DNA of 64,000 bases from Aeromicrobium choanae (lineage in GTDB: Bacteria; Actinomycetota; Actinomycetes; Propionibacteriales; Nocardioidaceae). The position numbers were made by a program, and so were the translations under genes. Below, one piece after another: positions 1 to 64,000 of the stretch; within the stretch, counting starts at the first letter, position 1; every line of letters starts with the position of its first letter. Location of the stretch: contig NZ_LT796768.1 in assembly GCF_900167475.1 (NCBI RefSeq), forward strand, positions 2,728,001 to 2,792,000, read 5' to 3'. A model generated the notes under the pieces. The model was given only the letters and a program-made list of their open reading frames with translations. It had not been told where the DNA came from and did no database searches.

Positions 1-231
1 GAGAAGGTCCGCCCCCAGGTGCCCGACGACCTCTTCACGCTCTACCAGAAGCTCGCCGGCAACCACGGTGGCCTGGGCGCGGCCGCCCTGCGCGCCCGTC
101 GCTGCCAGGGCTGCCACCTCGAGCTCAACGGCGCCGACCTGCGCGAGCTGCTCGCCGAGCCCGCCGACACCGTGCTCCGCTGCCCCGAGTGCAGCCGCAT
201 CCTGGTGCGCACCTCCGAGCCCAGCGCCTGA
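1..231 (+). CDS. C4-type zinc ribbon protein, C-terminal part (5' end outside window)
   Basis: The frame is open from base 1, so the gene enters from the left edge and only about 76 C-terminal residues are visible. The tail has two CxxC pairs (RRCQGCHLEL and LRCPECSRIL) about 24 residues apart, the C4 zinc ribbon that ends the actinobacterial DUF164-like family. Family members carry a long coiled coil in front of the ribbon, which would lie outside the window. The mycobacterial homologue is, from memory, Rv2229c, beside the RNase H/phosphatase gene, as here. Its TGA overlaps the next ATG by one base (TGATG), indicating co-transcription. The molecular role of the family is unclear. Confidence 0.85.
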   Translation, partial: EKVRPQVPDDLFTLYQKLAGNHGGLGAAALRARRCQGCHLELNGADLRELLAEPADTVLRCPECSRILVRTSEPSA

Positions 232-1391
232 TGGGCTGGGTGGCCGAGGCCGACGGAGGATCGCGCGGGAACCCCGGTCCTGCCGCCTACGGTTCGGCGC
301 TGCTGAAGGACGGCGCTCTCGTCGCCGACCGCGGCGAGACGATCGGCGTCGCGACGAACAACGTGGCCGAGTACCGCGGCCTCATCGGCGCGCTCGAGCT
401 CGCGCGCGAGCACGCCGGCGGTGAGCCGCTCGAGGTCCGCATGGACTCCAAGCTGGTCATCGAGCAGATGGCCGGGCGCTGGAAGATCAAGCACCCCGAC
501 ATGAAGCCGCTCGCGATACGGGCGCAGGCGATCGTGCGCGACCTCGGCCCCGTCACGTGGACGTGGGTGCCGCGCGCACAGAACGCCCGGGCCGACGCGC
601 TGGCCAACGCGGCCCTGGACGCGCAGAAGGCAGGCCGCTCGGGCCTCGTGTCGTCCTTCGACTCCACCCAGCCGGTGCAGCTGGCCGACGAGCCGCCGGA
701 GCCGCCGGCGCTGTTCACCGAGCCCCGCGACGAGGCGAAGGACAAGAAGCCGGCGCTCGGCTGGCGCGGGTCGATGCACGGCGACCCCACCACCGTCATC
801 CTGCTGCGCCACGGCGTCACGGCCCACACGCAGCGCAAGCTGTTCAGCGGCACCGGTGGCGAGGATCCGCCGCTGGTCGACGAGGGTGTCGAGCAGGCCC
901 GCCATGCCGCGGCGTGGATCGCCGAGCGCGGGGGAGCGGACGCGATCGTGTCGTCCCCGCTGCAGCGCACCCGCCAGACCGCGGCCCAGGTGGCCGAGCG
1001 ACTCGGCCTGCCGGTCGAGATCGAGGAGGGCTTCGCCGAGGCCGGCTTCGGTGAGTGGGACGGCTTCTCGTTCGGCGACATCATGAAGCGCTGGCCGAAG
1101 GAGCTGGACTCCTGGCTCTCGTCCACCGCGGTCCCGCCGCCGGGTGGTGAGTCGTTCGACGCCGTCGCCACGCGCGTCGAGGCGGCGCGCGACCGGCTGC
1201 TGCAGCGTCACGCGGGCCGGACGGTGGTCGTGGCCAGCCACGTCACCCCGATCAAGCTGATGGTGCGGCTCGCGCTCGGCTCGGACATGGGCGTCATCCA
1301 CCGGATGGAGCTCGCGCCGGCCTCGATCACCACGATCACGTGGTGGCCCGACGGCACCCCGAGCCTGCGTAACTTCTCCGCCACGCCCTGA
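231..1391 (+). CDS. Bifunctional RNase HI / histidine phosphatase (Rv2228c-like)
   Basis: This is a 386-residue fusion. Residues 1-130 form an RNase HI domain with the acidic catalytic set visible as D8 (EADGGSRGNPG), E47 (NNVAEYRG), D72 (RMDSKL) and D122 (ARADALAN); it cleaves RNA in RNA-DNA hybrids. After a linker, residues 187-386 form a histidine phosphatase domain with the RHG motif (LLRHGVTAHT, H194) and a second conserved His in VVVASHVTP; such domains are annotated as alpha-ribazole/acid phosphatase (CobC-like). The ATG at 231 overlaps the upstream stop; an earlier in-frame ATG at 189 lies inside the upstream gene and is less likely. The fusion is characteristic of actinobacteria. Confidence 0.93.
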   Translation: MGWVAEADGGSRGNPGPAAYGSALLKDGALVADRGETIGVATNNVAEYRGLIGALELAREHAGGEPLEVRMDSKLVIEQMAGRWKIKHPDMKPLAIRAQAIVRDLGPVTWTWVPRAQNARADALANAALDAQKAGRSGLVSSFDSTQPVQLADEPPEPPALFTEPRDEAKDKKPALGWRGSMHGDPTTVILLRHGVTAHTQRKLFSGTGGEDPPLVDEGVEQARHAAAWIAERGGADAIVSSPLQRTRQTAAQVAERLGLPVEIEEGFAEAGFGEWDGFSFGDIMKRWPKELDSWLSSTAVPPPGGESFDAVATRVEAARDRLLQRHAGRTVVVASHVTPIKLMVRLALGSDMGVIHRMELAPASITTITWWPDGTPSLRNFSATP

Positions 1392-1397
1392 TCTCGG

Positions 1398-2141
1398 TCA
1401 GCGCAGGATGACGTCGAGCCGCGTGGGGCCGGACGCCTCGACCGTCCAGCCGAGGTCGCGCAGGGCGTCGGCGAGCGTATCGGCGTCCTTGGCCTCGACG
1501 CCCTCGGCCAGCAGCTGACCCACGATCCGGCCCTTCGTGGCCTTGTTGCTGTGGCTGACGATCGAGCGCCTGCCGTCCGTCTCGGTCAGCACGCGCATCG
1601 TCACCGAGCCCGCAGGCGCCTGGCCCAGCGCGACGTAGGTGCCGGACCTCAGGTCGAGCACCAGCTCCCCCTCGGCGAGCTCGGCCAGCGCCCGGGGGAC
1701 CACCGGCTTCCAGCGGCTGGCGACGGTACCGAGTCGCGGCAGCGTCACCGAGCCACTCAGCCGGTAGGCCGGGATGAGGTCCTGCGGGCGCACCAGCCCG
1801 AACAGCGCCGACGCGATCGCCAGGCTCGCGCGGCCGCGCTCCTGCGCCGCGTCGTCGAGGTCCGCCCAGCCGAGCTCGGAGTAGAGCACCCCGGTGTAGA
1901 CCTCGATCGCCGGCGCGGTGGGCTTCTCGCGCAGTCGCGTGTTCCGGGCGATGTCGTCGGCCTGCGTCGGCCCGAGACCGAGGATCTCGGCGGCACGCTT
2001 CGTCGAGCTGAGCCGGACGAGGGCGTTCAGCAGCTGCTCGCGCGTGCGGCCCAGGACGGGGGAGGAGAGGGTGCCCAGGTTGAGCACGGGACCGGTCGCG
2101 GGGCGGGTTTTTCCCTCAGAGGGAGGCAGCACGATCAGCAC
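1398..2141 (-). CDS. yaaA: Peroxide stress protein YaaA (DUF328)
   Basis: A 247-residue protein beginning MLIVLPPSEGKTRP, the YaaA/DUF328 signature, with the usual C-terminal HSNKATKGRIVGQLL segment. In E. coli YaaA lowers intracellular free iron during peroxide stress and thereby limits Fenton damage; the biochemical activity is still poorly defined. The gene is convergent with the RNase H gene, with 6 bases between stops, and lies downstream of the manganese exporter gene on the same strand. A link between Mn export and iron-dependent oxidative stress is plausible but inferred only from position. Confidence 0.9.
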   Translation of the reverse strand: MLIVLPPSEGKTRPATGPVLNLGTLSSPVLGRTREQLLNALVRLSSTKRAAEILGLGPTQADDIARNTRLREKPTAPAIEVYTGVLYSELGWADLDDAAQERGRASLAIASALFGLVRPQDLIPAYRLSGSVTLPRLGTVASRWKPVVPRALAELAEGELVLDLRSGTYVALGQAPAGSVTMRVLTETDGRRSIVSHSNKATKGRIVGQLLAEGVEAKDADTLADALRDLGWTVEASGPTRLDVILR

Positions 2142-2155
2142 GTCGCGACCCTATG

Positions 2156-2716
2156 TCAGCCGAGCAGCAGCCAGATGCCGAGGGCGGCGAACAGCAGCGC
2201 GGCCACGGCGTGCACGGCCCGCACCGGCAGCACCTTGAGGATCTGCTTGCCGAGCAGGACGGCGAGGGTGATCGAGAAGACCATGCCGATCGTGCTGCCG
2301 ATCCAGACCCAGTACCACGAGTACTGCGTGGCCAGGGTCATCGTGGCGAACATCGTCTTGTCGCCCAGCTCGGCCAGCGCGAACGCCAGCCCCACGGTGA
2401 CCAGGGCGCGCCCGCTGTGGGGGACGACGCTGATCTCCTCCTCGTGCTCCTGCCCGAGCAGGGACCAGGCGGTGATGGCGGCGAAGACGAGGAAGACGAC
2501 ACCGGCCACCACCTGCAGGACGTGCTCGGGGATGAGGTTCCCGAGGGCCTCGCCGACCAGGGCCGAGGCGAGGTTGATGAGCGCACAGGCGATCCCCATC
2601 CCGAGGACCACCGTGCGGGCGCGGTAGCGCGTGGCGAACGTCATCGCCATCAGCTGGCTCTTGTCGCCGAGCTCGGCGACGAACACCAGCGCTGCCGCGA
2701 TGAACACTGCTTCCAT
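2156..2716 (-). CDS. TMEM165/GDT1 (UPF0016) family Mn2+ exporter
   Basis: A 186-residue membrane protein with about six hydrophobic segments and the duplicated family motif ExGDK(S/T): AELGDKSQLM at residues 14-23 and LAELGDKTMF in the second half. Bacterial GDT1-family proteins transport cations and several export Mn2+. The ATG at 2716 is chosen because a GAGGAG ribosome-binding site lies about 10 bases upstream and the family starts with this first helix; longer in-frame extension would run through the riboswitch. The yybP-ykoY-type leader directly upstream strongly supports a manganese-homeostasis role. Confidence 0.9.
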   Translation of the reverse strand: MEAVFIAAALVFVAELGDKSQLMAMTFATRYRARTVVLGMGIACALINLASALVGEALGNLIPEHVLQVVAGVVFLVFAAITAWSLLGQEHEEEISVVPHSGRALVTVGLAFALAELGDKTMFATMTLATQYSWYWVWIGSTIGMVFSITLAVLLGKQILKVLPVRAVHAVAALLFAALGIWLLLG

Positions 2717-2720
2717 GACA

Positions 2721-2905
2721 AAGGCTCCTCGTCCACCCGGACGAGGAGCCTTGGGATACGACGAGCCTCGACCGGGCTCGCTTGCACGAATCCGGTCGAA
2801 AGTCTCGTCCGCCAGATCACTCTGGCCCGCTGTACCGGAGACCGAGGTCTCAGTGTGTCGACGCAGCGATTGGGGACTACTCCCTTTCGATGCTCCCAGC
2901 CTACC
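2721..2905 (-). promoter_or_regulatory. yybP-ykoY (mntP) type Mn2+ riboswitch with SD-sequestering hairpin
   Basis: Read on the minus strand, the leader contains AAAGGGAGTAG, GGCCAGAGTGATCTGGC and GACGAGACTTTCGACCGG, characteristic of actinobacterial yybP-ykoY aptamers, which sense Mn2+. Just before the ORF there is a perfect 14-bp hairpin with a 4-base loop (arms 2739-2752 and 2721-2734). The GAGGAG Shine-Dalgarno of the exporter lies in its 3' arm, 4 bases before ATG come after the stem. This argues for translational control: Mn2+ binding should free the ribosome site and switch the exporter on. Aptamer ends are approximate. Confidence 0.87.
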
Positions 2906-2935
2906 GGGGCGGCGGTCACCCTCGCCCGCGGGGCA

Positions 2936-2941
2936 TAGGAT
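2936..2941 (+). promoter_or_regulatory. -10 element (TAGGAT) of rnpB
   Basis: TAGGAT lies 6 bases before the first base of the P1 helix of RNase P RNA, the expected -10 to start-site distance. No convincing -35 hexamer was seen. Confidence 0.5.
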
Positions 2942-2947
2942 GGGTCC

Positions 2948-3330
2948 GCGAATGAGTCGGCCGGGCGGCCGCGGCGCCTCCGGGCGTCGAGGAAAGTCCG
3001 GACTCCGAAGAGCACGGTGGTGGCCAACAGCCACCCACGGTGACGTGCGGGACAGTGCCACAGAGAACAGACCGCCAGCGGCCACCTCCGGGTGGTGCGG
3101 GTAAGGGTGAAACGGTGAGGTAAGAGCTCACCAGCGCGGCGGGTGACCGTCGCGGCTAGGTAAACCCCACCGGGAGCAAGACCAAGTAGGCCCTCCGGGG
3201 CCGTGCCACAGGGCTGCTCGTCCGACGTGGCAGGTAGGTCGCACCGAGGTGTCCAGCAATGGGCATCCCAGATGGATGGCCGCCCCTGTTTCGACAGGAC
3301 AGAATCCGGCTTACAGGCCGGCTCATTCGC
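2948..3330 (+). ncRNA. rnpB: RNase P RNA, class A
   Basis: Catalytic RNA of ribonuclease P, which matures tRNA 5' ends. Conserved blocks are all present in order: GAGGAAAGTCCGGACTCC, AGAGAACAGACCGCC, GGGTAAGGGTGAAACGGTG, AAACCCCACC...GAGCAAGACCAAG, AGATGGATGGCCGCC and GACAGAATCCGGCTTACAGG. The ends are set by the P1 helix: GCGAATGAGTCGGCC at the 5' end pairs with GGCCGGCTCATTCGC at the 3' end. Length (about 383 nt) fits the class. Confidence 0.97.
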
Positions 3331-3369
3331 ACCACCTCGTCCGCCCGGCGAGAACGTGGACCGGTGGCC

Positions 3370-3690
3370 CTAGACGGGGTCCCGCAACGCGGGACACAAC
3401 CCGACGAAGTCGGAGCTTGCCGTCAGATAGAAGCAGGTGGCCTCGGACTTCAGGTCGTACTCCTCCCCGAGGTCCCTCAGCATCCACGTCGCCAGGTTCT
3501 CCGGTGTGTCATCGCCGGCCGGTGCGGAGGTCGGGATGTGAGCGAACGGGATGATGACCGTCATCGGCCGGTCGTAGCCGTTGGCAGGGTCCGGCGCGAG
3601 CATCAGGACAACTGCCTCCTCCGACGATTGCAGCCGGGAGTCTGTCATTCGCCTGGTGATGGCAGAGATGACCTCGTGTCTGAGACTCAT
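3370..3690 (-). CDS. Hypothetical protein (106 aa)
   Basis: A small soluble protein I do not recognise. It starts MSLRHEVISAITRR and contains a strand-rich middle (VVLMLAPDPANGYDRPMTVIIPF) and an acidic second half with TWMLRDLGEEYDLKSEATCFYLTASSDF. ATG at 3690 is preferred over upstream in-frame alternatives, which give a basic, low-complexity extension; only a weak AAGG lies upstream. It is convergent with rnpB and divergent from the next small gene. No signal peptide or membrane segment is visible. Confidence 0.6.
   Translation of the reverse strand: MSLRHEVISAITRRMTDSRLQSSEEAVVLMLAPDPANGYDRPMTVIIPFAHIPTSAPAGDDTPENLATWMLRDLGEEYDLKSEATCFYLTASSDFVGLCPALRDPV
3379..3395. terminator. Short hairpin after rnpB (weak terminator candidate)
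   Basis: A 7-bp stem, GTCCCGC-AAC-GCGGGAC, 49 bases downstream of rnpB. It also lies in the last codons of the convergent hypothetical gene. There is no U-tract. Confidence 0.35.
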
Positions 3691-3811
3691 GGCTGATTCG
3701 TACCTTGTCCGCAGGTTGTGGGCAACACATCGAGACGGTGTCCGCCACTTGATGCACCGTGAGCCGCTGAGCCCGCGGGCGCCGCGGTCGCGGATCGGGC
3801 ACGATGAGCCC

Positions 3812-4006
3812 ATGGCGTACTTCTACTGCTTGAAGCACAACACCGTCGAGGGCGACGAGGGGTGCAAGGCGTCCGATCGCCTCGGCCCCTACGAGTCGGA
3901 GGCGGAGGCCTCGCGTGCGCTGGACACCGCGCACGAGAAGTCGAAGGCGTGGGACGAGGACCCGAAGTGGAACGACGACGCTCCACCGGCCGGCTCACCT
4001 GAGTGA
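3812..4006 (+). CDS. Small conserved actinobacterial protein (64 aa, unknown function)
   Basis: It begins MAYFYCLKHNTVEGDEGCKASDRLGPY and ends in a Trp/Asp-rich tail (AWDEDPKWNDD). I recognise this as a short protein widespread in actinobacteria with an invariant YCLKH...VEG..GC.A.DRLGPY core, but know no established function. The Cys-His and Gly-Cys pattern could bind a metal, which is speculation. Its TGA overlaps the GTG of the downstream membrane protein gene (GTGA), so the two are translationally coupled. Confidence 0.75.
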   Translation: MAYFYCLKHNTVEGDEGCKASDRLGPYESEAEASRALDTAHEKSKAWDEDPKWNDDAPPAGSPE

Positions 4007-5502
4007 CCCTTCCCGACCGGCTCGGCCGCGCCGGCTGGCCGATCGCCTGGGTCCTCCTGGCGCTGCCGCTGCTGTGGTGGACGGTCGGGCTCCTCTCCGA
4101 CGGCTGGCTCCCGCACGGTGACACGGCCGTGGCCGCCGTGCGGATCCACGACGTGTTCGGGCCGCACACGCCCCTGCTGGGCATGCCCTCGACCGGCGGA
4201 GAGATCGTCGAGGGCGCGCACGCCCACCACCCCGGCCCGATGCAGTTCCAGCTGCTGGCCCCGCTGTACGCGCTGAGCGGCTTCGCTCCCTGGGCGCTGG
4301 TGGTGGGGTCGTTCCTGCTGCTGACCGGGCTCCTGGGCCTCGCCCTCGCCGCGGCCTCACGGGCCGCCGGGCGCCGCGGCTGGCTCACCGTCGCGGTGGT
4401 CCACCTCGCCATGATCGTGGGTGTCGGCGTCGCCCTCGTCACCCCGTGGAATCCGTGGGTGGCGATGTTCGCGCTGGGCGCCTCGGTCTCGGCTGCCTGG
4501 GCCGTCCTGACCGGTCACGGACGCTGGTGGCCGGTCTTCGTCGTCGTGATCTCGCTGGCGGCGCAGACCCAGCTCGCGATCGCTCCGCTCGCCCTCGTGC
4601 TGGGACTGGTCACGCTCGGCGCCTCGATCGCGCTGTGGAGGAGGGGACGCCTCGAGGTCACGCGGGGAACCCTCGTGCTCACCCTCGTGCTGGGGCTGGC
4701 CTGCTGGGCCGCTCCGCTCGTGGAGGTGGTGCGGAACGAGCCGGACAACCTCGACCTGCTGGCGCGCATCGCCGGATCCGGCGGCGGACTGCTGCCCGCC
4801 GTCCTGCTCGCCGCGGTCGTCGGAGGGCTGCTGTGGTGGACCCGGCGGCGGCGCACGGGCCTGACCTCGGGCGATCCCTCGAGCCTGGTGACGTGGCTGT
4901 GGATCGGCACGCTCGTGCTGCTGGCCTCGGCGACGAGGGCGGGGGAGGGCCGCGGCTTCTACGTCGTCTACGGCGCCGCCGTCCCGCTCACTCTCCTCGC
5001 GTGGCCGGTGGTCGGCTGGGCGCTCCGGTCACGGCACCGACGTGCGCTCGGCGGGGTCGCTGTGGCCTGCGCGCTCCTGGCCCTGGCGTTCCTGCCGAAG
5101 AACATGGCCGACACCGCTCAGGGGGACAGCCGTCGTGCCGCGCCGGTGATCCGGGCGGCGCAGGCGATGGCGGGGACGGCCGGCGGCCCCGTCGTGGTCG
5201 AGACCAAGGGCGGGCTGGCCTGGCTCGACATCGGCGCGGGCGTCTACGCGGCGCTGCTGGCTGATGGCCACGACGTGTACTTCGACGCGCGGGTCGACGG
5301 CGAGCGCGAGGACGACTTCCGCGATCCACGGCAGGCGGAGGGTCCCGTGCGCCGGATCACCGTCCACAGTCATCCGGGAACGACCGATCCACCGCCGGAG
5401 GGCGCGGTGGTCGACCGGATCGAGCTGCCGCAGCCGGCGGGAGCCACCGTCGTGTCGGGTGCCGAGCGGTACGTCGACCTCGTGCTGCTCGACGAGCGCT
5501 GA
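4003..5502 (+). CDS. Polytopic membrane protein, GT-C glycosyltransferase-like
   Basis: A 499-residue protein with roughly ten hydrophobic segments and a soluble C-terminal domain from about residue 375. After the first helix comes GWLPHGDTAVAAVRIHDVFGPHTPLLGMPST...VEGAHAHHPGPMQF; such an acidic first loop after TM1 is a hallmark of GT-C type transferases using polyprenyl-phosphate sugars, but I cannot name donor or acceptor. A paralogue with the same first-loop pattern is encoded at 19918-21612. GTG start at 4003 overlaps the upstream stop by four bases. The gene is convergent with the HNH nuclease gene, 6 bases between stops. Confidence 0.8.
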   Translation: MTLPDRLGRAGWPIAWVLLALPLLWWTVGLLSDGWLPHGDTAVAAVRIHDVFGPHTPLLGMPSTGGEIVEGAHAHHPGPMQFQLLAPLYALSGFAPWALVVGSFLLLTGLLGLALAAASRAAGRRGWLTVAVVHLAMIVGVGVALVTPWNPWVAMFALGASVSAAWAVLTGHGRWWPVFVVVISLAAQTQLAIAPLALVLGLVTLGASIALWRRGRLEVTRGTLVLTLVLGLACWAAPLVEVVRNEPDNLDLLARIAGSGGGLLPAVLLAAVVGGLLWWTRRRRTGLTSGDPSSLVTWLWIGTLVLLASATRAGEGRGFYVVYGAAVPLTLLAWPVVGWALRSRHRRALGGVAVACALLALAFLPKNMADTAQGDSRRAAPVIRAAQAMAGTAGGPVVVETKGGLAWLDIGAGVYAALLADGHDVYFDARVDGEREDDFRDPRQAEGPVRRITVHSHPGTTDPPPEGAVVDRIELPQPAGATVVSGAERYVDLVLLDER

Positions 5503-5508
5503 CCCCCG

Positions 5509-6405
5509 TCAGGCCTGGGAGGCGCGGTACCCGGCTGCCTGGGCGGCCGACTCGGTCGCGAAGCACTCCTCGGGCTTGGTCACGTCGTAGTAGCGACCGC
5601 TCGGGAGGTGGTAGATCATCGAGTTCGCGTTGCCCTTGATGGGGTGGCTGCCCGGGCAGTCGTAGGCCGAGACCGGCGGGACGGCGCCGCCGGGATTCGT
5701 CCGCTTCTTCTTCTTCTTCTTCTTCTTCTTCTTGGCGCTCTCCGCCTTGCCCTTCGCGGGCCGGTCCACCATCGTGCGGGCGTCACCGCAGCGGGCCACC
5801 CGCCGGCTCAGCACCCGGTGTTCCGCACGGTCGACCGTGAGGTTCCAGCGGTACTTCACGGCCACCCAGCGGGCGACGTACGCGCAGGTGCGGTGGCGCG
5901 GCAGCCAGCTGGCGGGATCGTGATCGGACTTCGACTGGTTGGAGTGGCTCGAGACGGCCAGCAGCGAGTGCCGGTACGACGTGTCGTTGGCGAAGCCGCG
6001 GCGGCGGTTCGTGCTCCACGTGGAGGCGCCCGAGCGCCACGCCTCGGCGAGGGCCACACGGTGGTCGATCTGCAGTCCACGTGGCTTGGTGATGGTGCGC
6101 CCGGTGTACTCGTTCACCCAGCGACCGCGCTTCACGCGGCACCACCGGTCCTTGGAGGCCTTCTTGCGCGACTCGGCGATCAGCACCGTCTCGCGCACGT
6201 TGCACTCGCCCTTGCGCATCGTCCAGTGGTCGAACGCGTCACGGTCGTACGTGCCGCGGTCCTTCTCCGGGGCGATCCGCAGCTTCTTCAGCAGCTTCCC
6301 TGCGGCCACCTTGCGAGGGCCCGCCTCAGCGGGGGACGAGGTGAGCGCGAGCGTACCCAGCGCCAGCGCCAGGGCGAGCAGGATCGAGGGGAGACGGCGG
6401 GGCAT
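5509..6405 (-). CDS. Secreted HNH (DUF1524-type) nuclease with C-terminal 'sunset' domain
   Basis: 298 residues. Residues 1-28 are a signal peptide ending SSPAEAG. The middle carries an HNH/DUF1524-like nuclease core with LQIDHRVALAEAW (the metal-binding DH) and the downstream ...SHSNQSKSDHDPASW segment, resembling secreted nucleases of actinomycetes. A lysine-rich linker with about eleven consecutive Lys codons leads to a roughly 50-residue C-terminal domain (YDCPGSHPIKGNANSMIYH...EECFATESAAQAAGYR), the 'sunset' domain often appended to secreted proteins. Role: probable extracellular DNA degradation. Substrate is not shown by the sequence. Confidence 0.85.
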   Translation of the reverse strand: MPRRLPSILLALALALGTLALTSSPAEAGPRKVAAGKLLKKLRIAPEKDRGTYDRDAFDHWTMRKGECNVRETVLIAESRKKASKDRWCRVKRGRWVNEYTGRTITKPRGLQIDHRVALAEAWRSGASTWSTNRRRGFANDTSYRHSLLAVSSHSNQSKSDHDPASWLPRHRTCAYVARWVAVKYRWNLTVDRAEHRVLSRRVARCGDARTMVDRPAKGKAESAKKKKKKKKKKRTNPGGAVPPVSAYDCPGSHPIKGNANSMIYHLPSGRYYDVTKPEECFATESAAQAAGYRASQA

Positions 6406-6482
6406 GATCCCGACCGTAGGCAGTCACCTGGGCCCCGTCCGGCGAATCAGCCACATTGGTCCCATCGGGCCATGGGAGGGCC

Positions 6483-7607
6483 TCAGGACAGCGCCCGGGC
6501 GACGAGGTCGACGAGCCCACCGCGCCAGCAGGCGTAGTCGTGGCCGCCGTCGAACTCGGTCAGCTCGACCGTCGTCTCCGTGGTGGCGAGGTCCTCGGCC
6601 AGCCGGCGGTGGAGGGGCAGCAGGGTCCACTCCTGCCGACCGACCTCGAGCAGGACGAGCCCTCCGCCCCGGGCCAGCTCGGGGGCCGGATCGGCCTTCC
6701 AGAGCGAGGCGGACTGAGCGATGGCGACGCCCACGCGATCCGGATGAAGCGCGACGGCCCACAGGGCCGAGAGTCCGCCCAGGCTCTGCCCCGCGACCAC
6801 CGTCCGCTCCGGCGAGCGCGAGACGTCCTCCCGTGCGTGCAGCCACGGCAGCACCGAGGTGGCCACGAAGGCCGTCACGCCCTCGGGAGTGCCGACGTCG
6901 GCCCACCGGTCGGCCACGCTGCCCGAGGCGACGAACACCGCCACGTGCGCCGGGACGGCACCGTCACGGTGGGCGGCGTCGAGGGAGCGGTGCAGGCCGT
7001 GGTGATCGAGCCAGGTCTCGCCGTCGAGGACCACGAGCACCGGCAGGTGGCGACCCGAGCCGACCCGGTGGACCCACACGTCGCGCCCGTCGATGCGATG
7101 GACCGGCGGGCGGGGCGTGAAGGAGTCACCCGGCCATGGCTGCGCCGGAGCGTCCGGGAGCGACACGACGGACATGGCCGTTCCCGCGCGGTTCAGCGCG
7201 CGATCGGCCACGTGCGGGTCGGGCAGGCCGCGATCGAGCAGCGACCGCAGCCCGACGTGCCCGTCGGCCCGTCGCCACGGCGGCTCCTCCGGCCACTCGT
7301 GGACGATGAAGGAGTACGACGCCCGCCACGTCGGCGCCATGCGCACGCTCAACGCCCACGGACCGCGCGGGCCGACCTGCTCCATCGTGGTGGCGTCGAG
7401 GTCGGACTCGTCCGTCAGGCGGTTGGCGAACAGCAGCACCGAGGAGGCGCCTGGCGCGTCGTGGACGAACGTCACGACGCACGTGTCGGGCTCGATGTCG
7501 ACGATGGGCCCGCGCGCCGCGCGCAGCACCTCGGGGTCGCGCAGTCGCTCGGGCAGCGGCACCCGGGGGACCGGCGACGGACGAGGAACCTTGGGCGGTT
7601 GCCTCAT
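6483..7607 (-). CDS. Enterochelin-esterase-like hydrolase (Fes/IroE family)
   Basis: 374 residues: an N-terminal enterochelin-esterase domain (about 1-150) and a C-terminal esterase-D type alpha/beta hydrolase. The nucleophile elbow VVAGQSLGGLSAL is visible, and EFDGGHDYACWR near the end supplies the catalytic His. Fes-type enzymes hydrolyse the ester backbone of ferric catecholate siderophores in the cytoplasm and release iron. No signal peptide is present. It is divergent from a GntR regulator and next to the siderophore ABC operon, which supports this role. The natural substrate (own siderophore or a xenosiderophore) cannot be told; no siderophore synthesis genes are in the window. Confidence 0.85.
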   Translation of the reverse strand: MRQPPKVPRPSPVPRVPLPERLRDPEVLRAARGPIVDIEPDTCVVTFVHDAPGASSVLLFANRLTDESDLDATTMEQVGPRGPWALSVRMAPTWRASYSFIVHEWPEEPPWRRADGHVGLRSLLDRGLPDPHVADRALNRAGTAMSVVSLPDAPAQPWPGDSFTPRPPVHRIDGRDVWVHRVGSGRHLPVLVVLDGETWLDHHGLHRSLDAAHRDGAVPAHVAVFVASGSVADRWADVGTPEGVTAFVATSVLPWLHAREDVSRSPERTVVAGQSLGGLSALWAVALHPDRVGVAIAQSASLWKADPAPELARGGGLVLLEVGRQEWTLLPLHRRLAEDLATTETTVELTEFDGGHDYACWRGGLVDLVARALS

Positions 7608-7636
7608 GACACCCCCGGATCCGAACGGCCCGGCCC

Positions 7637-7642
7637 TAGACT
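7637..7642 (+). promoter_or_regulatory. -10 element (TAGACT) of GntR gene
   Basis: TAGACT is 9 bases before the ATG at 7652, so the transcript would have almost no 5' leader. No ribosome-binding site is seen. Confidence 0.4.
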
Positions 7643-7651
7643 CGACGGACC

Positions 7652-8353
7652 ATGACCATGCACGTCCCCCGACCGCCGCGAGCGTCCACGGCGCGCGGCT
7701 CGGACCGAGCGCGCGAGACCTTGCGGATCCTGACCGAGAACATCACGTCGGGTCGCTGGCCGCTCAACAGCCGGATCCCCACCGAGTCCGAGCTCATGGC
7801 CGAGCTCGGCGTCGGGCGCAGCACCCTGCGCGAGGCGGTGAGCTCGCTGACCGCGCTCGGGATGCTCGAGCCGGCCCGGAGCCGTGGCACGTTCGTCCGC
7901 TCGCTCAGCCCCGTCAGCGCGCTGCTGTCGGACTTCATCGGGAGCCACGCGAACCCCGAGATCCTGCAGGTGCGCCGGCTGCTCGAGGTGGAGTCCACGC
8001 GGCTCGCCGCGCTGCTGCGCACCGACGAGCAGCTCGAGCGGCTCGCCGCCGCGCACGAGCGCGACCTCAACGACGACCAGTCGCAGGGCGTCGTCCGTGG
8101 CGCCACGCCGGGAGAGTTCCACGCGATCATCCTCGAGGCGGCCGGCAACTCGTTGATGGCCGACCTCCATGCCGGGCTGATGCGCGGTGTCCGGACGGCG
8201 ATGGCGCGTGGCGAGATGGTGCCGCAGATCTCCGCGGCCGAGCGCCTGGCCGATCACGGGCGGATCCTCGACGCCATCAGGGAGCAGGATCCGGTCCGGG
8301 CCGCACAGGCTGCCGCGGATCACGTCGATCATGACCTGACGACCGCGGGATGA
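7652..8353 (+). CDS. FadR-subfamily GntR transcriptional regulator
   Basis: 233 residues. An N-terminal winged helix (about residues 20-90) contains RIPTESELMAELGVGRSTLREAVSSLTALGMLEPARSRGTFV, the GntR signature. An all-helical FCD domain follows, with EFHAIILEAAGNSLMADLHAGL and a C-terminal DHGRILDAI, the His positions of the metal/effector pocket. FCD regulators usually sense small organic acids and repress adjacent genes. It is divergent from the esterase gene, but its 3' end overlaps the convergent ABC ATPase gene by 77 bases, which is unusual. Its target is unknown; the esterase promoter is the obvious candidate. Confidence 0.85.
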   Translation: MTMHVPRPPRASTARGSDRARETLRILTENITSGRWPLNSRIPTESELMAELGVGRSTLREAVSSLTALGMLEPARSRGTFVRSLSPVSALLSDFIGSHANPEILQVRRLLEVESTRLAALLRTDEQLERLAAAHERDLNDDQSQGVVRGATPGEFHAIILEAAGNSLMADLHAGLMRGVRTAMARGEMVPQISAAERLADHGRILDAIREQDPVRAAQAAADHVDHDLTTAG

Positions 8354-9119
8354 TCATCGGCGTCCCGGTCTCCGGATCGGGCAGCAGCCGGCACGGCACG
8401 TCGAACACGTCCTCGACCAGCTCGGCCGTGACCACCTCGGTGGGCGGGCCCTGGGCCACGATCCGACCGCCCGACAGGACGACCAGGTGGTCGGCGTACC
8501 GGAACGCCAGGTTGAGGTCGTGCAGCACCGCCACCACGGTCGACCCGTCCTGCTGGAGCGACCGGCACAGGTCGAGGACCTCGAGCTGGTGCGACAGGTC
8601 GAGGTACGTCGTGGGCTCGTCGAGCAGCAGCATCGAGGTCTGCTGCGCCAGCGCCATCGCGATCCAGACCCGCTGGCGCTGACCGCCGGAGAGCTCGTCG
8701 ATCGACCGGTCGCGCAGGTCGCTGACGCCCGCGCGGGCGAGCGCCTCGTCCACGGCGCGCTCGTCCTCGCGCGTCCACTGGCGCAGCCACGTCTGGTGCG
8801 GGAACCGGCCGCGGCCGACGAGGTCCACGACCTCCAGGCCACTGGGTGCGACGGGGGTCTGGGGGAGCAGGCCCAGGATGCGGGCGACCTCCTTGCTGCC
8901 GTACTCGCCGATCGGACGGCCGTCGAGCAGGACCTCGCCCGAGGTCGGCACCAGCATCCGCGCCAGTGCGCGCAGGAGCGTGGACTTGCCCGACGCGTTC
9001 GGGCCGACGAGCACGGTGAAGCACCCGTCGGGGATCGCCACGTCGAGGTCTGCCAGGACGGGCCGGCCGTCGTAGCCGGCGGACAGGCCACGGGCCTGCA
9101 GTCGAGCGGGGACGGTCAT
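8277..9119 (-). CDS. Iron(III)-siderophore ABC transporter ATPase (FecE/FhuC/FepC type)
   Basis: 280 residues. Walker A GPNASGKST, signature LSGGQRQRV, Walker B MLLLDEPTTYLD and H-loop VLHDLNLA are all intact. ARGLSAGYDGRPVLADLDV at the start and the QTPVAPSGLEVVDLVGRGRFPHQ insertion are typical of the siderophore/heme/cobalamin importer class. ATG at 9119 overlaps the stop of the upstream permease (ATGA). It is the last gene of the iron operon; its final 25 codons overlap the convergent GntR gene. Confidence 0.95.
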   Translation of the reverse strand: MTVPARLQARGLSAGYDGRPVLADLDVAIPDGCFTVLVGPNASGKSTLLRALARMLVPTSGEVLLDGRPIGEYGSKEVARILGLLPQTPVAPSGLEVVDLVGRGRFPHQTWLRQWTREDERAVDEALARAGVSDLRDRSIDELSGGQRQRVWIAMALAQQTSMLLLDEPTTYLDLSHQLEVLDLCRSLQQDGSTVVAVLHDLNLAFRYADHLVVLSGGRIVAQGPPTEVVTAELVEDVFDVPCRLLPDPETGTPMIIPRSSGHDRRDPRQPVRPGPDPAP

Positions 9120-10219
9120 CGCTTCTCCCTCGTGAGCAGCCAGATCAGGTACAGGCCCCCGAGGGAGCCGGAGACGACGCCCACCGGCAGCTGGGTCGGG
9201 GCGAAGAGTCGTTGGGCGACGATGTCGCTGGCCAGCGTCAGCGCGGCGCCCATCAGCGCGGCCGAGGCCAGGCCGGAGCCGGCCGTGCGGGTGATCCTGC
9301 GAGCCAGCTGCGGCGCGGCCAGCGCGATGAAGGCGATCGGTCCGGCGACCGCGGTGGCCGCCGCGACGAGGACGACTCCGCACACGACCAGGCCCAGCCG
9401 CGAGGGCTCGACGCGTACGCCGACACCGCGGGCCGCGTCGTCGCCGAGCGCGAGGACGGGGAGGGTCCGGGCGAGGGCGGCGGTGAACGGCGCGACGACC
9501 GCGAGGACCAGGCCCAGCCGCGCGACGTCCTGCCAGGTCATCGCGTTGAACGATCCCGCGAGCCAGTGGGCGGCGTCCTGCGCGGCCGACAGGTCGGCCC
9601 GCACGACGAGCAGCGTGTTGACGGCCTGCAGGACGGCGGCGACGCCGATCCCGACCAGGACGAGCCTCACGCCGGGCACGCCGCCGTGCCTGCCGCCCTG
9701 CCACGCCAGCGCCCCGACGACCGCGGCGGTGACGAGACCTCCGACGAGGGCCGCAGGCGCGGTCGCGTCAGGACCTCCGCCCAGCAGCGTGATCTGGATC
9801 AGGGCGCCGGTCGCCGCGCCGATCGTGAAGCCCACGATGTCCGGACTTCCCAGCGGGTTGTCCGACACCTGCTGGATGATCGCGCCGGACACGCCGAGCG
9901 CCGCGCCCACGAGCAGGGCGCACACCACGCGCGGCGCTCGCTGCTCGCGCACGAAGAACTCGGCCAGCGGGTCGCTCCCGTCCCCGGCCAGGGCCCGCAG
10001 CACCTGGGACGGGGCGAGACCGTAGTCGCCGATCGTCAGCGCCACGACGGCGAGGCCGGCGCCGACGAGCGTCGCGACGAGCGCGAACACCGCCACCCGC
10101 GCCTCGAGCCGCCAGGCGACGAGCCGGTTGCGCAGGACGAGACGGGTGGTCGGGCTCGGTGCGGGCTCTCGGGTCACCGGGGTGCGCGTCAGGGTGCGGG
10201 TCACAGTGACTCGATTCAC
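9116..10219 (-). CDS. Siderophore ABC transporter permease 2 (FecCD family)
   Basis: 367 residues with about nine membrane helices after a cytoplasmic N-terminal segment. FecCD hallmarks are visible: RAPRVVCALLVGAALGVSGAIIQQ, NPLGSPDIVGFTIGA, and VAGPIAFIALAAPQLARRI. The GTG start at 10219 overlaps the stop of the first permease (GTGA). It forms the membrane channel with the preceding permease, fed by the binding lipoprotein and powered by the ATPase encoded next. An alternative downstream in-frame GTG would shorten the N-terminus by a few residues. Confidence 0.92.
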   Translation of the reverse strand: MNRVTVTRTLTRTPVTREPAPSPTTRLVLRNRLVAWRLEARVAVFALVATLVGAGLAVVALTIGDYGLAPSQVLRALAGDGSDPLAEFFVREQRAPRVVCALLVGAALGVSGAIIQQVSDNPLGSPDIVGFTIGAATGALIQITLLGGGPDATAPAALVGGLVTAAVVGALAWQGGRHGGVPGVRLVLVGIGVAAVLQAVNTLLVVRADLSAAQDAAHWLAGSFNAMTWQDVARLGLVLAVVAPFTAALARTLPVLALGDDAARGVGVRVEPSRLGLVVCGVVLVAAATAVAGPIAFIALAAPQLARRITRTAGSGLASAALMGAALTLASDIVAQRLFAPTQLPVGVVSGSLGGLYLIWLLTREKR

Positions 10220-11211
10220 AGTGCCTCGATCCGGCGGCGACGCACCACCGCGATGAAGACGGGCCCGCCGAGGATCGCGGTGACGATGCCGGCCTGGACC
10301 TCGGACGTGCCTCCGAGGACGCGGCCGAGCACGTCGGCGACGAGCAGGAACGCCGCGCCCAGCAGCACCGAGCACGGGAGCACCCAGCGCTGGTCGGACC
10401 CGCAGAGGGCTCGCGCCACGTGGGGGACGCCGAGCCCGACGAACGCGATCGGTCCGACCGCGGCGGTCGCGGCGGCGCACAGCAGGGCGATGGCGACGAC
10501 GGTCAGCAGCCGGGTGCGGCGGACATCGAGGCCCAGGGACCGTCCGGTGTCGTCGCCGAGCGCCAGCGCGTTGAGCCGTGGAGCCAGCGCGGCGGCCAGG
10601 GCGACGCCCGCCACGACGAAGGGCAGGATCGTCCCGGCGGTGCCCAGGGCCCGGCCGTCGAGCGAGCCCGCCGCCCAGAACCGGAACTCGTTGAAGACCT
10701 CCTGGTCGGCCAGGATCACCGTCTGGACGATCGCGGACACCGCGGCGGTCACGGCGACGCCCGCCAGCGCGATGCGCGCGGGGCTGCCTCCCGTGCTGCC
10801 GGTGTCGCCCAGCACGTGCACCACCCCGACGGCGAGGAAGGCGCCGACGAGGGCGGCCCACAGCGAGGAGCCGACCGACGTCACGCCGGTGAGCGAGCTG
10901 GCCACCACCACGGCGAGGGCGGCCCCGGCGTTCACGCCGAGCACGCCGGGGTCGGCCAGCGGGTTGCGCGTCAGCGTCTGCATGAGGGCGCCCGCCAGGC
11001 CGAGGGCGGCGCCGGCGACGAGTCCCACGACGGTGCGGGGCCAGCGCAGCTCGTGCACGGCCACCGAGGCCTGCGTCGCGTCGGGGGTCCACCACACCTC
11101 CCACACGCGGCCGGGGGAGAGGGGGTGCGAGCCGACGGCGACGCTCAGCACCATCGCGACGACGACCGCCGCGAAGGCGAGGGCCAGGGCACGGGGTCGC
11201 GTCAGGGTCAC
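10216..11211 (-). CDS. Siderophore ABC transporter permease 1 (FecCD family)
   Basis: 331 residues, the typical length. Conserved FecCD segments: LRWPRTVVGLVAGAALGLAGALMQ, NPLADPGVLGVNAGAALAV, LALGDDTGRSLGLDVRRTRL and VGPIAFVGLGVPHVAR. It pairs with the second permease as a heterodimeric channel for ferric-siderophore or a related iron chelate (heme importers share the family). Four bases separate it from the stop of the surface-protein gene upstream, and it overlaps the next gene by four bases. Confidence 0.93.
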   Translation of the reverse strand: MTLTRPRALALAFAAVVVAMVLSVAVGSHPLSPGRVWEVWWTPDATQASVAVHELRWPRTVVGLVAGAALGLAGALMQTLTRNPLADPGVLGVNAGAALAVVVASSLTGVTSVGSSLWAALVGAFLAVGVVHVLGDTGSTGGSPARIALAGVAVTAAVSAIVQTVILADQEVFNEFRFWAAGSLDGRALGTAGTILPFVVAGVALAAALAPRLNALALGDDTGRSLGLDVRRTRLLTVVAIALLCAAATAAVGPIAFVGLGVPHVARALCGSDQRWVLPCSVLLGAAFLLVADVLGRVLGGTSEVQAGIVTAILGGPVFIAVVRRRRIEAL

Positions 11212-11215
11212 CGGC

Positions 11216-12019
11216 TCACCCGCGGCGGGACAGTGTCAGGCGTGTGCCCACGAACGAGAGGGCCACGATTCCGACGAGGCCGAGCGCCCCGATCCACGGG
11301 AATCCGGAGTCGCTCGTCGACGTCGCCGTCTGCTCGGTCGGCGCGGCCGCGACGGGCGCCTCGGTGGGCGCCGCCGTCGTGGCGGTGGCGGAGGGCTTCG
11401 CGGTGGTCGGTGGTGCGACCTTCACGACCTCGCCGGGTGTCGCTCCCGCCGTGGATCCGCCGGCGCCGGCCGCCGTTCCCGTCGCACCGCCCGCGGCACC
11501 CGACGCCGAGCCCTTCGATGCGCTGGACCCGCCCGATCCGGTGGCGGCGCCGGCGTTGCTGCCGGAACCGGCGACGACGGTGAAATCCGAGCGCCCCCGT
11601 GCGGTGTAGCCCTTGACGCCGACCTGCTGCCCGTCGCGCAGGATCGGCTCGCTGGCCAGGAAGCGCAGCCAGTGCGCGCCGGGTGCGAGGTCGCCCGGGA
11701 CGGTGAAGGAGCCGGAGACGGTGCCCGACGACGGGATCTTCTGCTGGTGGTAGACGCAGGCGCCATGCACGGCGGCCGCGTCGCACTGCGTGCCGTCGTC
11801 GATCTTCACGAAGACGGTCTCCCCGGCCGGGAAGCCGGTGACGGTGAAGGACAGCCGGTCGCCGGGGGCGACGCGCGTGGGGCTGGCGCTGGCGGAGGTG
11901 CCCGGCGTGTCCGGATCGGCTCCGCCGGGCGGGAGCGCGGCGGCGGGTCCACCGTGGCCGAGGGCGACGAGCGCGATCACGGCCGTCGCGAGCAGGCGGG
12001 CCGGGGCGAGGTGCTTCAT
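11216..12019 (-). CDS. Membrane-anchored surface protein with one Ig-like domain (iron operon)
   Basis: 267 residues: signal peptide (to about residue 29, ending PAAALPPG), one Ig-like domain (about 35-135) containing VFVKIDDGTQCDAAAVHGACVYHQQ and PGDLAPGAHWLRFLASEPILRDGQQ, a Gly/Ala/Ser/Thr-rich low-complexity linker of about 90 residues, and a C-terminal helix (FPWIGALGLVGIVALSFVG) with a basic tail. There is no LPXTG, so it is probably held by the membrane helix with the domain reaching through the wall. The same domain occurs in the next protein and in the divergent propeller protein. Two Cys in the domain may form a disulphide. I infer binding of an iron carrier (siderophore, heme or hemoprotein); no known heme domain is recognisable. 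Confidence 0.8.
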   Translation of the reverse strand: MKHLAPARLLATAVIALVALGHGGPAAALPPGGADPDTPGTSASASPTRVAPGDRLSFTVTGFPAGETVFVKIDDGTQCDAAAVHGACVYHQQKIPSSGTVSGSFTVPGDLAPGAHWLRFLASEPILRDGQQVGVKGYTARGRSDFTVVAGSGSNAGAATGSGGSSASKGSASGAAGGATGTAAGAGGSTAGATPGEVVKVAPPTTAKPSATATTAAPTEAPVAAAPTEQTATSTSDSGFPWIGALGLVGIVALSFVGTRLTLSRRG

Positions 12020-14310
12020 GCGGTCTTCTTCCTGGTCGAGAGGGTGCCGCCGGCGATGCCGACGGCGAGCGCCGCGCCGGCGGCCAGAAGCCACCAGTCG
12101 GCCGCGGAGAGCAGCGCCTCGCCTGCGGGGACGACGGCGGCGCCCACGGCCGGCAGGACGGGGGAGTCGTCGGTGGAGGGAGGTGCCGGGGCCGTGGCTC
12201 CGACGACGAGACGGTCCCAGCCGGCCAGGCTCCCGTCGGCCCGGACGAGGGCGATCGTGAGGTCCCCGTCGCCGAAGGCCGACAGGTCGAGGCGGATCCG
12301 TCGCTCGGCGTCGAGCTGGAGCCAGCCGGCGCCGACGGGGGCGGAGCCGTCGAGGTACACGAACGGGTGCACCCAGTCGGCCGGGGTCCCGGTGGGCACG
12401 GTCACGGTGGCGATCCCGTCCTCGATCTCGGCCTCGACACCGCCTCGAACGAGCGTCGTGAGGTCGGCGGCGCGCTCGGCCGGGGGAGCCGGCGCGAGCA
12501 CCGGCGGTCCGGTGACCGCGGTCGCGGGCGGCGGTGTCGCGCGGGCGGCCGCCTTCGTCGTGGGCTTCGTCCACGCGCGAGCGGCGTCCGCCGGCTCCTC
12601 GGGGTCAGGCGTCCGGGGCGCGAGGGCGGCCGTGGTGCCCCACCACGTCCAGCCGAGCAGGTCGCCGAAGGCGTCCCGGTCCCCGGACTGGGCGACGAGC
12701 TTCACCCGTGCGTCCGGCAGGACAGCGGCGGGCACGCTGAGCCGCCCGCGGGCGTCCGTGCGGAACCAGGTGTCGCCCCACGGGTACTCGGGCGATCCGT
12801 CGGTCCGGTACGCGCTGAGCGAGACGAACGAGCCGGCCGACGCACCGGGCACCGTGACGTCGAGGCGCCCGCCCGAGCGCACGGCGGTGAGGCCGCGGCG
12901 GGTGGACGGGGTGAGGTCCTCGGAGTACTCCACGGGGTCGGGCAGGGTCGTCGGGCGGTACGTGCCGATCACGAAGGCGTCGGTCTGCAGCGTGCGCACC
13001 GTGTCGCCGGACTTCAGGGATCCGCTGAGCAGCCGCAGCGTGTGGGCTCCCTGCCCGAAGGCAGGGGTCGAGCCGAGGTCGCCGGTCGTGGTGCCGTCGG
13101 GCAGCCGGAACCGGGCATCGAGCTCGCCCGTGGCCGGATCGGCCTCGGCGACGGCCCAGATCGTGCGGTTCTGGTGCACCGAGGTGTCGGTGCGGCTGTA
13201 GGCGCCCTCGTCGATCTTGATGCCGACGGTGGAGCCGCCACGTCCGGCAGCGGGGTGGCACCAGCCCGAGCCGGTGAGGTGGAGGGTGCCGCCGAGGCCG
13301 TCGGTCTCGACCGTGGCGCGGGCGGTAGTCACGGACGAGGTGGGGACGCACGTGACGGACTCGCCGGGGCCGCCCCCGCCCTCGTGGGGCACGCCGTCGA
13401 CCACGAGCAGGCCGGAGGTGGCCGTCCTCTGCACGTCGGCGGCGTCGAACCGCCCGCTGAGCACGGTGGCCGAGAGGTACTGGCCGGCCACGAGTCCGGG
13501 CGGGGCGTCGAGGGTGGTCGAGAACGTCCCGTCGGCCCCGGCCGTGACGAGCGCCCAGATCGTGTCGTCGCCCGCCGCGGACGGGTGGTCGACGATGGCG
13601 TCGCCCGAGCGGGTGTACTGCGCGGTCGCGCTGCGGTTGAGCTTGACCGCCACGGTCGAGCCGCGGCCGTCGCGCGTGGACCATCCCGTGCCGGCGAGGC
13701 GGATGCTCCGCCCGTCACCCGCATCGATCCGGCTCTCGACCCACGCGGTGGCCGTGCCGGCGGCGAGGGTCTCGTGGGACCACGACGGCGCACCCGGCTC
13801 GCTCGGGGCGGGCTCGGTCGGGGCGGGTGTCGTGGGGGCGGTCGGCGTGGGCTCGGGCTCGGTGGGCTCGGCCTCGACGTCGACCTCCACGAGCTCCGTG
13901 CGGCTCACGTCACCGGTCAGCATCGAGCCGGAGAGGATGCGCACGCCGTGACGGCCCGGCTCCCAGGTGCCGGTGGCGTTCTCGGTCGTCGGGAACGGCA
14001 GGTCGACCTCCCAGTCACCGTCGGCGTCGGCCCGCACCGCCGCCCACACCGTCTTGTTGCCGATGACGGCGTCGGTGACGGGATGGCGGACGTCGCGCTT
14101 GGTGCTGATGGAGCCCTCGTCGAGCTTGAACGCGAGCACCGAGCCGGCAGTGCCGTCGGCGGTGGTCCAGCCGGTGCCGGCCAGGGTGATGGTGGTGCCG
14201 GGGCGGATGGTGCCGGGCCCGTCGACCGACGGGCTCGCGGCGTGCGAGGGAGCGGCGACGGCCAGCCACGGGAGGGCCAGCAGCGCCGACAGGAGCAGGC
14301 GGACGATCAC
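12016..14310 (-). CDS. Large membrane-anchored surface protein with three tandem Ig-like repeats (iron operon)
   Basis: 764 residues: signal peptide (ending PSHAAS, about residue 25), then three repeats of about 100 residues sharing the pattern L(A/T)G(T/S)GW...G(S)xVxxK(L/I)(D/N)...(T)(I/V)WAxVxAxAxG and a closing LSG(S/R). Examples are FKLDEGSISTKRD, VKLNRSATAQYTRSG and IKIDEGAYSRTD. A Pro/Thr/Glu linker separates repeats 1 and 2. Two further Ig-like segments and a C-terminal membrane helix with RKK tail follow. The repeats resemble neither NEAT nor HtaA domains as I know them. Position between the binding lipoprotein and permeases, with overlapping stop/start codons on both sides, makes it an obligate partner of the importer. 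Exact ligand unknown. Confidence 0.8.
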   Translation of the reverse strand: MIVRLLLSALLALPWLAVAAPSHAASPSVDGPGTIRPGTTITLAGTGWTTADGTAGSVLAFKLDEGSISTKRDVRHPVTDAVIGNKTVWAAVRADADGDWEVDLPFPTTENATGTWEPGRHGVRILSGSMLTGDVSRTELVEVDVEAEPTEPEPTPTAPTTPAPTEPAPSEPGAPSWSHETLAAGTATAWVESRIDAGDGRSIRLAGTGWSTRDGRGSTVAVKLNRSATAQYTRSGDAIVDHPSAAGDDTIWALVTAGADGTFSTTLDAPPGLVAGQYLSATVLSGRFDAADVQRTATSGLLVVDGVPHEGGGGPGESVTCVPTSSVTTARATVETDGLGGTLHLTGSGWCHPAAGRGGSTVGIKIDEGAYSRTDTSVHQNRTIWAVAEADPATGELDARFRLPDGTTTGDLGSTPAFGQGAHTLRLLSGSLKSGDTVRTLQTDAFVIGTYRPTTLPDPVEYSEDLTPSTRRGLTAVRSGGRLDVTVPGASAGSFVSLSAYRTDGSPEYPWGDTWFRTDARGRLSVPAAVLPDARVKLVAQSGDRDAFGDLLGWTWWGTTAALAPRTPDPEEPADAARAWTKPTTKAAARATPPPATAVTGPPVLAPAPPAERAADLTTLVRGGVEAEIEDGIATVTVPTGTPADWVHPFVYLDGSAPVGAGWLQLDAERRIRLDLSAFGDGDLTIALVRADGSLAGWDRLVVGATAPAPPSTDDSPVLPAVGAAVVPAGEALLSAADWWLLAAGAALAVGIAGGTLSTRKKTA

Positions 14311-15290
14311 GGCAGAAGCTCGCTCTCGACGTCGTCGATGATGCGGTTCATCAGCCGAGGCCCTCCGGTGGACGTCCAGGCCGAGCCGTCGACCGCGATC
14401 ACGTGGTCCTCGCGCTGGGCCTTGAGACGGTCGAAGCCGGGCGTCCCCGCGGCCTCGGCCAGCACGGCGAGGGAGCCGGCCGCGTCGGCGCTGCCGCCGG
14501 CCTCCGGGTTGTCCACGCTCGCACCGCCCAGCGTGCCGAAGAACAGGTAGTCGGCGTCGATCTGGTCGAGGTTCTCCAGGGACACGGGCTCGGAGTGCCC
14601 CCGGCCCTCACGGTCCTGCGCGGGCGGTCGGCGCAGGCCCAGGTCGCTCAGGGCCCGGCCGGCCGGCAGCTCCTTGAGGATCAGCGACGGGGCGCCGCCC
14701 TGCCAGCGCACGATCGAGAAGGTGGCGTCGGCGTGGTCCTGCGCGAGCCGGGTCCGGAGGTCGGCGACGCGGGTGTCGTAGGCGGCGAGCACGTCGGCGC
14801 CTCGATCGGTCAGGCCCAGGGCGTCGGCGGTGATCTCGAAGTTCGTGCGCCAGTCGCCGCCGGCGTAGCCGGTGTACACCGTGGGGGCGATCCGCCGCAG
14901 CGCCTCGAGGGCATCGGCGTTGTTGTTGATGCTGGTCCCGTCGACGAGGATCAGGTCGGGGTCGGCCTTGCCGATCGCCTCGTAGTTCGGTTGGGCGATG
15001 CCGCCGAGGACGGGCACGTCGGCGAGCTCGTCGGCGAGGTACGCCGGGACCGTGCTCTGGCCGCGCCCGGTGACGGCGCCCACCGGCGTGACGCCGAGCG
15101 TGACCAGGGCGTCGAGGGTGGGCTCGCTGAGTGCGACGACCCGTTCCGGGCTCTCGGGCACCTCCACGGGTTGGCCGTCGATGTCGGTCACGGTGCGGAC
15201 GGGCCCGCTGGCGGCGGGGTCGTCACCGGCCGAGCACGCGGCGAGCGCGAGCACGGACGCGGCCAGGAGCGCGAGCAGGCGCTGGGTCAT
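14307..15290 (-). CDS. Iron-siderophore ABC transporter substrate-binding lipoprotein (FecB/FepB type)
   Basis: 327 residues. A lipoprotein signal with lipobox LALAAC (C19) anchors it to the membrane. Next comes a periplasmic-binding-protein class III fold with VTDIDGQPVEVPESPERVVALSEPTLDALVTLGVTPVG and NYEAIGKADPDLILVDG, typical for siderophore binders. ATG at 15290 has GAGGAG five bases upstream; a TTG one codon earlier would be too close. It is the first gene of the six-gene operon, behind a DtxR/IdeR-like box. Its stop overlaps the GTG of the large surface protein gene (GTGA). Confidence 0.92.
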   Translation of the reverse strand: MTQRLLALLAASVLALAACSAGDDPAASGPVRTVTDIDGQPVEVPESPERVVALSEPTLDALVTLGVTPVGAVTGRGQSTVPAYLADELADVPVLGGIAQPNYEAIGKADPDLILVDGTSINNNADALEALRRIAPTVYTGYAGGDWRTNFEITADALGLTDRGADVLAAYDTRVADLRTRLAQDHADATFSIVRWQGGAPSLILKELPAGRALSDLGLRRPPAQDREGRGHSEPVSLENLDQIDADYLFFGTLGGASVDNPEAGGSADAAGSLAVLAEAAGTPGFDRLKAQREDHVIAVDGSAWTSTGGPRLMNRIIDDVESELLP

Positions 15291-15304
15291 CAAAGCTCCT
15301 CGAT

Positions 15305-15323
15305 GTAGGTCAGGCTCACCTTA
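15305..15323 (-). promoter_or_regulatory. DtxR/IdeR-like iron box, operon side
   Basis: The 19 bases match the actinobacterial iron-box consensus TTAGGTTAGGCTAACCTAA at 15 of 19 positions. The site is 15 bases upstream of the start codon of the binding lipoprotein, where Fe2+-loaded repressor would block the promoter. The regulator gene itself is not in the window. Confidence 0.75.
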
Positions 15324-15388
15324 ATCTGACCAAGTGTCGGACCCCCCGTCGGGTCGGGGCCGACGTGCGATAGCGTCCTCCATCAGAT

Positions 15389-15407
15389 GAAGGCAAGCCT
15401 AACCTGA
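15389..15407 (+). promoter_or_regulatory. DtxR/IdeR-like iron box, propeller-gene side
   Basis: 14 of 19 positions match the iron-box consensus, including the unbroken half AGCCTAACCT. It lies 24 bases upstream of the GTG of the divergent propeller gene. Two boxes in one 140-base divergent region indicate coordinate iron repression of both transcripts. Confidence 0.7.
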
Positions 15408-15430
15408 TTGCCAGCCCTGAAGGAGCCCCA

Positions 15431-17932
15431 GTGAGCATCACAGCCATGTCGCGAGCATCACGCCGCGGCGGCCTGCGCACGATCGTCGCCGGACTCGTGA
15501 CCGCCTGCGCGGTCGCCGGTCTGTCCGCGCCCGCGCACGCCGCAGAACCCCGTCCCGACACCGGCGACGGAGCCGTCACGATCACCTCCCCGCTGACCAC
15601 CGAGCCCGGCGCCGAGGTCGCGTTCGAGGGAAGCGGCTTCACCGCCGGCACCTCCGGGGGCGCACCGGCGTGGCAGACCGTCTCGGTCAAGCTCGACGAC
15701 GCCGGCGACGTCCTCGCCACGGTGCAGGTCGAGTCGGACGGCACGTTCGACGGAACCCTCGACCTGCCCGGCGATGTCGCGCTCGGCGAGCACTGGCTGC
15801 GCTTCCTGGGCTCGAACCCGGTCGTCTCGAAGCACACGCAGTCCTTCACGGTCGTGGACGAGCTGCCGCAGGGTGCGGAGGTCACGGCGACCGTCAGCAC
15901 CGGTGGCCGCGGTGTCCCGGCGGGCACCGTGACGATCACGGTCGCCGGTAACGGCTTCGAGCCGGGAGAGGCCCTCGGCGCCCGCGTCGACGGGTCGGCC
16001 AAGCCGTGGGGCGCGAGCGGCGCCACCACGCCCACGGTCGCGGCAGCGGCCGACGGATCGGTCGCCGGAGCACGCCTGGTCTTCGCGCCGGGGACGCTGC
16101 GCGCCGGTCCGCACGAGCTCGTGATCGAGCGCGCCGCCGCCGGCGCTGCCGACATCGCCAAGGACGTGACCGTTCCGCCCGCGGCGGCGTTCAGCACCCT
16201 CTCGGCCGGATCCGAGGGCACCCTCACGCTCTCCAACCTGCCGTCGGGCGCCACCGTGCCCGCGATCGAGTTCGGCGACGTCGACTTCGCGCTGCCGGCG
16301 ACGGCCGACGCCGCCGGCGCGGTGACGATCGCCTACTCCATCCCCGCGGACGCGGGCCTGGGCACCCAGCCGGTCGTCATCACCCAGGCGGGCCCCGCCG
16401 CGACCTACACGCTGTCGGCCAAGATCTCGCCCAGCGCCACCGTGTTCGGCACGGAGGCCTTCGACCGGGTCGAGACCGCGCCCGGCGCCATCCAGCAGGG
16501 CCTCTACCAGAGCGACTTCAGCGCCGCGAGCGACGCGCTCTTCGCCACCTCGGCCAGCGTGCTCGCCACGTCCACGCTCTACAAGCTCGATCCGAAGACG
16601 CTCGCCGTCAAGGCCTCGACCGTCCCGGCCGAGGAGACGCCCGGCGCCCTGTGGGCCGCCTACGGCGTCGGCGTCGACGACAGCAACGGCACCGTGTGGG
16701 TCACCAACACCCGCCAGGACGCCGTCGCCGTCTACGACCAGGACGACCTCTCGCTCGTCAAGCAGTTCCCCCGCGGCACCGCCTCGCACTCGCGAGACGT
16801 CGTCGTCGACGAGACGCGCGGCCGCGCCTACGTCAGCGAGGCGCTGCGCTCGCGGACGACGAACCACATCGTCGTCTTCGACACCGAGACCCTCGAGGTC
16901 GTCGACCGTATCGAGATCCCCGGCGTCCCGATGAGCCTCGCGCTCGACGAGAAGAAGGGCAGCCTCTACACCGTCGACATCTCGGCGCCGAAGGCCTACG
17001 CGATCGACGTCGCGGGTGCCGCGCACGAGGTGCGGACGATCGACCTCGGCCTCAGCGACTCGGCCAGCGCGTCGGGTGTCGACTACGACCCGAAGACGCA
17101 GCGCCTCTTCGTGGCCAGCCAGGGCGCCGACAACCTGCTGGTCGTCGACGCACGCACCGGCAAGCAGCTCGCCGACGTGCCCACGGGTGCCGGTGCGCTC
17201 AACGTCCAGCACGACGCCGTGAACGGTCTGACGTACCTCGCCAACTTCGGCGGCGTGACCGTCTCGGTCGTGGACGACTCGTACCGCGTGGTGGCCAACC
17301 TCGACCTCCAGCGCACCAACCACATCGCGACGGACGGCAAGGGCTCGGTCTTCGCGGTCGACAAGGCCGCCGAGAACCAGGTCGTCAAGCTGACCCCGAA
17401 GGCGCTGCAGGCCGGCACCGTGAAGGTCACCGGCACGGCGCGGGTGGGCACGACCCTGACCGCGACCACCGCGTCGTGGGCCACGGGCGCCCGCCTCACC
17501 CACCAGTGGCTGCGCGCCGGGAAGCCGATCGCGAAGGCGACCGGTCGCACCTACACGCCGACGGCCGCCGACCGTGGCCGCGCGCTGTCGGTGCGGGTCA
17601 CCGGCGCCAAGGCGCCGTACGCCGCGGTCACGAAGCAGTCGTCCGCGGTCACCGTGCGTGCCGGGGTCCTGCGCGCCGGGAAGCCGCGGATCTCCGGAAC
17701 GCCGAAGGCCGGCAAGCGGCTCGTGGTCAAGCGCGGCACGTGGACCGCGGGCACGACGGTCCGCTACCGCTGGTACGTCGGTGGCAAGGCGGTCAAGGGC
17801 GCGACGAAGTCCTCCTTCGTCCTGCAGAAGAAGCACCGCGGCAAGAAGGTGACCGTCAAGGTCACCGGGAGCAAGGCGGGCTACGCCTCCGTGACCCGCG
17901 CCGCGAAGGCGGTCAAGGTCAAGCGGAAGTGA
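15431..17932 (+). CDS. Secreted Ig-like / YncE-type beta-propeller protein (iron-box controlled)
   Basis: 833 residues. Signal peptide to about residue 38 (ending APAHAAEP). Residues 45-140 form the same Ig-like domain as in the iron-operon surface proteins (VSVKLDDAGDVLATVQVES, GDVALGEHWLRFLGSNPVV). After two more Ig-like segments, residues about 340-650 form a seven-bladed-type propeller with YVSEALRSRTTNHIVVFDTETLEVV and LFVASQGADNLLVVDARTGKQLADV, as in YncE. Two C-terminal repeats (VKVTGTARVGTTLTATTASW; PRISGTPKAGKRLVVKRGTW) end in a very basic tail. GTG at 15431 has GAAGGAG upstream. E. coli YncE is iron-regulated too (from memory). It may present or capture the iron carrier outside the cell; enzymatic activity is not indicated. 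Confidence 0.82.
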   Translation: MSITAMSRASRRGGLRTIVAGLVTACAVAGLSAPAHAAEPRPDTGDGAVTITSPLTTEPGAEVAFEGSGFTAGTSGGAPAWQTVSVKLDDAGDVLATVQVESDGTFDGTLDLPGDVALGEHWLRFLGSNPVVSKHTQSFTVVDELPQGAEVTATVSTGGRGVPAGTVTITVAGNGFEPGEALGARVDGSAKPWGASGATTPTVAAAADGSVAGARLVFAPGTLRAGPHELVIERAAAGAADIAKDVTVPPAAAFSTLSAGSEGTLTLSNLPSGATVPAIEFGDVDFALPATADAAGAVTIAYSIPADAGLGTQPVVITQAGPAATYTLSAKISPSATVFGTEAFDRVETAPGAIQQGLYQSDFSAASDALFATSASVLATSTLYKLDPKTLAVKASTVPAEETPGALWAAYGVGVDDSNGTVWVTNTRQDAVAVYDQDDLSLVKQFPRGTASHSRDVVVDETRGRAYVSEALRSRTTNHIVVFDTETLEVVDRIEIPGVPMSLALDEKKGSLYTVDISAPKAYAIDVAGAAHEVRTIDLGLSDSASASGVDYDPKTQRLFVASQGADNLLVVDARTGKQLADVPTGAGALNVQHDAVNGLTYLANFGGVTVSVVDDSYRVVANLDLQRTNHIATDGKGSVFAVDKAAENQVVKLTPKALQAGTVKVTGTARVGTTLTATTASWATGARLTHQWLRAGKPIAKATGRTYTPTAADRGRALSVRVTGAKAPYAAVTKQSSAVTVRAGVLRAGKPRISGTPKAGKRLVVKRGTWTAGTTVRYRWYVGGKAVKGATKSSFVLQKKHRGKKVTVKVTGSKAGYASVTRAAKAVKVKRK

Positions 17933-17940
17933 CCTGACGC

Positions 17941-17974
17941 GGGGCGTGCCGGCCCGGGGGGACCGGCACGCCCC
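17941..17974 (+). terminator. Hairpin terminator of propeller gene
   Basis: A perfect 12-bp stem, GGGGCGTGCCGG paired with CCGGCACGCCCC, starts 8 bases after the stop codon. It has no clear U-tract, as is common in high-G+C actinobacteria. Confidence 0.7.
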
Positions 17975-18015
17975 GCCCCGTCCGTCTCGGGTGTGCGACG
18001 TGTGGCCGCAGCCCG

Positions 18016-18021
18016 TAGCGT
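18016..18021 (+). promoter_or_regulatory. -10 element (TAGCGT) of aldo/keto reductase gene
   Basis: TAGCGT lies 7 bases before the ATG, consistent with a leaderless transcript; it also decides the start codon. Confidence 0.4.
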
Positions 18022-18028
18022 CGACGAC

Positions 18029-18868
18029 ATGACGGTTCCCACGCTCACGCTCAACAACGGCGTCCAGATCCCGCAGTTCGGCTATGGCACCTGGCAGGTC
18101 CCGCCCGAGTCGGCCCAGGACCGGGTGACCGAGGCTCTCGATCTCGGCTATCGCCACATCGACACGGCCCAGATGTACGGCAACGAGGCCGGCGTCGGTG
18201 CGGCGATCGCCGCCTCCGGCCTGGCCCGCGACGAGGTCTTCGTCACCACGAAGCTCAACAACAACCGGCACGATCCCGCCGTGGTCGCCGGCTCCCTCGA
18301 CGAGTCGCTGGAGAAGCTCCAGCTCGACCGGGTCGACCTCTTCCTCATCCACTGGCCGCTCCCGACGACCGACATCGACTTCGTCGACACCTGGCGGGCG
18401 ATGGAGGAGGTCTACGCCGCCGGCAAGGCGCGCGCGATCGGCGTCTCCAACTTCCAGCCGTCGCACCTGCGCCGCGTCGTGCAGGAGGGCACGGTCGTCC
18501 CGGCGGTCAACCAGGTCGAGATCCACCCCTACTTCACCCAGGACGACCTGCGCGCGGTGAACGTCGAGCTCGGCGTCGCGACCGAGGCCTGGTCGCCCCT
18601 CGCGCAGGGTCAGGTGTTCGACGACCCCGCGTTGCAGGCCATCGCGGGCACCACCGGCCGGAGCGTCTCGCAGGTGGTGCTGCGCTGGCACCTGCAGCGC
18701 GGCGACATCGTCTTCCCGAAGGCCTCGTCCGTGGAACGGCTCAAGCAGAACTTCGACGTCTTCGACTTCGAGCTCTCGCCTGCCGACATGGGCGCGATCT
18801 CCGCCCTCGACGCCGGGCGCCGCATCGGTCCCGACCCGGACACGATGAGCTGGATCCCGAAGGACTGA
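18029..18868 (+). CDS. Aldo/keto reductase (2,5-diketo-D-gluconate reductase type)
   Basis: 279 residues, an NADPH-dependent TIM-barrel oxidoreductase. AKR landmarks: GYRHIDTAQMYGNE (catalytic Asp and Tyr), VFVTTKLNNN (Lys), FLIHWPLP (His), AIGVSNFQPSHL, VNQVEIHPYF, and the cofactor-binding VFPKASSVERLKQNFDVFDFEL. It reduces aldehydes or ketones; substrate cannot be told. An earlier in-frame start at 17993 adds 12 unconserved residues and would overlap the -10 element, so the ATG at 18029 is preferred. It is convergent with panB. Confidence 0.92.
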   Translation: MTVPTLTLNNGVQIPQFGYGTWQVPPESAQDRVTEALDLGYRHIDTAQMYGNEAGVGAAIAASGLARDEVFVTTKLNNNRHDPAVVAGSLDESLEKLQLDRVDLFLIHWPLPTTDIDFVDTWRAMEEVYAAGKARAIGVSNFQPSHLRRVVQEGTVVPAVNQVEIHPYFTQDDLRAVNVELGVATEAWSPLAQGQVFDDPALQAIAGTTGRSVSQVVLRWHLQRGDIVFPKASSVERLKQNFDVFDFELSPADMGAISALDAGRRIGPDPDTMSWIPKD

Positions 18869-18873
18869 CCGAA

Positions 18874-18943
18874 GTTTCCCCTGTTAACAGGGGAAACCAC
18901 CGCTATGCGGGGGAAGTTTCCCCCGCATAGCGGTGGGAAACCC
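18874..18943. repeat. Composite inverted repeat between convergent genes (bidirectional terminator candidate)
   Basis: Two hairpins abut. The first (18874-18897) is a perfect palindrome, GTTTCCCCTG-TTAA-CAGGGGAAAC. The second (18897-18936) has an 18-bp perfect stem around a 4-base centre and begins on the last base of the first. A third arm, GGGAAAC at 18936-18942, can pair with the GTTTCCC inside the second loop region, so alternative folds exist. It lies between the stop codons of the convergent aldo/keto reductase and panB genes and probably terminates both. Confidence 0.75.
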
Positions 18944-18982
18944 CGCACGGTGCGCCTCTCCGCGTGCCCGAGCGGTCCCGGC

Positions 18983-19834
18983 TCAGCTCTCGAAGGAGTG
19001 CTCGGCCGCGGGGAACGATCCGTCGGCGACCTCGCTCTGGAACTGGTCGACGGCGCCGGAGATCACGCTGCGCAGGTCGGCGTACTTCTTGACGAAGCGC
19101 GGCGCCCGGCCCGAGCGCAGGCCCAGCATGTCCTGCCAGACGAGCACCTGTGCGTCGCAGCCGGCGCCGGCGCCGATGCCGACCGTGGGGATCTGCAGCT
19201 TCGAGGTCACCTCGGTGGCGACGGGGGCGGGGACCATCTCCATGACGACGGCGAAAGCGCCGGCCTCCTGGACCGCCAGGGCGTCGTCGACCAGCTTCTG
19301 GCTCGCGTCGCCGCGGCCCTGCACGCGGTAGCCGCCGAGGTTGTGCTCGGACTGCGGCGTGAAGCCGATGTGCGCCATCACGGGGATGCCGCCCTCGGTG
19401 AGCTTGCGGATCTGGGGCGCCATCTCGGCGCCGCCCTCGAGCTTGACGGCGTGCGCGAGGCCCTCCTTCATGAAGCGGACGCTCGTGTCGTAGGCCTGCT
19501 CGGGCGAGCGCTGGTAGGACCCGAACGGCAGGTCGGCGACGACGAGCGAGCGCTGGACCGATCGCGTGACCGCCTTGACCAGCACGAGCATCTCGTCGAC
19601 CGTGACGGGCAGCGAGGACTCGTAGCCGTAGACGTTGTTCGCGGCCGAGTCGCCCACGAGCAGCACCGGGACGCCCGCCTCGTCGAAGAGCTGGGCGGTG
19701 TACTGGTCGTAGCTGGTGAGCATCGCCCACCGGTGACCTTCGGACTTCCACTTCGCCAGGTGGTGCGTACGGACCTTGCGCACGTCGGGGGAGGCGGTGG
19801 GACGGGAACCGTACGGTGCGGGCTCTTCAGTCAT
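18983..19834 (-). CDS. panB: 3-methyl-2-oxobutanoate hydroxymethyltransferase
   Basis: 283 residues, the first committed enzyme of pantothenate synthesis; it transfers a hydroxymethyl group from methylenetetrahydrofolate to 2-oxoisovalerate. Family blocks are intact: [81 protein letters not shown], and [24 protein letters not shown]. The N-terminal 20 residues form an unconserved extension common in actinobacterial PanB. It stands alone, without panC or panD, as in the mycobacterial glnA2 region. Confidence 0.96.
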
Positions 19835-19917
19835 GCAGCACAGGCTAGTCCCCGGCGGGGAGCCGCTCCGGACCCGTAGACTGCTCGGGACCTCGAACCC
19901 GTTGCTGCAAGGAACCC

Positions 19918-21612
19918 GTGTCGACCTCGCCCGCCTCGATCCCCACGCGGATCGGCCGACGGCTCGCCCTGCGCGAGCACCGGTGGTTCTGGACGGTCTT
20001 CGCCCTGCTGCTCGTCCCGATCGTCGTCTGGTACTTCGCGCGGCTCGGTGAGGGCTGGCTGCCCCAGGGCGACGACGCGATGATCGCCATTCGCGCCCAC
20101 GACGCCTGGTCGGGCCACTGGCCCCTCGTGGGCATGCGCTCGACCAGCGACCAGACCGTCGAGGGCGTCTACGCCTATCACCCCGGGCCGCTCGAGTTCT
20201 ACGTGATCGGGCTGCCCTACCTGCTGTCCGGCTGGCACGTGTGGGGGCTGCTGCTCGGCTGCGCGCTCGTGACGGCGGCGTTCGTCGGGGTGTCGCTGTG
20301 GTCGGGCTACCGCGCGGCGGGCCGTCCCGGACTGCTCGCGATGGCCGGCGCGACGATCACGCTCTACGGGCTGTTCGGGTCGGTGCTCGTGCTGCCCTGG
20401 AACCCGTGGCCCACCGTCTTCGGGCTGCTCGCCAGCCTCGCCGTGGCGTGGCGGATGCTGCTGGGGCACCGCGGCCTGTGGCCGTTGTTCATGATCTGCG
20501 TCAGCTGGACGGGACAGGCCCACCTCGGCGTCACCCCGATCGTCGGACTCCTGGGCGTCTGGATGCTCCTCCTGACGATCCGCCGCTGGTGGCGCGGGTT
20601 CCGCAGCAGGCCCGGCGAGGTCGGGCGCACGCTCCTGGTTGCCTTCGTCTGCTGGCTCGGCCCGATCGTCGAGGCCCTCACGTACTCGCCGAACAACGTC
20701 GGTGAGATCGCCGCCCTCACCACCGCGGAGAAGACCCAGGACACCTCCGTCGCCGACTCCTGGATCCACGTCACCCACATGGTGTTCCCGTGGGTGCGCC
20801 ACTGGCGCGACGGTGGGCAGCTGACGTACCCGGCGGTCGGCCTGTTGGTCCTCGGCGTGGTCGCCGTGGCCTGGCGTTCCCGCGACCGGCGCCGCCGGCG
20901 GCGCATCGACCGCGACGTCGACATCGCCACCAGCGCGGTGGTGGTCGGGCTGTTCGCGGTGGCCGCCACCTTCTGGGCCGGCACCCGCACCGGCGGCGAC
21001 CTGCGGATCGTCTACCTCGACTTCACGATGGCCGGGCCGGTCTTCTTCACCGCCGCCCTCGCGCTGTGGGGGTTCCACCGGGTCCGCCTGCGGCTCGAGC
21101 GTCGCGGTGCCGGCGCCGACCGGATCCGTGGCTTCACCGTCGCGGCCGCGGCGGCGGCCGTGCTGCTGCCGATCCTCGGCACCCTCGCGGGCTCGGCCTC
21201 GGTCCGCACGTTCGTCGAGGCGGGCAACGAGGTCAACGCCGAGCAGGCGCGGCTCGTGGTCGACGAGGTCGTCCCCGCCCTGAGCGAGGCCCCGTACGCC
21301 GACCTGCCCGTCGAGGTCGAGGGCGTCGGCTTCACGGCGTGGGGGAGTGTCGGACCCGCGGTGTCGCACCGGCTCGTGGTCGAGGGCCGCCCCGTGTACT
21401 ACGAGTCGTGGTGGCCCAAGTCGGCCGATGACGACCACCGCCGCCCCCGGGACATCGAGGGGACCCGCGTGGTGGTGCGGCTCGAGGAGCGCGCCGGAGG
21501 GGCTTCGTGGGAGGAGCCCGCGGAGCCGGTCGACGAGACCCTCACCTTCCCGCTGCTGACCGACGAGGACGGCGGCGAGATCCGCGTGCTCCTGTCGGTG
21601 CGCGGCGACTGA
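19918..21612 (+). CDS. Polytopic membrane protein, GT-C glycosyltransferase-like (paralogue of 4003-5502)
   Basis: 564 residues with about ten membrane helices and a soluble C-terminal domain from about residue 430. The region after helix 1, [21 protein letters not shown]...[27 protein letters not shown], parallels the protein at 4003-5502 (GWLPHGDTAVAAVRIHDVF...PLLGMPST...VEGAHAHHPGPMQF). The shared GDD/GDT, HD and HPGP positions suggest a GT-C-like membrane transferase; substrate unknown. GTG at 19918 is preceded by AAGGA. Convergent with nadE, 7 bases between stops. Confidence 0.8.
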
Positions 21613-21619
21613 GCGGCGT

Positions 21620-23371
21620 CTAGAGGCTCTCGCGCCAGCGGTTCGTGATCGGCACGCGACGGTCGCGACCGAAGTTGCGCTTGCTGACCTTCGGGCCCGG
21701 CGGGTACTGACGACGCTTGTACTCCGCCCGGTCGACCAAGGTGATGACCTTCTCGACCAGCTCGGGGTCGAAGCCCTCGGCGACGACGTCGGCCGACCCG
21801 AGGTCACGCTCGACGTAGGCGTCCAGGATGCCGTCGAGCACGGGGTACGGCGGGAGGCTGTCGGAGTCGCGCTGGCCGGGGCGCAGCTCGGCCGACGGCT
21901 CCTTGGAGATCGTGTTCGGGGGGATCGGCGGCGTCTCGCCCTGCGACTCGGCCCACGCGTTGCGCCACTTCGCGAGCTCCCACACGATCGTCTTCGGCAC
22001 GTCCTTGATCGGCGCGTAGCCGCCGACGGCATCGCCGTAGATCGTCGAGTAGCCGGTGGCCAGCTCGGACTTGTTGCCGCAGGCGAGGACGAGGTGGTTC
22101 TCGGCGTTCGACAGGCCCATCCAGATCACGGCGCGGATGCGGGCCTGCAGGTTCTCCTCGGCGATGCCCTCGAGGTGCAGCGCGTCCTGGTACGAGTCGA
22201 AGATCGGCGCGATGGCGATGGTGCGCAGGTCGAGCCCGGTGCGCTCGGCCTGGTCGGCGGCGTCGGAGCGCGAGTGCTCGCTGGACCACGCGCTGGGGTT
22301 CGAGACGCCGAAGACGCGGTCGGCGCCGAGGGCGTCCACCGCGAGCGCCGCGACCAAGGTGGAGTCGATCCCGCCGGACATGCCCAGCAGCACCGACGGG
22401 AACCCGTTCTTGTCGACGTAGTCGCGCAGGCCCAGCACGATGGCCTGCCAGCGCTCGCCGAGGTCGTCCCACCGCTCCGCGATGCTGCCGTTGACGGGCT
22501 CGTACGCGGACAGCGGGTCGCTGCTGAGGACCGTCCGCTCGACCAGCAGGCCCTCGAACCGCGTGCCGGGCTCGGGCATCTGCGCCGTGGCGGCCTGCAG
22601 GTCGAGATCGGCGATCAGCAGCTCGGGCTCGAACTGCCTCGCGCGGGCCACGACCTCGCCGCGGGCGTCGACCACGAGCGAGTCACCGTCGAAGACGAGC
22701 TCGTCCTGGCCGCCGACGAGGTTGGCGTAGGCCAGCGCACACTCGCCCTCGACCGCGCGGCGCGCGCACAGCTCGAGGCGCTCGTCGTCCTTGGCCGCCT
22801 CGTAGGGCGAGCCGTTGAGCACGACGAGCAGGCCGGCCTCGGCGGACTTTGCGGCCCTGGAGGGGCCTTCCTGCCAGATGTCCTCGCAGATCGCGATCGC
22901 GATGTCGACGCCGTGGACCTGGATGATCTGGGTGCGGTCGCCGGCGACGAAGTGGCGGAACTCGTCGAAGACGCCGTAGTTGGGCAGGTGGTGCTTGTCG
23001 TAGCGGGTGACGACCTCGCCACCGGTGATCACCGAGGCCGCGTTGACCGGCGCGTTCTTGGGCACGCCGAGGCGGTCGGCCACGTCGGTCGCACGATCGA
23101 GGTGTCCCACGATGACGACGAGGTCGCCCAGGCCCTCCTGCGCGAGGCGCTCGGCCAGCGACGTCACGGCCGCCTGCGAGCGCTCGATGAAGGACCGCCG
23201 GTAGGCGAGGTCCTCGATCGGGTAGCCGGTCAGCACCATCTCGGGCGTGACCAGCACGTGCGCCCCGGCGGCATGGGCGTCGCGCGCCTGCTGCAGGACG
23301 AGCTCGAGGTTGCCGTCGACGTCTCCGACGACGGCGTTGATCTGAGCGAGGGCGAGGCGAAGTTGCGGCAC
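21620..23371 (-). CDS. nadE: Glutamine-dependent NAD+ synthetase
   Basis: 583 residues. Residues 1-270 are a nitrilase-type glutaminase domain with triad E44 (VTPEMVLTGYP), K126 (RYDKHHLPNYGVFDE) and C162 (AICEDIW). It releases ammonia, channelled to the C-terminal ATP-pyrophosphatase domain with the P-loop LLGMSGGIDSTLVAAL and GNKSELATGYSTIYGDAVGGYAPIKDVPKT. The product is NAD+ from nicotinic acid adenine dinucleotide. Length is slightly under the mycobacterial enzyme (about 680). It is divergent from glnA2, with about 90 bases between starts. Confidence 0.96.
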   Translation of the reverse strand: MPQLRLALAQINAVVGDVDGNLELVLQQARDAHAAGAHVLVTPEMVLTGYPIEDLAYRRSFIERSQAAVTSLAERLAQEGLGDLVVIVGHLDRATDVADRLGVPKNAPVNAASVITGGEVVTRYDKHHLPNYGVFDEFRHFVAGDRTQIIQVHGVDIAIAICEDIWQEGPSRAAKSAEAGLLVVLNGSPYEAAKDDERLELCARRAVEGECALAYANLVGGQDELVFDGDSLVVDARGEVVARARQFEPELLIADLDLQAATAQMPEPGTRFEGLLVERTVLSSDPLSAYEPVNGSIAERWDDLGERWQAIVLGLRDYVDKNGFPSVLLGMSGGIDSTLVAALAVDALGADRVFGVSNPSAWSSEHSRSDAADQAERTGLDLRTIAIAPIFDSYQDALHLEGIAEENLQARIRAVIWMGLSNAENHLVLACGNKSELATGYSTIYGDAVGGYAPIKDVPKTIVWELAKWRNAWAESQGETPPIPPNTISKEPSAELRPGQRDSDSLPPYPVLDGILDAYVERDLGSADVVAEGFDPELVEKVITLVDRAEYKRRQYPPGPKVSKRNFGRDRRVPITNRWRESL

Positions 23372-23450
23372 GGTTCCCAGCCTAGGGCGTGTCGTGGGGT
23401 GCAGCCGGGCGGCGGCAAACGGCCGCGCGCGGGTCGCCCGAGCGCGGCCC

Positions 23451-23456
23451 TACACT
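23451..23456 (+). promoter_or_regulatory. -10 element (TACACT) of glnA2
   Basis: TACACT ends 6 bases before the ATG, so the glnA2 transcript should start at or next to the start codon (leaderless). No ribosome-binding site is visible. Confidence 0.5.
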
Positions 23457-23462
23457 GACCGC

Positions 23463-24800
23463 ATGGGTAAGCAGGAGGACTTCGTCCTACGCGCGATCGA
23501 GGAGCGGGACGTCCGCTTCGTCCGGCTGTGGTTCACCGACGTGCTCGGCTCGCTGAAGTCGGTGGCCATCGCCCCGACCGAGCTCGAGGGTGCGTTCGAG
23601 GAGGGCATCGGCTTCGACGGCTCCGCCATCGAGGGCTTCGCCCGCGTGCACGAGGCCGACATGCTGGCCAAGCCGGACCCGTCCACGTTCCAGATCCTCC
23701 CGTGGCGTGGCGAGACCCCCGCCACGGCGCGCATGTTCTGCGACATCGCGATGCCCGACGGCAGCCCGTCCTACGCCGATCCGCGCTACGTGCTCAAGCG
23801 TGCGCTGGCGAAGGCGGCCGACGCCGGCTTCACGTTCTACACGCACCCCGAGATCGAGTTCTTCGTCTTCAAGAGCAAGCCCGAGCCGGGCACCCGCCCG
23901 GTCGCGGTGGACGACAGCGGGTACTTCGACCACACGGCCCAGGGCGCCAGCCAGGACTTCCGCCGCGAGGTCATCACGATGCTCGAGGCGATGGGCATCT
24001 CGGTGGAGTTCAGCCACCACGAGGGCGGCCCGGGCCAGCAGGAGATCGACCTGCGCTACGCCGACGCGCTGTCGATGGCCGACAACATCATGACGTTCCG
24101 CACGATCGTGCGCGAGGTCGCGCTGAGCCAGGGCAAGTGGGCCTCCTTCATGCCCAAGCCGTTCACCGACCACCCCGGCTCCGGCATGCACACGCACGTG
24201 TCGCTGTTCGAGGGCGACGAGAACGTCTTCTACGAGGCCGGCGCCGAGTACCAGCTGAGCAAGACGGGCCGCGCGTTCATCGCCGGCGTCCTCGAGCACA
24301 CGCCCGAGATCACCGCCGTCACCAACCAGTGGGTCAACTCCTACAAGCGTCTCGCGTGGGGCGGCGAGGCACCGAACTACGTGTGCTGGGGCCACAACAA
24401 TCGCTCCGCGCTCGTGCGGGTGCCGATGTACAAGCCGCACAAGTCCGGCTCGGCGCGCGTCGAGCTGCGCGCCCTCGACTCGGCGTGCAACCCCTACCTC
24501 GCGTACGCGCTGATCCTCGCCGCCGGGCTCAAGGGCATCGAGAACAGCTACGAGCTGCCGCCCGAGGCCGAGGACGACGTCTGGTCGCTCAGCGAGAACG
24601 AGCGTCGTGCGATGGGCATCGCTCCGCTCCCGCGCAACCTCGACGAGGCGATCCGCACGATGGAGAACAGCGAGCTCGTCGCCGAGACGCTGGGCGAGCA
24701 CGTCTTCGACTTCTTCCTGCGCAACAAGCGCGCGGAGTGGCAGGACTACCGCTCGCAGGTCACGCAGTTCGAGATCGACCGACTGATGCCGGTCCTGTAG
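23463..24800 (+). CDS. glnA2: Glutamine synthetase, GlnA2 type
   Basis: 445 residues, the length of type I-alpha-like GlnA2 (446 in M. tuberculosis, from memory) rather than the longer GlnA1. It makes glutamine from glutamate and ammonia with ATP. Conserved blocks: DVLGSLKSVAI, GIGFDGSAIEGFARVHEADM (latch), EIEFFVF, EFSHHEGGPGQQEIDLRYADAL, PKPFTDHPGSGMHTHVSLF and SARVELRALDSACNPYLAYA. Near the region used for adenylylation in GSI-beta it has NSYELPPEAEDD. It lies 5 bases before glnE, the same order as in mycobacteria. Confidence 0.93.
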   Translation: MGKQEDFVLRAIEERDVRFVRLWFTDVLGSLKSVAIAPTELEGAFEEGIGFDGSAIEGFARVHEADMLAKPDPSTFQILPWRGETPATARMFCDIAMPDGSPSYADPRYVLKRALAKAADAGFTFYTHPEIEFFVFKSKPEPGTRPVAVDDSGYFDHTAQGASQDFRREVITMLEAMGISVEFSHHEGGPGQQEIDLRYADALSMADNIMTFRTIVREVALSQGKWASFMPKPFTDHPGSGMHTHVSLFEGDENVFYEAGAEYQLSKTGRAFIAGVLEHTPEITAVTNQWVNSYKRLAWGGEAPNYVCWGHNNRSALVRVPMYKPHKSGSARVELRALDSACNPYLAYALILAAGLKGIENSYELPPEAEDDVWSLSENERRAMGIAPLPRNLDEAIRTMENSELVAETLGEHVFDFFLRNKRAEWQDYRSQVTQFEIDRLMPVL

Positions 24801-24805
24801 CTCCC

Positions 24806-27697
24806 GTGACCCGCACCCGCTTCTCGGACCCGGAGACCGCCACCGCGAACCTCGCTCGGCTCGGCTCCGTCTCGCCCGAGTTCGTCGACCAGATCGCCGC
24901 GGTCGCCGATCCCGACGGCGCGCTCGCGTCGCTCGTGGCGCTCGCGGAGACCGACGAGGGGCCGCGGCTGATGGCCGCGCTGGAGGACGACCCCGTGCTG
25001 CGGCAGCGCGCGATGATCGTGCTGGGCACCAGCCGTGCGATCGGCGAGTTCTGGCGACGTCACCCGGAGTACGTCCTCGACCTGGTGGGGGAGCGCCTGC
25101 TGGAGCGGCCCGCCACCGAGCCGGAGTACCGCGAGTGGCTCGCCGACGTGACCGACCCCGACGCGCTGCGCGTGCGCTACCACCGCGAGCTGGCCGCGAT
25201 CGCCGCGCGCGACCTCAACGCCCACACCACGTTCAAGCAGTCGTCAGCCGAGCTGTCCGACCTCGCGGTCGCCACGCTCGACGCCGCCCTGCGGATCGCC
25301 GGCGACGAGGAGGACGACTCCGAGCTCGTCCGCGTGGCCGTCATCGCGATGGGCAAGACCGGCGGACACGAGCTGAACTACGTGAGCGACGTGGACGTCA
25401 TCTTCGTGCACGAGCCGGTCGAGGGCGCCGACGAGCAGCGCGCCGCGGCCGCCGCCACGCGGATGGCGAGCGCGATCATCCGGATCTGCGGCGACCACAC
25501 CGCCGAGGGCACGATCTGGGAGGTCGACCCGAACCTGCGTCCCGAGGGCAGGCACGGCCCGCTGAGCCGCACCCTGGGCAGCCACATCGCCTACTACGAC
25601 CGGTGGGCCGTCACGTGGGAGTTCCAGGCGCTGCTCAAGGCCCGGTACGCCGCCGGCGACCGCGAGCTGGGCGAGGCGTACCTCGAGGCGCTCCAGCCGA
25701 TGGTCTGGAAGGCGGCCGAGCGCGACGACTTCGTGCCCGAGGTCCGCCGGATGCGCCGGCGCGTCATCGAGAACATCCCCGCGGCCCACCGCGATCGCCA
25801 GCTGAAGCTCGGCAGCGGCGGCCTGCGCGACGTCGAGTTCGCCGTCCAGCTGCTGCAGCTCGTGCACGGCCGGGTCGACGAGCAGATCCGCAGCCCCAAC
25901 ACCCTCGAGGCCCTGCGAGCGCTCACCGACCGCGGCTACGTCGGACGCCGCGACGGCTCCGCGCTGGAGGAGGCCTACGAGTTCCTGCGTGCCCTCGAGC
26001 ACCGGATGCAGCTGTTCCGGCTGCGCCGCACCCACCTGGTGCCCGAGGACGTCGACGATCTCCGGCGGATCGGCCGCAGCATGGGCTTCACCACGAATCC
26101 GGCCGACAACCTGGTCAAGGAGTGGCAGGCGCACCGGCGGATCGTCAGCCGCCTGCACGAGAAGATCTTCTACCGGCCGCTGCTCGAGGCCGTGGCGTCC
26201 CTCCCGGAGGACCGGCTGCGGCTCAGCACCGAGGCGGCGCAGGACCGGCTCGCGGCGCTGGGCTACAGCGACCCGAAGGGCGCGATGGCCCACATCGGCG
26301 CCCTCACCTCGGGCGTCACGCGACGGGCCGCCATCCACCGCTCGCTGCTGCCGGCGATGCTGTCGTGGTTCGCCGAGTCCCCGCAGCCCGATGCGGCGCT
26401 GCTCGCCTTCCGCCAGATCTCCGAGGAGCTCGGCGACTCGCCCTGGTACCTGCGCAAGCTCCGCGACGAGGGCAGCGGGGCCCAGCAGTTCGCGCACATG
26501 CTCGCCTCCAGCACGTACGTCACCGACCTGATCCGGCGCGCGCCCGACGCCGTGGCGCTGCTCGGCGACGACGAGGCGCTGGTGCCGCGCGACCTCGACC
26601 GGCTCGACACCGAGATGACGATCGCGGCCAAGCGGCACCAGATCCCCGACGGTGCCGTGCGTGCGGTGCGGCGGATCCGGCGCCGCGAGCTGTCGCGTGT
26701 CGCGATGTCCGACGTGCTGGGCCGGCTCGACGTCACCGAGGTCGGCGAGGCGCTGACGGCGATCAACACGGCCACGATCTCCGCCACGCTGGCCACGGCG
26801 GAGGCGGCCTGGTCCCAGGACCATGACAAGCCGCTGCCCACGCGGAACGCCATCGTCCTGATGGGACGGCTCGGCGGCCACGAGGCGGGGTACGGCTCCG
26901 ACGCCGACGTGATGTTCGTGCACGACCCGGTCGAGGGCGCGGACGGCGACGAGGCGAAGGCGTGCGCCCTGTGGATCGCCCAGCTCATCCGCCAGATGCT
27001 GGGTGCCGCGGGCGCCGATCCCGCGCTGGAGATCGACGCCGGACTGCGCCCCGAGGGCAAGAACGGTCCGCTCGTCCGCTCCTTCGACGCCTATGCGGCG
27101 TACTACGCCAAGTGGTCGGACACGTGGGAGGCGCAGGCGCTGTTGCGCGCCGAGGCCGCCGTGGGCGATCCCGAGCTGTGCCGGCGGTTCACAGAGCTGA
27201 TCGACCCGCTGCGCTATCCCGAGGGCGGTCTGTCGGCCTCGCAGGAGCGCGACATCCGGCGGATCAAGGCTCGGGTGGACTCCGAGCGGCTGCCTCGCGG
27301 TGCCAACCCGAACACGCACCTCAAGCTGGGGCGCGGGGGACTGGCCGACGTCGAGTGGACCATCCAGCTGCTGCAGATGCAGCACGCCCACCGGGTGCCG
27401 GCGCTGCGCACCACCCGCACGATCGACGCCCTGGAGGCGGCCGCCGACGCCGACATCCTCTCGGCCGAGGACACCCAGGCCCTCATCGAGTCCTGGCGCT
27501 TCGTGACCCGCATCCGCAACGGCGTGGTGCTGTGGCGTGCCAAGCCCGCCGAGTCGATGGTCGAGACCACCGCCGACCGCATCGGCCTCGCGCACCTCCT
27601 GGGCATCGGGCAGGACCACACCGAGGAGATGGTCAACGACTACATGCGGATCACGCGTCGGGCCCGCCAAGTGGTGGAGCGCGTCTTCTACGAGTGA
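24806..27697 (+). CDS. glnE: Bifunctional glutamine synthetase adenylyltransferase/deadenylase
   Basis: 963 residues with the two-domain organisation of GlnE. Each half has a nucleotidyltransferase core: MGKTGGHELNYVSDVDVIFVHEP in the N-terminal (deadenylating) half and MGRLGGHEAGYGSDADVMFVHDP in the C-terminal (adenylating) half, each followed by a regulatory helical domain (LKLGSGGLRDVEFAVQLLQL and LKLGRGGLADVEWTIQLLQM). It sets glutamine synthetase activity by adenylylating a Tyr in response to nitrogen status. GTG at 24806 is 5 bases after the glnA2 stop, so co-expression is likely; the main target GlnA1 is not in the window. Confidence 0.96.
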   Translation: MTRTRFSDPETATANLARLGSVSPEFVDQIAAVADPDGALASLVALAETDEGPRLMAALEDDPVLRQRAMIVLGTSRAIGEFWRRHPEYVLDLVGERLLERPATEPEYREWLADVTDPDALRVRYHRELAAIAARDLNAHTTFKQSSAELSDLAVATLDAALRIAGDEEDDSELVRVAVIAMGKTGGHELNYVSDVDVIFVHEPVEGADEQRAAAAATRMASAIIRICGDHTAEGTIWEVDPNLRPEGRHGPLSRTLGSHIAYYDRWAVTWEFQALLKARYAAGDRELGEAYLEALQPMVWKAAERDDFVPEVRRMRRRVIENIPAAHRDRQLKLGSGGLRDVEFAVQLLQLVHGRVDEQIRSPNTLEALRALTDRGYVGRRDGSALEEAYEFLRALEHRMQLFRLRRTHLVPEDVDDLRRIGRSMGFTTNPADNLVKEWQAHRRIVSRLHEKIFYRPLLEAVASLPEDRLRLSTEAAQDRLAALGYSDPKGAMAHIGALTSGVTRRAAIHRSLLPAMLSWFAESPQPDAALLAFRQISEELGDSPWYLRKLRDEGSGAQQFAHMLASSTYVTDLIRRAPDAVALLGDDEALVPRDLDRLDTEMTIAAKRHQIPDGAVRAVRRIRRRELSRVAMSDVLGRLDVTEVGEALTAINTATISATLATAEAAWSQDHDKPLPTRNAIVLMGRLGGHEAGYGSDADVMFVHDPVEGADGDEAKACALWIAQLIRQMLGAAGADPALEIDAGLRPEGKNGPLVRSFDAYAAYYAKWSDTWEAQALLRAEAAVGDPELCRRFTELIDPLRYPEGGLSASQERDIRRIKARVDSERLPRGANPNTHLKLGRGGLADVEWTIQLLQMQHAHRVPALRTTRTIDALEAAADADILSAEDTQALIESWRFVTRIRNGVVLWRAKPAESMVETTADRIGLAHLLGIGQDHTEEMVNDYMRITRRARQVVERVFYE

Positions 27698-27735
27698 CCC
27701 CGAATCTCGGTGCGGGACGGCGAGTGGGCGCGGGT

Positions 27736-27741
27736 TAGCCT
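27736..27741 (+). promoter_or_regulatory. -10 element (TAGCCT) of DUF3152 gene
   Basis: TAGCCT ends 6 bases before the ATG at 27748 (leaderless arrangement). An AAGG in the same gap could also act as a weak ribosome site. Confidence 0.4.
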
Positions 27742-27747
27742 GAAGGC

Positions 27748-28638
27748 ATGCTCTCGCGACTGCTTCCCCTCGTCCTGGCCGCCGGGCTGCTCTCGGCGGC
27801 TCCGGCGACGGCCGCGGGTCCCACTCCGGTCGCGCCGGCCGTGGCACCGACGTCGCAGCCGGCACCCCAGCAGATCGTCGTGCGCGAGGGCCCGAAGGTG
27901 AAGGGCACCCATCGGTTCGGCAAGACGCTCACCCGCTCGGTGGGCCGCTACTCCGTCGGCGGTCTGCAGGTCCGCACCCAGTGGCTGCGCGACGGCAAGC
28001 CGATCAAGGGCGCCACCCGCTGGAAGTACGAGCTCGGCGTTCGGGACGTCGGCCACACGGTGCGCGTCCGGGTCACCGTCAGCAAGCCGGGCTACCGCAC
28101 CCTCACGCACCGCTCGCCGTGGCGCAAGGTCAAGCACGTGCGCGACGTGCGCCGCACGGTGAAGTACTCGATCGCCACCAACGGCTCGATGACCACGAGT
28201 GTGAAGACGTTCAAGCGCCAGGTCGCCGAGATCCTCGACGACCCGCGGGGGTGGCGTGCCGCCGGCATCAAGTTCAAGCGCGTGAAGTCAGGCGGCTCGA
28301 TGACGATCGTGCTGGCCCAGGCCTCGCGCGTGCCCACGTACTCGAGCGTCTGCTCGTCCACGTGGAGCTGCCGCGTGGGCCGCCACGTGATCATCAACCA
28401 GGAGCGCTGGAAGCACGCCTCGCCGGCCTGGAACGCCGCGAAGGGCACCACCCTGCGGGGCTACCGCCACATGGTCGTCAACCACGAGACCGGCCACTGG
28501 CTCGGCTGGCACCACAAGTCCTGCGGCGGCAAGGGCCAGAAGGCCCCCGTCATGATGCAGCAGTCGAAGGGCCGCAACGGGTGCACCTTCAACCCGTGGC
28601 CGAAGCCCTCGGAGCGCAACGTGCCCCGGTACCGCTGA
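27748..28638 (+). CDS. Secreted DUF3152 metalloprotease-like protein
   Basis: 296 residues: signal peptide (to about residue 23), one Ig-like repeat (GPKVKGTHRFGKTLTRSVG...YRTLTH) of the type seen at the end of the iron-locus propeller protein, then a DUF3152 domain. The latter carries a perfect metzincin-like zinc site HExxHxxGxxH (H246, E247, H250, G253, H256 in NHETGHWLGWHH) followed by MMQQSKG. This suggests a secreted zinc peptidase; no activity is established for the family as far as I know. Its last five codons and stop form half of a direct repeat and one arm of the original terminator (see 28620-28970). Confidence 0.85.
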   Translation: MLSRLLPLVLAAGLLSAAPATAAGPTPVAPAVAPTSQPAPQQIVVREGPKVKGTHRFGKTLTRSVGRYSVGGLQVRTQWLRDGKPIKGATRWKYELGVRDVGHTVRVRVTVSKPGYRTLTHRSPWRKVKHVRDVRRTVKYSIATNGSMTTSVKTFKRQVAEILDDPRGWRAAGIKFKRVKSGGSMTIVLAQASRVPTYSSVCSSTWSCRVGRHVIINQERWKHASPAWNAAKGTTLRGYRHMVVNHETGHWLGWHHKSCGGKGQKAPVMMQQSKGRNGCTFNPWPKPSERNVPRYR

Positions 28639-28642
28639 GGCA
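28620..28642 (+). repeat. 23-bp direct repeat, left copy (overlaps end of DUF3152 gene)
   Basis: The last 19 bases of the DUF3152 gene, including its stop codon, plus 4 bases are repeated exactly at 28948-28970. The repeat core is GTGCCCCGGTACCGCTGA followed by GGCA. Confidence 0.9.
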
Positions 28643-28689
28643 ACACGTTGCACTAGTGCGAATTCGCTTCGACGCTGCACCGCTGCGCG

Positions 28690-28695
28690 TAGCCT
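28690..28695 (+). promoter_or_regulatory. -10 element (TAGCCT) of small membrane ORF
   Basis: TAGCCT ends 6 bases before the ATG at 28702, the same spacing as for several other genes here. Confidence 0.35.
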
Positions 28696-28701
28696 CAGCG
28701 C

Positions 28702-29004
28702 ATGGCTCAACGACGCTCCGACAAGGCGAATTACCTCGCACTGCTTGTCGTCGGGATTGTCCTGCTGGTGATCTCCGCAATGGGTGAGGCGCCGGCGGGG
28801 ATGGCGCTAGGACTGCTGGCGCTCGCTGGGGCGGGGTTCTACTACTGGAAGACGGAGAAGGCTGACGGGGGGACTAACTGTCGATGCTGCCGGCGGATGG
28901 TCCTTCATCCGTCGCGGCTTCGGTCTCGGCCTGTCCGGAGCCGTGCCCGTGCCCCGGTACCGCTGAGGCACCGGGGCACGAGGCACGTGTCGATCAGCTC
29001 ATGA
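28702..29004 (+). CDS. Small membrane protein (hypothetical, 100 aa frame)
   Basis: The first 57 residues look real: a basic start MAQRRSDKANY, a helix LALLVVGIVLLVISAMG, a second helix MALGLLALAGAGFYYW and a charged KTEKADGG. The remaining part (Arg/Cys-rich, then through the right direct repeat) does not look like conserved protein and may exist only because the original stop was lost or because the frame was joined to host DNA by the insertion. Its end overlaps the convergent lipoprotein gene by 11 bases. Function unknown. Confidence 0.45.
   Translation: MAQRRSDKANYLALLVVGIVLLVISAMGEAPAGMALGLLALAGAGFYYWKTEKADGGTNCRCCRRMVLHPSRLRSRPVRSRARAPVPLRHRGTRHVSISS
28948..28970 (+). repeat. 23-bp direct repeat, right copy
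   Basis: Exact copy of 28620-28642. Here it is still joined to the complementary arm of the terminator, suggesting this was the native downstream context of the DUF3152 gene. Confidence 0.9.
28949..28979. terminator. Terminator hairpin formed by right repeat
   Basis: A 10-bp perfect stem, GTGCCCCGGT paired with ACCGGGGCAC, with an 11-base loop. The left arm is the repeat that ends the DUF3152 gene in the other copy. It also stands 15 bases after the convergent lipoprotein gene stop. Confidence 0.6.
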
Positions 29005-29533
29005 TCGACGCGCAGGTCTCGTCCTTCTCGAACGCCTGCTTCAGCCCCTCGTCGCTGGCGCTCAGCTCGGCGAGCGGTCCTTCGTAGCTGGACGACTCGG
29101 CGAGCGACTCGCTGACCTGCAGCAGGGTCGCCTGCATCTGGTCGGCGTCGGCCGTGCTGGCCGCCTTGAGGTTCTTGATGACGCCCTGGATCGTCTGGGC
29201 GCCCGTGTCGAGCGACTTCTTCGCCTGGTCGTAGGCGGCCGCGTCGACCTCCGGGGGAGTCCCGGCCTCCTGCAGCACCTGGGCCTGCGCTTCGAGTCGG
29301 TCGCGCAGCGTGCGCAGGAACGTCACGATGGCCTCCTTCGACTCCGCCGCGCTGCCGTCGGTGGCGGGCGGCTCGACGGGTGCGGTGGTCGGCTCGAGCG
29401 CCTTGCACAGCGACTGGGCCCACTTCTCCTGGGGAGTCGCCGTCGCCTCCGGCTCGTCGCTGGAGCCGGTGCAGCCGCCCAGCACGAGTCCCATCGCCGC
29501 ACCGGCGAGCGCCACCCGGATGGTCCTGTTCAT
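28994..29533 (-). CDS. Putative lipoprotein (179 aa, unknown function)
   Basis: A lipoprotein signal MNRTIRVALAGAAMGLVLGGC with C21 as the lipidated residue, a Thr/Pro/Glu linker, then a mostly helical domain with regularly spaced charged residues (TFLRTLRDRLEAQAQVLQEAG; QAKKSLDTGAQTIQGVIKNLKAAS), suggesting a helical bundle. There is a Cys near each end of the mature domain (LCKALEP and ETCASIMS) that could pair. Start supported by GGAAGG upstream. I do not recognise the family; small actinobacterial surface lipoproteins of this build are common. Confidence 0.75.
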   Translation of the reverse strand: MNRTIRVALAGAAMGLVLGGCTGSSDEPEATATPQEKWAQSLCKALEPTTAPVEPPATDGSAAESKEAIVTFLRTLRDRLEAQAQVLQEAGTPPEVDAAAYDQAKKSLDTGAQTIQGVIKNLKAASTADADQMQATLLQVSESLAESSSYEGPLAELSASDEGLKQAFEKDETCASIMS

Positions 29534-29557
29534 GTGTTGCCTTCCCGATCGGAACGA

Positions 29558-29593
29558 GGGAGGGCCCCACCGCGGCTGCGGCAGGACCCTCCC
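29558..29593 (-). terminator. Hairpin terminator after repeat-rich secreted protein gene
   Basis: GGGAGGG pairs with CCCTCCC around a G+C-rich loop, in the 86-base gap between the secreted protein gene and the lipoprotein gene on the same strand. Confidence 0.5.
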
Positions 29594-29619
29594 CGGTGTT
29601 CAGTTGATGATCACGCAGC

Positions 29620-31002
29620 TCACGGAGCGAGCGTCGCGGTCAGCTTGTTGCCCGAACCCGAGGCGAAGAGCGACAGGATGTCGTTCAGCGGGCCACAGCC
29701 CTGCAGCTTCGCGATCGAGTACGTGCTGGTGACCGTACCGCCCGCGAGCGGGTCGAAGCGGCCGTTGGACGCCAGGCGGATGTCGGACGGCTTGGACGTC
29801 TGGCACTTCGTGCCGCCGCCGAGCTTCAGGCCGAACGACTTGATCGAGGTGATCTGGATGTTCACCTTCGAGTCGGCGGTCAGCTGGCCGGTGGCGAGGT
29901 TGATGCCACCGTTGGTCTTGCCCACCGAGGTGAACGCGAGATCCGCGTCGACCGGGAGGAAGCCGAGAGCCTTCAGGCTCGCCTTGGTCTTGTCCAGCGT
30001 CAGATCGGCGACGAACTGGCCCGTGGCGAGGTTGAAGTCAGCCGCGACCTTGCCGTTCAGCGGGGCCGTGCCGTTGCCGGCCTTGATGGTCGTGCTGCCC
30101 TTGAGCTTGAACGGCACCTTGATGACCGGATCCTGGGTCGGAGTCGTGGTCGGCTCCGTCGTGGGCTCCGTGGTGGGCTCCGTGGTGGGCTCCGTGGTGG
30201 GCTCCGTGGTCGGCTCCGTGGTCGGCTCCGTGGTCGGCTCCGTGGTCGGCTCCGTCGTGGGCTCCGTGGTCGGCTCCGTGGTCGGCTCCGTGGTCGGCTC
30301 CGTGGTCGGCTCCGTGGTCGGCTCCGTGGTCGGCTCCGTCGTGGGCTCCGTGGTCGGCTCCGTCGTGGGCTCCGTCACGCCGATCGAGCCCAGTGCCAGG
30401 TCGGCAGGGCCGTTGCAGGCCAGGGTCGACGGGATGGTGGAGTTGTCGGCCTTGAAGATCGTCGCCGTGATGTTGAACGCGGCCGGCATGCCGATGACGA
30501 CCGAGTCGACCGCGTAGTCGGGGGTCGTGATCGGCGGGACGGTGCCGGTGGCGGGGATGAGCCACGGCTCGTTGGCCACCTGCGGGATCGGCGTGCGGGG
30601 CGCGCCGAGGTTCGGGATGGCGATCGTGGTGGTCTGCCCGCCCGTGGTCAGGGTGACGGCGGAGTTGGTGGACGCACCCGACGCCTCGCGGCCACCGAGC
30701 AGCAGCGCGGTGGACTGGCGCAGCAGCTCCGGCATGGTGAGGGTGATGTTCACGGGGGTCTCGGGAATCACCTGACCCGGGGTCACGGTGTCCGGGACGC
30801 TGGTCGACGCGAGGACGCCGATGTCCTGGATGCCGAGGTTCAGTCCGCCGGCGACGACCTCACACTTGTAGAGGAAGTTCTTCTCCAACGTCACGTCCGC
30901 AGCGCTCGCGCTGGCGGCTCCAATCACACTGATGGCCCCGGCACTGAGGGCTGCAGCTGCCCCTGTCGCCAGGACCTTTCCGGTCTTCGTCATCTTCTTC
31001 AC
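29620..31002 (-). CDS. Secreted protein with 19 TEPT tetrapeptide repeats
   Basis: 460 residues. Signal peptide to about residue 35 ([13 protein letters not shown]). The first domain (about 36-210) begins [21 protein letters not shown] and contains two Cys likely to be disulphide-bonded; it resembles the DUF6801-like secreted domains of actinomycetes, but I am not sure. A rod of 19 Thr-Glu-Pro-Thr units follows, then a C-terminal beta-rich domain with two more Cys ([21 protein letters not shown]). The GTG start at 31002 is preceded by AAGGA and gives a good signal peptide; earlier in-frame starts do not. No sorting motif or membrane anchor is visible, so it is probably released or wall-associated. 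Confidence 0.78.
30151..30378 (-). repeat. Tandem 12-bp repeat encoding TEPT (19 units)
   Basis: Nineteen consecutive 12-bp units, plus-strand form GGCTCCGT(G/C)GT(C/G), with only synonymous variation at two positions. The unit length is a multiple of three, so copy-number changes keep the frame. The unit variants are arranged in blocks, pointing to recent unit duplication. Confidence 0.95.
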
Positions 31003-31088
31003 AAGGGTGTCCTTCTTTGGGAGTTGAGCCGACGCGTCGAGAGCGCGAGAGGTGCCCTCGTGAGAGCCGGCTGTGACAGACAACACAC

Positions 31089-31117
31089 AACCTAGGGCCA
31101 CGAAAACGAAAGTGCAA
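31089..31117 (-). promoter_or_regulatory. Candidate promoter of TEPT-repeat protein gene
   Basis: On the minus strand TTGCAC, 17 bases, TAGGTT. The start site would be near 31082, giving a leader of about 80 bases before the GTG. The surrounding 31080-31200 stretch is clearly more A+T-rich than the rest of the window. Confidence 0.4.
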
Positions 31118-31213
31118 CTAGTGGTTACAAAGTCAGTGATCACTTCGGTAACATTCGTCACACAACCTGTTTGGCCCCTGGAACGACGGGTGAAACTCCT
31201 TGTCGCAGACACG

Positions 31214-31250
31214 GCAAAGCGCACCGAATCAGCGATTCGGTGCGCTTTGC
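31214..31250 (-). terminator. Terminator of desaturase operon
   Basis: A 17-bp perfect stem (arms 31214-31230 and 31234-31250, begins GCAAAGCGCACC) with a 3-base loop, 19 bases beyond the desaturase stop codon. Confidence 0.85.
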
Positions 31251-31268
31251 GAGCGGGTCAGGGAGGCG

Positions 31269-32546
31269 TCAGGCGGCCTGGGCGGCCTGCTTCGCCTCGC
31301 GCTTGGCCCGGCGCAGGGCCTTCGACTCGGGGGACTTGCCCACCTTGTACGGGTCCGACGGCTTCTTGGAGTAGACCGCCAGTTGGCGCGCCACGCTCAT
31401 GAGCTGCTTGGACAGCCGGCCCTCGTTGTACCGCAGGCCGTACTTCTCGACGAGCCGCTGCACGTCGACCTTGACCTCGCGGTAGCGCCGCGCCGGGATG
31501 TCGGGGAACAGGTGGTGCTCGATCTGGTGGCTGAGGTTGCCCGTCATCACGTGGAAGGGCTTGGACCCGGAGATGTTCGCCGAGCCCAGCAGCTGGCGCA
31601 GGTACCACTGGCCGCGGGTCTCGTTCTGGGCGTCCTCCTCGTCGAACGTCTCGACATCGGCCGGGAAGTGACCGCAGAAGATGACCAGGAAGGTCCAGAT
31701 GTTGCGGACCAGGTTGGCCGTGAAGTTGGCCGCGAGCACCGCCAGGGGCGCCCACCAGCCGACGAACGGGATCGCGGCGCAGGCGATGACGGGGTAGACG
31801 ACGTAGTCCTTGAAGAGCTGACGCCGGACCTTGACGTAGGCGCGCTTCTTGCGCGCGATGAACTCCTCCTTGCTCATCTTGCCGCCGAGGTACTCGTCGA
31901 GCTCGATGCCGTGGTACATCACGCCCCACTCGAAGAAGAGCATGAGCAGGAACGCGAGCGGGAGGTTGAACCGGTGGTTCGGGTACCACGGCTGGCCATC
32001 GTCGATCCGCAGCAGGCCGTAGCCGATGTCGCGGTCCATGCCGTGGATGTTCGTGTACGTGTGGTGGATGAAGTTGTGGCCGTGCTTCCAGTCCTGCGCG
32101 GGGGCCACGTTGTCCCACTCGTAGCGCTTGCCGTCGATCATCGGGTCGTTCATCCAGTCGTACTGACCGTGCATGACGTTGTGCCCGATCTCCATGTTCT
32201 CGATGATCTTCGAGAGGGAGAGCAGGATGACGCCGGCGATGAAGGCGGGCGGGAAGATCGGCAGGAAGATGCCGATGCGGCCCAGCACCTCGAACCACTT
32301 CTGCACGCGGATGACGCGACGGATGTAGTCGGCGTCCTCCTGACCGAGGTTGTCGAGCACGCGCTGGCGCACGGCGTCGAGCTCCTGCCCGAACTCCTCG
32401 AGCTGCTCGTACGTCATGAGGTCGAGGCCGACCGTGGACTTGCGGTTCGGGTCATAGGCGTCGACGAGGGGGACGGGCGCCTGGTTGTGGGCCGACGCGC
32501 TGAGCGGCTCGATCGGCGCGTGCTTCGTGCGCTGGAAGAGGGACAT
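31269..32546 (-). CDS. Membrane fatty acid desaturase (DesA3-like delta-9 acyl desaturase)
   Basis: 425 residues. The three His boxes of membrane di-iron desaturases are present: HNVMH (122-126), HNFIHH (157-162) and HQIEHH near residue 340, with hydrophobic segments between. It introduces a double bond into acyl-CoA or acyl lipid chains, taking electrons from the reductase encoded just upstream. ATG at 32546 is preceded by AAGGAGAA; a GTG five codons earlier overlaps that ribosome site and is rejected. The pairing mirrors M. tuberculosis desA3 with Rv3230c. The C-terminus is Lys/Arg/Ala-rich. Confidence 0.93.
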   Translation of the reverse strand: MSLFQRTKHAPIEPLSASAHNQAPVPLVDAYDPNRKSTVGLDLMTYEQLEEFGQELDAVRQRVLDNLGQEDADYIRRVIRVQKWFEVLGRIGIFLPIFPPAFIAGVILLSLSKIIENMEIGHNVMHGQYDWMNDPMIDGKRYEWDNVAPAQDWKHGHNFIHHTYTNIHGMDRDIGYGLLRIDDGQPWYPNHRFNLPLAFLLMLFFEWGVMYHGIELDEYLGGKMSKEEFIARKKRAYVKVRRQLFKDYVVYPVIACAAIPFVGWWAPLAVLAANFTANLVRNIWTFLVIFCGHFPADVETFDEEDAQNETRGQWYLRQLLGSANISGSKPFHVMTGNLSHQIEHHLFPDIPARRYREVKVDVQRLVEKYGLRYNEGRLSKQLMSVARQLAVYSKKPSDPYKVGKSPESKALRRAKREAKQAAQAA

Positions 32547-32557
32547 GTTCTTCTCCT

Positions 32558-33649
32558 TCACAGATCCACCGCGACATCGCCCACCGGGACGTTGACGCAG
32601 ACCTTGATCGTTTCGTCGGTGTCGGCACTGACCTCACCGCTGATGACATGGCGCACCGCGCCGTGGAGCTTCTTGACCGCGCAGGTGTTGCACACACCCA
32701 TGCGGCATCCGTACTCGGGGGACAGTCCGGCTGCCTCGGCCTGCTCGAGGATCGTGGCGCCGGAGTTCGGGGCGTCGACGCCACTGGCGTCGAACGAGAC
32801 GGCGCCAGTGGCGTCCTCGGCATCGAGGTCGACCGACGGCACCTTGAAGTACTCGGCCGTGAGCTGCTCGCGGGCGCCGAGGTCGGTGTAGAGCTCGGTG
32901 ACCGTGGCGATGAGGCCTGCCGGTCCGCACACCCACGTGGGGGTGGTGGCCGGGTCGAGCCCGACTCCGCGCAGGTGGTCGAGCGTGATGCGGCCGTTCA
33001 GCCTCGCGTCGGGCTCGGGGTCGCGCGTGTAGACGCGGACCAGGTCGACGAACGGCAGCTCGGCCATCGCGTCGAGCTCGATCGAGAACATCTCGTCGTC
33101 GCGCGAGCGCGCGTAGTGCAGGAAGGTGACGCGGCCCTGGTGGCCGCGGTCGGCCAGGGTGCGCAGCATGCTCATGACGGGGGTGATGCCGGAGCCGCCG
33201 CTGATCAGCGCGATGTGCTCGGGCACGTGCTTCGGCAGGACGAACTCGCCCGCCGCGGGGGAGAGGTACACGACCGTGCCGGGGCGCAGGCTGCCGGCGT
33301 GGAGGAACTGGGAGACGTAGCCGTCGGGGTGGGCCTTGACCGAGACGCTGAACAGGCCGTCCTTGCGCTCCGCCGAGCTCGAGACGCTGAAGACGCGGAC
33401 CCGGCGGGTGCCCTCGACCTCGACGCCGAACTCCACGTGCTGGCCCGGGGTGAAGCCGGACCAGGCGCCGTTGGGACGCAGTACCACGGTGCTGGCGGCG
33501 CCGGTCTCGCGAATGACGTCGACGACGCGGCCACGGACGGCCTTCACGGTGAGCATGGGGTGCAGCAGCGTCAGGTACTCGTCAGGATGGTGAGGAGACG
33601 TCACCTTGGTGACGACCGGTGAGGCCAGGGCCTTGCGGATCAGTCCCAT
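32558..33649 (-). CDS. Ferredoxin-NAD(P)H reductase with C-terminal 2Fe-2S domain (desaturase electron donor)
   Basis: 363 residues in three parts: an FAD-binding barrel (about 35-140, RVRVFSVSSS), an NAD(P)-binding domain (about 145-260, IALISGGSGITPVMSMLRTL and CGPAGL), and a plant-type 2Fe-2S ferredoxin domain with YGCRMGVCNTC and a fourth Cys in IKVCVNVP. It moves electrons from NAD(P)H to the di-iron desaturase. It is the first gene of a two-gene operon behind a cluster of palindromic sites. Confidence 0.92.
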   Translation of the reverse strand: MGLIRKALASPVVTKVTSPHHPDEYLTLLHPMLTVKAVRGRVVDVIRETGAASTVVLRPNGAWSGFTPGQHVEFGVEVEGTRRVRVFSVSSSAERKDGLFSVSVKAHPDGYVSQFLHAGSLRPGTVVYLSPAAGEFVLPKHVPEHIALISGGSGITPVMSMLRTLADRGHQGRVTFLHYARSRDDEMFSIELDAMAELPFVDLVRVYTRDPEPDARLNGRITLDHLRGVGLDPATTPTWVCGPAGLIATVTELYTDLGAREQLTAEYFKVPSVDLDAEDATGAVSFDASGVDAPNSGATILEQAEAAGLSPEYGCRMGVCNTCAVKKLHGAVRHVISGEVSADTDETIKVCVNVPVGDVAVDL

Positions 33650-33685
33650 GGGACTCCTGTCGAAGCGGCGCGGCGAGCGGGGCGG

Positions 33686-33716
33686 TGTTCACCCGAATCA
33701 GTGAACATGTGTTCAC
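33686..33716 (-). promoter_or_regulatory. Palindromic operator cluster upstream of desaturase operon (DesT-like site)
   Basis: 33701-33716 reads GTGAACATGTGTTCAC: 7-bp perfect arms with a 2-base centre, preceded by A. A third half-site TGTTCAC lies at 33686-33692. The half-site AGTGAAC with this spacing matches the Pseudomonas DesT operator as I recall it. The site is about 50 bases upstream of the reductase start. The TetR gene at 35446 is of the FabR/DesT type. Confidence 0.65.
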
Positions 33717-33768
33717 CCAAGGATGGCAGGTGAGGCCGGGGTGGGTCAACACGACGTGCCGTGGCGTG

Positions 33769-33780
33769 GAACACGTGTTC
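33769..33780. promoter_or_regulatory. Second operator-like palindrome
   Basis: GAACACGTGTTC is a perfect 12-bp palindrome of the same type as the site at 33701. It lies between the desaturase operon and the divergent MFS gene; another half-site GTTCAC follows near 33813. Confidence 0.5.
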
Positions 33781-33871
33781 ACCGAGTCCGTCCGTCCGGC
33801 GGCGACGGGTGACGCCGTTCACCCGTGAGGGATGAGCCCGGTGCGACGCTTGCCCGGGCAGGATCTCGACC

Positions 33872-35404
33872 ATGGACAGCCGGGCCGGGCACGCGACTCG
33901 ATGGATCTCCCTCGTCGGGAGCTGCGCCGCGGCGGGGATGGTCTGGCTCGCGTTCGCCGATCTCGGGGTCGCGATCCCCACGATCGCCGACGACCTCGAC
34001 GCGGACCTCGGCGCGCTGCAATGGGCGAACAACGCGTTCAGCCTCGTCACGGGAGCGCTGGTGATCGCCGCGGGCCGGTTCGGCGACGTCCTCGGACGCC
34101 GGCGGATGCTCGTCCTCGGCATCGTGCTGTTCGGCGCCTTCTCGGTCGTCGGCGCCGTGGCTCCCGACGTGCCCACGCTGATCGCGGGGCGCGCGCTCAT
34201 GGGAGTCGGCGCGGCCCTCATCCTGCCCGCCACGCTCGCGCTGATCCCGCCACAGTTCTCCGGGCGGGAGCTGCTGACGGCGTTCGGCGTCTGGCAGGCC
34301 GTGGCGTGGGGCGGGCAGGCGGTCGGGCCGGCCGTCGGCGGCGCGATCACCGACGGCCTCGACTGGAGGTGGCTCTTCTGGATCAACCTGCCCGTCGCCG
34401 CGCTGTCCGCGCTCCTCGTGCTGCGGTACACCCCCGAGTCCCGGGACGAGGGCGCGTCGCGTCGCTCCGACTGGCCGGGCGTCGTCACGATCGCGCTCGC
34501 CGTGTTCGCGCTGCTCTACGCGCTCACCGACGGCCCGGCTGCCGGCTGGGACTCACCGATCGTGATCGCGATGTTCGTCGGCGCCGTCGCGCTGGCCCTC
34601 CTGTGGTGCGTGATCGAGGTGAACGCGAAGGCGCCACTGGTCGACCTGCGGCTCTTCCGGCTGCGCGACTTCGACGGTGCGCTCGTCGCGAACCTCACGA
34701 TGAACCTCGCGTTCGCCGGACTGAGCTACCTGCTGGTGCTGTGGCTGCAGAACGTCCGGGGCTTCAGCGCCGTGGAGGCCGGCCTGCTCATGCTCCCGTC
34801 GACGGTGGGGATCTTCTGCTGCATACCCCTGGGCGGCCGGATGGACGCCCGCTTCGGGTCGCGGCGACCCGTGCTGATCGGCCTGGTCGTGATGAGCGCC
34901 GGACTGCTCGTGCTCGGGACGACGTCGAGCGACTCCTCGCTGTGGCTGATGGCGATCGGGCTCGTCGTGGTGGGCCTCGGGCTCGGTCTGCTCTCCACCC
35001 CGATCTCGAACACCGCCGTCGGCAACGTGCCGTCCCACCTCGCCGGGACGGCCGCCGGCGTCTTCAAGATGTCGAGCATGGTCGGCGGGGCGATCGGGGT
35101 CGCCCTGCTGAGTGCTCTCGGCCGGGGGCTCAGTGTCGGCGAGTGGACCGACGCCGCGGCCGCGTCCGGGGTGGAGCCGGGGACCATCGACGACCTCCGC
35201 GCCGCGCTGGTGAACTCCTCGTCGTTCGCCGACGCCCTGGCCACGCTCCCGGAGCAGACCCGCGCGCAGGTCACGGATGCGGCCATGTCCGCCTTCTCCG
35301 CCGGCGTGGGCGACGCGATGGTGGTCACGGGAGCGATCAGCCTCGTCGCCACCGTGGTCGTGTGGTTCCTCTGGCAGCGGCGCGACCGCACGCCGGTGGA
35401 CTGA
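33872..35404 (+). CDS. MFS drug exporter, DHA2 (EmrB/QacA, 14-helix) family
   Basis: 510 residues with about 14 membrane helices. Motif A appears as GRFGDVLGRRRMLVLG after helix 2 and motif C-like GVWQAVAWGGQAVGPAVGGAITDGLDWRWLFWINLP in helix 5 and beyond, both typical of proton-coupled DHA2 exporters. Substrate unknown. It is divergent from the desaturase operon and shares its operator-rich upstream region, and the DesT-like TetR gene follows 41 bases after it, so export of a fatty-acid-related compound is possible but only inferred. Confidence 0.88.
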   Translation: MDSRAGHATRWISLVGSCAAAGMVWLAFADLGVAIPTIADDLDADLGALQWANNAFSLVTGALVIAAGRFGDVLGRRRMLVLGIVLFGAFSVVGAVAPDVPTLIAGRALMGVGAALILPATLALIPPQFSGRELLTAFGVWQAVAWGGQAVGPAVGGAITDGLDWRWLFWINLPVAALSALLVLRYTPESRDEGASRRSDWPGVVTIALAVFALLYALTDGPAAGWDSPIVIAMFVGAVALALLWCVIEVNAKAPLVDLRLFRLRDFDGALVANLTMNLAFAGLSYLLVLWLQNVRGFSAVEAGLLMLPSTVGIFCCIPLGGRMDARFGSRRPVLIGLVVMSAGLLVLGTTSSDSSLWLMAIGLVVVGLGLGLLSTPISNTAVGNVPSHLAGTAAGVFKMSSMVGGAIGVALLSALGRGLSVGEWTDAAAASGVEPGTIDDLRAALVNSSSFADALATLPEQTRAQVTDAAMSAFSAGVGDAMVVTGAISLVATVVVWFLWQRRDRTPVD

Positions 35405-35433
35405 GCGAGATCCGGCCCGCGAGGCGGTGCCTC

Positions 35434-35439
35434 TAGGCT
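35434..35439 (+). promoter_or_regulatory. -10 element (TAGGCT) of TetR gene
   Basis: TAGGCT ends 6 bases before the GTG at 35446, a leaderless arrangement; it supports this start. Confidence 0.4.
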
Positions 35440-35445
35440 GGGCGC

Positions 35446-36072
35446 GTGTCCGAGGCCGTCAACGCGCGTCAGCTCCAGAAGGAGCGCACGCGTGGGGCGT
35501 TGCTCGACGCCGCGCTCGAGCTGAGCAGCGAGCAGGGCTTCGCCCAGACCAGCCTGCGACAGGTGGCCAAGCGCGCGGGTGTGGTCCCGGCGGCGTTCTA
35601 CCGGCACTTCGCGTCCATGGACGAGCTCGGCCTGGCCCTCGTCGAGCGCTGCTTCGGGACCCTGCGCACGATGATCCGCGACGCCTCGCGCGATCCCGAG
35701 GTCTTCCTGCAGATCATCGACGCGGCCGCGCAGATCCTGATCGACGCGGTGAAGGAGAACAAGGCCGACTTCGCCTTCGTGGCGCGCGAGCGCGTCGGGG
35801 GGTCCGAGGCCGTGCGCCGGGCCATCGGCCACGAGCTCGACCTGTTCGTCTCCGAGCTCGCGGTGGTGCTGGCCCGCCTGCCCAACATCGAGACCTGGAG
35901 CGCCGACGACGTCCAGATGGTGTCGCGCCTCTTCGTCCGCAACATGGTCGCGAACGCGGAGGAGGTCGTCGAGATGCCGGCCGGGCGTCCCGACCTCGAG
36001 GAGAAGATCCGCGAGGGCGCGCGGCGGCAGATGCGCCTCATCGTGCTCGGCTTCAAGGACTGGCGCAGTTGA
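35446..36072 (+). CDS. TetR-family regulator, FabR/DesT-like
   Basis: 208 residues. The helix-turn-helix TSLRQVAKRAGVVPAAFYRHFASMDELGLALVERCFGTLRTMIR matches the FabR/DesT subgroup (PxxFYRHFxDMDELG...L), which senses the saturation state of acyl-CoA and controls desaturase or unsaturated-fatty-acid genes. A DesT-type palindrome lies in front of the nearby desaturase operon. I infer that it controls that operon and perhaps the MFS gene. Confidence 0.82.
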   Translation: MSEAVNARQLQKERTRGALLDAALELSSEQGFAQTSLRQVAKRAGVVPAAFYRHFASMDELGLALVERCFGTLRTMIRDASRDPEVFLQIIDAAAQILIDAVKENKADFAFVARERVGGSEAVRRAIGHELDLFVSELAVVLARLPNIETWSADDVQMVSRLFVRNMVANAEEVVEMPAGRPDLEEKIREGARRQMRLIVLGFKDWRS

Positions 36073-36107
36073 GCGGGACGTCACCGGCGTCCGGGCACGA
36101 TGGAGGC

Positions 36108-36812
36108 ATGACGAGTTCCGAGGCGTCCGAGTCCCTGGACCTCGGGGTCCTGCGCCAGCTGGCCGGGACCCCGCACGGACCGGTGGAGTTCCGTCGACGC
36201 CTGCGCGAGGCCCAGCAGCAGATGTCGGGCTTCCTGATGGAGTACAAGTTCGCCCTCGACGAGATCGAGACGAAGATCTCGATCCTGCGCGAGGAGTTCG
36301 AGCTGGCCCACGAGTACAGCCCGATCGAGCACGTGAAGTCGCGGCTGAAGTCGCTCGAGAGCCTCGTGGCCAAGGTGGACCGCACCGGCTGCCCCCGTGA
36401 CCTGCCCACGGTCCGCGAGCGGATCCGCGACATCGCCGGCATCCGGGTGTCGTGCGTGTTCGTCGAGGACACGTACCGCTTCGCGCGGATGCTCACGCAG
36501 CAGCAGGACCTGACGGTGCTGGAGACCAAGGACTACATCGCCGAGCCCAAGCCCAACGGCTACCGCAGCCTGCACCTGATCCTCCAGCTGCCGGTGTTTC
36601 TCTCCGACCGCACGGTGCATGTGCCGGTCGAGGTGCAGATCCGCACGATCGCGATGGACTTCTGGGCCAGCGTCGAGCACCAGATCTACTACAAGTACGG
36701 CATGCACGTGCCCGAGCACCTGAGCGCCAAGCTCACCGAGGTGGCCGGCACCGCCGCCGACCTCGACGACCAGATGGGCCGCTTGCGCGAGGAGATCCGT
36801 TCCCTGAGCTGA
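36108..36812 (+). CDS. Small alarmone synthetase (RelA/SpoT synthetase-only, RelQ-like)
   Basis: 234 residues, a (p)ppGpp synthetase domain without hydrolase, TGS or ACT domains. Conserved: IEHVKSRLKSLESLVAKV, RERIRDIAGIRVSC (RxKD-to-DIAG core), KDYIAEPKPNGYRSLHL, VPVEVQIRTIAMDFWASVEHQIYYK. It transfers pyrophosphate from ATP to GDP/GTP, a stringent-response signal. ATG at 36108 with GGAGG just upstream is chosen; longer forms overlap the TetR gene. C-terminal helices resemble the tetramerisation region of RelQ enzymes. Confidence 0.9.
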   Translation: MTSSEASESLDLGVLRQLAGTPHGPVEFRRRLREAQQQMSGFLMEYKFALDEIETKISILREEFELAHEYSPIEHVKSRLKSLESLVAKVDRTGCPRDLPTVRERIRDIAGIRVSCVFVEDTYRFARMLTQQQDLTVLETKDYIAEPKPNGYRSLHLILQLPVFLSDRTVHVPVEVQIRTIAMDFWASVEHQIYYKYGMHVPEHLSAKLTEVAGTAADLDDQMGRLREEIRSLS

Positions 36813-36829
36813 CGGGCATCGGCTAGAGT

Positions 36830-36849
36830 GACTAAGCAAGCGCTTAGTC
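36830..36849 (+). promoter_or_regulatory. Palindromic operator before acyl-CoA dehydrogenase gene
   Basis: GACTAAGC, 4 bases, GCTTAGTC: perfect 8-bp arms, directly after a -10-like TAGAGT (36824-36829) and 11 bases before the start codon. The inner 12-mer AAGC(A/G)AGCGCTT recurs at 43706-43717. Typical of a TetR-family site for acyl-CoA metabolism; the regulator is not identified. Confidence 0.65.
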
Positions 36850-36860
36850 AGGAGTTCTCC

Positions 36861-38654
36861 ATGTCCGTGGTCCTGTCCCGTCGGGACGTCGATTTCCTTC
36901 TGTTCGACTGGCTCCGTGCCGCCGATCTCGCCCAGCGCGAGCGGTACGAAGAGCACTCGAAGGAGACCTTCGACGCCGTCCTCGACCTGTCCGAGACGAT
37001 CGCCACCGAGCGCTTCGCGCCGATCAACCGGCTGCTCGACACGCAGGAGCCGGTCGTGGGGGAGGACGGCAAGGTCGTCCTGCCGGCCGAGCTCAGCGCC
37101 GCGCTGGCCGTGTACCGCGACTCCGGGATGCCCGCGGGCGTGTTCGACGCCGAGCTCGGCGGGATGCAGCTGCCCTTCGTGGTGAGCCAGGGTGCCTTCG
37201 CCTTCTTCCAGGCGGCGAGCGCCGCGGCGTCGTCGTACCCGTTCCTGTCCACCGGCAACGCCAACCTGCTGGTCGAGCACGGCTCGCCGGAGCAGGTCCG
37301 CGACTACGCCGTGCCCGTGATCGAGGGCCGCTGGTACGGAACGATGTGCTTGTCGGAGCCGCAGGCCGGCTCGTCGCTCGGCGACATCACCACGCGCGCC
37401 GTGCGCCAGGATGACGGCACCTACCGCCTGTTCGGCACGAAGATGTGGATCTCCGGCGGCGACCACGAGCTGACCGAGAACATCGTGCACCTCGTGCTGG
37501 CGAAGGTCGAGGGAGCGCCCCCGGGCGTCAAGGGGATCTCGCTGTTCATCGTGCCGAAGTACCTCGTCGAGGACGGTGTCATCGGTGAGCGGAACGACGT
37601 GGCGCTGGTCGGCCTCAACCACAAGATGGGCTGGCGCGGCACCACGAACACGCTGCTGAACTTCGGCGAGGGGCTCGCCACGCCCGGCGGCGCCCCCGGC
37701 GCGGTGGGCCACCGCGTGGGCGAGGAGGGCCAGGGCCTGGCCCAGATGTTCCACATGATGAACGAGGCCCGGATCTCGGTGGGGATGGGCGCGGTGGCGC
37801 TCGGCTACACCGGCTACCTGCACGCCCTCGAGTACGCCCGCACGCGCACCCAGGGCCGCGTGCCCGGCGCGAAGGACCCGTCCGCGCCGATGGTGCCGCT
37901 GACCCAGCACGCCGACGTCCGGCGCATGCTGCTGGCGCAGAAGTCCTACGTCGAGGGCGGTCTCGGCCTGCTGCTGTACTGCTCGCGCCTCATCGACGAG
38001 CAGCTCACGGGCGGCGACGAGGCCGCGAGGACCCGGGCCCACGACCTGCTCGAGGTGCTGACCCCGATCGCCAAGTCGTGGCCGTCCCAGTGGTGCCTGG
38101 CCGCGAACGACCTCGCCATCCAGGTGCACGGCGGCTACGGCTACACCCGCGACTACGCGGTGGAGCAGTTCTACCGCGACAACCGCCTCAACCCGATCCA
38201 CGAGGGGACGCACGGCATCCAGAGCCTCGACCTGCTGGGCCGCAAGGTCATCGCCGGTGGGGGAGCAGGGCTGGCCACGCTCGTCGGCGCCATCAAGGAG
38301 ACCACCACGCGCGCCGCCGCCGTCGACGGCCCGGCGGCCGCCTACGCCGCGCAGCTGGACGCGCGGGTGGACCGTCTCGTCGAGGTCACGTCGCAGCTGT
38401 GGGCCGGAGGTGACCCGGCGCTGGCGCTGGCGAACTCCGCCGTCTACCTCGAGGCCGCGGGCCACGTCGTGGTCGCGTGGATCTGGCTCGAGCAGCTGCT
38501 CGCGGTGGGCGACCGCTCGGACGCCTTCTTCGACGGCAAGCGCGCCGCGACCCGGTACTTCTTCGCGTTCGAGCTGCCGAAGGTCGACCCGCAGTTCGAC
38601 CTGCTGGCGTCGCTGGACCGGACCGTGCTGGACCTGGATCCCGCGTCGCTCTGA
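36861..38654 (+). CDS. Acyl-CoA dehydrogenase, ~600-residue class (DmdC/FadE5-like)
   Basis: 597 residues, longer than ordinary acyl-CoA dehydrogenases because of a C-terminal helical extension (from about residue 470), as in FadE5 and DmdC. Flavin/substrate segments: GTMCLSEPQAGSSLGDITTRA, LFGTKMWISGGDHEL, NEARISVGMGAVALGYTGYLHALEYARTR, and IHEGTHGIQSLDLLGRK with the catalytic Glu. It forms 2-enoyl-CoA using FAD. ATG at 36861 has GGAG upstream; a GTG in the operator was rejected. The exact acyl chain length cannot be told. Confidence 0.92.
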   Translation: MSVVLSRRDVDFLLFDWLRAADLAQRERYEEHSKETFDAVLDLSETIATERFAPINRLLDTQEPVVGEDGKVVLPAELSAALAVYRDSGMPAGVFDAELGGMQLPFVVSQGAFAFFQAASAAASSYPFLSTGNANLLVEHGSPEQVRDYAVPVIEGRWYGTMCLSEPQAGSSLGDITTRAVRQDDGTYRLFGTKMWISGGDHELTENIVHLVLAKVEGAPPGVKGISLFIVPKYLVEDGVIGERNDVALVGLNHKMGWRGTTNTLLNFGEGLATPGGAPGAVGHRVGEEGQGLAQMFHMMNEARISVGMGAVALGYTGYLHALEYARTRTQGRVPGAKDPSAPMVPLTQHADVRRMLLAQKSYVEGGLGLLLYCSRLIDEQLTGGDEAARTRAHDLLEVLTPIAKSWPSQWCLAANDLAIQVHGGYGYTRDYAVEQFYRDNRLNPIHEGTHGIQSLDLLGRKVIAGGGAGLATLVGAIKETTTRAAAVDGPAAAYAAQLDARVDRLVEVTSQLWAGGDPALALANSAVYLEAAGHVVVAWIWLEQLLAVGDRSDAFFDGKRAATRYFFAFELPKVDPQFDLLASLDRTVLDLDPASL

Positions 38655-38661
38655 GATCTGG

Positions 38662-38701
38662 GCGCGGGGTCGTCGTGAAGGGGAGGACGACGGCCCCGCG
38701 C
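38662..38701. terminator. Bidirectional terminator
   Basis: A long G+C-rich hairpin (GCGCGGGGTCGTCGT with ACGACGGCCCCGCGC, one G-U pair) exactly fills the 49-base gap between convergent genes. Confidence 0.75.
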
Positions 38702-38703
38702 TG

Positions 38704-39114
38704 TCAGGCGGTCGTTGCCGCCCGGGCGAGCGCGGCCTTGACCCGCCGCATGCCCGCCAGGCCCACGGGAGCGCCGCAGTAGGCGCCGCAGTGGATCGCG
38801 ACCTCGGTGATCTCCTCGGCCGTCAGCCCGTTGCGCAAGCCCCCCAGGACGTGCGCCTCGAGCTCGTCCCCGTGGCCACCGGCCACGAGCAGGGCGATCG
38901 TGACGAGGCTTCGCGACCGTCGGTCGAGCGCCTCGCGGTTCCACAGAGTGCCCCAGACCTGGCCCGTGAGCAGGTGCTGCTGCTCGTCCCCCGGGCCCGC
39001 CTCGCGCTCCAGGGTCCGTCTCACGTACGCCTCGCCGAGCACGGCGCGCCGCGTGGCGAGACCCTGCCGGACCGTGGGGTCGTCGGAGGACTCGAGGTCC
39101 GACAGCACGCTCAC
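38704..39114 (-). CDS. Carboxymuconolactone decarboxylase family protein
   Basis: 136 residues, similar to PcaC-type gamma-carboxymuconolactone decarboxylase: GQVWGTLWNREALDRRSRSLVTIALLVAGGHGDELEAHVLGGLRNGLTAEEITEVAIHCGAYCGAPVGLAGM. Family members decarboxylate or isomerise lactones; others are alkyl-hydroperoxide-type. No other protocatechuate-pathway gene is nearby. Its start overlaps the stop of the Ldh-type gene by four bases, so it is the third gene of the monooxygenase operon. Confidence 0.85.
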   Translation of the reverse strand: MSVLSDLESSDDPTVRQGLATRRAVLGEAYVRRTLEREAGPGDEQQHLLTGQVWGTLWNREALDRRSRSLVTIALLVAGGHGDELEAHVLGGLRNGLTAEEITEVAIHCGAYCGAPVGLAGMRRVKAALARAATTA

Positions 39115-40097
39115 GCGGGCGACCCCACGAAGTCGCGCAGGAGGTCCACGATCTCGTCGGCCACCTCGATCTCGCCGGCGGCCAGCGTGGCGTCACGGGC
39201 GACGACCGACCGATCGAACGGCATGCGGACCGGGGACTGCGGATCGACCGGCTTCGTCGCGCGCACCCAGTCGCCGTAGTCGCCGGCGCGCTGGGAGAAG
39301 TCGGCCGAGAAGGCGTTCGGGTCCATCACGACCATGAAGAAGCCCATGTCCGTCAGCCACGGCGGGTCGGCCTCGGCGCCCGACATCATGCCGAGCAGCT
39401 GCGCGCTGATCGCCAGGCCCGAGCCCTTGTGGCCGCCCCAGGGCGCGATGGCCCCGCCGTCCAGGGCGGCCGCGGGATCGGTGGTGGGAGCGCCGTCCGG
39501 CCCGAAGGCGAGGCCGGGCTCGAGCTCCTGGCCGGTCTTGATCGCGAACGAGAGGTCGGCGAGCATCGCCGCCGACGTGCCGATGTCCCAGATGATCGGC
39601 TGGCCGGGAGTCGGGAACCCCCACGCCACCGGGTTGGTGCCGAAGCGACCCTCGGCCCCGCCGTGCGGCGCGACGGTCGGGCCGCCGCTGGAGGCGACGA
39701 AGCCGACCAGTCCCGCGGCGGTCACCATCTCCAGGTAGTAGGTGAACATGCCCGTGCACCACGTGCGCCGGGCCGTACCCGCCACCACGGGGACGTGGCG
39801 AGCCTTCTCGATCAGCGTCTCGGTCAGCTGCTTGGCCACGATGTAGCCGAGCTGGTCGCCACCGTCGAGGGCGATGCTGGACGCCGTCTCCTGCTCGACG
39901 ACGATCGGACCGAAGGGCTCGGACCTGCGCAGCCGCTCCACCAGCGTGGCGGCCCGGGGGAGTCCGCCCACGTCGAAGCCGCGCACGGTGCAGTCGATGA
40001 GGTGGTCGGCGATGATCGTCTGCTGCTCGTCGTCGTACCCGAACCGGGACATGGCCTGCCGGACGAGCTCGTGCGCGTCCTTGATGTCAATCTTCAT
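39111..40097 (-). CDS. Ldh-family oxidoreductase (malate/L-lactate dehydrogenase type)
   Basis: 328 residues of the type-2 malate/lactate/ureidoglycolate dehydrogenase family, which oxidises 2-hydroxy acids with NAD(P)+. Recognisable: ADHLIDCTVRGFDVGGLPRA, VAGTARRTWCTGMFTYYLEMVTAAGLVGFVASSGGPTVAPHGGAEGRFGTNPVAWGFPTP, and HKGSGLAISAQLLGMMSGA. In the usual family the early segment carries a catalytic His (SHG); here the corresponding region is RTWCTGM, so substrate use may differ. ATG at 40097 follows GGGAG and overlaps the monooxygenase stop (ATGA). Confidence 0.85.
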   Translation of the reverse strand: MKIDIKDAHELVRQAMSRFGYDDEQQTIIADHLIDCTVRGFDVGGLPRAATLVERLRRSEPFGPIVVEQETASSIALDGGDQLGYIVAKQLTETLIEKARHVPVVAGTARRTWCTGMFTYYLEMVTAAGLVGFVASSGGPTVAPHGGAEGRFGTNPVAWGFPTPGQPIIWDIGTSAAMLADLSFAIKTGQELEPGLAFGPDGAPTTDPAAALDGGAIAPWGGHKGSGLAISAQLLGMMSGAEADPPWLTDMGFFMVVMDPNAFSADFSQRAGDYGDWVRATKPVDPQSPVRMPFDRSVVARDATLAAGEIEVADEIVDLLRDFVGSPA

Positions 40098-41863
40098 GCG
40101 TTCTCCCTCGCCGGCGCGATCTTCTCGAGATCGGCCTTGATCTGGACAGCCAGGTACTTGGAGTTCATCCGGCACGCCGCGAGGCTGCCGGCGTGGAACC
40201 ACAGGCCCGGCTGGGCCGTGCGCCGCCACATGTTGCGCATCTCGCCGCGGTCGTCGACGCCCCAGATGGGGCCGACGGCGTCGGCGACCGCGTCGCCGAA
40301 GAACTGGCGGACGTCCTCCTGCTGGTTGCTGTAGCCCGTGGCCATGACGACCAGGTCGAGCGGCGTGACCGTCCCGTCGCGCAGCTGCACACCCTCAGGG
40401 GTGAACCGCTCGATCTCGTCGTGCTGGAGCAGGCCGACCTCGCCGTCGGCGATGAGGTCGGAGCACCCCACGTTGATGTAGTAGCCGCCGCCGCGCCGGT
40501 TGTACTTCAGGTGGAACCCGGTGTGGTCCTCGCCAATGTCGGTGCGGAAGCCCACGGCGTGCAGCCGCTCGAGCAGCTCGGCGTCGTCGGCGAGCATCTT
40601 CTGGGCCAGCAGCTGGTTCGACGCGATGAGGGTCCGGAAGGAGTTCCCGGCCGCGATGAGGTCGGCGTCCTCGAGGGGCAGGCCCTGTGAGTAGAGCGCG
40701 TAGACCGAGACCCCGCTGGGCTCGAGGCTGACCACCGTGGTGGCGTTGCGCTGGACGATCGAGACCTCGGAGCCGAGGGCGTGGAGATCCTGCGCCACGT
40801 CGTGTCCGCTCGTGCCCGTGCCGATCACGAGCGCCTTGCGTCCCGCGTACTGGGTGCCCGAGGAGTAGTGGCTCGAGTGGAGCACCTCGCCGGTGAAGCC
40901 CTCGAGGCCTGGAAGGCGAGGCATCTTCGGCTTGCCGCTGACGCTGCCGGTGCACATGACCACGTGGCGCGGTCGCAGCGCGACCTTCGACCCGTCGCGG
41001 TCGAGCTCGACCGTCCACTGGCTGGCGGACTCGTCGTAGGCTCCCGACACCAGGCGCGTGCTCGTCCAGGTGTTGAGCTCCATGGCCTCGGCGTAGAACT
41101 CGAACCAGTCGGCCAGCTTGTCCTTGGGGATGTACGTCGGCCACGTGTCGGGGAACTCCAGGAACGGCAGGCTCGCGACCCACGCCTCGTTGTGGAGCGT
41201 GAGGGAGTGGTAGCGCTTGCGCCAGACGTCGCCGATCCGCTCGTGCCCGTCGATGACCAGCGCATCCACGCCGATCGTGCGCAGCCGGGCCGCCATGGAC
41301 AGGCCGGCCTGACCGCCGCCGACGATCAGGACCTCGGGGTCGCGGTCGGCGTACTCGCGCTCCGCGTTGCGCAGGTCCTTCCAGTTCTGCCCGCCGAAGG
41401 TGCGCGAGTAGGCGGTGCCGTGCGGCCGGCGGGCGCCGCGGCGCTCCTCGAAGCCCTCCAGCTCCTGGAGCGTGGTGAGCAGCGTCTTGGCCAGAACGCG
41501 ACCGTCCGCGTCCACGCGGAGCCGGACGATCCCGGTGCCGTGGCCCACCGAGGTCTCGAACCGGTGGAATCCCTCGATGACCTCCTCGCCGGCCCGGACG
41601 ACGCGCGACGTCGGGGTGCGCGACGTGTCGGGGGAGAGGTCCCGCACGCGGGTCTCGGTGTTCGTCTCCAGCAGGCGCCGGGCGATGTCGTCGGGTCCGT
41701 ACACCGAGGTGAAGTCCCAGGTGAAGGCGACGATGTCACGCCAGTCGGCGTCCTCGGCGAACAGGGACGCGATGGCGGCGTGGTCGGCACGCTCGAGCGC
41801 AGATGCGAACTGCGCCAGCCACGTGTCGACGGCGTGCTGCTCAGGTGCAAATGACTGGGACAT
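40094..41863 (-). CDS. Flavin-containing monooxygenase with N-terminal NTF2-like domain
   Basis: 589 residues. Residues 1-150 form an NTF2/SnoaL-like domain (DHAAIASLFAEDADWRDIVAFTWDFTSVYG). The rest is a class B flavin monooxygenase with FAD site VLIVGGGQAGLSMAARL, the fingerprint FTGEVLHSSHY (FxGxxxHxxxY), NADPH site ALVIGTGTSGHDVAQDL and VVMATGYSNQ. The fingerprint is that of FMO/YUCCA-type enzymes, not the Baeyer-Villiger form, though lactone-forming activity cannot be excluded. It starts the operon with the Ldh-type enzyme and CMD protein; GGAGG precedes ATG. Promoter and operator lie 60-100 bases upstream. Confidence 0.9.
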   Translation of the reverse strand: MSQSFAPEQHAVDTWLAQFASALERADHAAIASLFAEDADWRDIVAFTWDFTSVYGPDDIARRLLETNTETRVRDLSPDTSRTPTSRVVRAGEEVIEGFHRFETSVGHGTGIVRLRVDADGRVLAKTLLTTLQELEGFEERRGARRPHGTAYSRTFGGQNWKDLRNAEREYADRDPEVLIVGGGQAGLSMAARLRTIGVDALVIDGHERIGDVWRKRYHSLTLHNEAWVASLPFLEFPDTWPTYIPKDKLADWFEFYAEAMELNTWTSTRLVSGAYDESASQWTVELDRDGSKVALRPRHVVMCTGSVSGKPKMPRLPGLEGFTGEVLHSSHYSSGTQYAGRKALVIGTGTSGHDVAQDLHALGSEVSIVQRNATTVVSLEPSGVSVYALYSQGLPLEDADLIAAGNSFRTLIASNQLLAQKMLADDAELLERLHAVGFRTDIGEDHTGFHLKYNRRGGGYYINVGCSDLIADGEVGLLQHDEIERFTPEGVQLRDGTVTPLDLVVMATGYSNQQEDVRQFFGDAVADAVGPIWGVDDRGEMRNMWRRTAQPGLWFHAGSLAACRMNSKYLAVQIKADLEKIAPARENA

Positions 41864-41923
41864 GCGACCTCCGTTGCTGCGGTGTGGTGCCGATCACGCA
41901 AAGGCGTGCCTGTGGCGGGAGTC

Positions 41924-41960
41924 ACTCTAAGTTGAATCTGGCGCCACTGTCAACTACAAT
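41924..41960. promoter_or_regulatory. Overlapping divergent promoters with 26-bp operator (copy 1)
   Basis: Rightward (TetR gene): TTGAAT 41932-41937, 17 bases, TACAAT 41955-41960. Leftward (monooxygenase): TTGACA (41948-41953 on the minus strand), 18 bases, TAGAGT (41924-41929). A 26-bp imperfect palindrome (41930-41955) with arms AGTTGA/TCAACT and core TGGCGCCA occupies both promoters. A nearly identical sequence lies at 43655-43680. A repressor here would shut both directions. Confidence 0.8.
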
Positions 41961-42042
41961 TCTTTCGGTGGAGCCGACCTCCGCAGGGCTCGTGCGTCGT
42001 GCACAATGCCCGAGGGTGAGAAGTCGAGACGAGGGGGCGGAC

Positions 42043-42660
42043 GTGGCGCCGATGCAGGAGAAGCAGCTGACCGATCGCGGGCGGCGGACCAGGGACAACC
42101 TGCTCCACGCCGCCGCGGTGGTCTTCGCGCGCCAGGGCTTCCTCGACACCAAGATCACCGACATCACCACCGAGGCCGGCACGGCCAACGGCAGCTTCTA
42201 CAACTACTTCGACTCCAAGGAAGACATCTTCCGTGCCGCGATCGCCCAGGTGAACGGTCGCATGTTCGAGGTGGCCGCCTCGCGCCTGCCCGAGGGCGCG
42301 TCGCCGTACGAGCGCATCGAGGCGGCCACGCGCCGCTACGTCGAGGGGTACAAGGCCGACGCCGGGATGATCATGATCCTCGAGCAGGTCGCCACCTTCA
42401 GCCCGGAGTTCAAGGCGATGCGTCGTGAGACCCGCACGATGTTCCGGGCTCGCACCGAGCGCGGCATCCGGCGCTGGCAGGAGTCGGGGGTCATTGACCC
42501 CCGACTGCCGGCGCAGGTGGCCGCGGACGCGCTGACGTCGATGGTCAGCAACTTCTGCTACATGTGGCTGAACTTCGACGAGGACTACGACACCGAGACC
42601 GTCGTGACCACACTCAGCCGCATGTGGGCCCAGTCGCTCGGGATCCCCGTCCCCGACTGA
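42043..42660 (+). CDS. TetR-family regulator of the catabolic cluster
   Basis: 205 residues. The N-terminal HTH is VVFARQGFLDTKITDITTEAGTANGSFYNYFDSKEDIFRAAIAQV, followed by a helical ligand-binding domain ending CYMWLNFDEDYDTETVVTTLSRMWAQSLG. The GTG at 42043 has GAGGGGG six bases upstream. An in-frame GTG at 41968 sits exactly where transcription should start from TACAAT and could give a leaderless product 25 residues longer. It is divergent from the monooxygenase operon, and I infer that it binds the 26-bp operator in its own promoter and the copy at 43655. Confidence 0.85.
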   Translation: MAPMQEKQLTDRGRRTRDNLLHAAAVVFARQGFLDTKITDITTEAGTANGSFYNYFDSKEDIFRAAIAQVNGRMFEVAASRLPEGASPYERIEAATRRYVEGYKADAGMIMILEQVATFSPEFKAMRRETRTMFRARTERGIRRWQESGVIDPRLPAQVAADALTSMVSNFCYMWLNFDEDYDTETVVTTLSRMWAQSLGIPVPD

Positions 42661-42668
42661 CCGGTCCG

Positions 42669-43631
42669 TCACCCCAGGATCGCGGCCGGATTGGCGACCA
42701 GCATCTGATCGATCTGGGCCTCGGTCACGCCGCGGTCGCGCAGGGCCGGCAGCACGTCGGTGTGGATGTGCTCGTAGTGCCAGTTCGGCATCAACTTCTC
42801 CTTGGCGTCCAAGTCAAAATTGTGCGTGTAGCTGGACGCGTCGTGGGCCAGGACCAGCCGGTCGGCATACCCCCGCTCGCACAGTGCCGCGACCGTCGCC
42901 ACGCGGTCCTCGAACGACAGCATCAGGTCGAGACCGAACCGGTCCATGCCCAGGTAGACGCCGCGGTCGAGTAGGCGCTGGAGGTAGTCCAGGTCCGTGG
43001 TGTCACCCGAGTGCCCGATGACGACACGTGACAGATCGACGCCCTCCTCCACGAAGACCGCCAGCTGGTCCGAGCCGCGCTCGGTCGGCGCGTGGGTGTG
43101 GGTGGAGATCGGTGCGCCGGTCTCGCGGTGGGCGCGGGCGGCGGCGCGCAGAACGCGCTCGACCCCGGGTGTGATGCCCTGGGCGTCGGTCGCGCACTTG
43201 ATGATGCTGGCCCTGATCCCCGTGTCGGCGATGCCCTCGGTGAGGTCCTTGACGAAGAACTCCGTCAGCAGCTCGGGCCCGTCGATGAGCAGGCCGGGAC
43301 CACGGAACTTGAAGAACATCGGGACGTCGTCGTACGTGTACAGACCGGTCGCGACGACGATGTTCATCCGGACCTGCTCGGCGACGCGCTGGACGCGCGG
43401 GAGGTCTCGACCGAGGCCGAGGACCGTGAGGTCGACGATGGTCCGGACCCCCTGGTCGTACGCCGACTCGAGCTTCGTGATCGCGTCCGCGACGCGCACC
43501 TCCTCGTCCCAGCGGCCGGGGTAGTTCCGCTCGACCTCGTCGTTGAAGACGAACACGTGCTCGTGCATGAGCGTGTGCCCGAGGTCCGTCACGGGAACGG
43601 AGCGGCCGGATGCGGTGGCGATGGAGGTCAT
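42669..43631 (-). CDS. Phosphotriesterase-family metallohydrolase (lactonase-like)
   Basis: 320 residues, amidohydrolase fold with a complete binuclear metal site: H23 and H25 (MHEHVF), carboxylated K145 (SIIKCATD), H178 and H180 region (STHTHA), H207 (IGHSGD) and D264 (LAHDAS). Bacterial relatives are often lactonases (PLL) rather than organophosphate hydrolases. In this cluster lactone or ester opening is a reasonable inference. It is convergent with the TetR gene (8 bases apart) and divergent from the acyl-CoA synthetase operon; the operator copy lies 24 bases before its start. No clear ribosome-binding site. Confidence 0.88.
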   Translation of the reverse strand: MTSIATASGRSVPVTDLGHTLMHEHVFVFNDEVERNYPGRWDEEVRVADAITKLESAYDQGVRTIVDLTVLGLGRDLPRVQRVAEQVRMNIVVATGLYTYDDVPMFFKFRGPGLLIDGPELLTEFFVKDLTEGIADTGIRASIIKCATDAQGITPGVERVLRAAARAHRETGAPISTHTHAPTERGSDQLAVFVEEGVDLSRVVIGHSGDTTDLDYLQRLLDRGVYLGMDRFGLDLMLSFEDRVATVAALCERGYADRLVLAHDASSYTHNFDLDAKEKLMPNWHYEHIHTDVLPALRDRGVTEAQIDQMLVANPAAILG

Positions 43632-43654
43632 GGAAACCCATTTCGTGGAGAGGC

Positions 43655-43680
43655 AGTTGACAGTGGCGCCAGATTCATGT
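43655..43680. promoter_or_regulatory. 26-bp operator (copy 2, inverted)
   Basis: Inverted copy of the operator at 41930-41955: 22 consecutive bases identical, including TGGCGCCA and the arm AGTTGACAG. The outer bases of the far arm differ (TTCATGT). It contains a plus-strand TTGACA but no good -10 after it. Confidence 0.8.
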
Positions 43681-43705
43681 TTGGTGTGTGACAGCCAACA
43701 CAGTA

Positions 43706-43717
43706 AAGCGAGCGCTT
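43706..43717 (+). promoter_or_regulatory. AAGCGAGCGCTT site before acyl-CoA synthetase operon
   Basis: Eleven of 12 bases match the centre of the palindrome at 36834-36845 in front of the acyl-CoA dehydrogenase gene. The outer arms are not conserved. It lies 34 bases before the chosen start codon. Confidence 0.45.
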
Positions 43718-43750
43718 GTCAAGCGCCCCACCGGTACAGAGAGCAGGACC

Positions 43751-45904
43751 GTGTCCGTCGAAACACCCGCCCACCAGGCCGAGCACCGAGCGCTGGATCC
43801 CGGCATCGGCGCGCTGTTCAACGCCCGACGCATCGCGATCGTCGGCGCCTCCGGTCGCGAGGGGAATCCCTTCGCACGCCCGTTGCAGTACCTGACGGAG
43901 TTCGGCTTCGACGGCGACGTGTTCCCGGTCAATCCCGGCTACGAGACCTTGCGCGGGCTGCGCTGCTACCCCGATCTGGCGAGCCTTCCCGAGCCGGTCG
44001 ACCTGGCGCTGCTGATGGTGCCGGGCGCCGCGGCGGTGGAGCTCATCCCTCAGGTGGCCGCCGCCGGCGCCCGCGCAGCGGTCGTTTTCGCGTCCGGGTT
44101 CTCCGAGACCGGGGAGGAGGGCGTGCGCCAGCAGGCAGCGCTGACGGCAGCGGCGCGCGAGCACGGCGTCCGCGTCATCGGCCCGAACTGCCAGGGCGTG
44201 CTCTCCACCGCCCACCGCCTCTACGGCACGTTCACGGCGGCCCTCGAGCTCGGCCCGGTCCGGCGCGGCGGGCTCGCCTACGTGGGCCAGAGCGGCGCCG
44301 TGGGTGGCTCGATCCTGAGCCTGGCCCGCGAGCAGGGCATCGGGATCTCCAGCTGGGTGAGCACCGGCAACCAGGCCGACCTGACCACCGTCGAGGTCGC
44401 TCGCCACCTCGTCGAGCAGCCCGACACCGAGGTGCTCGCGCTGTACCTCGAGAGCGCGGTGGGGGAGGCGGAGTTCCGTGACCTCGCCGCCCGTGCCCAC
44501 GAGCTCGGCCGGTCGCTCATCGTCCTGCGGTCGGCGACGAGCGCCGCGGGCGCCAAGGCCGCCGCGTCCCACACGGGGGCGATCGTCGGCGACGACGGCG
44601 CCTACCGCGTCGCCGCGCGCGAGTACGGCGTCGTCGAGGCGAGCGACATCGACGACCTCGTCCGCCTGGCGCACGCCCACCTCGCCCTCCCGCCGAGCCA
44701 GGGTCCGTCCACGGCGGTCATCACCACGTCGGGCGGGGCCGGCAGCCTCGCCGCCGACAAGGCCCACGAGCTCGGCCTGACGATCGACGACCTGAGCGCC
44801 GACACCCAGCGGCGGCTGTCCGCCCTCGTCCCGGACTTCGGCGCCGTCGACAACCCGGTCGACGTGACGGCCCAGATCTTCCGGTCCAGCGAGGTCGACG
44901 ACTTCATCGAGGTGTGCCGGATCGGCTGCGACGCTCCGGAGGTCGACGCGGTGGTCATCGCCCTGACCCTGGTCACCGGCGAGCTGGCGGCCACGATGGC
45001 GACCGCCCTGGCCGACCTGATTCCCCGGGTGGAGAAGCCCGTCGCCCTGGTGTGGGCGGCGGCCCGCGAGCAGACCGTCAAGGGCCGGGAGATCCTGCGC
45101 GAGGCCGGCGTTCCCGTCTTCGACTCCTCCGAGCAGGCGATGCGCGCGATCGGCTCGCTGCGCCGCGTCGCTGCGCCGACCGCGCCCCGAGGACGTCCCG
45201 CGGACTTCGACGAGGCCGCGGTGCGGGCCCTGCTGGACGACCTCCACGGGACCGTCACGGAGTCGCAGGCGCAGGCTGTCCTCGCCGCCGCCGGGATCCG
45301 GACGCCGGAGGCGCACCTGGCCACCGGGCCCGCGGACATCGAGGCCCTCCCGCTGGAGACGGACGGCACGTACGTCGTGAAGATCCAGGCACCCGGCATC
45401 GCGCACAAGACAGAGCGCGGCGGGGTCCGCCTCGGCCTCGCTGCCGCGGAGGTGCGCGCGGTCGCGGCGACGATGCTGGACGAGTTCGCTGCCGACGAGC
45501 CGCAGGGCGTCCTCGTGCAGGAGATGGTGCCGGCCGGCGTCGAGCTGATCGTCGGCGTGACCCGGACGGACGGGGGACTTCCCCTCGTGACCGTCGGGCT
45601 CGGCGGCACCGCGACCGAGCTGTACGCGGACACCGCGACCACCTTCGCTCCGGTCGACGCCGCGCGGGCGGGCTCGCTGCTGATGGAGCTCAAGGCGGCC
45701 CCGCTGCTCACCGGCTTCCGCGGCTCCGCGCCGCTGGACGTGGACGCCGTGGCCGACCTCGTGTCGCGAATCAGCCACCTCGCCGACATCGCCGGACCGG
45801 CCCTGCGCGAGCTCGAGGTGAACCCCGTGCGGGTCCTCGACCGCGCCGAGCGGCCCGTACTCGCCCTGGATTTCCTGATGACCCTCGAAACGGAGACAGC
45901 ATGA
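43751..45904 (+). CDS. ADP-forming (NDP-forming) acyl-CoA synthetase
   Basis: 717 residues. N-terminal CoA-binding domain (RIAIVGASGREGNPFARPLQYL), succinyl-CoA-ligase-like domain with VGQSGAVGGSILSLAREQGIGIS and the phospho-His segment AAASHTGAIVGDDGAY, and a C-terminal ATP-grasp domain (YVVKIQAPGIAHKTERGGVRLGL, VLVQEMVPAGVELIVGVTRT). It activates a carboxylic acid to its CoA ester with ADP and phosphate as products. GTG at 43751 is chosen because earlier in-frame GTG codons would place the operator-like site inside the gene. Its stop overlaps the next ATG (ATGA). First gene of a long catabolic operon. Confidence 0.9.
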   Translation: MSVETPAHQAEHRALDPGIGALFNARRIAIVGASGREGNPFARPLQYLTEFGFDGDVFPVNPGYETLRGLRCYPDLASLPEPVDLALLMVPGAAAVELIPQVAAAGARAAVVFASGFSETGEEGVRQQAALTAAAREHGVRVIGPNCQGVLSTAHRLYGTFTAALELGPVRRGGLAYVGQSGAVGGSILSLAREQGIGISSWVSTGNQADLTTVEVARHLVEQPDTEVLALYLESAVGEAEFRDLAARAHELGRSLIVLRSATSAAGAKAAASHTGAIVGDDGAYRVAAREYGVVEASDIDDLVRLAHAHLALPPSQGPSTAVITTSGGAGSLAADKAHELGLTIDDLSADTQRRLSALVPDFGAVDNPVDVTAQIFRSSEVDDFIEVCRIGCDAPEVDAVVIALTLVTGELAATMATALADLIPRVEKPVALVWAAAREQTVKGREILREAGVPVFDSSEQAMRAIGSLRRVAAPTAPRGRPADFDEAAVRALLDDLHGTVTESQAQAVLAAAGIRTPEAHLATGPADIEALPLETDGTYVVKIQAPGIAHKTERGGVRLGLAAAEVRAVAATMLDEFAADEPQGVLVQEMVPAGVELIVGVTRTDGGLPLVTVGLGGTATELYADTATTFAPVDAARAGSLLMELKAAPLLTGFRGSAPLDVDAVADLVSRISHLADIAGPALRELEVNPVRVLDRAERPVLALDFLMTLETETA

Positions 45905-46662
45905 CCGGACGCATTGGCCTCGACCGCGTGGGAGCGGTCGCCGTGATCACGCTCGACAACAGCCGCATCAAGAACGCCCTGACGCAGCAGATGGCTCACG
46001 ACCTCGGGGCGGTGTGCGAGCAGATCGATGCGGACCCGTCGATCGGGTGCACCGTGATCCAGGGCGCCGGTGGCACCTTCTGCTCGGGAGCCGACACGTC
46101 GACGTGGGCCGACACCTACGGCGACGACCCGCTCAGCGACGAGGCGTACGCGGACACCGACGAGATGTACGGATCGTTCGTCCGGTTCGGCGAGCTGAAG
46201 GCTCCGACGATCGCCGCCGTGCGCGGTTCCGCCGTGGGTGCGGGTCTGAACCTGGCCCTCGCGGCGGACCTGCGGGTGGTGTCGCAGGACGCGCGGCTGA
46301 TGGCGGGCTTCCTCAAGGCCGGCATCCACCCCGGTGGCGGCTTCTTCACCCTGGTGCGCCGGCTGGCTGGCCGCGAGGCCGCGTCGCTGCTCGGCCTGTT
46401 CAGCCAGGAGATCTCCGGCGTCGAGGCGAAGGCCTTCGGCATGGCCGGGGTGTGCGTGCCGGACGAAGACACGGAGAAGACGGCGGCGGAGATCGCGCAG
46501 CTGGTGGCTCGCGACCCGCTGATCGCGCGCCGCGCCAAGCGCAGCTTCAACCTCGAGACGCAGTCCACGCCGCTGCCGTGGGCCGCGGCCCTCGAGGTGG
46601 AGCGTGGCGTGCAGCTGTGGACCCAGGCGCGCCGGCTCAAGCAGACGCAGGCCCAGGCATGA
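45901..46662 (+). CDS. Enoyl-CoA hydratase/isomerase family protein
   Basis: 253 residues, crotonase fold. Oxyanion-hole segments: GAGGTFCSGADTSTW and AVRGSAVGAGLNLALAADLRV, followed by GIHPGGGFFTLVRRLAGREAA. The catalytic Glu positions of classical hydratases are not both evident (GIHPGGG instead of GxxPExG), so isomerase or other crotonase chemistry is possible. ATG overlaps the stop of the acyl-CoA synthetase gene; its own stop overlaps the next start. Confidence 0.9.
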   Translation: MTGRIGLDRVGAVAVITLDNSRIKNALTQQMAHDLGAVCEQIDADPSIGCTVIQGAGGTFCSGADTSTWADTYGDDPLSDEAYADTDEMYGSFVRFGELKAPTIAAVRGSAVGAGLNLALAADLRVVSQDARLMAGFLKAGIHPGGGFFTLVRRLAGREAASLLGLFSQEISGVEAKAFGMAGVCVPDEDTEKTAAEIAQLVARDPLIARRAKRSFNLETQSTPLPWAAALEVERGVQLWTQARRLKQTQAQA

Positions 46663-47813
46663 TGCGCTTCGCGGCCGAGCCGCTGACCCACGACGAGCTG
46701 CGCCTGCGTGACGAGGTGCGCGAGTTCATGGCGCAGGAGCGGGCCAACGGCCTGAGCGTGGGTCTGGGCATCAACGCCGCGGCGGACATGGAGTTCAGCC
46801 GTCGCGTCGCCGCCCGAGGCTGGGTCGGCATGACGATCCCGAAGGAGCACGGCGGCCCCGGCCGGACCGCGGTGGAGCGGTTCGTCGTGGTGGAGGAGAT
46901 GCTCGCCGCGGGGGCGCCGATCAGCGCGCACTGGGTGGGGGACCGTCAGACCGCGCAGATGTTCGTGCGCTTCGGCAGCGAGGAGCACCAGCGGGAGTTT
47001 CTGCCGCGCATCGTCGCCGGCGACGTGTGGTTCTGCCTCGGCATGAGCGAGCCGGACAGCGGCTCGGACCTCGCGTCGGTGCGCACGCGCGCCACCCGCA
47101 CCGAGGGTGGCTGGCTGCTGAACGGCCAGAAGGTCTGGACCTCGGGCGCCCAGTACAGCGACTACGTCATCACCCTGTGCCGCACGTCGCCCGCGGAGGG
47201 ACGCAAGCACATCGGCCTCAGCCAGCTGATCGTCGACCTGCGCGCCGAGGGCGTCTCGGTCTCGCCGATCAGGCTCCTGAACGGCTTCCACCACTTCAAC
47301 GAGGTGCACTTCGACAACGTCTTCGTCCCGGACTCGATGGTCCTGGGCAACGTCGGCGACGGCTGGCACCAGGTGACCTCCGAGCTCGCCCACGAGCGCT
47401 CCGGTCCTGACCGCTTCATGTCGGTCATGCCCGTGCTGGCGCTGATGTTCGAGCAGCTCAAGACGGCCGACGTGCCGGCGGACGTTCGCACGTCGCTGGG
47501 CCGCACGTTCGCGACCTACATGACGTTGCGCTCGATGTCGCTGTCCATCGCCCGCGCTCTCGACCGGGGCGAGACGCCCGCCGTCGAGGCCGCGCTGGTC
47601 AAGGACCTCGGGACGCAGTTCGAGCAGGAGGCGATCGAGCAGCTCCGCACGCTCGCCGGCGGGGAGCTCGACCCCGGCGCGCCGGGACTCGAAGGGCTGC
47701 TGGCCGACGCGGTCATCACCGCGCCAACGTTCACGCTGCGCGGCGGGACGAACGAGGTGCTGCGGACCGTCGTCTGGAAGTCGCTGCGGCGCACGAGGAA
47801 GGAATCGGCATGA
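46659..47813 (+). CDS. Acyl-CoA dehydrogenase, catalytic-type subunit
   Basis: 384 residues, ordinary acyl-CoA dehydrogenase length. WVGMTIPKEHGGPGRTAVERFVVVEEMLAAGAP, FCLGMSEPDSGSDLASVRTRA, LNGQKVWTSGAQYSDYVI, and the C-terminal LRGGTNEVLRTVVWKSLRR are all standard. Together with the shorter homologue encoded next it probably forms a heteromeric dehydrogenase, as in actinobacterial FadE pairs acting on steroid-derived or branched acyl-CoAs. Stop/start overlaps on both sides. Confidence 0.92.
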   Translation: MMRFAAEPLTHDELRLRDEVREFMAQERANGLSVGLGINAAADMEFSRRVAARGWVGMTIPKEHGGPGRTAVERFVVVEEMLAAGAPISAHWVGDRQTAQMFVRFGSEEHQREFLPRIVAGDVWFCLGMSEPDSGSDLASVRTRATRTEGGWLLNGQKVWTSGAQYSDYVITLCRTSPAEGRKHIGLSQLIVDLRAEGVSVSPIRLLNGFHHFNEVHFDNVFVPDSMVLGNVGDGWHQVTSELAHERSGPDRFMSVMPVLALMFEQLKTADVPADVRTSLGRTFATYMTLRSMSLSIARALDRGETPAVEAALVKDLGTQFEQEAIEQLRTLAGGELDPGAPGLEGLLADAVITAPTFTLRGGTNEVLRTVVWKSLRRTRKESA

Positions 47814-48892
47814 GCGAGCTGGCACAGGAGCTGTTCAGCGCCCTGGACGACATCGTCGGGGCGCGCGCCGCCCGCGACGGTCACGGCGCCGTCGCGACGT
47901 GGGACCCCGAGCTGTGGGCCGCGCTGAACGAGCAGGGGTACGCCTCGATCGACCCGGCCGAGCCGGAGGTCGGCCTGGCGGAGTTCTGCGCCGTGGCGAC
48001 CGCCGTCGGCGCGCAGGCGCTCGGGCTTCCACTCGTGGAGGCCGGACTCGCGGCGTGGATGGCCGCGTCGGCCGGGATCAAGCTGCCGGGCGGGCTGGCG
48101 GTCCCCGCCGTCTCGACCGGCGAGGTCCTGACCGTGGTGGACCGGGACGACGACGGGCTCGTCGTGGACGGCGCGCTGCGCCGGGTCCCGTGGGGCCGTC
48201 ACGCCGAGGTCGTCCTCGCGTTCGCCCGCCACGGCGACGGGACGACGTCACTGGTCGCCCTCGAGCCCCAGCGGATGACCGAGGGCAGCAACTTCGCCGG
48301 CGAGCCGCGCGACACCGTGCACGTCGAGCGCCAGCGCGTGGATGCCGGGCAGGTGTCCACCGACTCCGCCCTCGGCCCCCGCGAGGCCCGGGCCCGCGGT
48401 GCGCTGCTCCGCGCCGCCGCCGCGGCCGGCGCGATGGACTCGGTCGTCGACCTCGTGGTCGAGTACGCCGGCCAGCGCCACCAGTTCGGTCAGCCGATCG
48501 GGTCGTTCCAGGCCATCCAGCAGCACGTCGTGACCGTGGCCCAGGCCGCCGCCGCGACGCGGGCCGCGGTCGAGGCGACCTTCATGGCGGCGCCCGAGCA
48601 CCGCGTGATGACGGCGGCGGCAGCGAAGGTCACCCTCGGGATCCAGGCCGGTCGCCACGCCCGCTCGGCCCACCAGGTGTTCGGCGCGATCGGCGCCACC
48701 GAGGAGCACCGCCTCCACCTCCTCACGCGGCGCCTGTGGAGCTGGCAGGACGAGTACGGCACGCAGCACGAGTGGGCGCACTACCTCGGTGATCGCCTGA
48801 TCTTCCCCGAGGCGCCCGGACTGTGGGAGGTGCTGACGCCGCCGCACCCGGCCGTCGCGGCCCGCGAGGTGGGGGAGTCGGTCCCGTGGTGA
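47810..48892 (+). CDS. Acyl-CoA dehydrogenase-like second subunit
   Basis: 360 residues with weaker similarity to acyl-CoA dehydrogenases; the C-terminal half is the recognisable part (AAAAGAMDSVVDLVVEYAGQRHQFGQPIGSFQAIQQHVVTVAQAAAATRAAV, then QVFGAIGATEEHRLHLLTRRL). The front half is degenerate and lacks the usual flavin-binding SEPxxGSD motif, and the C-terminal GGTxE motif is replaced. That fits the partner subunit of an alpha2beta2 FadE heterotetramer. It overlaps both neighbours by four bases (ATGA, GTGA). Confidence 0.87.
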   Translation: MSELAQELFSALDDIVGARAARDGHGAVATWDPELWAALNEQGYASIDPAEPEVGLAEFCAVATAVGAQALGLPLVEAGLAAWMAASAGIKLPGGLAVPAVSTGEVLTVVDRDDDGLVVDGALRRVPWGRHAEVVLAFARHGDGTTSLVALEPQRMTEGSNFAGEPRDTVHVERQRVDAGQVSTDSALGPREARARGALLRAAAAAGAMDSVVDLVVEYAGQRHQFGQPIGSFQAIQQHVVTVAQAAAATRAAVEATFMAAPEHRVMTAAAAKVTLGIQAGRHARSAHQVFGAIGATEEHRLHLLTRRLWSWQDEYGTQHEWAHYLGDRLIFPEAPGLWEVLTPPHPAVAAREVGESVPW

Positions 48893-49698
48893 CCGCCGTC
48901 GAGGTCGAGGACGTCGAGCCCGGCCCGGAGCTCCTCGTCGAGCTCCGTGGCGCGGTCGCCGACGTCCGGCTCAACCGGCCCGAGCGCCTCAACGCCCTCA
49001 GCTCCTCGCTGCAGGCCCAGCTCGTCGAGACCTTCGCCGAGCTGGACCGTGACCAGCGGGTTCGGGCCGTGACGCTCGGCTCGACGATCCGCCGGGCGTT
49101 CTCCGTGGGCGCCGACCTCAAGGAGATGGCGTCCGGCGACGATCGGGGCGCGGCTCCGTACGAGCCCATGAACGGCGCCACCCGCAACGTCTACGAGGCG
49201 GTCCTGGAGTGCCGGAAGCCGACCATCGCCGTCCTCGACGGCTGGGTCGTCGGCGGGGGCATGGAGCTGGCGATGGCCTGCGACATCCGGCTCGCGTCGC
49301 ACGACGCCCGCTTCCTGCTCCCCGAGGCCAAGGTCGGGCTCGGCGCGAACTTCGGCAGCCAGATGCTCCCGCGCCTGGTCGCCCACACCCACGCCTTCGA
49401 GATCCTCTACGGCGCCGAGCCCTTCGACGCCGCCCACGCCGAGCGCATCGGCTTCGTGTCGCGCGCCCTCCCGGCCGACGAGCTCGAGGCCGAGGCCGAC
49501 CGCACCGCGGAGCTCATCGCCTCCCGCGCCCCCGTGACGATCCGTCGCTACAAGGCGATGGTGAACCTCGGCTCGACCCTGCCCATCGCCGCCGCGCTGC
49601 GGCTCGACCCCGGTCCCAGCCCGTACCTCAGCCAGGACCGTGCGGAGGGCGCTCGCGCCTTCCGCGAGAAGAGAGAACCGATCTGGAGTGGCCGATGA
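48889..49698 (+). CDS. Enoyl-CoA hydratase/isomerase family protein
   Basis: 269 residues, crotonase fold: ADVRLNRPERLNALSSSLQAQLVE, RRAFSVGADLKEMASG (oxyanion hole), AVLDGWVVGGGMELAMACDIRLASHDARFLLPEAKVGLGANFGSQMLPRLV with the LPEAKVG catalytic segment containing Glu. The second hydratase in the operon, perhaps acting on a different intermediate. GTG start overlaps the previous stop. The C-terminus (RAFREKREPIWSGR) is typical. Confidence 0.9.
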   Translation: MTAVEVEDVEPGPELLVELRGAVADVRLNRPERLNALSSSLQAQLVETFAELDRDQRVRAVTLGSTIRRAFSVGADLKEMASGDDRGAAPYEPMNGATRNVYEAVLECRKPTIAVLDGWVVGGGMELAMACDIRLASHDARFLLPEAKVGLGANFGSQMLPRLVAHTHAFEILYGAEPFDAAHAERIGFVSRALPADELEAEADRTAELIASRAPVTIRRYKAMVNLGSTLPIAAALRLDPGPSPYLSQDRAEGARAFREKREPIWSGR

Positions 49699-49763
49699 GT
49701 CGGCCCGCACCGGAGCGCCACGGGCTCACCGGAGCCCACCACCCCCCGAAAGGAAGATTGACA

Positions 49764-51059
49764 ATGAAGTCGACACGACGAGGCCGAGCCAGCTCGGCGT
49801 TGCGGGCTGCCATTGCGCTGCCCCTGGCCGGCACCCTGCTCCTCTCGGCATGCGCCGGCGGGGACGACGAGGGCGACGGCGACGGACCGATCAAGGTGGG
49901 TGTGGTGGCGGCCCTGACGGGCATCGCCGCTCCCTACGGCGTGCAGAGCCTGAACTCCTTCAAGCTGGCCGTCGACGACATCAACGAGGCGGGCGGCATC
50001 GACGGCCGCGACCTCGAGGTCGTCGCGCTGGACAACCGCTCCAAGCCCGAGGAGGTGCCCGCCCTCATGCGTCGCCTCGTCGGCGAGGACGTCAACATCA
50101 TCCTCGGTGCGTCCTCCACGCCGCTGACCGTGACGGGCGCGCAGGCCGCCGATCAGCTGAAGGTCCCGCTCCTGGTGCCGATGGAGGCCGGCGACGTGAT
50201 CATCGGCGAGGGCCGGTCCCACGTGTTCAAGCTGGCGCCCTCGGTCCTGGCGGACCAGGGCTGGTCGGCCCAGGGCGTCCGCGCCGTGATGAAGGGGTCG
50301 CAGGATGCCGGTGACCCGATCAAGACGGCGTTCCTGATCAACGCCAGCACCGGCGCGTTCCCCGAGGCGGGCCAGGCGTGGACGGGCACCTTGGAGAAGG
50401 AGTTCCCCGACGTCGAGCTGATCGACACGATCACGTTCGACGAGGCGTCCACGAGCGACTTCGGACCCCTCGTCGCGAAGGCCAAGGCGGCCAATCCCGA
50501 CCTGCTGATCTTCGGCGGCAACCCGCAGAGCGCGTTCCAGTTCTACCCGGCCCTGCAGGACTCGGGCTGGCAGCCGAAGGCCACCCTCGGATCGCTGGGC
50601 GGCAACACGAACGCCCAGTTCATCTCCTCGGTGGGAGCCGAGGCCGCCGACGGTGACGTCGCCGGCAACTACTGGACGGCCGAGCTGAAGCCCGGTGACG
50701 ACGCCAAGCAGACGCCGCAGGGCTTCGTCGAGGACTACAAGGAGGCCTATGACGGCCAGTCGCCCGACGGCGTCGGCGCGTACTACTACTCGGCGGCCGC
50801 CGTCGTGGCCGAGGCGCTGCGCAACGCGGACGACGTGGACGACAAGGAGTCGCTCACCAAGGCGCTGCGCGACGTCGACATCTCCGGCATCAACGGCGAC
50901 GACAACGGGCTGTACATCGTCAGCCACGGCGTGGACTTCGACGAGCAGGGGTTCAACGCGGCCGCGGTCGGCCTGGTGACGCAGATCCAGGACGGCAAGT
51001 ACGTGCCCGTGTTCCCGGACGACGTCGCCAACGCCAAGATCATCTACCCGAAGCGCTGA
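49764..51059 (+). CDS. Branched-chain-amino-acid-type ABC transporter substrate-binding lipoprotein
   Basis: 431 residues. Lipoprotein signal with LLLSAC as lipobox, then a periplasmic-binding fold type I (Leu/Ile/Val-binding family): PIKVGVVAALTGIAAPYGVQSLNSFKLAVDDINEAGGIDGRDLEVVALDNRSKPEEV. Relatives in catabolic clusters bind aromatic or aliphatic acids rather than amino acids, and the surrounding CoA-dependent degradation genes favour that here. AAAGGAAG precedes the ATG. It follows the hydratase gene after 65 bases with no terminator seen. Confidence 0.9.
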   Translation: MKSTRRGRASSALRAAIALPLAGTLLLSACAGGDDEGDGDGPIKVGVVAALTGIAAPYGVQSLNSFKLAVDDINEAGGIDGRDLEVVALDNRSKPEEVPALMRRLVGEDVNIILGASSTPLTVTGAQAADQLKVPLLVPMEAGDVIIGEGRSHVFKLAPSVLADQGWSAQGVRAVMKGSQDAGDPIKTAFLINASTGAFPEAGQAWTGTLEKEFPDVELIDTITFDEASTSDFGPLVAKAKAANPDLLIFGGNPQSAFQFYPALQDSGWQPKATLGSLGGNTNAQFISSVGAEAADGDVAGNYWTAELKPGDDAKQTPQGFVEDYKEAYDGQSPDGVGAYYYSAAAVVAEALRNADDVDDKESLTKALRDVDISGINGDDNGLYIVSHGVDFDEQGFNAAAVGLVTQIQDGKYVPVFPDDVANAKIIYPKR

Positions 51060-51080
51060 CGCGGGATCAAGGACATCGTC

Positions 51081-51824
51081 ATGGACACCGCATTGCTCGT
51101 CGAGCAGTTCAGTGTGTGGCGGGGCCGCTCGGAGATCGTCAGGTCCATCGACCTGACGATCCCGGGCGGGTCCCTGGTCGCACTGGTCGGCTCCAACGGA
51201 GCCGGCAAGACCACCTTCATCGAGGGCGTCCTGGGCATCCTGCCCACGCGCGCGACCCGATTCGAGCTGTTCGGCGAGGACGTCCGTGGCCGCAAGCCCT
51301 GGGACCTCGTGAACGGCGGCCTGGTCGTGGTTCCCCAGGAGCGGCGGCTCTTTCCCGCGATGACCGTCGAGGAGAACCTCGACATCGTGCAGACCAAGGG
51401 CGCCAAGGCCGGGGGAGCGCGGTTCAGCCGTGACGAGCTCTACGACCTCTTCCCCCGGCTGCAGGAGCGTGCCACGAACTTCGCCGGCACGCTCAGCGGC
51501 GGCGAGCGCAGCATGCTCGCCATCGCGCGGGGACTGGCCCTGCAGCCGCGGCTGCTGATCCTCGACGAGCCGTCGCTGGGCCTGGCGCCGGTCGTCATCG
51601 ACTCGATCATGGCGACGATCCGCGAGATCTCGGCCACGGGCCTTTCCATCCTGCTCGTCGAGCAGAACGTGCACCAGGCGCTCTCGATGTCCTCGTGGGC
51701 GCACGTCCTGGACGCGGGTGCGGTCATCGCCTCGGAGTCCAGCGACGACCTCCGCGACTCGCCCCTGCTCGAGTCGGGCTACCTCGGCGCCGTGCCGACG
51801 GGTGAAGAGAAAGGAGTCGGCTGA
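51081..51824 (+). CDS. livF: ABC transporter ATPase, LivF type
   Basis: 247 residues. Walker A GSNGAGKT, signature LSGGERSML, Walker B LLILDEPSLGLAP, and the LivF-typical GGLVVVPQERRLFPAMTVEENL. It powers uptake together with LivG. AAGGA precedes the ATG; its stop overlaps the permease start by one base (TGATG). Confidence 0.92.
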   Translation: MDTALLVEQFSVWRGRSEIVRSIDLTIPGGSLVALVGSNGAGKTTFIEGVLGILPTRATRFELFGEDVRGRKPWDLVNGGLVVVPQERRLFPAMTVEENLDIVQTKGAKAGGARFSRDELYDLFPRLQERATNFAGTLSGGERSMLAIARGLALQPRLLILDEPSLGLAPVVIDSIMATIREISATGLSILLVEQNVHQALSMSSWAHVLDAGAVIASESSDDLRDSPLLESGYLGAVPTGEEKGVG

Positions 51825-52699
51825 TGTCGACACTGACCCAGATCCTCATGACCGGGGTGCTCCAGGGGCTGATCTACGCATTGATCGGCCTGGGGCTGTA
51901 CCTCATCTTCAGCGTGATGAACGTCGTCAACTTCGCGCACGGCTTCTTCGTCCTGCTGGGCATGTATGGGCTGCTGTGGTTCGGCCCGACCTCGCTCCCG
52001 GCTTTCCTGGCGGCCACGCTCGTCGTGGTGGCGCTGTCCGGCGCGTTCGGCTACCTGGTCGAGCGCACGCTGATCGAGTCCACGCTGCACAAGCCGGGTC
52101 ACGCCCAGCTGGTGATCACGATCAGCCTCGGCCTGGCGATGCAGTACTTCTTCCAGATCATGTTCCCCGAGCCGTACCAGAAGATCGCCAACCCCTGGCC
52201 CTTCGACGCGATCCAGGTCCTCGGCGTGACGGTGGGCTCCGGTCGCCTGGCGGCGGGTGCGATCAGCCTCGTGCTGGCGCTCGCGGTCTCCTGGCTGGTC
52301 TACCGCACCCGGTTCGGCAGCCTGATGCGGGCGTGCTCGCAGTCGCTCGAGGGCGCCGTCCACGTGGGCATCAACTACACCCGCGTGTACCGCGCGACGT
52401 TCGCGCTCGGCGCGGCGATCGCGGCGGTGGCCGGTGCGCTGCTCATTCCGTTCCAGCCCGTCTCGCCCCACCTTGGCCTCGACCTGACGATCAAGGCGTT
52501 CATCGTCGTGGTGGTCGGCGGCAGTGAGTCGCTGTGGGGCGTGCTCTCGGCCGGCATCCTGCTCGGCATCGCCGAGGCGGCGGGCAGCATCCTCGTCTCC
52601 GGCTCGCTGGCGACGTCGGCGATCTATCTCCTCTTCCTCGTGGTCATCCTCGTCCGGCCGCAAGGACTCGTGCTGCGCAGGAAGGTGTCCGTCTCATGA
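51824..52699 (+). CDS. livH: ABC transporter permease, LivH type
   Basis: 291 residues, about eight membrane helices. LivH features: LIYALIGLGLYLIFSVMNVVNFAHGFFVLLGMY at the start, FGSLMRACSQSLEGAVHVGINYTRVY (ATPase-contact loop) and FIVVVVGGSESLWGVLSAGILLG. Stop overlaps the livM ATG. Confidence 0.93.
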   Translation: MSTLTQILMTGVLQGLIYALIGLGLYLIFSVMNVVNFAHGFFVLLGMYGLLWFGPTSLPAFLAATLVVVALSGAFGYLVERTLIESTLHKPGHAQLVITISLGLAMQYFFQIMFPEPYQKIANPWPFDAIQVLGVTVGSGRLAAGAISLVLALAVSWLVYRTRFGSLMRACSQSLEGAVHVGINYTRVYRATFALGAAIAAVAGALLIPFQPVSPHLGLDLTIKAFIVVVVGGSESLWGVLSAGILLGIAEAAGSILVSGSLATSAIYLLFLVVILVRPQGLVLRRKVSVS

Positions 52700-53781
52700 G
52701 CATCCGTGATGTGCTGCGGCGCTTCGACACGCCGGTCAAGAAGATCAACGCGGTCATCGTGACGGTCGCCGTCGTCGTGGCGGTGATCTACCCGTTCGTC
52801 GTCGAGTCGCCGCTGGTGAGCGTCGGATTCGTGGCGCTCATCTTCGCGATGCGCAACTTCACCTGGAACATCGCCGGAGGCCTGACGGGCCTTCTGTCGC
52901 TCGCCCACGTGGCGGGCTTCGGGATCGGCGCGTTCGCGGTGGCGATCCTGACCTGGACCCATGGCTGGAACGTGTGGCTGGCGATCGTCGTCGGCATGGT
53001 GCTCTCCGCGGCCGTCGGGGTCGTGGTCAGCCTGATCATGAGCCGGTTCGGCGTCAACGCCTTCTTCTTCGCGCTCGGCACCATGGCGCTGTCGCTGGCG
53101 ATCGCCGGCATCGCGGCGTCGTGGTCGGTGACCGGCGGCAACGACGGGCTGCAGAACCTGTCGGCGGACGAGGGGCTGCTGCACCTGCAGTGGTTCACCA
53201 ACCCCATCCCGCTGTACTTCGTGGCCCTCGTGCTGCTGACGCTGATGGTGATCGGCACCGCGTGGATGATCAAGCGCACCCGCTTCGGCCGGTCGCTGGC
53301 CTTCATCCGCGAGGACCCCCAGATGGCAGCCAGCATGGGCATCGACGTGGTGCGCAACCAGGCGGGGGCGATGGGCCTCAGCATGGGACTCACCGCGGTG
53401 AGCGGATCACTCATGGCGCAGTACACGAACTTCGTCAGCTACGACTCCGTGCTGAACATGGAGATCGGCATCGCGATGATGGTCGGCGCGATCATCGGCG
53501 GCTCGGCCACCCTCGCCGGACCGATCGTCGCGGGCATCGGCATCGCCGCGCTCGACGAGCTGCTGCGGTCGTTCGACGTGTCCAGCTCGAACGTGTCGAG
53601 CTACACGCAGATCATGTACGCCGTCATCGTGATCCTCCTCGTGCGGTTCGGCACCGACGGCATCGTGCCGATGTGGAACGCCCTGCTGGAGCGCCTGTTC
53701 GGCGACGGCAGCGATCCGGGTCCAGACGACCTGGAGGACGAACGGCGCAACGAGACGGAGAAGGAGGTCGCTCATGCTTGA
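52696..53781 (+). CDS. livM: ABC transporter permease, LivM type
   Basis: 361 residues, about nine to ten helices, with NIAGGLTGLLSLAHVAGFGIGAFAVAIL, RTRFGRSLAFIREDPQMAASMGIDVVRNQAGAMGLSMGLTAVSGSLMAQYTNFVS and IIGGSATLAGPIVAGIGI, typical of LivM. An acidic C-terminal tail follows. It overlaps livH by four bases and livG by eight. Confidence 0.93.
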   Translation: MSIRDVLRRFDTPVKKINAVIVTVAVVVAVIYPFVVESPLVSVGFVALIFAMRNFTWNIAGGLTGLLSLAHVAGFGIGAFAVAILTWTHGWNVWLAIVVGMVLSAAVGVVVSLIMSRFGVNAFFFALGTMALSLAIAGIAASWSVTGGNDGLQNLSADEGLLHLQWFTNPIPLYFVALVLLTLMVIGTAWMIKRTRFGRSLAFIREDPQMAASMGIDVVRNQAGAMGLSMGLTAVSGSLMAQYTNFVSYDSVLNMEIGIAMMVGAIIGGSATLAGPIVAGIGIAALDELLRSFDVSSSNVSSYTQIMYAVIVILLVRFGTDGIVPMWNALLERLFGDGSDPGPDDLEDERRNETEKEVAHA

Positions 53782-54490
53782 GGTCACGGGTGTCGCCAAG
53801 CGGTTCGGTGGACTGAGGGTGCTGACCGACGTGTCCTTCACGGCGGAGTCGGGAAAGGTCACCGCCCTCATCGGTCCCAACGGCGCGGGCAAGTCCACGC
53901 TGGTCAACCTGGTGTCGGGCTACCTCACGCCCGACACGGGGTCGATCCGCCTCGACGGGGACGAGATCTCTGGGATGGCGCCGGCGAAGGTGTTCGGCGA
54001 GGGAGTCGCGCGGACCTTCCAGGTCTCGGGGAACGTCGCCGAGCTGAACGTCTTCGAGTGCGTGGCGATGTCGGCCTATCGCACGGCGAGCTCGTACCGC
54101 GAGGCGAACTCGATCGCCGAGGAGGAGCTGAGACGCTTCGGTCTCTGGCAGTACCGCGGCCGGGCGCTGGGGGACATCCCCACCGCGATGGTCCGCATCG
54201 TCGACTGCGCGCGCGGCATGGCGGCCAAGCCGAAGATCCTGTTGCTCGACGAGGTCATGGCCGGGCTGACGCCGGCGGAGGTCGACGTCGTCATCGAGCA
54301 GGTCCGTGCGTGCCGTGAAGCAGGCGTGGCGATCGTCATGATCGAGCACGTGCTGCAGGCGGTCAACGCGCTGGCCGACAAGGTCGTGGTCCTCAACCAG
54401 GGAACGATCGTGGCCACCGGCACGATGGCGGAGGTCTCGCAGAACGACGAGGTCAAGGAGGCCTACCTCGGCTCGGCGGCGGTCGGTTGA
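53774..54490 (+). CDS. livG: ABC transporter ATPase, LivG type, with degenerate signature motif
   Basis: 238 residues, somewhat shorter than usual for LivG. Walker A is intact (LIGPNGAGKST), as are the Q-loop (TFQVSGN), Walker B (ILLLDEVMAGLTP) and H-loop (IVMIEHVLQAVN). The signature loop, normally LP(Y/L)GxQRRLEIARAL, reads ALGDIPTAMVRIVDCARGM at residues 131-149, so the Gly-Gln core is lost. With an intact LivF one ATP site may be non-consensus. AAGGAGG precedes the ATG. Confidence 0.9.
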   Translation: MLEVTGVAKRFGGLRVLTDVSFTAESGKVTALIGPNGAGKSTLVNLVSGYLTPDTGSIRLDGDEISGMAPAKVFGEGVARTFQVSGNVAELNVFECVAMSAYRTASSYREANSIAEEELRRFGLWQYRGRALGDIPTAMVRIVDCARGMAAKPKILLLDEVMAGLTPAEVDVVIEQVRACREAGVAIVMIEHVLQAVNALADKVVVLNQGTIVATGTMAEVSQNDEVKEAYLGSAAVG

Positions 54491-54999
54491 CGCCCCACGA
54501 GCTGTCGGAGCTGGTCGCCAAGGAGCGGATCCGCGCCCGGATCACGGCCTACTGCCGAGGCGTGGACCGCTGCGACGCCGACCTCATCCGCGCGACGTAC
54601 CACGACGACGCCGTCGAGGACCACGGCGACAAGTACCGGGGCGGCCCCGACGGCTTCGTGGAGTGGGTGATCGGGCACGTCTCCGCGATGAGCGGCTCGA
54701 TGCACGCGCTGCACCAGATCGACATCGACCTGGCCGGCGACGTGGCGTACGTGGAGAGCTACGCGACGGCGCGCCACGTGCTGCCCGACGCCGACGGCTC
54801 GGGGGAGGTCCTCGAGACGCTCGGAGTGCGCTACCTCGACCGGTTCGAGCACCGGCCCGAGGCGGGCTGGCGCGTCGCGCGACGGGTGGTGGCGTTGGAC
54901 TACTACGACGTCCACGCGCTGCCGCCGCGCGCACGCTGGCGCACGGGTTTCGCGACGCCTCACCAGTCGCAGGAGGACCCGAGCTACGTCCGCGGCTGA
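54487..54999 (+). CDS. NTF2/SnoaL-like protein (ketosteroid-isomerase fold)
   Basis: 170 residues with an alpha+beta cone fold: KERIRARITAYCRGVDRCDADLIRATYHDDAVEDHGDKYRGGPDGFVEWVIGHVSAMSGSMHALHQIDIDLAGDVAYVESYATARH. Such proteins can be isomerases, dehydratases or ring-hydroxylating beta subunits; the HDDAVEDHG region with Asp/His could be catalytic. TTG start overlapping the livG stop (TTGA) makes it the last gene of the operon, suggesting a pathway role. Confidence 0.82.
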   Translation: MTPHELSELVAKERIRARITAYCRGVDRCDADLIRATYHDDAVEDHGDKYRGGPDGFVEWVIGHVSAMSGSMHALHQIDIDLAGDVAYVESYATARHVLPDADGSGEVLETLGVRYLDRFEHRPEAGWRVARRVVALDYYDVHALPPRARWRTGFATPHQSQEDPSYVRG

Positions 55000-55054
55000 G
55001 CCCGTCACGCGCGAGTTGTGGGCCCCGGGAGTCCGGCCTAGACTGGCTTCAGAA

Positions 55055-55070
55055 AGTTGTATCTACAACT
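55055..55070 (+). promoter_or_regulatory. MarR-type operator AGTTGTATCTACAACT
   Basis: Perfect 7-bp arms around TC, typical of MarR-family sites, 19 bases before the start of the small membrane protein. A TAGACT (-10-like) lies about 12 bases before it. The MarR gene is the adjacent convergent gene. Confidence 0.65.
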
Positions 55071-55088
55071 AGTTCCAGGAGGAAGTCA

Positions 55089-55394
55089 ATGGGCGCGTCG
55101 GAGACCTCGGATCTCCGCCACGACGGCGGTCACGGTGTTCAGGAATCAGTCACCGAGCGGGACACCGATGCCGTTGCCCCGGGACAGCCGACGAAGCGCG
55201 GCGGCCAGGTCCTGCGCGGTCTCATGGTGCTGACGGCCGCAGTCTGGCTGTTCTCGTTCGTCCAGCTGGTGCAGCAGCCCGCTCAGGAGGGCGCGACCAC
55301 CACCTCGTGGGACCTGGCCTTCTGGGTCGCGATGGCCCTGGGCTCGGCGATCGCCACCTTCATCCTCGGGTTCTGGAAGGTCCACCGGACCTGA
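55089..55394 (+). CDS. Small two-helix membrane protein (101 aa)
   Basis: Unrecognised. A hydrophilic N-terminal half (TSDLRHDGGHGVQESVTERDTDAVAP) is followed by two membrane helices (VLRGLMVLTAAVWLFSFVQLV and LAFWVAMALGSAIATFILGFW). AGGAGG precedes the ATG. Its stop directly abuts the convergent MarR stop. The MarR-type palindrome in its promoter suggests control by that regulator. Confidence 0.7.
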   Translation: MGASETSDLRHDGGHGVQESVTERDTDAVAPGQPTKRGGQVLRGLMVLTAAVWLFSFVQLVQQPAQEGATTTSWDLAFWVAMALGSAIATFILGFWKVHRT

Positions 55395-55940
55395 TCAGTC
55401 GGGAGCGCCGGGCCGTTCGGGCAAGCGGGAGAGTCCCTGACGACCGCGGGTGGAGTCCCGCGTGCCGGCGAGCACGCTGCCGCCGGGATCGAGCACCGCG
55501 AGGATGCGGCTGCCGATCCGGCGGGCCTGCCCGAGCTGCTCGCGGGTGAGGGGCCCGACGAAGATCTCGCGCACCAGCTCGACGTGCCCGGGGGAGGCGG
55601 TCTCGAGTCGCTGCCATCCTGTGTCGGTCAGGTCCGCGTGGCGCGACCGCGCGTCGTCCGAGTCCGCCGTCCGCGTCACCAGTCCGTCCTTCTCCAGCCG
55701 GGCGATGACGCGCGAGAGTCGCGGTGGCGAGGTGTGGGTGGCGGCGGCGAGATCGGACAGGCGCATCGACTCGTCCCCGGCCTCCGCCAGCTGCACGAGG
55801 ACGAGGAACTCGAAGAACGTCAGGTCGGCGTCCCGGAGCAGCTGGGCGTCGAGCGCGGCCGGCAGCACCTCGATGATGGAGACGAGTGCGAGCCACGCCT
55901 CGGCCTCGTCGTCGTCGAGCCATGGGCCGCTGTGCGTCAT
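55395..55940 (-). CDS. MarR-family transcriptional regulator
   Basis: 181 residues. Winged helix: DADLTFFEFLVLVQLAEAGDESMRLSDLAAATHTSPPRLSRVIARLEKDGLVTRTADSDDARSRHADLTDTGWQRLE, including the DxRxxxxxLTxxG wing. Acts as a homodimer. ATG at 55940 fits the family start; an upstream in-frame start adds 12 residues. The C-terminal 20 residues are a basic extension. Likely ligand unknown; likely site is the palindrome at 55055. Confidence 0.85.
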   Translation of the reverse strand: MTHSGPWLDDDEAEAWLALVSIIEVLPAALDAQLLRDADLTFFEFLVLVQLAEAGDESMRLSDLAAATHTSPPRLSRVIARLEKDGLVTRTADSDDARSRHADLTDTGWQRLETASPGHVELVREIFVGPLTREQLGQARRIGSRILAVLDPGGSVLAGTRDSTRGRQGLSRLPERPGAPD

Positions 55941-55988
55941 GGCGCCGACGCTAGTGGGCGCTCCGGTACGGGCCAAGCAGGATCGCCG

Positions 55989-56582
55989 TCAACTCGACGG
56001 GGGTCGGCCCGAGAGCCCGTTCAACGTCATCGCCGCCAGGGTCTCCGCGACCCCTTCGGCGTCCAGGTCGATGCCTCGGAAGTGTGCGTCCATGGCGACG
56101 CCCCAGCACATGCCCACGCACATGGGGGCCGTCAGCCTCGGGTCCGCCTTCTGCGACCACAGCTCGTCGGCGCTTCGGACCTGGTCCACGAGGGAGTCGA
56201 TGAACGGCGCGATGCGACGCAGGTAGAACTCCTGGCCGCTGTCTCGATCGCGGAACAGCACCACGTTGAACAGGTCGAGGTACTCCACGAACACCAGGAG
56301 CAGTGAGCGGTAGAAGATCTTGACCGCCTCGGACGATCCGTTGATGCTGCCGGCGATCGTCTGGGCGAGCACGTCCTGCAGGAGGTGGTCGATCGGCTCG
56401 ACGATCGCCTCCTCGAACAGCTGCTCCTTCGAGTCGAAGTAGCGGTACAGGAGGGCAACGTTGACGCCGGCGAGCCGGGCGATGTCGCTGATGCGCGCGC
56501 CCTCCGGTCCGACGCGCGCGAACTCCTCGCGCGCCACAGCGAGCAGCTGCTTGCGTCGTTCCTCCGCGTGGAGCCTCACCAC
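55989..56582 (-). CDS. TetR-family regulator
   Basis: 197 residues with HTH AREEFARVGPEGARISDIARLAGVNVALLYRYFDSKEQLFEEAIVEPIDHLLQDVL and a helical ligand domain. GGAGG seven bases upstream supports the GTG start. Divergent from the ScyD-like gene (186 bases between) and upstream of the MarR gene on the same strand. Target not identified; no clear palindrome was seen in front of it. Confidence 0.85.
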   Translation of the reverse strand: MVRLHAEERRKQLLAVAREEFARVGPEGARISDIARLAGVNVALLYRYFDSKEQLFEEAIVEPIDHLLQDVLAQTIAGSINGSSEAVKIFYRSLLLVFVEYLDLFNVVLFRDRDSGQEFYLRRIAPFIDSLVDQVRSADELWSQKADPRLTAPMCVGMCWGVAMDAHFRGIDLDAEGVAETLAAMTLNGLSGRPPSS

Positions 56583-56768
56583 GTTGCCACCTCCGTCCCG
56601 GTGAGCCTAGGTCGAATCCTTTCGGGCTTCTCGGGGAACACCCGGTTACAGTCCCCGAGCCACGGACAGGAGGGCCCGGGAGGGGGGTTCACCGAGCGCG
56701 CGTTCCGTGCTAGGTGTGATGTAGGTCACATTATCTCGGGAACCGTCCCCCCTCGTTAGGAGTCCGAG

Positions 56769-57881
56769 ATGCGCCCAGTACTTCGAGTCGTCACCACGGC
56801 CGCGACCGTGACATGCGTCGCCCTCGCGTTCGCGCCATCTGCTTCCGCCCACGGCAAGCACCGGCCCGCGCCCCGCCCCATCAGCGTCGTCGCCGGCGGC
56901 CTCGAAGGGCCGTTCCAGATCTCCCGGGACGGCCACCATCGCCTGCTCGTCATGGAGTCCGGAGCCGGCCGTGTCATCTCGGTCGACCCGAGGAAGCGGG
57001 GGAGCGTGCGCACCCTGGTGAGCGGCCTCGGGCCCAACGCCGCCAGTGGAGCGGTCAGGGTGGGGAAGCACATCGCCATCGTGACGGGCGAGGCCGATCC
57101 CTCGGCTCCGGCCGGGCCCTACCCCGGATCGTCGGTGCTGGTGGCCTCGAAGGGCAAGGTCAGCGTCTTCGCCGACCTGATGGCGCACGAGCTCAAGTAC
57201 AACCCCGACGGCCAGACCCAGTTCGCGCCCGACGGGACCACGCCGCTCGACGCCCTGTCCAACCCCTTCAGCCTCCTCGCCGAGCGAGGACGCCACGCAG
57301 GAGTGCTCGTCGCCGACGGTGGCGCGAACGCGGTCCTGCGCGTGAACTCGAAGGGCCGGGTGTCGACGTTCTTCGTCCCGCCGACCGTCAACACCGGCGC
57401 CTGCGCGGGCCGGCCGAACAACGACGCCGCCCACACGGGCTGCGACTCCGTCCCGACCGGACTGGCCTACGGCCCGCGCAACACGATCTACGTGTCGGCG
57501 CTGACCGGTGAGGCGCCCGGCGAGGGTCGCGTCTACGTCCTCGACGCCCGGACCGCGAAGGTGCGCAAGGTGATCAAGGGCTTCACCGCACCCACCGGCA
57601 TCGCGGTGGGCAGGGACGGCACGATGTACGTCACCGAGGTCCTGGAGGGCATGCCCGAGGGCGAGCCCGGACCCGAGTTCGACCCGGCCACCGTCGGCCA
57701 GATCGTCAAGGTCTCGCCGTGGGGGAAGAGGACGTACGCCCAGGTGACCATGCCCACCGGCGTGGTGCTCGCGGGCAGGTCGCTGTACGCCACCGCGTGG
57801 TCGATCGCCGGCTTCCTCGGGATCGAGGGCGCCGGCCAGGTGGTGAAGGTCTCGGACCGCGCGTTCCGCAGGGCGTCCTGA
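56769..57881 (+). CDS. ScyD/ScyE-family secreted beta-propeller protein
   Basis: 370 residues. Signal peptide (to about residue 27, SASAHG), then repeated propeller strands: ISVVAGGLEGPFQISRDGHHRLLVMESGAGRVISVD, NPFSLLAERGRHAGVLVADGGANAVLRV, VPTGLAYGPRNTIYVSALTGEAPGEGRVYVLD, FTAPTGIAVGRDGTMYVTEVLEG. This matches the ScyD/ScyE family, named after cyanobacterial scytonemin genes but common as secreted proteins of unknown activity in actinobacteria. GTTAGGAG precedes the ATG. Confidence 0.87.
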   Translation: MRPVLRVVTTAATVTCVALAFAPSASAHGKHRPAPRPISVVAGGLEGPFQISRDGHHRLLVMESGAGRVISVDPRKRGSVRTLVSGLGPNAASGAVRVGKHIAIVTGEADPSAPAGPYPGSSVLVASKGKVSVFADLMAHELKYNPDGQTQFAPDGTTPLDALSNPFSLLAERGRHAGVLVADGGANAVLRVNSKGRVSTFFVPPTVNTGACAGRPNNDAAHTGCDSVPTGLAYGPRNTIYVSALTGEAPGEGRVYVLDARTAKVRKVIKGFTAPTGIAVGRDGTMYVTEVLEGMPEGEPGPEFDPATVGQIVKVSPWGKRTYAQVTMPTGVVLAGRSLYATAWSIAGFLGIEGAGQVVKVSDRAFRRAS

Positions 57882-57909
57882 CCGGACGTCACGCGGGTCG
57901 TGCGCGGCG

Positions 57910-57933
57910 GGCGCCGGTACTCGGACCGGCGCC
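57910..57933 (+). terminator. Hairpin after ScyD-like gene
   Basis: GGCGCCGGT, 6-base loop, ACCGGCGCC, 29 bases after the stop codon. Confidence 0.6.
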
Positions 57934-58017
57934 TCTCGCCGTGCCCCCACGGCTCCTAGACTCGGGAGGTCAGTCGGAGCCCGCAGGCATCCGACCCTCG
58001 ACCCGCTAGGCAGGAAC

Positions 58018-59730
58018 ATGCACGAGCACGGTGAGCGTCCCTGGTCCGTCCACTACGGACCGGGCGTGCCGACCCAGATCGACATCCCCGACGAGCCGAT
58101 CACGGCCGGTCTTGAACGAGCCGCGCAGCGGTGGCCCGACCGGGTCGCGACCGACTTCCTCGGTGCGACGGCGACCTATGCCGAGACCGAGCGGGCGATC
58201 CGCCGCGCGATGGTCGTCCTGCGCGACCTCGGCGTGAGGCCGGGCGGGACCGTCGCGCTGGTGCTGCCGAACAGCCCCAGCCACCTGGTGGCGTACCACG
58301 CGGTGCTGCGGCTCGGCGCGGTCGTCGTGGACCTCAACCCGACCTACACCGAGGCCGAGCTGGCCCACCTGCTGGTCGACTGCGGGGCGCAGCACGCGCT
58401 CGTCTGGCACAAGGTGGTGGCGACCGTGCTGGCCGCGAGCGGGGACTCGACGTTGCAGGTCGTGAGCGTGGACATCAGCCGAGACCTGCCGCGCTCGGCC
58501 CAGCTGCTGCTGAAGCTGCCGGTGAAGGCGGCGCGGGCGAAGCGCAGCGCGCTGCGCGGCACCGTCCCTGCGGGCGTTCCCGACTGGCACACGCTGCTGG
58601 AGCGGGCTCACGGCGAGGTCCCGGCGGCGCCGGTGGGGGCGGACGACCTCGCCCTGCTGCAGTACACCGGCGGGACGACCGGCACGCCGAAGGCGGCGAT
58701 GCTGACGCACCGGAACCTCGTGGCGAACGTCGTCCACGGTCAGGCGTGGGCGTCCTTCCGCCAGGGCGAGGAGACGGTCTACGGCGTGCTGCCGTTCTTC
58801 CATGCGTTCGGCCTGACCTTCTGCCTCAACCTGCCCGGCCACATCGGCGCCACGCTGGTGATGTTCCCGAACTTCGAGCCCGAGACGGTGCTGAAGGCGT
58901 TCGGGCGCCGGCCCGCCACGTTCATGGCCGGCGTCGCCCCGATGTTCGAGCGCATCGCGGTGGCGGCCGACTCCGCGCCGAAGGCGTCCCTCGACGGACT
59001 GCGGCAGGCTCGGCTCGGGTTCGCCGGCGCGATGCCGATCCCGCCGGCCACGGTCGAGCGCTGGGAGCGGCTCACCGGAGGACTGCTCATCGAGGGCTAC
59101 GGCATGACCGAGTGCGCGCCGATCGCGCTGGGGAACCCGTGCGTCCCCACCCGCCGCCCCGGCACCCTCGGCGTGCCCTTCCCGAACACCGACATGAGGA
59201 TCGTCGACATCGACGACCACACGCGCGAGGTGGAGTCCGACGGGAACGGCGTGCGACGTGGCGAGCTGCTCGTGCGCGGACCCCAGGTGTTCGCGGGCTA
59301 CCTGAACCGGCCCGAGGAGACCGCGCACCAGTTGCTCGACGGCGGGTGGCTGCGCACCGGTGACGTCGTCGAGGTGGACCCCACCGGCTGGGTCACGCTC
59401 GTCGACCGGGTCAAGGAGATGATCATCGTCGGCGGCTTCAAGGTGTACCCGTCCACGGTCGAGGACCACCTGCGCCTGATGCCCGGCATCGTCGACGTCG
59501 CGGTCGTCGGCATGGCCACGGCGGGCGGTGACGACCAGGTCCTGGCGGCCTTCGTGCTCGAGCCGGGGGCCGACGCGCCCTCGGTCGAGGCGGTTCGCGC
59601 GCACGGCGAGCAGCGCCTCGCCCGCTACGCGCTCCCGCGCCGGGTCGAGGTCGTCGAGGAGCTGCCGCGCTCGCAGATCGGCAAGGTGATGCGGCGCCAG
59701 GTGCAGCAGCTGTTCACGCCGGGGGAGTAG
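58018..59730 (+). CDS. AMP-forming long-chain acyl-CoA ligase (FadD-like)
   Basis: 570 residues of the ANL superfamily. P-loop YTGGTTGTPKAAMLTHRN, A5 motif EGYGMTECAP, A7 GELLVRGPQVFAGYL and WLRTGDV, A8 VDRVKEMIIVGGFKVYPSTVED, A10 LPRSQIGKVMRR. It adenylates a fatty or aromatic acid and transfers it to CoA. GCAGGA precedes the ATG; a TAGACT promoter element is about 60 bases upstream. A single gene between hairpins. Confidence 0.93.
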   Translation: MHEHGERPWSVHYGPGVPTQIDIPDEPITAGLERAAQRWPDRVATDFLGATATYAETERAIRRAMVVLRDLGVRPGGTVALVLPNSPSHLVAYHAVLRLGAVVVDLNPTYTEAELAHLLVDCGAQHALVWHKVVATVLAASGDSTLQVVSVDISRDLPRSAQLLLKLPVKAARAKRSALRGTVPAGVPDWHTLLERAHGEVPAAPVGADDLALLQYTGGTTGTPKAAMLTHRNLVANVVHGQAWASFRQGEETVYGVLPFFHAFGLTFCLNLPGHIGATLVMFPNFEPETVLKAFGRRPATFMAGVAPMFERIAVAADSAPKASLDGLRQARLGFAGAMPIPPATVERWERLTGGLLIEGYGMTECAPIALGNPCVPTRRPGTLGVPFPNTDMRIVDIDDHTREVESDGNGVRRGELLVRGPQVFAGYLNRPEETAHQLLDGGWLRTGDVVEVDPTGWVTLVDRVKEMIIVGGFKVYPSTVEDHLRLMPGIVDVAVVGMATAGGDDQVLAAFVLEPGADAPSVEAVRAHGEQRLARYALPRRVEVVEELPRSQIGKVMRRQVQQLFTPGE

Positions 59731-59734
59731 CCCG

Positions 59735-59780
59735 GCTCGGCCGCTCCGCTCGGCCGCCTCCGCTCGGCCGCCTCCGCTCC
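59735..59780 (+). repeat. Tandem 14-bp repeat (about 3.3 units)
   Basis: Units of GCTCGGCCGCCTCC at 59748-59761 and 59762-59775, a 13-base variant at 59735-59747 and a partial unit to 59780, in the intergenic region 5 bases after the ligase stop. Confidence 0.8.
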
Positions 59781-59785
59781 ATCTC

Positions 59786-59850
59786 TCCACTTTTGGAAAC
59801 GGATTCACCGCTGCGCGGCGATCCGAGGTGAATCCGTTTCCAAAAGTGGA
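59786..59850. repeat. 24-bp perfect inverted repeat (terminator-like)
   Basis: Arms 59786-59809 (starts TCCACTTTTGGAAACGG) and 59827-59850 are perfectly complementary around a 17-base loop. The sequence is strikingly less G+C-rich than the surroundings. It stands between two genes on the same strand and probably terminates the ligase transcript. Confidence 0.8.
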
Positions 59851-59952
59851 ACGGGGGCGGGTGGGAGCGCCTGCGTCTGGGCGCACGTCGGTGACCACCG
59901 CCTGTGTGCTGCGCACCAGGTGAGACGAGGAACCACGGGCGCCGTGCCGACC

Positions 59953-59958
59953 TAGGCT
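59953..59958 (+). promoter_or_regulatory. -10 element (TAGGCT) of rhodanese gene
   Basis: TAGGCT ends 6 bases before the ATG at 59965 (leaderless arrangement). Confidence 0.4.
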
Positions 59959-59964
59959 CGGAGC

Positions 59965-60801
59965 ATGACCTCCTCGCATCCCCGCCTCGTCGACGTCCAG
60001 TGGCTCAAGGACCGGCTCGACGACCCGTCGATCCGCATCGTCGACGCCACCGTTCACCTGACCTTCGACGACGACGGCGCGCACACCGAGTCCGGTCGCG
60101 AGACCTACCGCGAGGGCCACGTGCCCGGGGCGGTCTTCGCCGACCAGCTCACCGACCTCACCGTCCACGACGGCGAGGCGCCGTTCGAGGCCGCTCCGTC
60201 CGAGCAGTTCGCCCGCGTTGTCGGCGAGCTCGGCATCGGCAACGAGCACACCGTCGTCGTCTACGACACGGTCAACGGCATCTGGGCCACGCGCCTGTGG
60301 TGGCAGTTCGCGTTCGAGGGGCACGAGGACGTCGTGGTGCTCGACGGCGGGCTCAAGGCCTGGCAGGACGCCGGGCTGCCGGTCGAGTTTGGCGACGCCT
60401 CGACCGCGCCCGCCTCGTTCAGGGCCGAGCGGCACCCCGAGCGCAGCGTGGCCACGGCCGACGTCGAGGCCGCGACGCAGGACTCCTCCGTGCTGCTCAT
60501 CAACTCGCTCGACCGGGAGTCCTTCTCGGGCGTCCGGATCCCGGGAAGCGTGAACGTCCCGTTCTCGGAGTTGGTGGACGACCAGGGCCGGCAGCGCAGC
60601 CTCGACGAGCTGCGCCCGCTGTTCGAGTCGGTCGGCGCGCTCGATCCCGAGGTGGCACCGGTGACGTACTGCGGCGGCGGCATCGCCGCGACCGCGGTGG
60701 CCTTCGCGCTGAAGGGCCTGGGTCGCGACGACGTCGCTGTCTACGACGGCTCGCTCAACGCGTGGACGGCCGATCCCGACCGGCCGCTCGCGCAGGGCTG
60801 A
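59965..60801 (+). CDS. Thiosulfate/3-mercaptopyruvate sulfurtransferase (two-domain rhodanese)
   Basis: 278 residues with two rhodanese domains. The inactive N-terminal one includes GHVPGAVFADQ and VVVYDTVNGIWATRLWW. The C-terminal one carries the catalytic Cys236 in VTYCGGGIAATAVAFAL followed by YDGSLNAW. It transfers sulfane sulfur to acceptors such as cyanide or thiols. The CGGGIAA loop is closer to thiosulfate-type than to the CGxGVT mercaptopyruvate form, so substrate is open. Convergent with the antitoxin-like gene, 4 bases between stops. Confidence 0.92.
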   Translation: MTSSHPRLVDVQWLKDRLDDPSIRIVDATVHLTFDDDGAHTESGRETYREGHVPGAVFADQLTDLTVHDGEAPFEAAPSEQFARVVGELGIGNEHTVVVYDTVNGIWATRLWWQFAFEGHEDVVVLDGGLKAWQDAGLPVEFGDASTAPASFRAERHPERSVATADVEAATQDSSVLLINSLDRESFSGVRIPGSVNVPFSELVDDQGRQRSLDELRPLFESVGALDPEVAPVTYCGGGIAATAVAFALKGLGRDDVAVYDGSLNAWTADPDRPLAQG

Positions 60802-60805
60802 CGCG

Positions 60806-61282
60806 TCAAGGCCGGCGCTCGCAGGTACACCTCGGGGGTGAGCCCTTCGTGAAGCCCGCCCGGCGGGTCCTCGACGAGGAGCTCGAACTGGCAGGCGCCG
60901 CAGAGCCGCGCGTCGTCGTCACGACCCACCCGCCTTCGCTGCGAGCGTCGGGTGAGTGCTCGGATCGCGGCGCCGGCTGGGCGACGGGGTGCAGTTCGAA
61001 TCTCAGTCCGAGCGCTTGCGTGACCTTGATGACGGTCGACCATCGAGGATTGCCGTTCTCGGACAAGGCGCGGCAGAGCCCGTCGCGGCTCATGCCGACC
61101 GTGCGTGCCAGCTCACTCATGTTCCGCGACCGAGCGATCACTCCGAGCGCGCGAGGAACCGCCGTCGGGTCCTCACGTGAGGCGTGGAGCGCGATCTGCA
61201 GATGGTCCGTGACGTCGGCGAGATCGTTGAGATGGTCTGCCGGATCGAATCTCTGGAACACCTCACGGGTGATCGCCATCAT
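60806..61282 (-). CDS. HigA-like addiction-module antitoxin (orphan)
   Basis: 158 residues. Residues 1-97 match the 'addiction module antidote' HTH family: FDPADHLNDLADVTDHLQIALHASREDPTAVPRALGVIARSRNMSELARTVGMSRDGLCRALSENGNPRWSTVIKVTQALGLRFEL. The usual RelE-like toxin gene, normally immediately upstream, is missing; the 50 bases upstream reach the next gene. The last 60 residues are Ser/Arg/Pro-rich and unlike the family, suggesting loss of the original stop. GGGAGG precedes two adjacent ATGs (61282 and 61279). Probably a regulator left from a decayed module. Confidence 0.75.
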   Translation of the reverse strand: MMAITREVFQRFDPADHLNDLADVTDHLQIALHASREDPTAVPRALGVIARSRNMSELARTVGMSRDGLCRALSENGNPRWSTVIKVTQALGLRFELHPVAQPAPRSEHSPDARSEGGWVVTTTRGSAAPASSSSSSRTRRAGFTKGSPPRCTCERRP

Positions 61283-61332
61283 GTGCCTCCCTCTGTGCCT
61301 GCCATTGACCAGCGAGCCGCTGCGTCACACGT

Positions 61333-62397
61333 TCACGGGGCGCCGGAGAGGCCGTGCGAGTCCACGGCGGGCGCCGGGCGCCGCTCGCGTGACGCCTGCA
61401 CGGCGGACACCACGACGAGGACCGCCGCGATCGCGAGGCAGGCGATCAGCACGAGGAGTGAGACGTTCCCGTTGATGTACGGGTCGCGCCACCGGGCGAG
61501 GTCGACCGGCTGGCTGGGCTCGTCCAGGATCCGCCCGACGGCCGTCCGGAAGAACCAGGCGTAGATGCCGCTGAAGCCGATCACGACGGCTGCGCGGATC
61601 AGGCGCGAGGTCGGCAGGTAGCAGCTGACGAGCGCGACGACCCACGCATAGACGAGCGCGAGGGCCGTGATCGGGACGGTCTGGCTCCACCACGTGTCGA
61701 GCTGGTCGGTGGCGAGCATGACCACGAAGAGGAAGGCCAGGAGGGCGACCGTGTCGAGCGCCAGGGCGATGACCACCTCGTGCCGTGACCACGGTGCCGG
61801 CAGGGGCGCATGGCGGAGCGCGAGCGGGCCGAGGAGCACCACGACGGCGAGCAGGACTGCTCCGGCGGCGATCGGCAGCCACTCGCCGCGTCCGTTCATC
61901 GCCCAGGCCACCGTGAACGTGGCGAGCAGGCTGACCAGGAACGCACCGACCACGGTGGGGACCCGCCGCTCCGCGACCAGCAGCGGCAGGGTGGTGAGGC
62001 TGAAGGCCACGCCCACGGACGCCAGGACGATCCAGAACCAGCTCAGGGTCTGCTCGACGGCGAGGTTCGCGATGAGGCAGGCGACGAGGGCGATGGCGTA
62101 GCCGATGGCGGTCGTCCACAGGATCCCCGCGCGCCAGCGGCGGTAGAAGCGAGCCTCGCGGTCGACCCGCGCCGCCACCACGTCGTCGCTGGCCCGGATC
62201 AGCTCGCCCTCCGTCACGCCGAGGTGCTCGGCGAGGGGAGCGACCATCGAGATGTCGGGGTAGGAGACCCCGCGCTCCCACTTGGAGACCGCAGACTCGG
62301 TGACGAACAGGCGCTCGGCCAGCCCTGCCTGCGTGAGGCCCGCGGCCTTGCGCTTCGCGGTCACGAACTGACCGAAGGCCTTCTTCGACGATGTCAT
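61333..62397 (-). CDS. Membrane-bound XRE-family regulator
   Basis: 354 residues. An N-terminal Cro/C1-type HTH (FVTAKRKAAGLTQAGLAERLFVTESAVSKWERGVSYPDISMVAPLAEHLGVTEGELIRA) is followed by about eight membrane helices (from residue about 85) and a short polar tail. Such fusions couple DNA binding to a membrane signal; the signal is unknown. ATG at 62397 gives the standard HTH start; longer forms add basic unconserved residues. Confidence 0.85.
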   Translation of the reverse strand: MTSSKKAFGQFVTAKRKAAGLTQAGLAERLFVTESAVSKWERGVSYPDISMVAPLAEHLGVTEGELIRASDDVVAARVDREARFYRRWRAGILWTTAIGYAIALVACLIANLAVEQTLSWFWIVLASVGVAFSLTTLPLLVAERRVPTVVGAFLVSLLATFTVAWAMNGRGEWLPIAAGAVLLAVVVLLGPLALRHAPLPAPWSRHEVVIALALDTVALLAFLFVVMLATDQLDTWWSQTVPITALALVYAWVVALVSCYLPTSRLIRAAVVIGFSGIYAWFFRTAVGRILDEPSQPVDLARWRDPYINGNVSLLVLIACLAIAAVLVVVSAVQASRERRPAPAVDSHGLSGAP

Positions 62398-62503
62398 GCG
62401 ACGAGTCAACCAGCGCGGGAGCCGGTCGATGGAATTCCCGGGCCGAATCGGGACTCGACCGTCAAGCCTGTGCCTCTGACCTGCGGCGATGCCCCGGCGG
62501 AGG

Positions 62504-63553
62504 TCAGGCGAAGGTGTCGAGCGCCCGCCGCAGGGAGAGCACGACGCTGTCCACGAGCAGCTGCTCGTGGGTCTCGCCGATCCGGTTCTCGAGCAGCGCG
62601 GTGAGCTCGACGTCGGCCGCTTCGAGCCGGGGATCGACGTCGGCGCCGTGCCCGTAGGCGTCGAGTGCGTCGGCGACCCGATGCATGGCACGCGCGATCG
62701 GCTCGCGGACCTCGTCGCTCAGCACGGTCTGGGTCGCGGGATCGCCGGGCACGCCGTGGGGCCGCAGGAGCAGGTCCGCGACGTCGGAGACCAAGAGCGA
62801 GACGCGGTCGAGGCTGTCGGCCTCCTCCGTGAGGACCGCGAGGGCGTCGCGGTGGCGTCGCGCCCGAGCATTCGCGGTGAGCGACTCGTGGACGCGCGAC
62901 ACGGCGTCGCGCATCTCGGTCCGGGCGCGTCGGAGCTCGGAGTGCTCGCGGTGCCACTGGTCGAGGGTCGGCAGCTCGTGCTCGACCATGAGGTCGGCGA
63001 TCTCGCGCAGCTGCTCCGCCAGCACCTCGCGCGTGTGGCCCACGGCGGACCGTGCGGGGGCCAGCGGCAGCGGTGGGGAGACCATGTTGACGACGATCCC
63101 GACGAGCGCGCCGAACAGCGTGAGCCCCCCGTAGGCGCCGATGAACTGGGCCTCGCCATGGCCGATGATCAGCGTGAAGACCGCCGCGGTCGGCGCCCAG
63201 CCGCCCATGGCGCCCAGGACGCGCCATCCCGCCGCGCTGACCGACAGCGCGACGACGAGCGCCAGGGTGACGGCCGCGACGTAGTCGCCCGTCGCCGTGT
63301 CGACGAGCCACGCGATGGCGCCGCCGACGACGATGGCGCCGACCGCCTGGAGCGACTCGCGCACCGAGCCCGCGAGGGTCGACGTCGTGGCGATGATGGC
63401 GCCGAACGGCGCGTAGTACGGATAGTCCTGCGAGCCGGGGACGAACCGCACGAGGGTCCAGGCGATCGCCGCGGCGACGGCCGCGCGCAGGGCGAGAGCG
63501 ATTCGGGGGTGATTCACCCACCGGTCGAGGAGCCACCCGCGCGCTGTTTCCAT
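62504..63553 (-). CDS. FUSC / aromatic acid exporter family membrane protein
   Basis: 349 residues. Six helices in the first half (ALRAAVAAAIAWTLVRFVPGSQDYPYYAPFGAIIATTSTLAGSVRESLQAVGAIVVGGAIAWLV ...) match the FUSC/ArAE half-type, followed by a long helical cytoplasmic domain (about 175-349) rich in charged residues. Members export aromatic carboxylates or related compounds. Function here inferred from family only. It is preceded on its strand by the partial oxidoreductase gene. Confidence 0.82.
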   Translation of the reverse strand: METARGWLLDRWVNHPRIALALRAAVAAAIAWTLVRFVPGSQDYPYYAPFGAIIATTSTLAGSVRESLQAVGAIVVGGAIAWLVDTATGDYVAAVTLALVVALSVSAAGWRVLGAMGGWAPTAAVFTLIIGHGEAQFIGAYGGLTLFGALVGIVVNMVSPPLPLAPARSAVGHTREVLAEQLREIADLMVEHELPTLDQWHREHSELRRARTEMRDAVSRVHESLTANARARRHRDALAVLTEEADSLDRVSLLVSDVADLLLRPHGVPGDPATQTVLSDEVREPIARAMHRVADALDAYGHGADVDPRLEAADVELTALLENRIGETHEQLLVDSVVLSLRRALDTFA

Positions 63554-63614
63554 CCCCTCACCGTGACACGTCCGGGCCAGGCGGGCACGTCCGCGCCCGG
63601 ACTGCCCTGACGGG

Positions 63615-64000
63615 TCAGCGCGGCACCACCAGCACGACCTTGCCCACCGCGGCCCGGGTCTCCAGCGCGCGGTGGGCCTCCGCCGCCTCGGCGAGAGGGA
63701 GCGCCGTCCCGACGTGGGGCACGCGGGTCCCGTCCGCCGCGGCGGCCAGCGCCGCCCACTCGAACTCCTCGATCCGGTCGAGGATCGGCGGGCCCAGCAC
63801 GTCGATCACCCGCCGCTGCGGATCGGCGTAGTCGTTCTGCTCACCCGACGACCAGCCGAAGCGCACGAGACGACCACCCGGCGCGAGACTGCGGTACAGC
63901 GCGCGCCCGACGGGGCCGGCGACCCCGTCGAGGACGACGGTGGGCGTGCCGACGTCGTGGAGCCGGAGCTGCCAGTCGGGGGAGTGGCGGTCGAGGGCGA
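63615..64000 (-). CDS. Zinc-type alcohol dehydrogenase/quinone oxidoreductase family, C-terminal part (5' end outside window)
   Basis: About 128 C-terminal residues of a medium-chain dehydrogenase: LHDVGTPTVVLDGVAGPVGRALYRSLAPGGRLVRFGWSSGEQ, then PHVGTALPLAEAAEAHRALETRAAVGKVVLVVPR, the classical end of NADPH:quinone oxidoreductase-like enzymes. The gene continues beyond base 64000. Exact substrate cannot be told. Confidence 0.85.
   Translation of the reverse strand, partial: ALDRHSPDWQLRLHDVGTPTVVLDGVAGPVGRALYRSLAPGGRLVRFGWSSGEQNDYADPQRRVIDVLGPPILDRIEEFEWAALAAAADGTRVPHVGTALPLAEAAEAHRALETRAAVGKVVLVVPR

Follow-up and report, generated by a model that had tools for sequence, protein, structure and literature searches.

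Which iron carrier is taken up by an importer operon that has surface proteins built into it, and what do those proteins contribute? The question is raised by a locus of Aeromicrobium choanae lying in a window of 64,000 nucleotides (the whole stretch of DNA that was analysed), in which a minus-strand operon (15290-8277) encodes a substrate-binding lipoprotein (BP), the surface proteins A and B, the FecCD permeases P1 and P2 and an ATPase, with the gene for protein C divergent to it (Table 1). We favor, at a probability of a little under 0.6, the reading that this operon imports a ferric siderophore of the tris-catecholate, enterobactin-like type, and that the Ig-like proteins, two anchored and one secreted, catch this carrier and hand it to BP. 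The two parts of this reading differ in strength: the locus is very probably a catecholate importer, and, if it is, the Ig-like proteins probably bind the siderophore; the weakest step, at which we arrive by inference, is siderophore binding by the Ig-like domains themselves.

Table 1. Features of the locus, in window positions.
Feature	Position	Strand	Basis
Fes-type enterochelin esterase, near the operon's end	6483..7607	-	PF11806 70.7 bits (cut-off 27.1); PF00756 74 bits (cut-off 22)
GntR/FCD-family regulator, between the Fes and ATPase genes	7652..8353	+	PF00392 and PF07729 over cut-off
Importer ABC ATPase	8277..9119	-	PF00005 107.5 bits
Permease P2	9116..10219	-	PF01032 253.9 bits
Permease P1	10216..11211	-	PF01032 307.8 bits
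B, predicted membrane-anchored protein (267 aa), one Ig-like domain	11216..12019	-	domain model pLDDT 86.4
B Ig-like domain, VKIDD and HWLRFLA signatures	11567..11944	-	alignment, motifs
A, predicted membrane-anchored protein (764 aa)	12016..14310	-	model pLDDT 84.8; 50-row alignment
A C-terminal membrane helix, residues 736-758	12037..12105	-	model
A domain D5 (612-706), second beta-sandwich type	12193..12477	-	profile comparison
A domain D4 (462-560), second beta-sandwich type	12631..12927	-	pairs with D5 at 99.5%
A repeat 3, residues ~326-449, best conserved repeat	12964..13335	-	alignment, profile comparison, model
A repeat 2, residues ~178-305	13396..13779	-	profile comparison, model
A repeat 1, residues ~27-150	13861..14232	-	profile comparison, model
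BP, substrate-binding lipoprotein	14307..15290	-	PF01497 87.4 bits; ATG at 15290, lipobox-like LAAC
DtxR-like box before BP	15305..15323		15/19 to DtxR/IdeR consensus; core without mismatch
DtxR-like box before C	15389..15407		14/19 to DtxR/IdeR consensus; core without mismatch
C, Ig-like/propeller protein, YncE-like	15431..17932	+	NF052280 YncE 75.1 bits (cut-off 400)
C domain 1, B-like Ig domain	15551..15841	+	B profile E 7.1e-11

A PF01497 lipoprotein, two PF01032 permeases and a PF00005 ATPase, all encoded in a single operon, give the importer the make-up of the Fec/Fep kind for ferric siderophores, and the top NCBIfam match of the permease is a ferric siderophore permease. The first-pass annotation had described the surface-protein genes as inserted between BP and the permeases with 4-base overlaps; the order is as described and overlaps (GTGA or ATGA) are found at BP/A and A/B, as well as at P1/P2 and P2/ATPase, whereas the B/P1 junction is a gap of 4 bases. 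The same annotation had proposed uptake of an iron carrier; it did not foresee a catecholate siderophore and missed both the Fes gene and the Ent-like cluster described below.

Both promoters of the locus carry a putative 19-bp box of the DtxR/IdeR type, scored against a consensus for these regulators. These two boxes, already noticed in the first pass, are the sole sites scoring at least 13/19 in the 64 kb, and 20 first-order shuffles yielded 0.1 such sites per window and none above 13. A box of at least 13 lies within 320 bp upstream of BP in 20 of 33 related loci with BP, against 3.2% of 4000 random stretches; the remaining 13 loci have no box inside this distance, which counts against our reading. 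The uptake system is probably induced by iron starvation. Rfam searches of the whole window at the gathering threshold found RNase P only and no regulatory RNA. Relatives of the GntR/FCD regulator were detected by tblastn in 15 of 40 related loci.

The surface proteins share a domain that is real by profile-profile comparison. The repeats of A match one another at 99.7-100% probability and domain 1 of C at 80-94%; repeats 1 and 3 match B at 95.6% and 96.1%, and repeat 2 matches it at just 41%. B and C domain 1 pair at 98.6%, which bears out the proposal that the divergent propeller protein carries the same Ig-like domain, and these two are the sole matches of the B profile in its own genome at E <=1e-8. 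D4 and D5 of A and the second Ig-like stretch of C gave no profile match to the repeats. A motif said to recur in all copies is present, in the strict form [VIF]K[LI][DN][DE], in four of the five; the exception is A repeat 2, which reads VKLNR. In 500 shuffles of A, B and C together the motif averaged 0.008 occurrences, with a maximum of 1. K72 and R119 of B are conserved and are candidate ligand-binding residues. Read from the sequence, B has a hydrophobic stretch and then RR at its C terminus, and inspection of C by eye found no apparent hydrophobic membrane stretch at its end.

The family is unnamed in annotation. Neither A nor B passes the cut-off of any Pfam or NCBIfam family, and no precomputed Pfam domain occurs among the 120 listed of 174 B homologues (the window's own included), so that the label "new-looking" holds as to annotation; among the matches listed, names are "hypothetical" or "uncharacterized", except for one "Cell surface protein". 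A few A homologues have an extra Pfam Ig domain. Novelty in the sense of being confined to this genome does not hold, since searching with A found 40 related loci in other actinobacterial genomes. For single B domains, GEVED, MalQ_N, MG2 and AA9 of Pfam all stay under cut-off; in multi-repeat proteins of genomes G177 and G120, weak matches when summed take GEVED past its cut-off, and in G120 MG2 and NPCBM_assoc likewise, with no single stretch in these proteins over the cut-off of any of the three. The neocarzinostatin family PF00960 gave no match to the window's B, its best ortholog reaching 19.8 of 25 bits, and was matched by 2 of 33 B-type sequences at E 0.01; the neocarzinostatin fold is in the top rows of the structure search, tied with other Ig folds. 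Against solved structures by sequence, A alone has no relative up to E 1 and its profile one chance-level match, and B has weak matches only (best E 0.01).

That a Fes-type esterase and genes for enterobactin-type synthesis accompany such loci makes a catecholate siderophore the most likely carrier. In A. choanae, the Fes gene near the operon's end is the only PF11806 match of the genome and exceeds the Pfam cut-offs of both PF11806 and PF00756, the pair taken to mark use of an enterobactin-type siderophore; with the enterochelin esterase model NF007758 it scores 158.2 bits, under the cut-off of 222. EntA-, EntC-, EntB- and EntF-like genes with a DtxR-like site lie at 642.9-651.0 kb, 2.1 Mb from the importer locus. 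EntC is over its cut-off (TIGR00543, 261.9 against 224.75); for EntA (269.6 of 300) and EntF (619 of 2400) these are the best families, under cut-off, the EntB-like gene matches hydrolase models only, all under cut-off, and EntE is assigned by position and motif only. The NCBIfam scores below equivalog level, the distance of the synthesis genes and the many uses of Ig folds are points against the favored reading.

Across the 40 related loci, the clean order BP-A-B-P1-P2-ATPase is kept in 24, a count that excludes L031, whose P1 and P2 matches share one stretch 5 kb downstream. Fes occurs in 21 of the 40 and at least one EntA/B/C/E/F relative in 15, three of them weak. Under a rule that omits Fes genes overlapping the ATPase match, Fes comes next after the ATPase in 15 of the 27 testable loci, and in 18 when the overlapping cases L033, L037 and L039 are counted. 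The 19 loci without Fes, another point against the catecholate reading, include some truncated by contig ends, and six (L028, L029, L032, L034, L035 and L041) that extend at least 5 kb past the ATPase.

A class sample searched with the B profile, independently of the A-based locus search, gave a concordant association. B was matched in 6 of 393 genomes, two of them of the own genus and two others from one common genus, an overlap that counts against our reading, and all six have PF11806 on the same contig, 0.5-22.7 kb off, with Fes in 40 of the 393 overall (p 8e-7; p 0.004 when the own genus is left out and each other genus is represented once). In G120, G135 and G177, four to about nine domain copies lie within clusters that also hold genes for EntA, C, E, B and F, Fes, BP and permeases; of 150 genomes from the genus to which G177 belongs, 34 have Fes. 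In Rothia aeria (L047) the operon is followed by Fes, EntE, EntB and EntF, and in "Candidatus Rothia avicola" ChiHjej12B11-9195 (L033) it also adjoins Ent genes. The assignment of the ligand class to the catecholates has good genomic support.

Among solved structures, BP is nearest to YfiY (E 1.5e-33) and SirA, binders of citrate/hydroxamate-type siderophores, and the enterochelin-binding proteins rank far lower (3e-8); this too is a point against the catecholate reading. Together with the existence of Fes-less loci, it would fit an importer of citrate/hydroxamate-type siderophores to which the Fes and Ent genes are mere neighbors. We regard this as unlikely, given that many of the loci, and the class sample too, show the Fes/Ent association and that BP relatives sit inside the Ent clusters of G120, G135 and G177. 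Heme uptake through receptors of an unusual kind, on the pattern of the corynebacterial hmu/hta operons, is very improbable, even though the layout is similar: there, too, a FecCD-type operon encodes surface proteins and has DtxR-like boxes. The first-pass view that the repeats do not resemble HtaA or NEAT agrees with the Pfam profile search, in which, at E values up to 1, neither PF04213 (HtaA) nor NEAT matched either protein (most matches above 0.1 are removed by the search filters). HtaA domains of the own genome reach 0.2-1.6% against the seven domains compared and belong to a separate locus with a heme oxygenase and two one-mismatch DtxR-like boxes; moreover, Fes is no heme enzyme. In the structure searches, A and B have generic Ig-like neighbors, and the best 50 matches listed contain no HtaA or NEAT chain, an absence that proves nothing.

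The structural neighbors of A have Ig-like, FN3-like and macroglobulin-like folds, its Foldseek matches include a biofilm protein and RbmA, and the number of repeats differs between lineages. These observations would suit a catecholate importer in which A, B and C bind no siderophore and serve as scaffolds or adhesins, keeping BP or some protein layer within the wall, or attaching cells to surfaces under iron stress. We consider this possible, though doubtful, because B immediately precedes P1 in 30 of the 31 loci having both, B and the permeases are conserved to about the same degree (pairwise identity averages 0.535 for B and 0.52 for the permeases over 25 loci and the window), and the domain recurs in Ent clusters of lineages whose layout is different.

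A relay, as the first-pass annotation proposed, is a sensible job for A, B and C, and this much is supported; we infer capture and relay as follows. Secreted C and A, the latter reaching through the wall with its five domains, would catch the ferric siderophore, short B would present it to BP at the membrane, and P1-P2-ATPase would import it; Fes would then open the lactone, freeing the iron, and an iron-loaded DtxR/IdeR-type repressor would shut both transcripts. We speculate further, with less than even confidence, that the VK(I/L)DD...HWLRFLA Ig-like domain may be a new siderophore-binding domain in an actinobacterial catecholate surface relay (A and B anchored, C secreted and propeller-linked), perhaps of common origin with the enediyne apoproteins, which bind aromatic ligands. 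If the relay exists, a receptor layer off the current map, conserved and operon-borne, would be present in several actinobacterial genera including commensal Rothia; the protein family could be named for annotation, and enterobactin-type producers would be tied to an uptake system. In the usual view of Gram-positive bacteria, the lipoprotein captures siderophores unaided.

Searches of the open-licence PMC literature found no description of surface proteins of the A/B/C type. According to PMC7190385, the catechol-siderophore cluster of R. aeria closely resembles the enterobactin cluster that has been proven in R. mucilaginosa. L033 and L047 come from Rothia genomes of the kinds named there and in PMC13347742; the word transporter is absent from the main texts of both papers, and no description of A/B-type surface proteins was found. 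The RUSTI island of cheese Actinobacteria, as described in parts of PMC5526665, has in common with our locus a FepD/G/C-like importer and cell-surface-associated binding proteins, a likeness at the level of description; it differs in having two binding-protein genes and AraC-like regulators, and no Ig-like protein was found in that description.

Protein C resembles E. coli YncE and the zinc chaperone AztD, secreted propellers of the seven-bladed type tied to metal supply, and differs from them in its added Ig-like domains and in a YncE model score of 75 of 400; propeller ORFs accompany 20 of the 33 BP-bearing loci. Ferric enterobactin uptake in E. coli, by FepB-FepDG-FepC with Fes, likewise combines a binding protein, two FecCD permeases, an ATPase and a Fes-type esterase, whereas here BP is not close to FepB and the place of an outer membrane receptor is taken by three Ig-like proteins, two of them anchored and the third secreted. 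Corynebacterial HtaA/HmuTUV heme uptake also joins surface proteins to a FecCD-type importer with DtxR-like boxes, unlike our system in that A and B lack PF04213 and the HtaA locus of this genome is separate. The NEAT/Isd system, a surface relay for heme built of Ig-like domains, shares the idea of such a relay, but Pfam gives no NEAT match here and the probable ligand class is another. If our reading is correct, the locus would provide a siderophore counterpart to the NEAT and HtaA heme relays.

The six-gene operon encoding the substrate-binding lipoprotein (BP), the anchored Ig-like surface proteins A and B, the permeases P1 and P2 and the ATPase, together with the divergent Ig-like/propeller protein C, bears out the overall observation of the first-pass annotation with small corrections: the 4-base overlaps claimed around A and B are present at four of the five operon junctions, and a four-base gap separates B from P1. 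The host genome is a single contig of 3.42 Mb; among the named relatives of its proteins, the closest belong to Aeromicrobium. PF11806, the marker of enterochelin esterase (Fes), was matched once in this genome, by the Fes gene near the operon. The GntR/FCD regulator is kept in 15 of the 40 related loci described below, where it lies either upstream of BP or in the interval separating Fes from the operon. Two paralogous membrane proteins, one on each side of the iron locus, share 37% identity over 261 residues and have no Pfam match at E 0.001. Besides RNase P RNA, no Rfam family was found in the window at the gathering threshold.

Features of the iron locus, its surroundings and other loci (window coordinates unless stated)
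Feature	Position	Strand	Basis or remarks
BP-A-B-P1-P2-ATPase	15290 to 8277	minus	six-gene run; Pfam and gene order
BP		minus	lipoprotein; PF01497
A		minus	764 aa
B		minus	267 aa
P1, P2		minus	permeases; PF01032
ATPase		minus	PF00005
C		opposite to BP operon	833 aa
Fes gene	downstream of operon, past opposite-strand GntR-type gene		both Fes Pfam parts over cut-off
GntR/FCD regulator	7652-8353	+
Membrane protein paralogues	4003-5502; 19918-21612	+
RNase P RNA, bacterial class A	2953-3329	+	288.9 bits
Ent-like cluster	642.9-651.0 kb, own genome
EntA-type dehydrogenase	Ent-like cluster		TIGR04316 269.6 bits, cut-off 300
Isochorismate synthase	Ent-like cluster		TIGR00543 261.9, cut-off 224.75
EntB-like hydrolase	Ent-like cluster		hydrolase models below cut-off only; 43% identical to PF00857 protein of related locus L039
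NRPS, 1261 aa	Ent-like cluster		best family EntF across nearly full length, 619 bits, cut-off 2400
Probable EntE	inside Ent-like cluster		position and motif
HtaA locus (L107)	2197650-2204852, own genome		five PF04213 matches; heme oxygenase gene
Tandem propeller genes (x3), Corynebacterium MAG	L034 3-7795		upstream side of operon

The two DtxR-like boxes proposed between the divergent transcripts were recovered: against a DtxR consensus, one scores 15/19, 14 bases ahead of the BP ATG, and the other 14/19, 23 bases ahead of the C start, with no further site of at least 13/19 across the 64 kb, where shuffles yield 0.1. The mismatch-free 15-base core occurs at four places genome-wide, two of which are these boxes. 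With at most one mismatch, the core has 21 and 24 matches per strand, versus 10 and 12 for a reversed control pattern, and most one-mismatch sites are thus not trustworthy individually; such sites occur at the start of the host's Ent-like (enterobactin-type synthesis) cluster and twice in the separate HtaA locus. Across the 40 related loci (711 kb), 29 sites of at least 15/19 were found versus 0.2 expected from shuffles, and a site of at least 13 lies within 320 bp upstream of BP in 20 of the 33 loci with BP (13 have none there), compared with 3.2% of 4000 random stretches.

In its model (pLDDT 84.8, pTM 0.50), A is built of three Ig-like repeats, a pair of beta-sandwich domains belonging to a second type, and a membrane helix. 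Profile comparison placed the same Ig-like domain in A, B and C, as had been proposed: the A repeats match one another at 99.7-100%, repeats 1 and 3 match B at 95.6 and 96.1%, and B matches C domain 1 at 98.6%. Repeat 2 reaches only 41% against B, yet 94% against C domain 1. Domains D4 and D5 of A, the second type, match each other (99.5%), and for C's second Ig-like stretch this comparison gave no match. The (V/F/I)K(L/I)(D/N)(D/E)G-like motif, reported for all copies, is real, but its strict form is present in four of five; a second signature, H-x-[LV]-R-x-L, likewise occurs in four of five. In the B model, the lysine (domain position 47, B 72) falls within strand 43-48 and the histidine and arginine within strand 89-103; if the Ig fold and the alternation of residues are a guide, these strands would be adjacent, with lysine and arginine on one face. 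In Rothia mucilaginosa, P0102, annotated as an LPXTG cell wall anchor protein, combines a propeller with A-like repeats.

Scanning GTDB species genomes with A-derived patterns yielded 40 loci, all containing A by construction, from Rothia, Kocuria, Corynebacterium, Microbacterium, Leucobacter, Nesterenkonia, Cellulomonas, Nocardioides, Propionibacteriaceae and others. The full order BP-A-B-P1-P2-ATPase was scored by script in 25 (24 without L031); the remainder are A-B-P1-P2-ATPase (3), BP-A-B-P1-P2 (2), BP-A (2), A-BP-B (3), A-BP-B-P1-P2-ATPase (1) and A alone (4), several of them truncated by contig ends. Of 31 loci having both B and P1, 30 place B immediately ahead of P1, and a propeller ORF, mostly bearing at least one of the Ig-like domains, accompanies 20 of the 33 BP loci. 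Fes relatives occur in 21/40 loci and at least one Ent gene in 15/40 (EntF 12, EntB 9, EntA, EntC and EntE 7 each), those of L031, L046 and L049 being weak (~30% identity).

A test independent of A took 393 genomes from across the class; of these, six were matched by the B profile at E 1e-8 or better and 40 by PF11806. Both occurred together in all six, on the same contig and 0.5-22.7 kb apart, with a chance of 8e-7 (8e-6 excluding the own genome). Two pairs of the six share a genus (G000/G281 and G120/G135); when each genus is represented once and the own genus is left out, the association is 3/3 (p 0.004). In G120, G135 and G177, A was not found, and proteins with four to about nine domain copies lie within regions containing EntA/EntC/EntE/EntB/EntF, Fes, BP and permease genes. 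BP relatives at E 1e-40 occur in 19/393 genomes, and those of at least 59% identity only in the three whose B match is strong (1e-47 or better). Among 58 relatives, A was matched in three, own included; in G045 the genes run BP-A-B-P1, and the A match of G031 is no more than weak and partial. Overall, the system is rare, with a patchy distribution.

Given its Ent-like cluster, the host is probably a producer of its own ligand; FDVSVWE and NLYGPTEAAIDVT in the cluster's NRPS are consistent with the serine-type code. In R. aeria (L047), the operon is followed by Fes, EntE, EntB and EntF, and ribosomal protein genes adjoin L033, L037, L039, L042 and L043. According to PMC7190385, R. mucilaginosa makes enterobactin, and R. 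dentocariosa and R. aeria have a highly similar cluster. PMC13347742 describes enterobactin-like Rothia clusters, some of them with ribosomal protein genes on their flanks; it also records a related cluster in 'Candidatus R. avicola' ChiHjej12B11-9195, the genome of locus L033. The word 'transporter' is absent from both main texts.

The proposal of a relay that hands an iron carrier to the lipoprotein is supported in part, and sharpened to a probable ferric catecholate importer: C and A would capture the ligand, B would present it to BP, and import would precede opening by Fes. We regard gene content, order, domain kinship, the boxes and the association with catecholate genes as established. 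As a guess, the lysine of strand C and the arginine of strand F, both retained in most copies, could point towards the ferric tris-catecholate with its negative charge. Against this mechanism count the YfiY/SirA-like character of BP, the siting of the host synthesis genes far from the locus, the variety of functions served by Ig folds, and the loci without Fes. Fes was not found in eight full six-gene loci (L025, L028, L029, L032, L034, L035, L041 and L045), seven of which have a propeller ORF; their surroundings are ordinary genes, and L025 and L045 stop shortly after the ATPase. In L032, L035 and L041, the operon and propeller lie among ribosomal protein genes and siderophore synthesis genes were not found nearby, as if these operons served the use of other organisms' siderophores. 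Siderophore import by ABC transporters is known; what is new is the conserved, unnamed set of Ig-like surface proteins.
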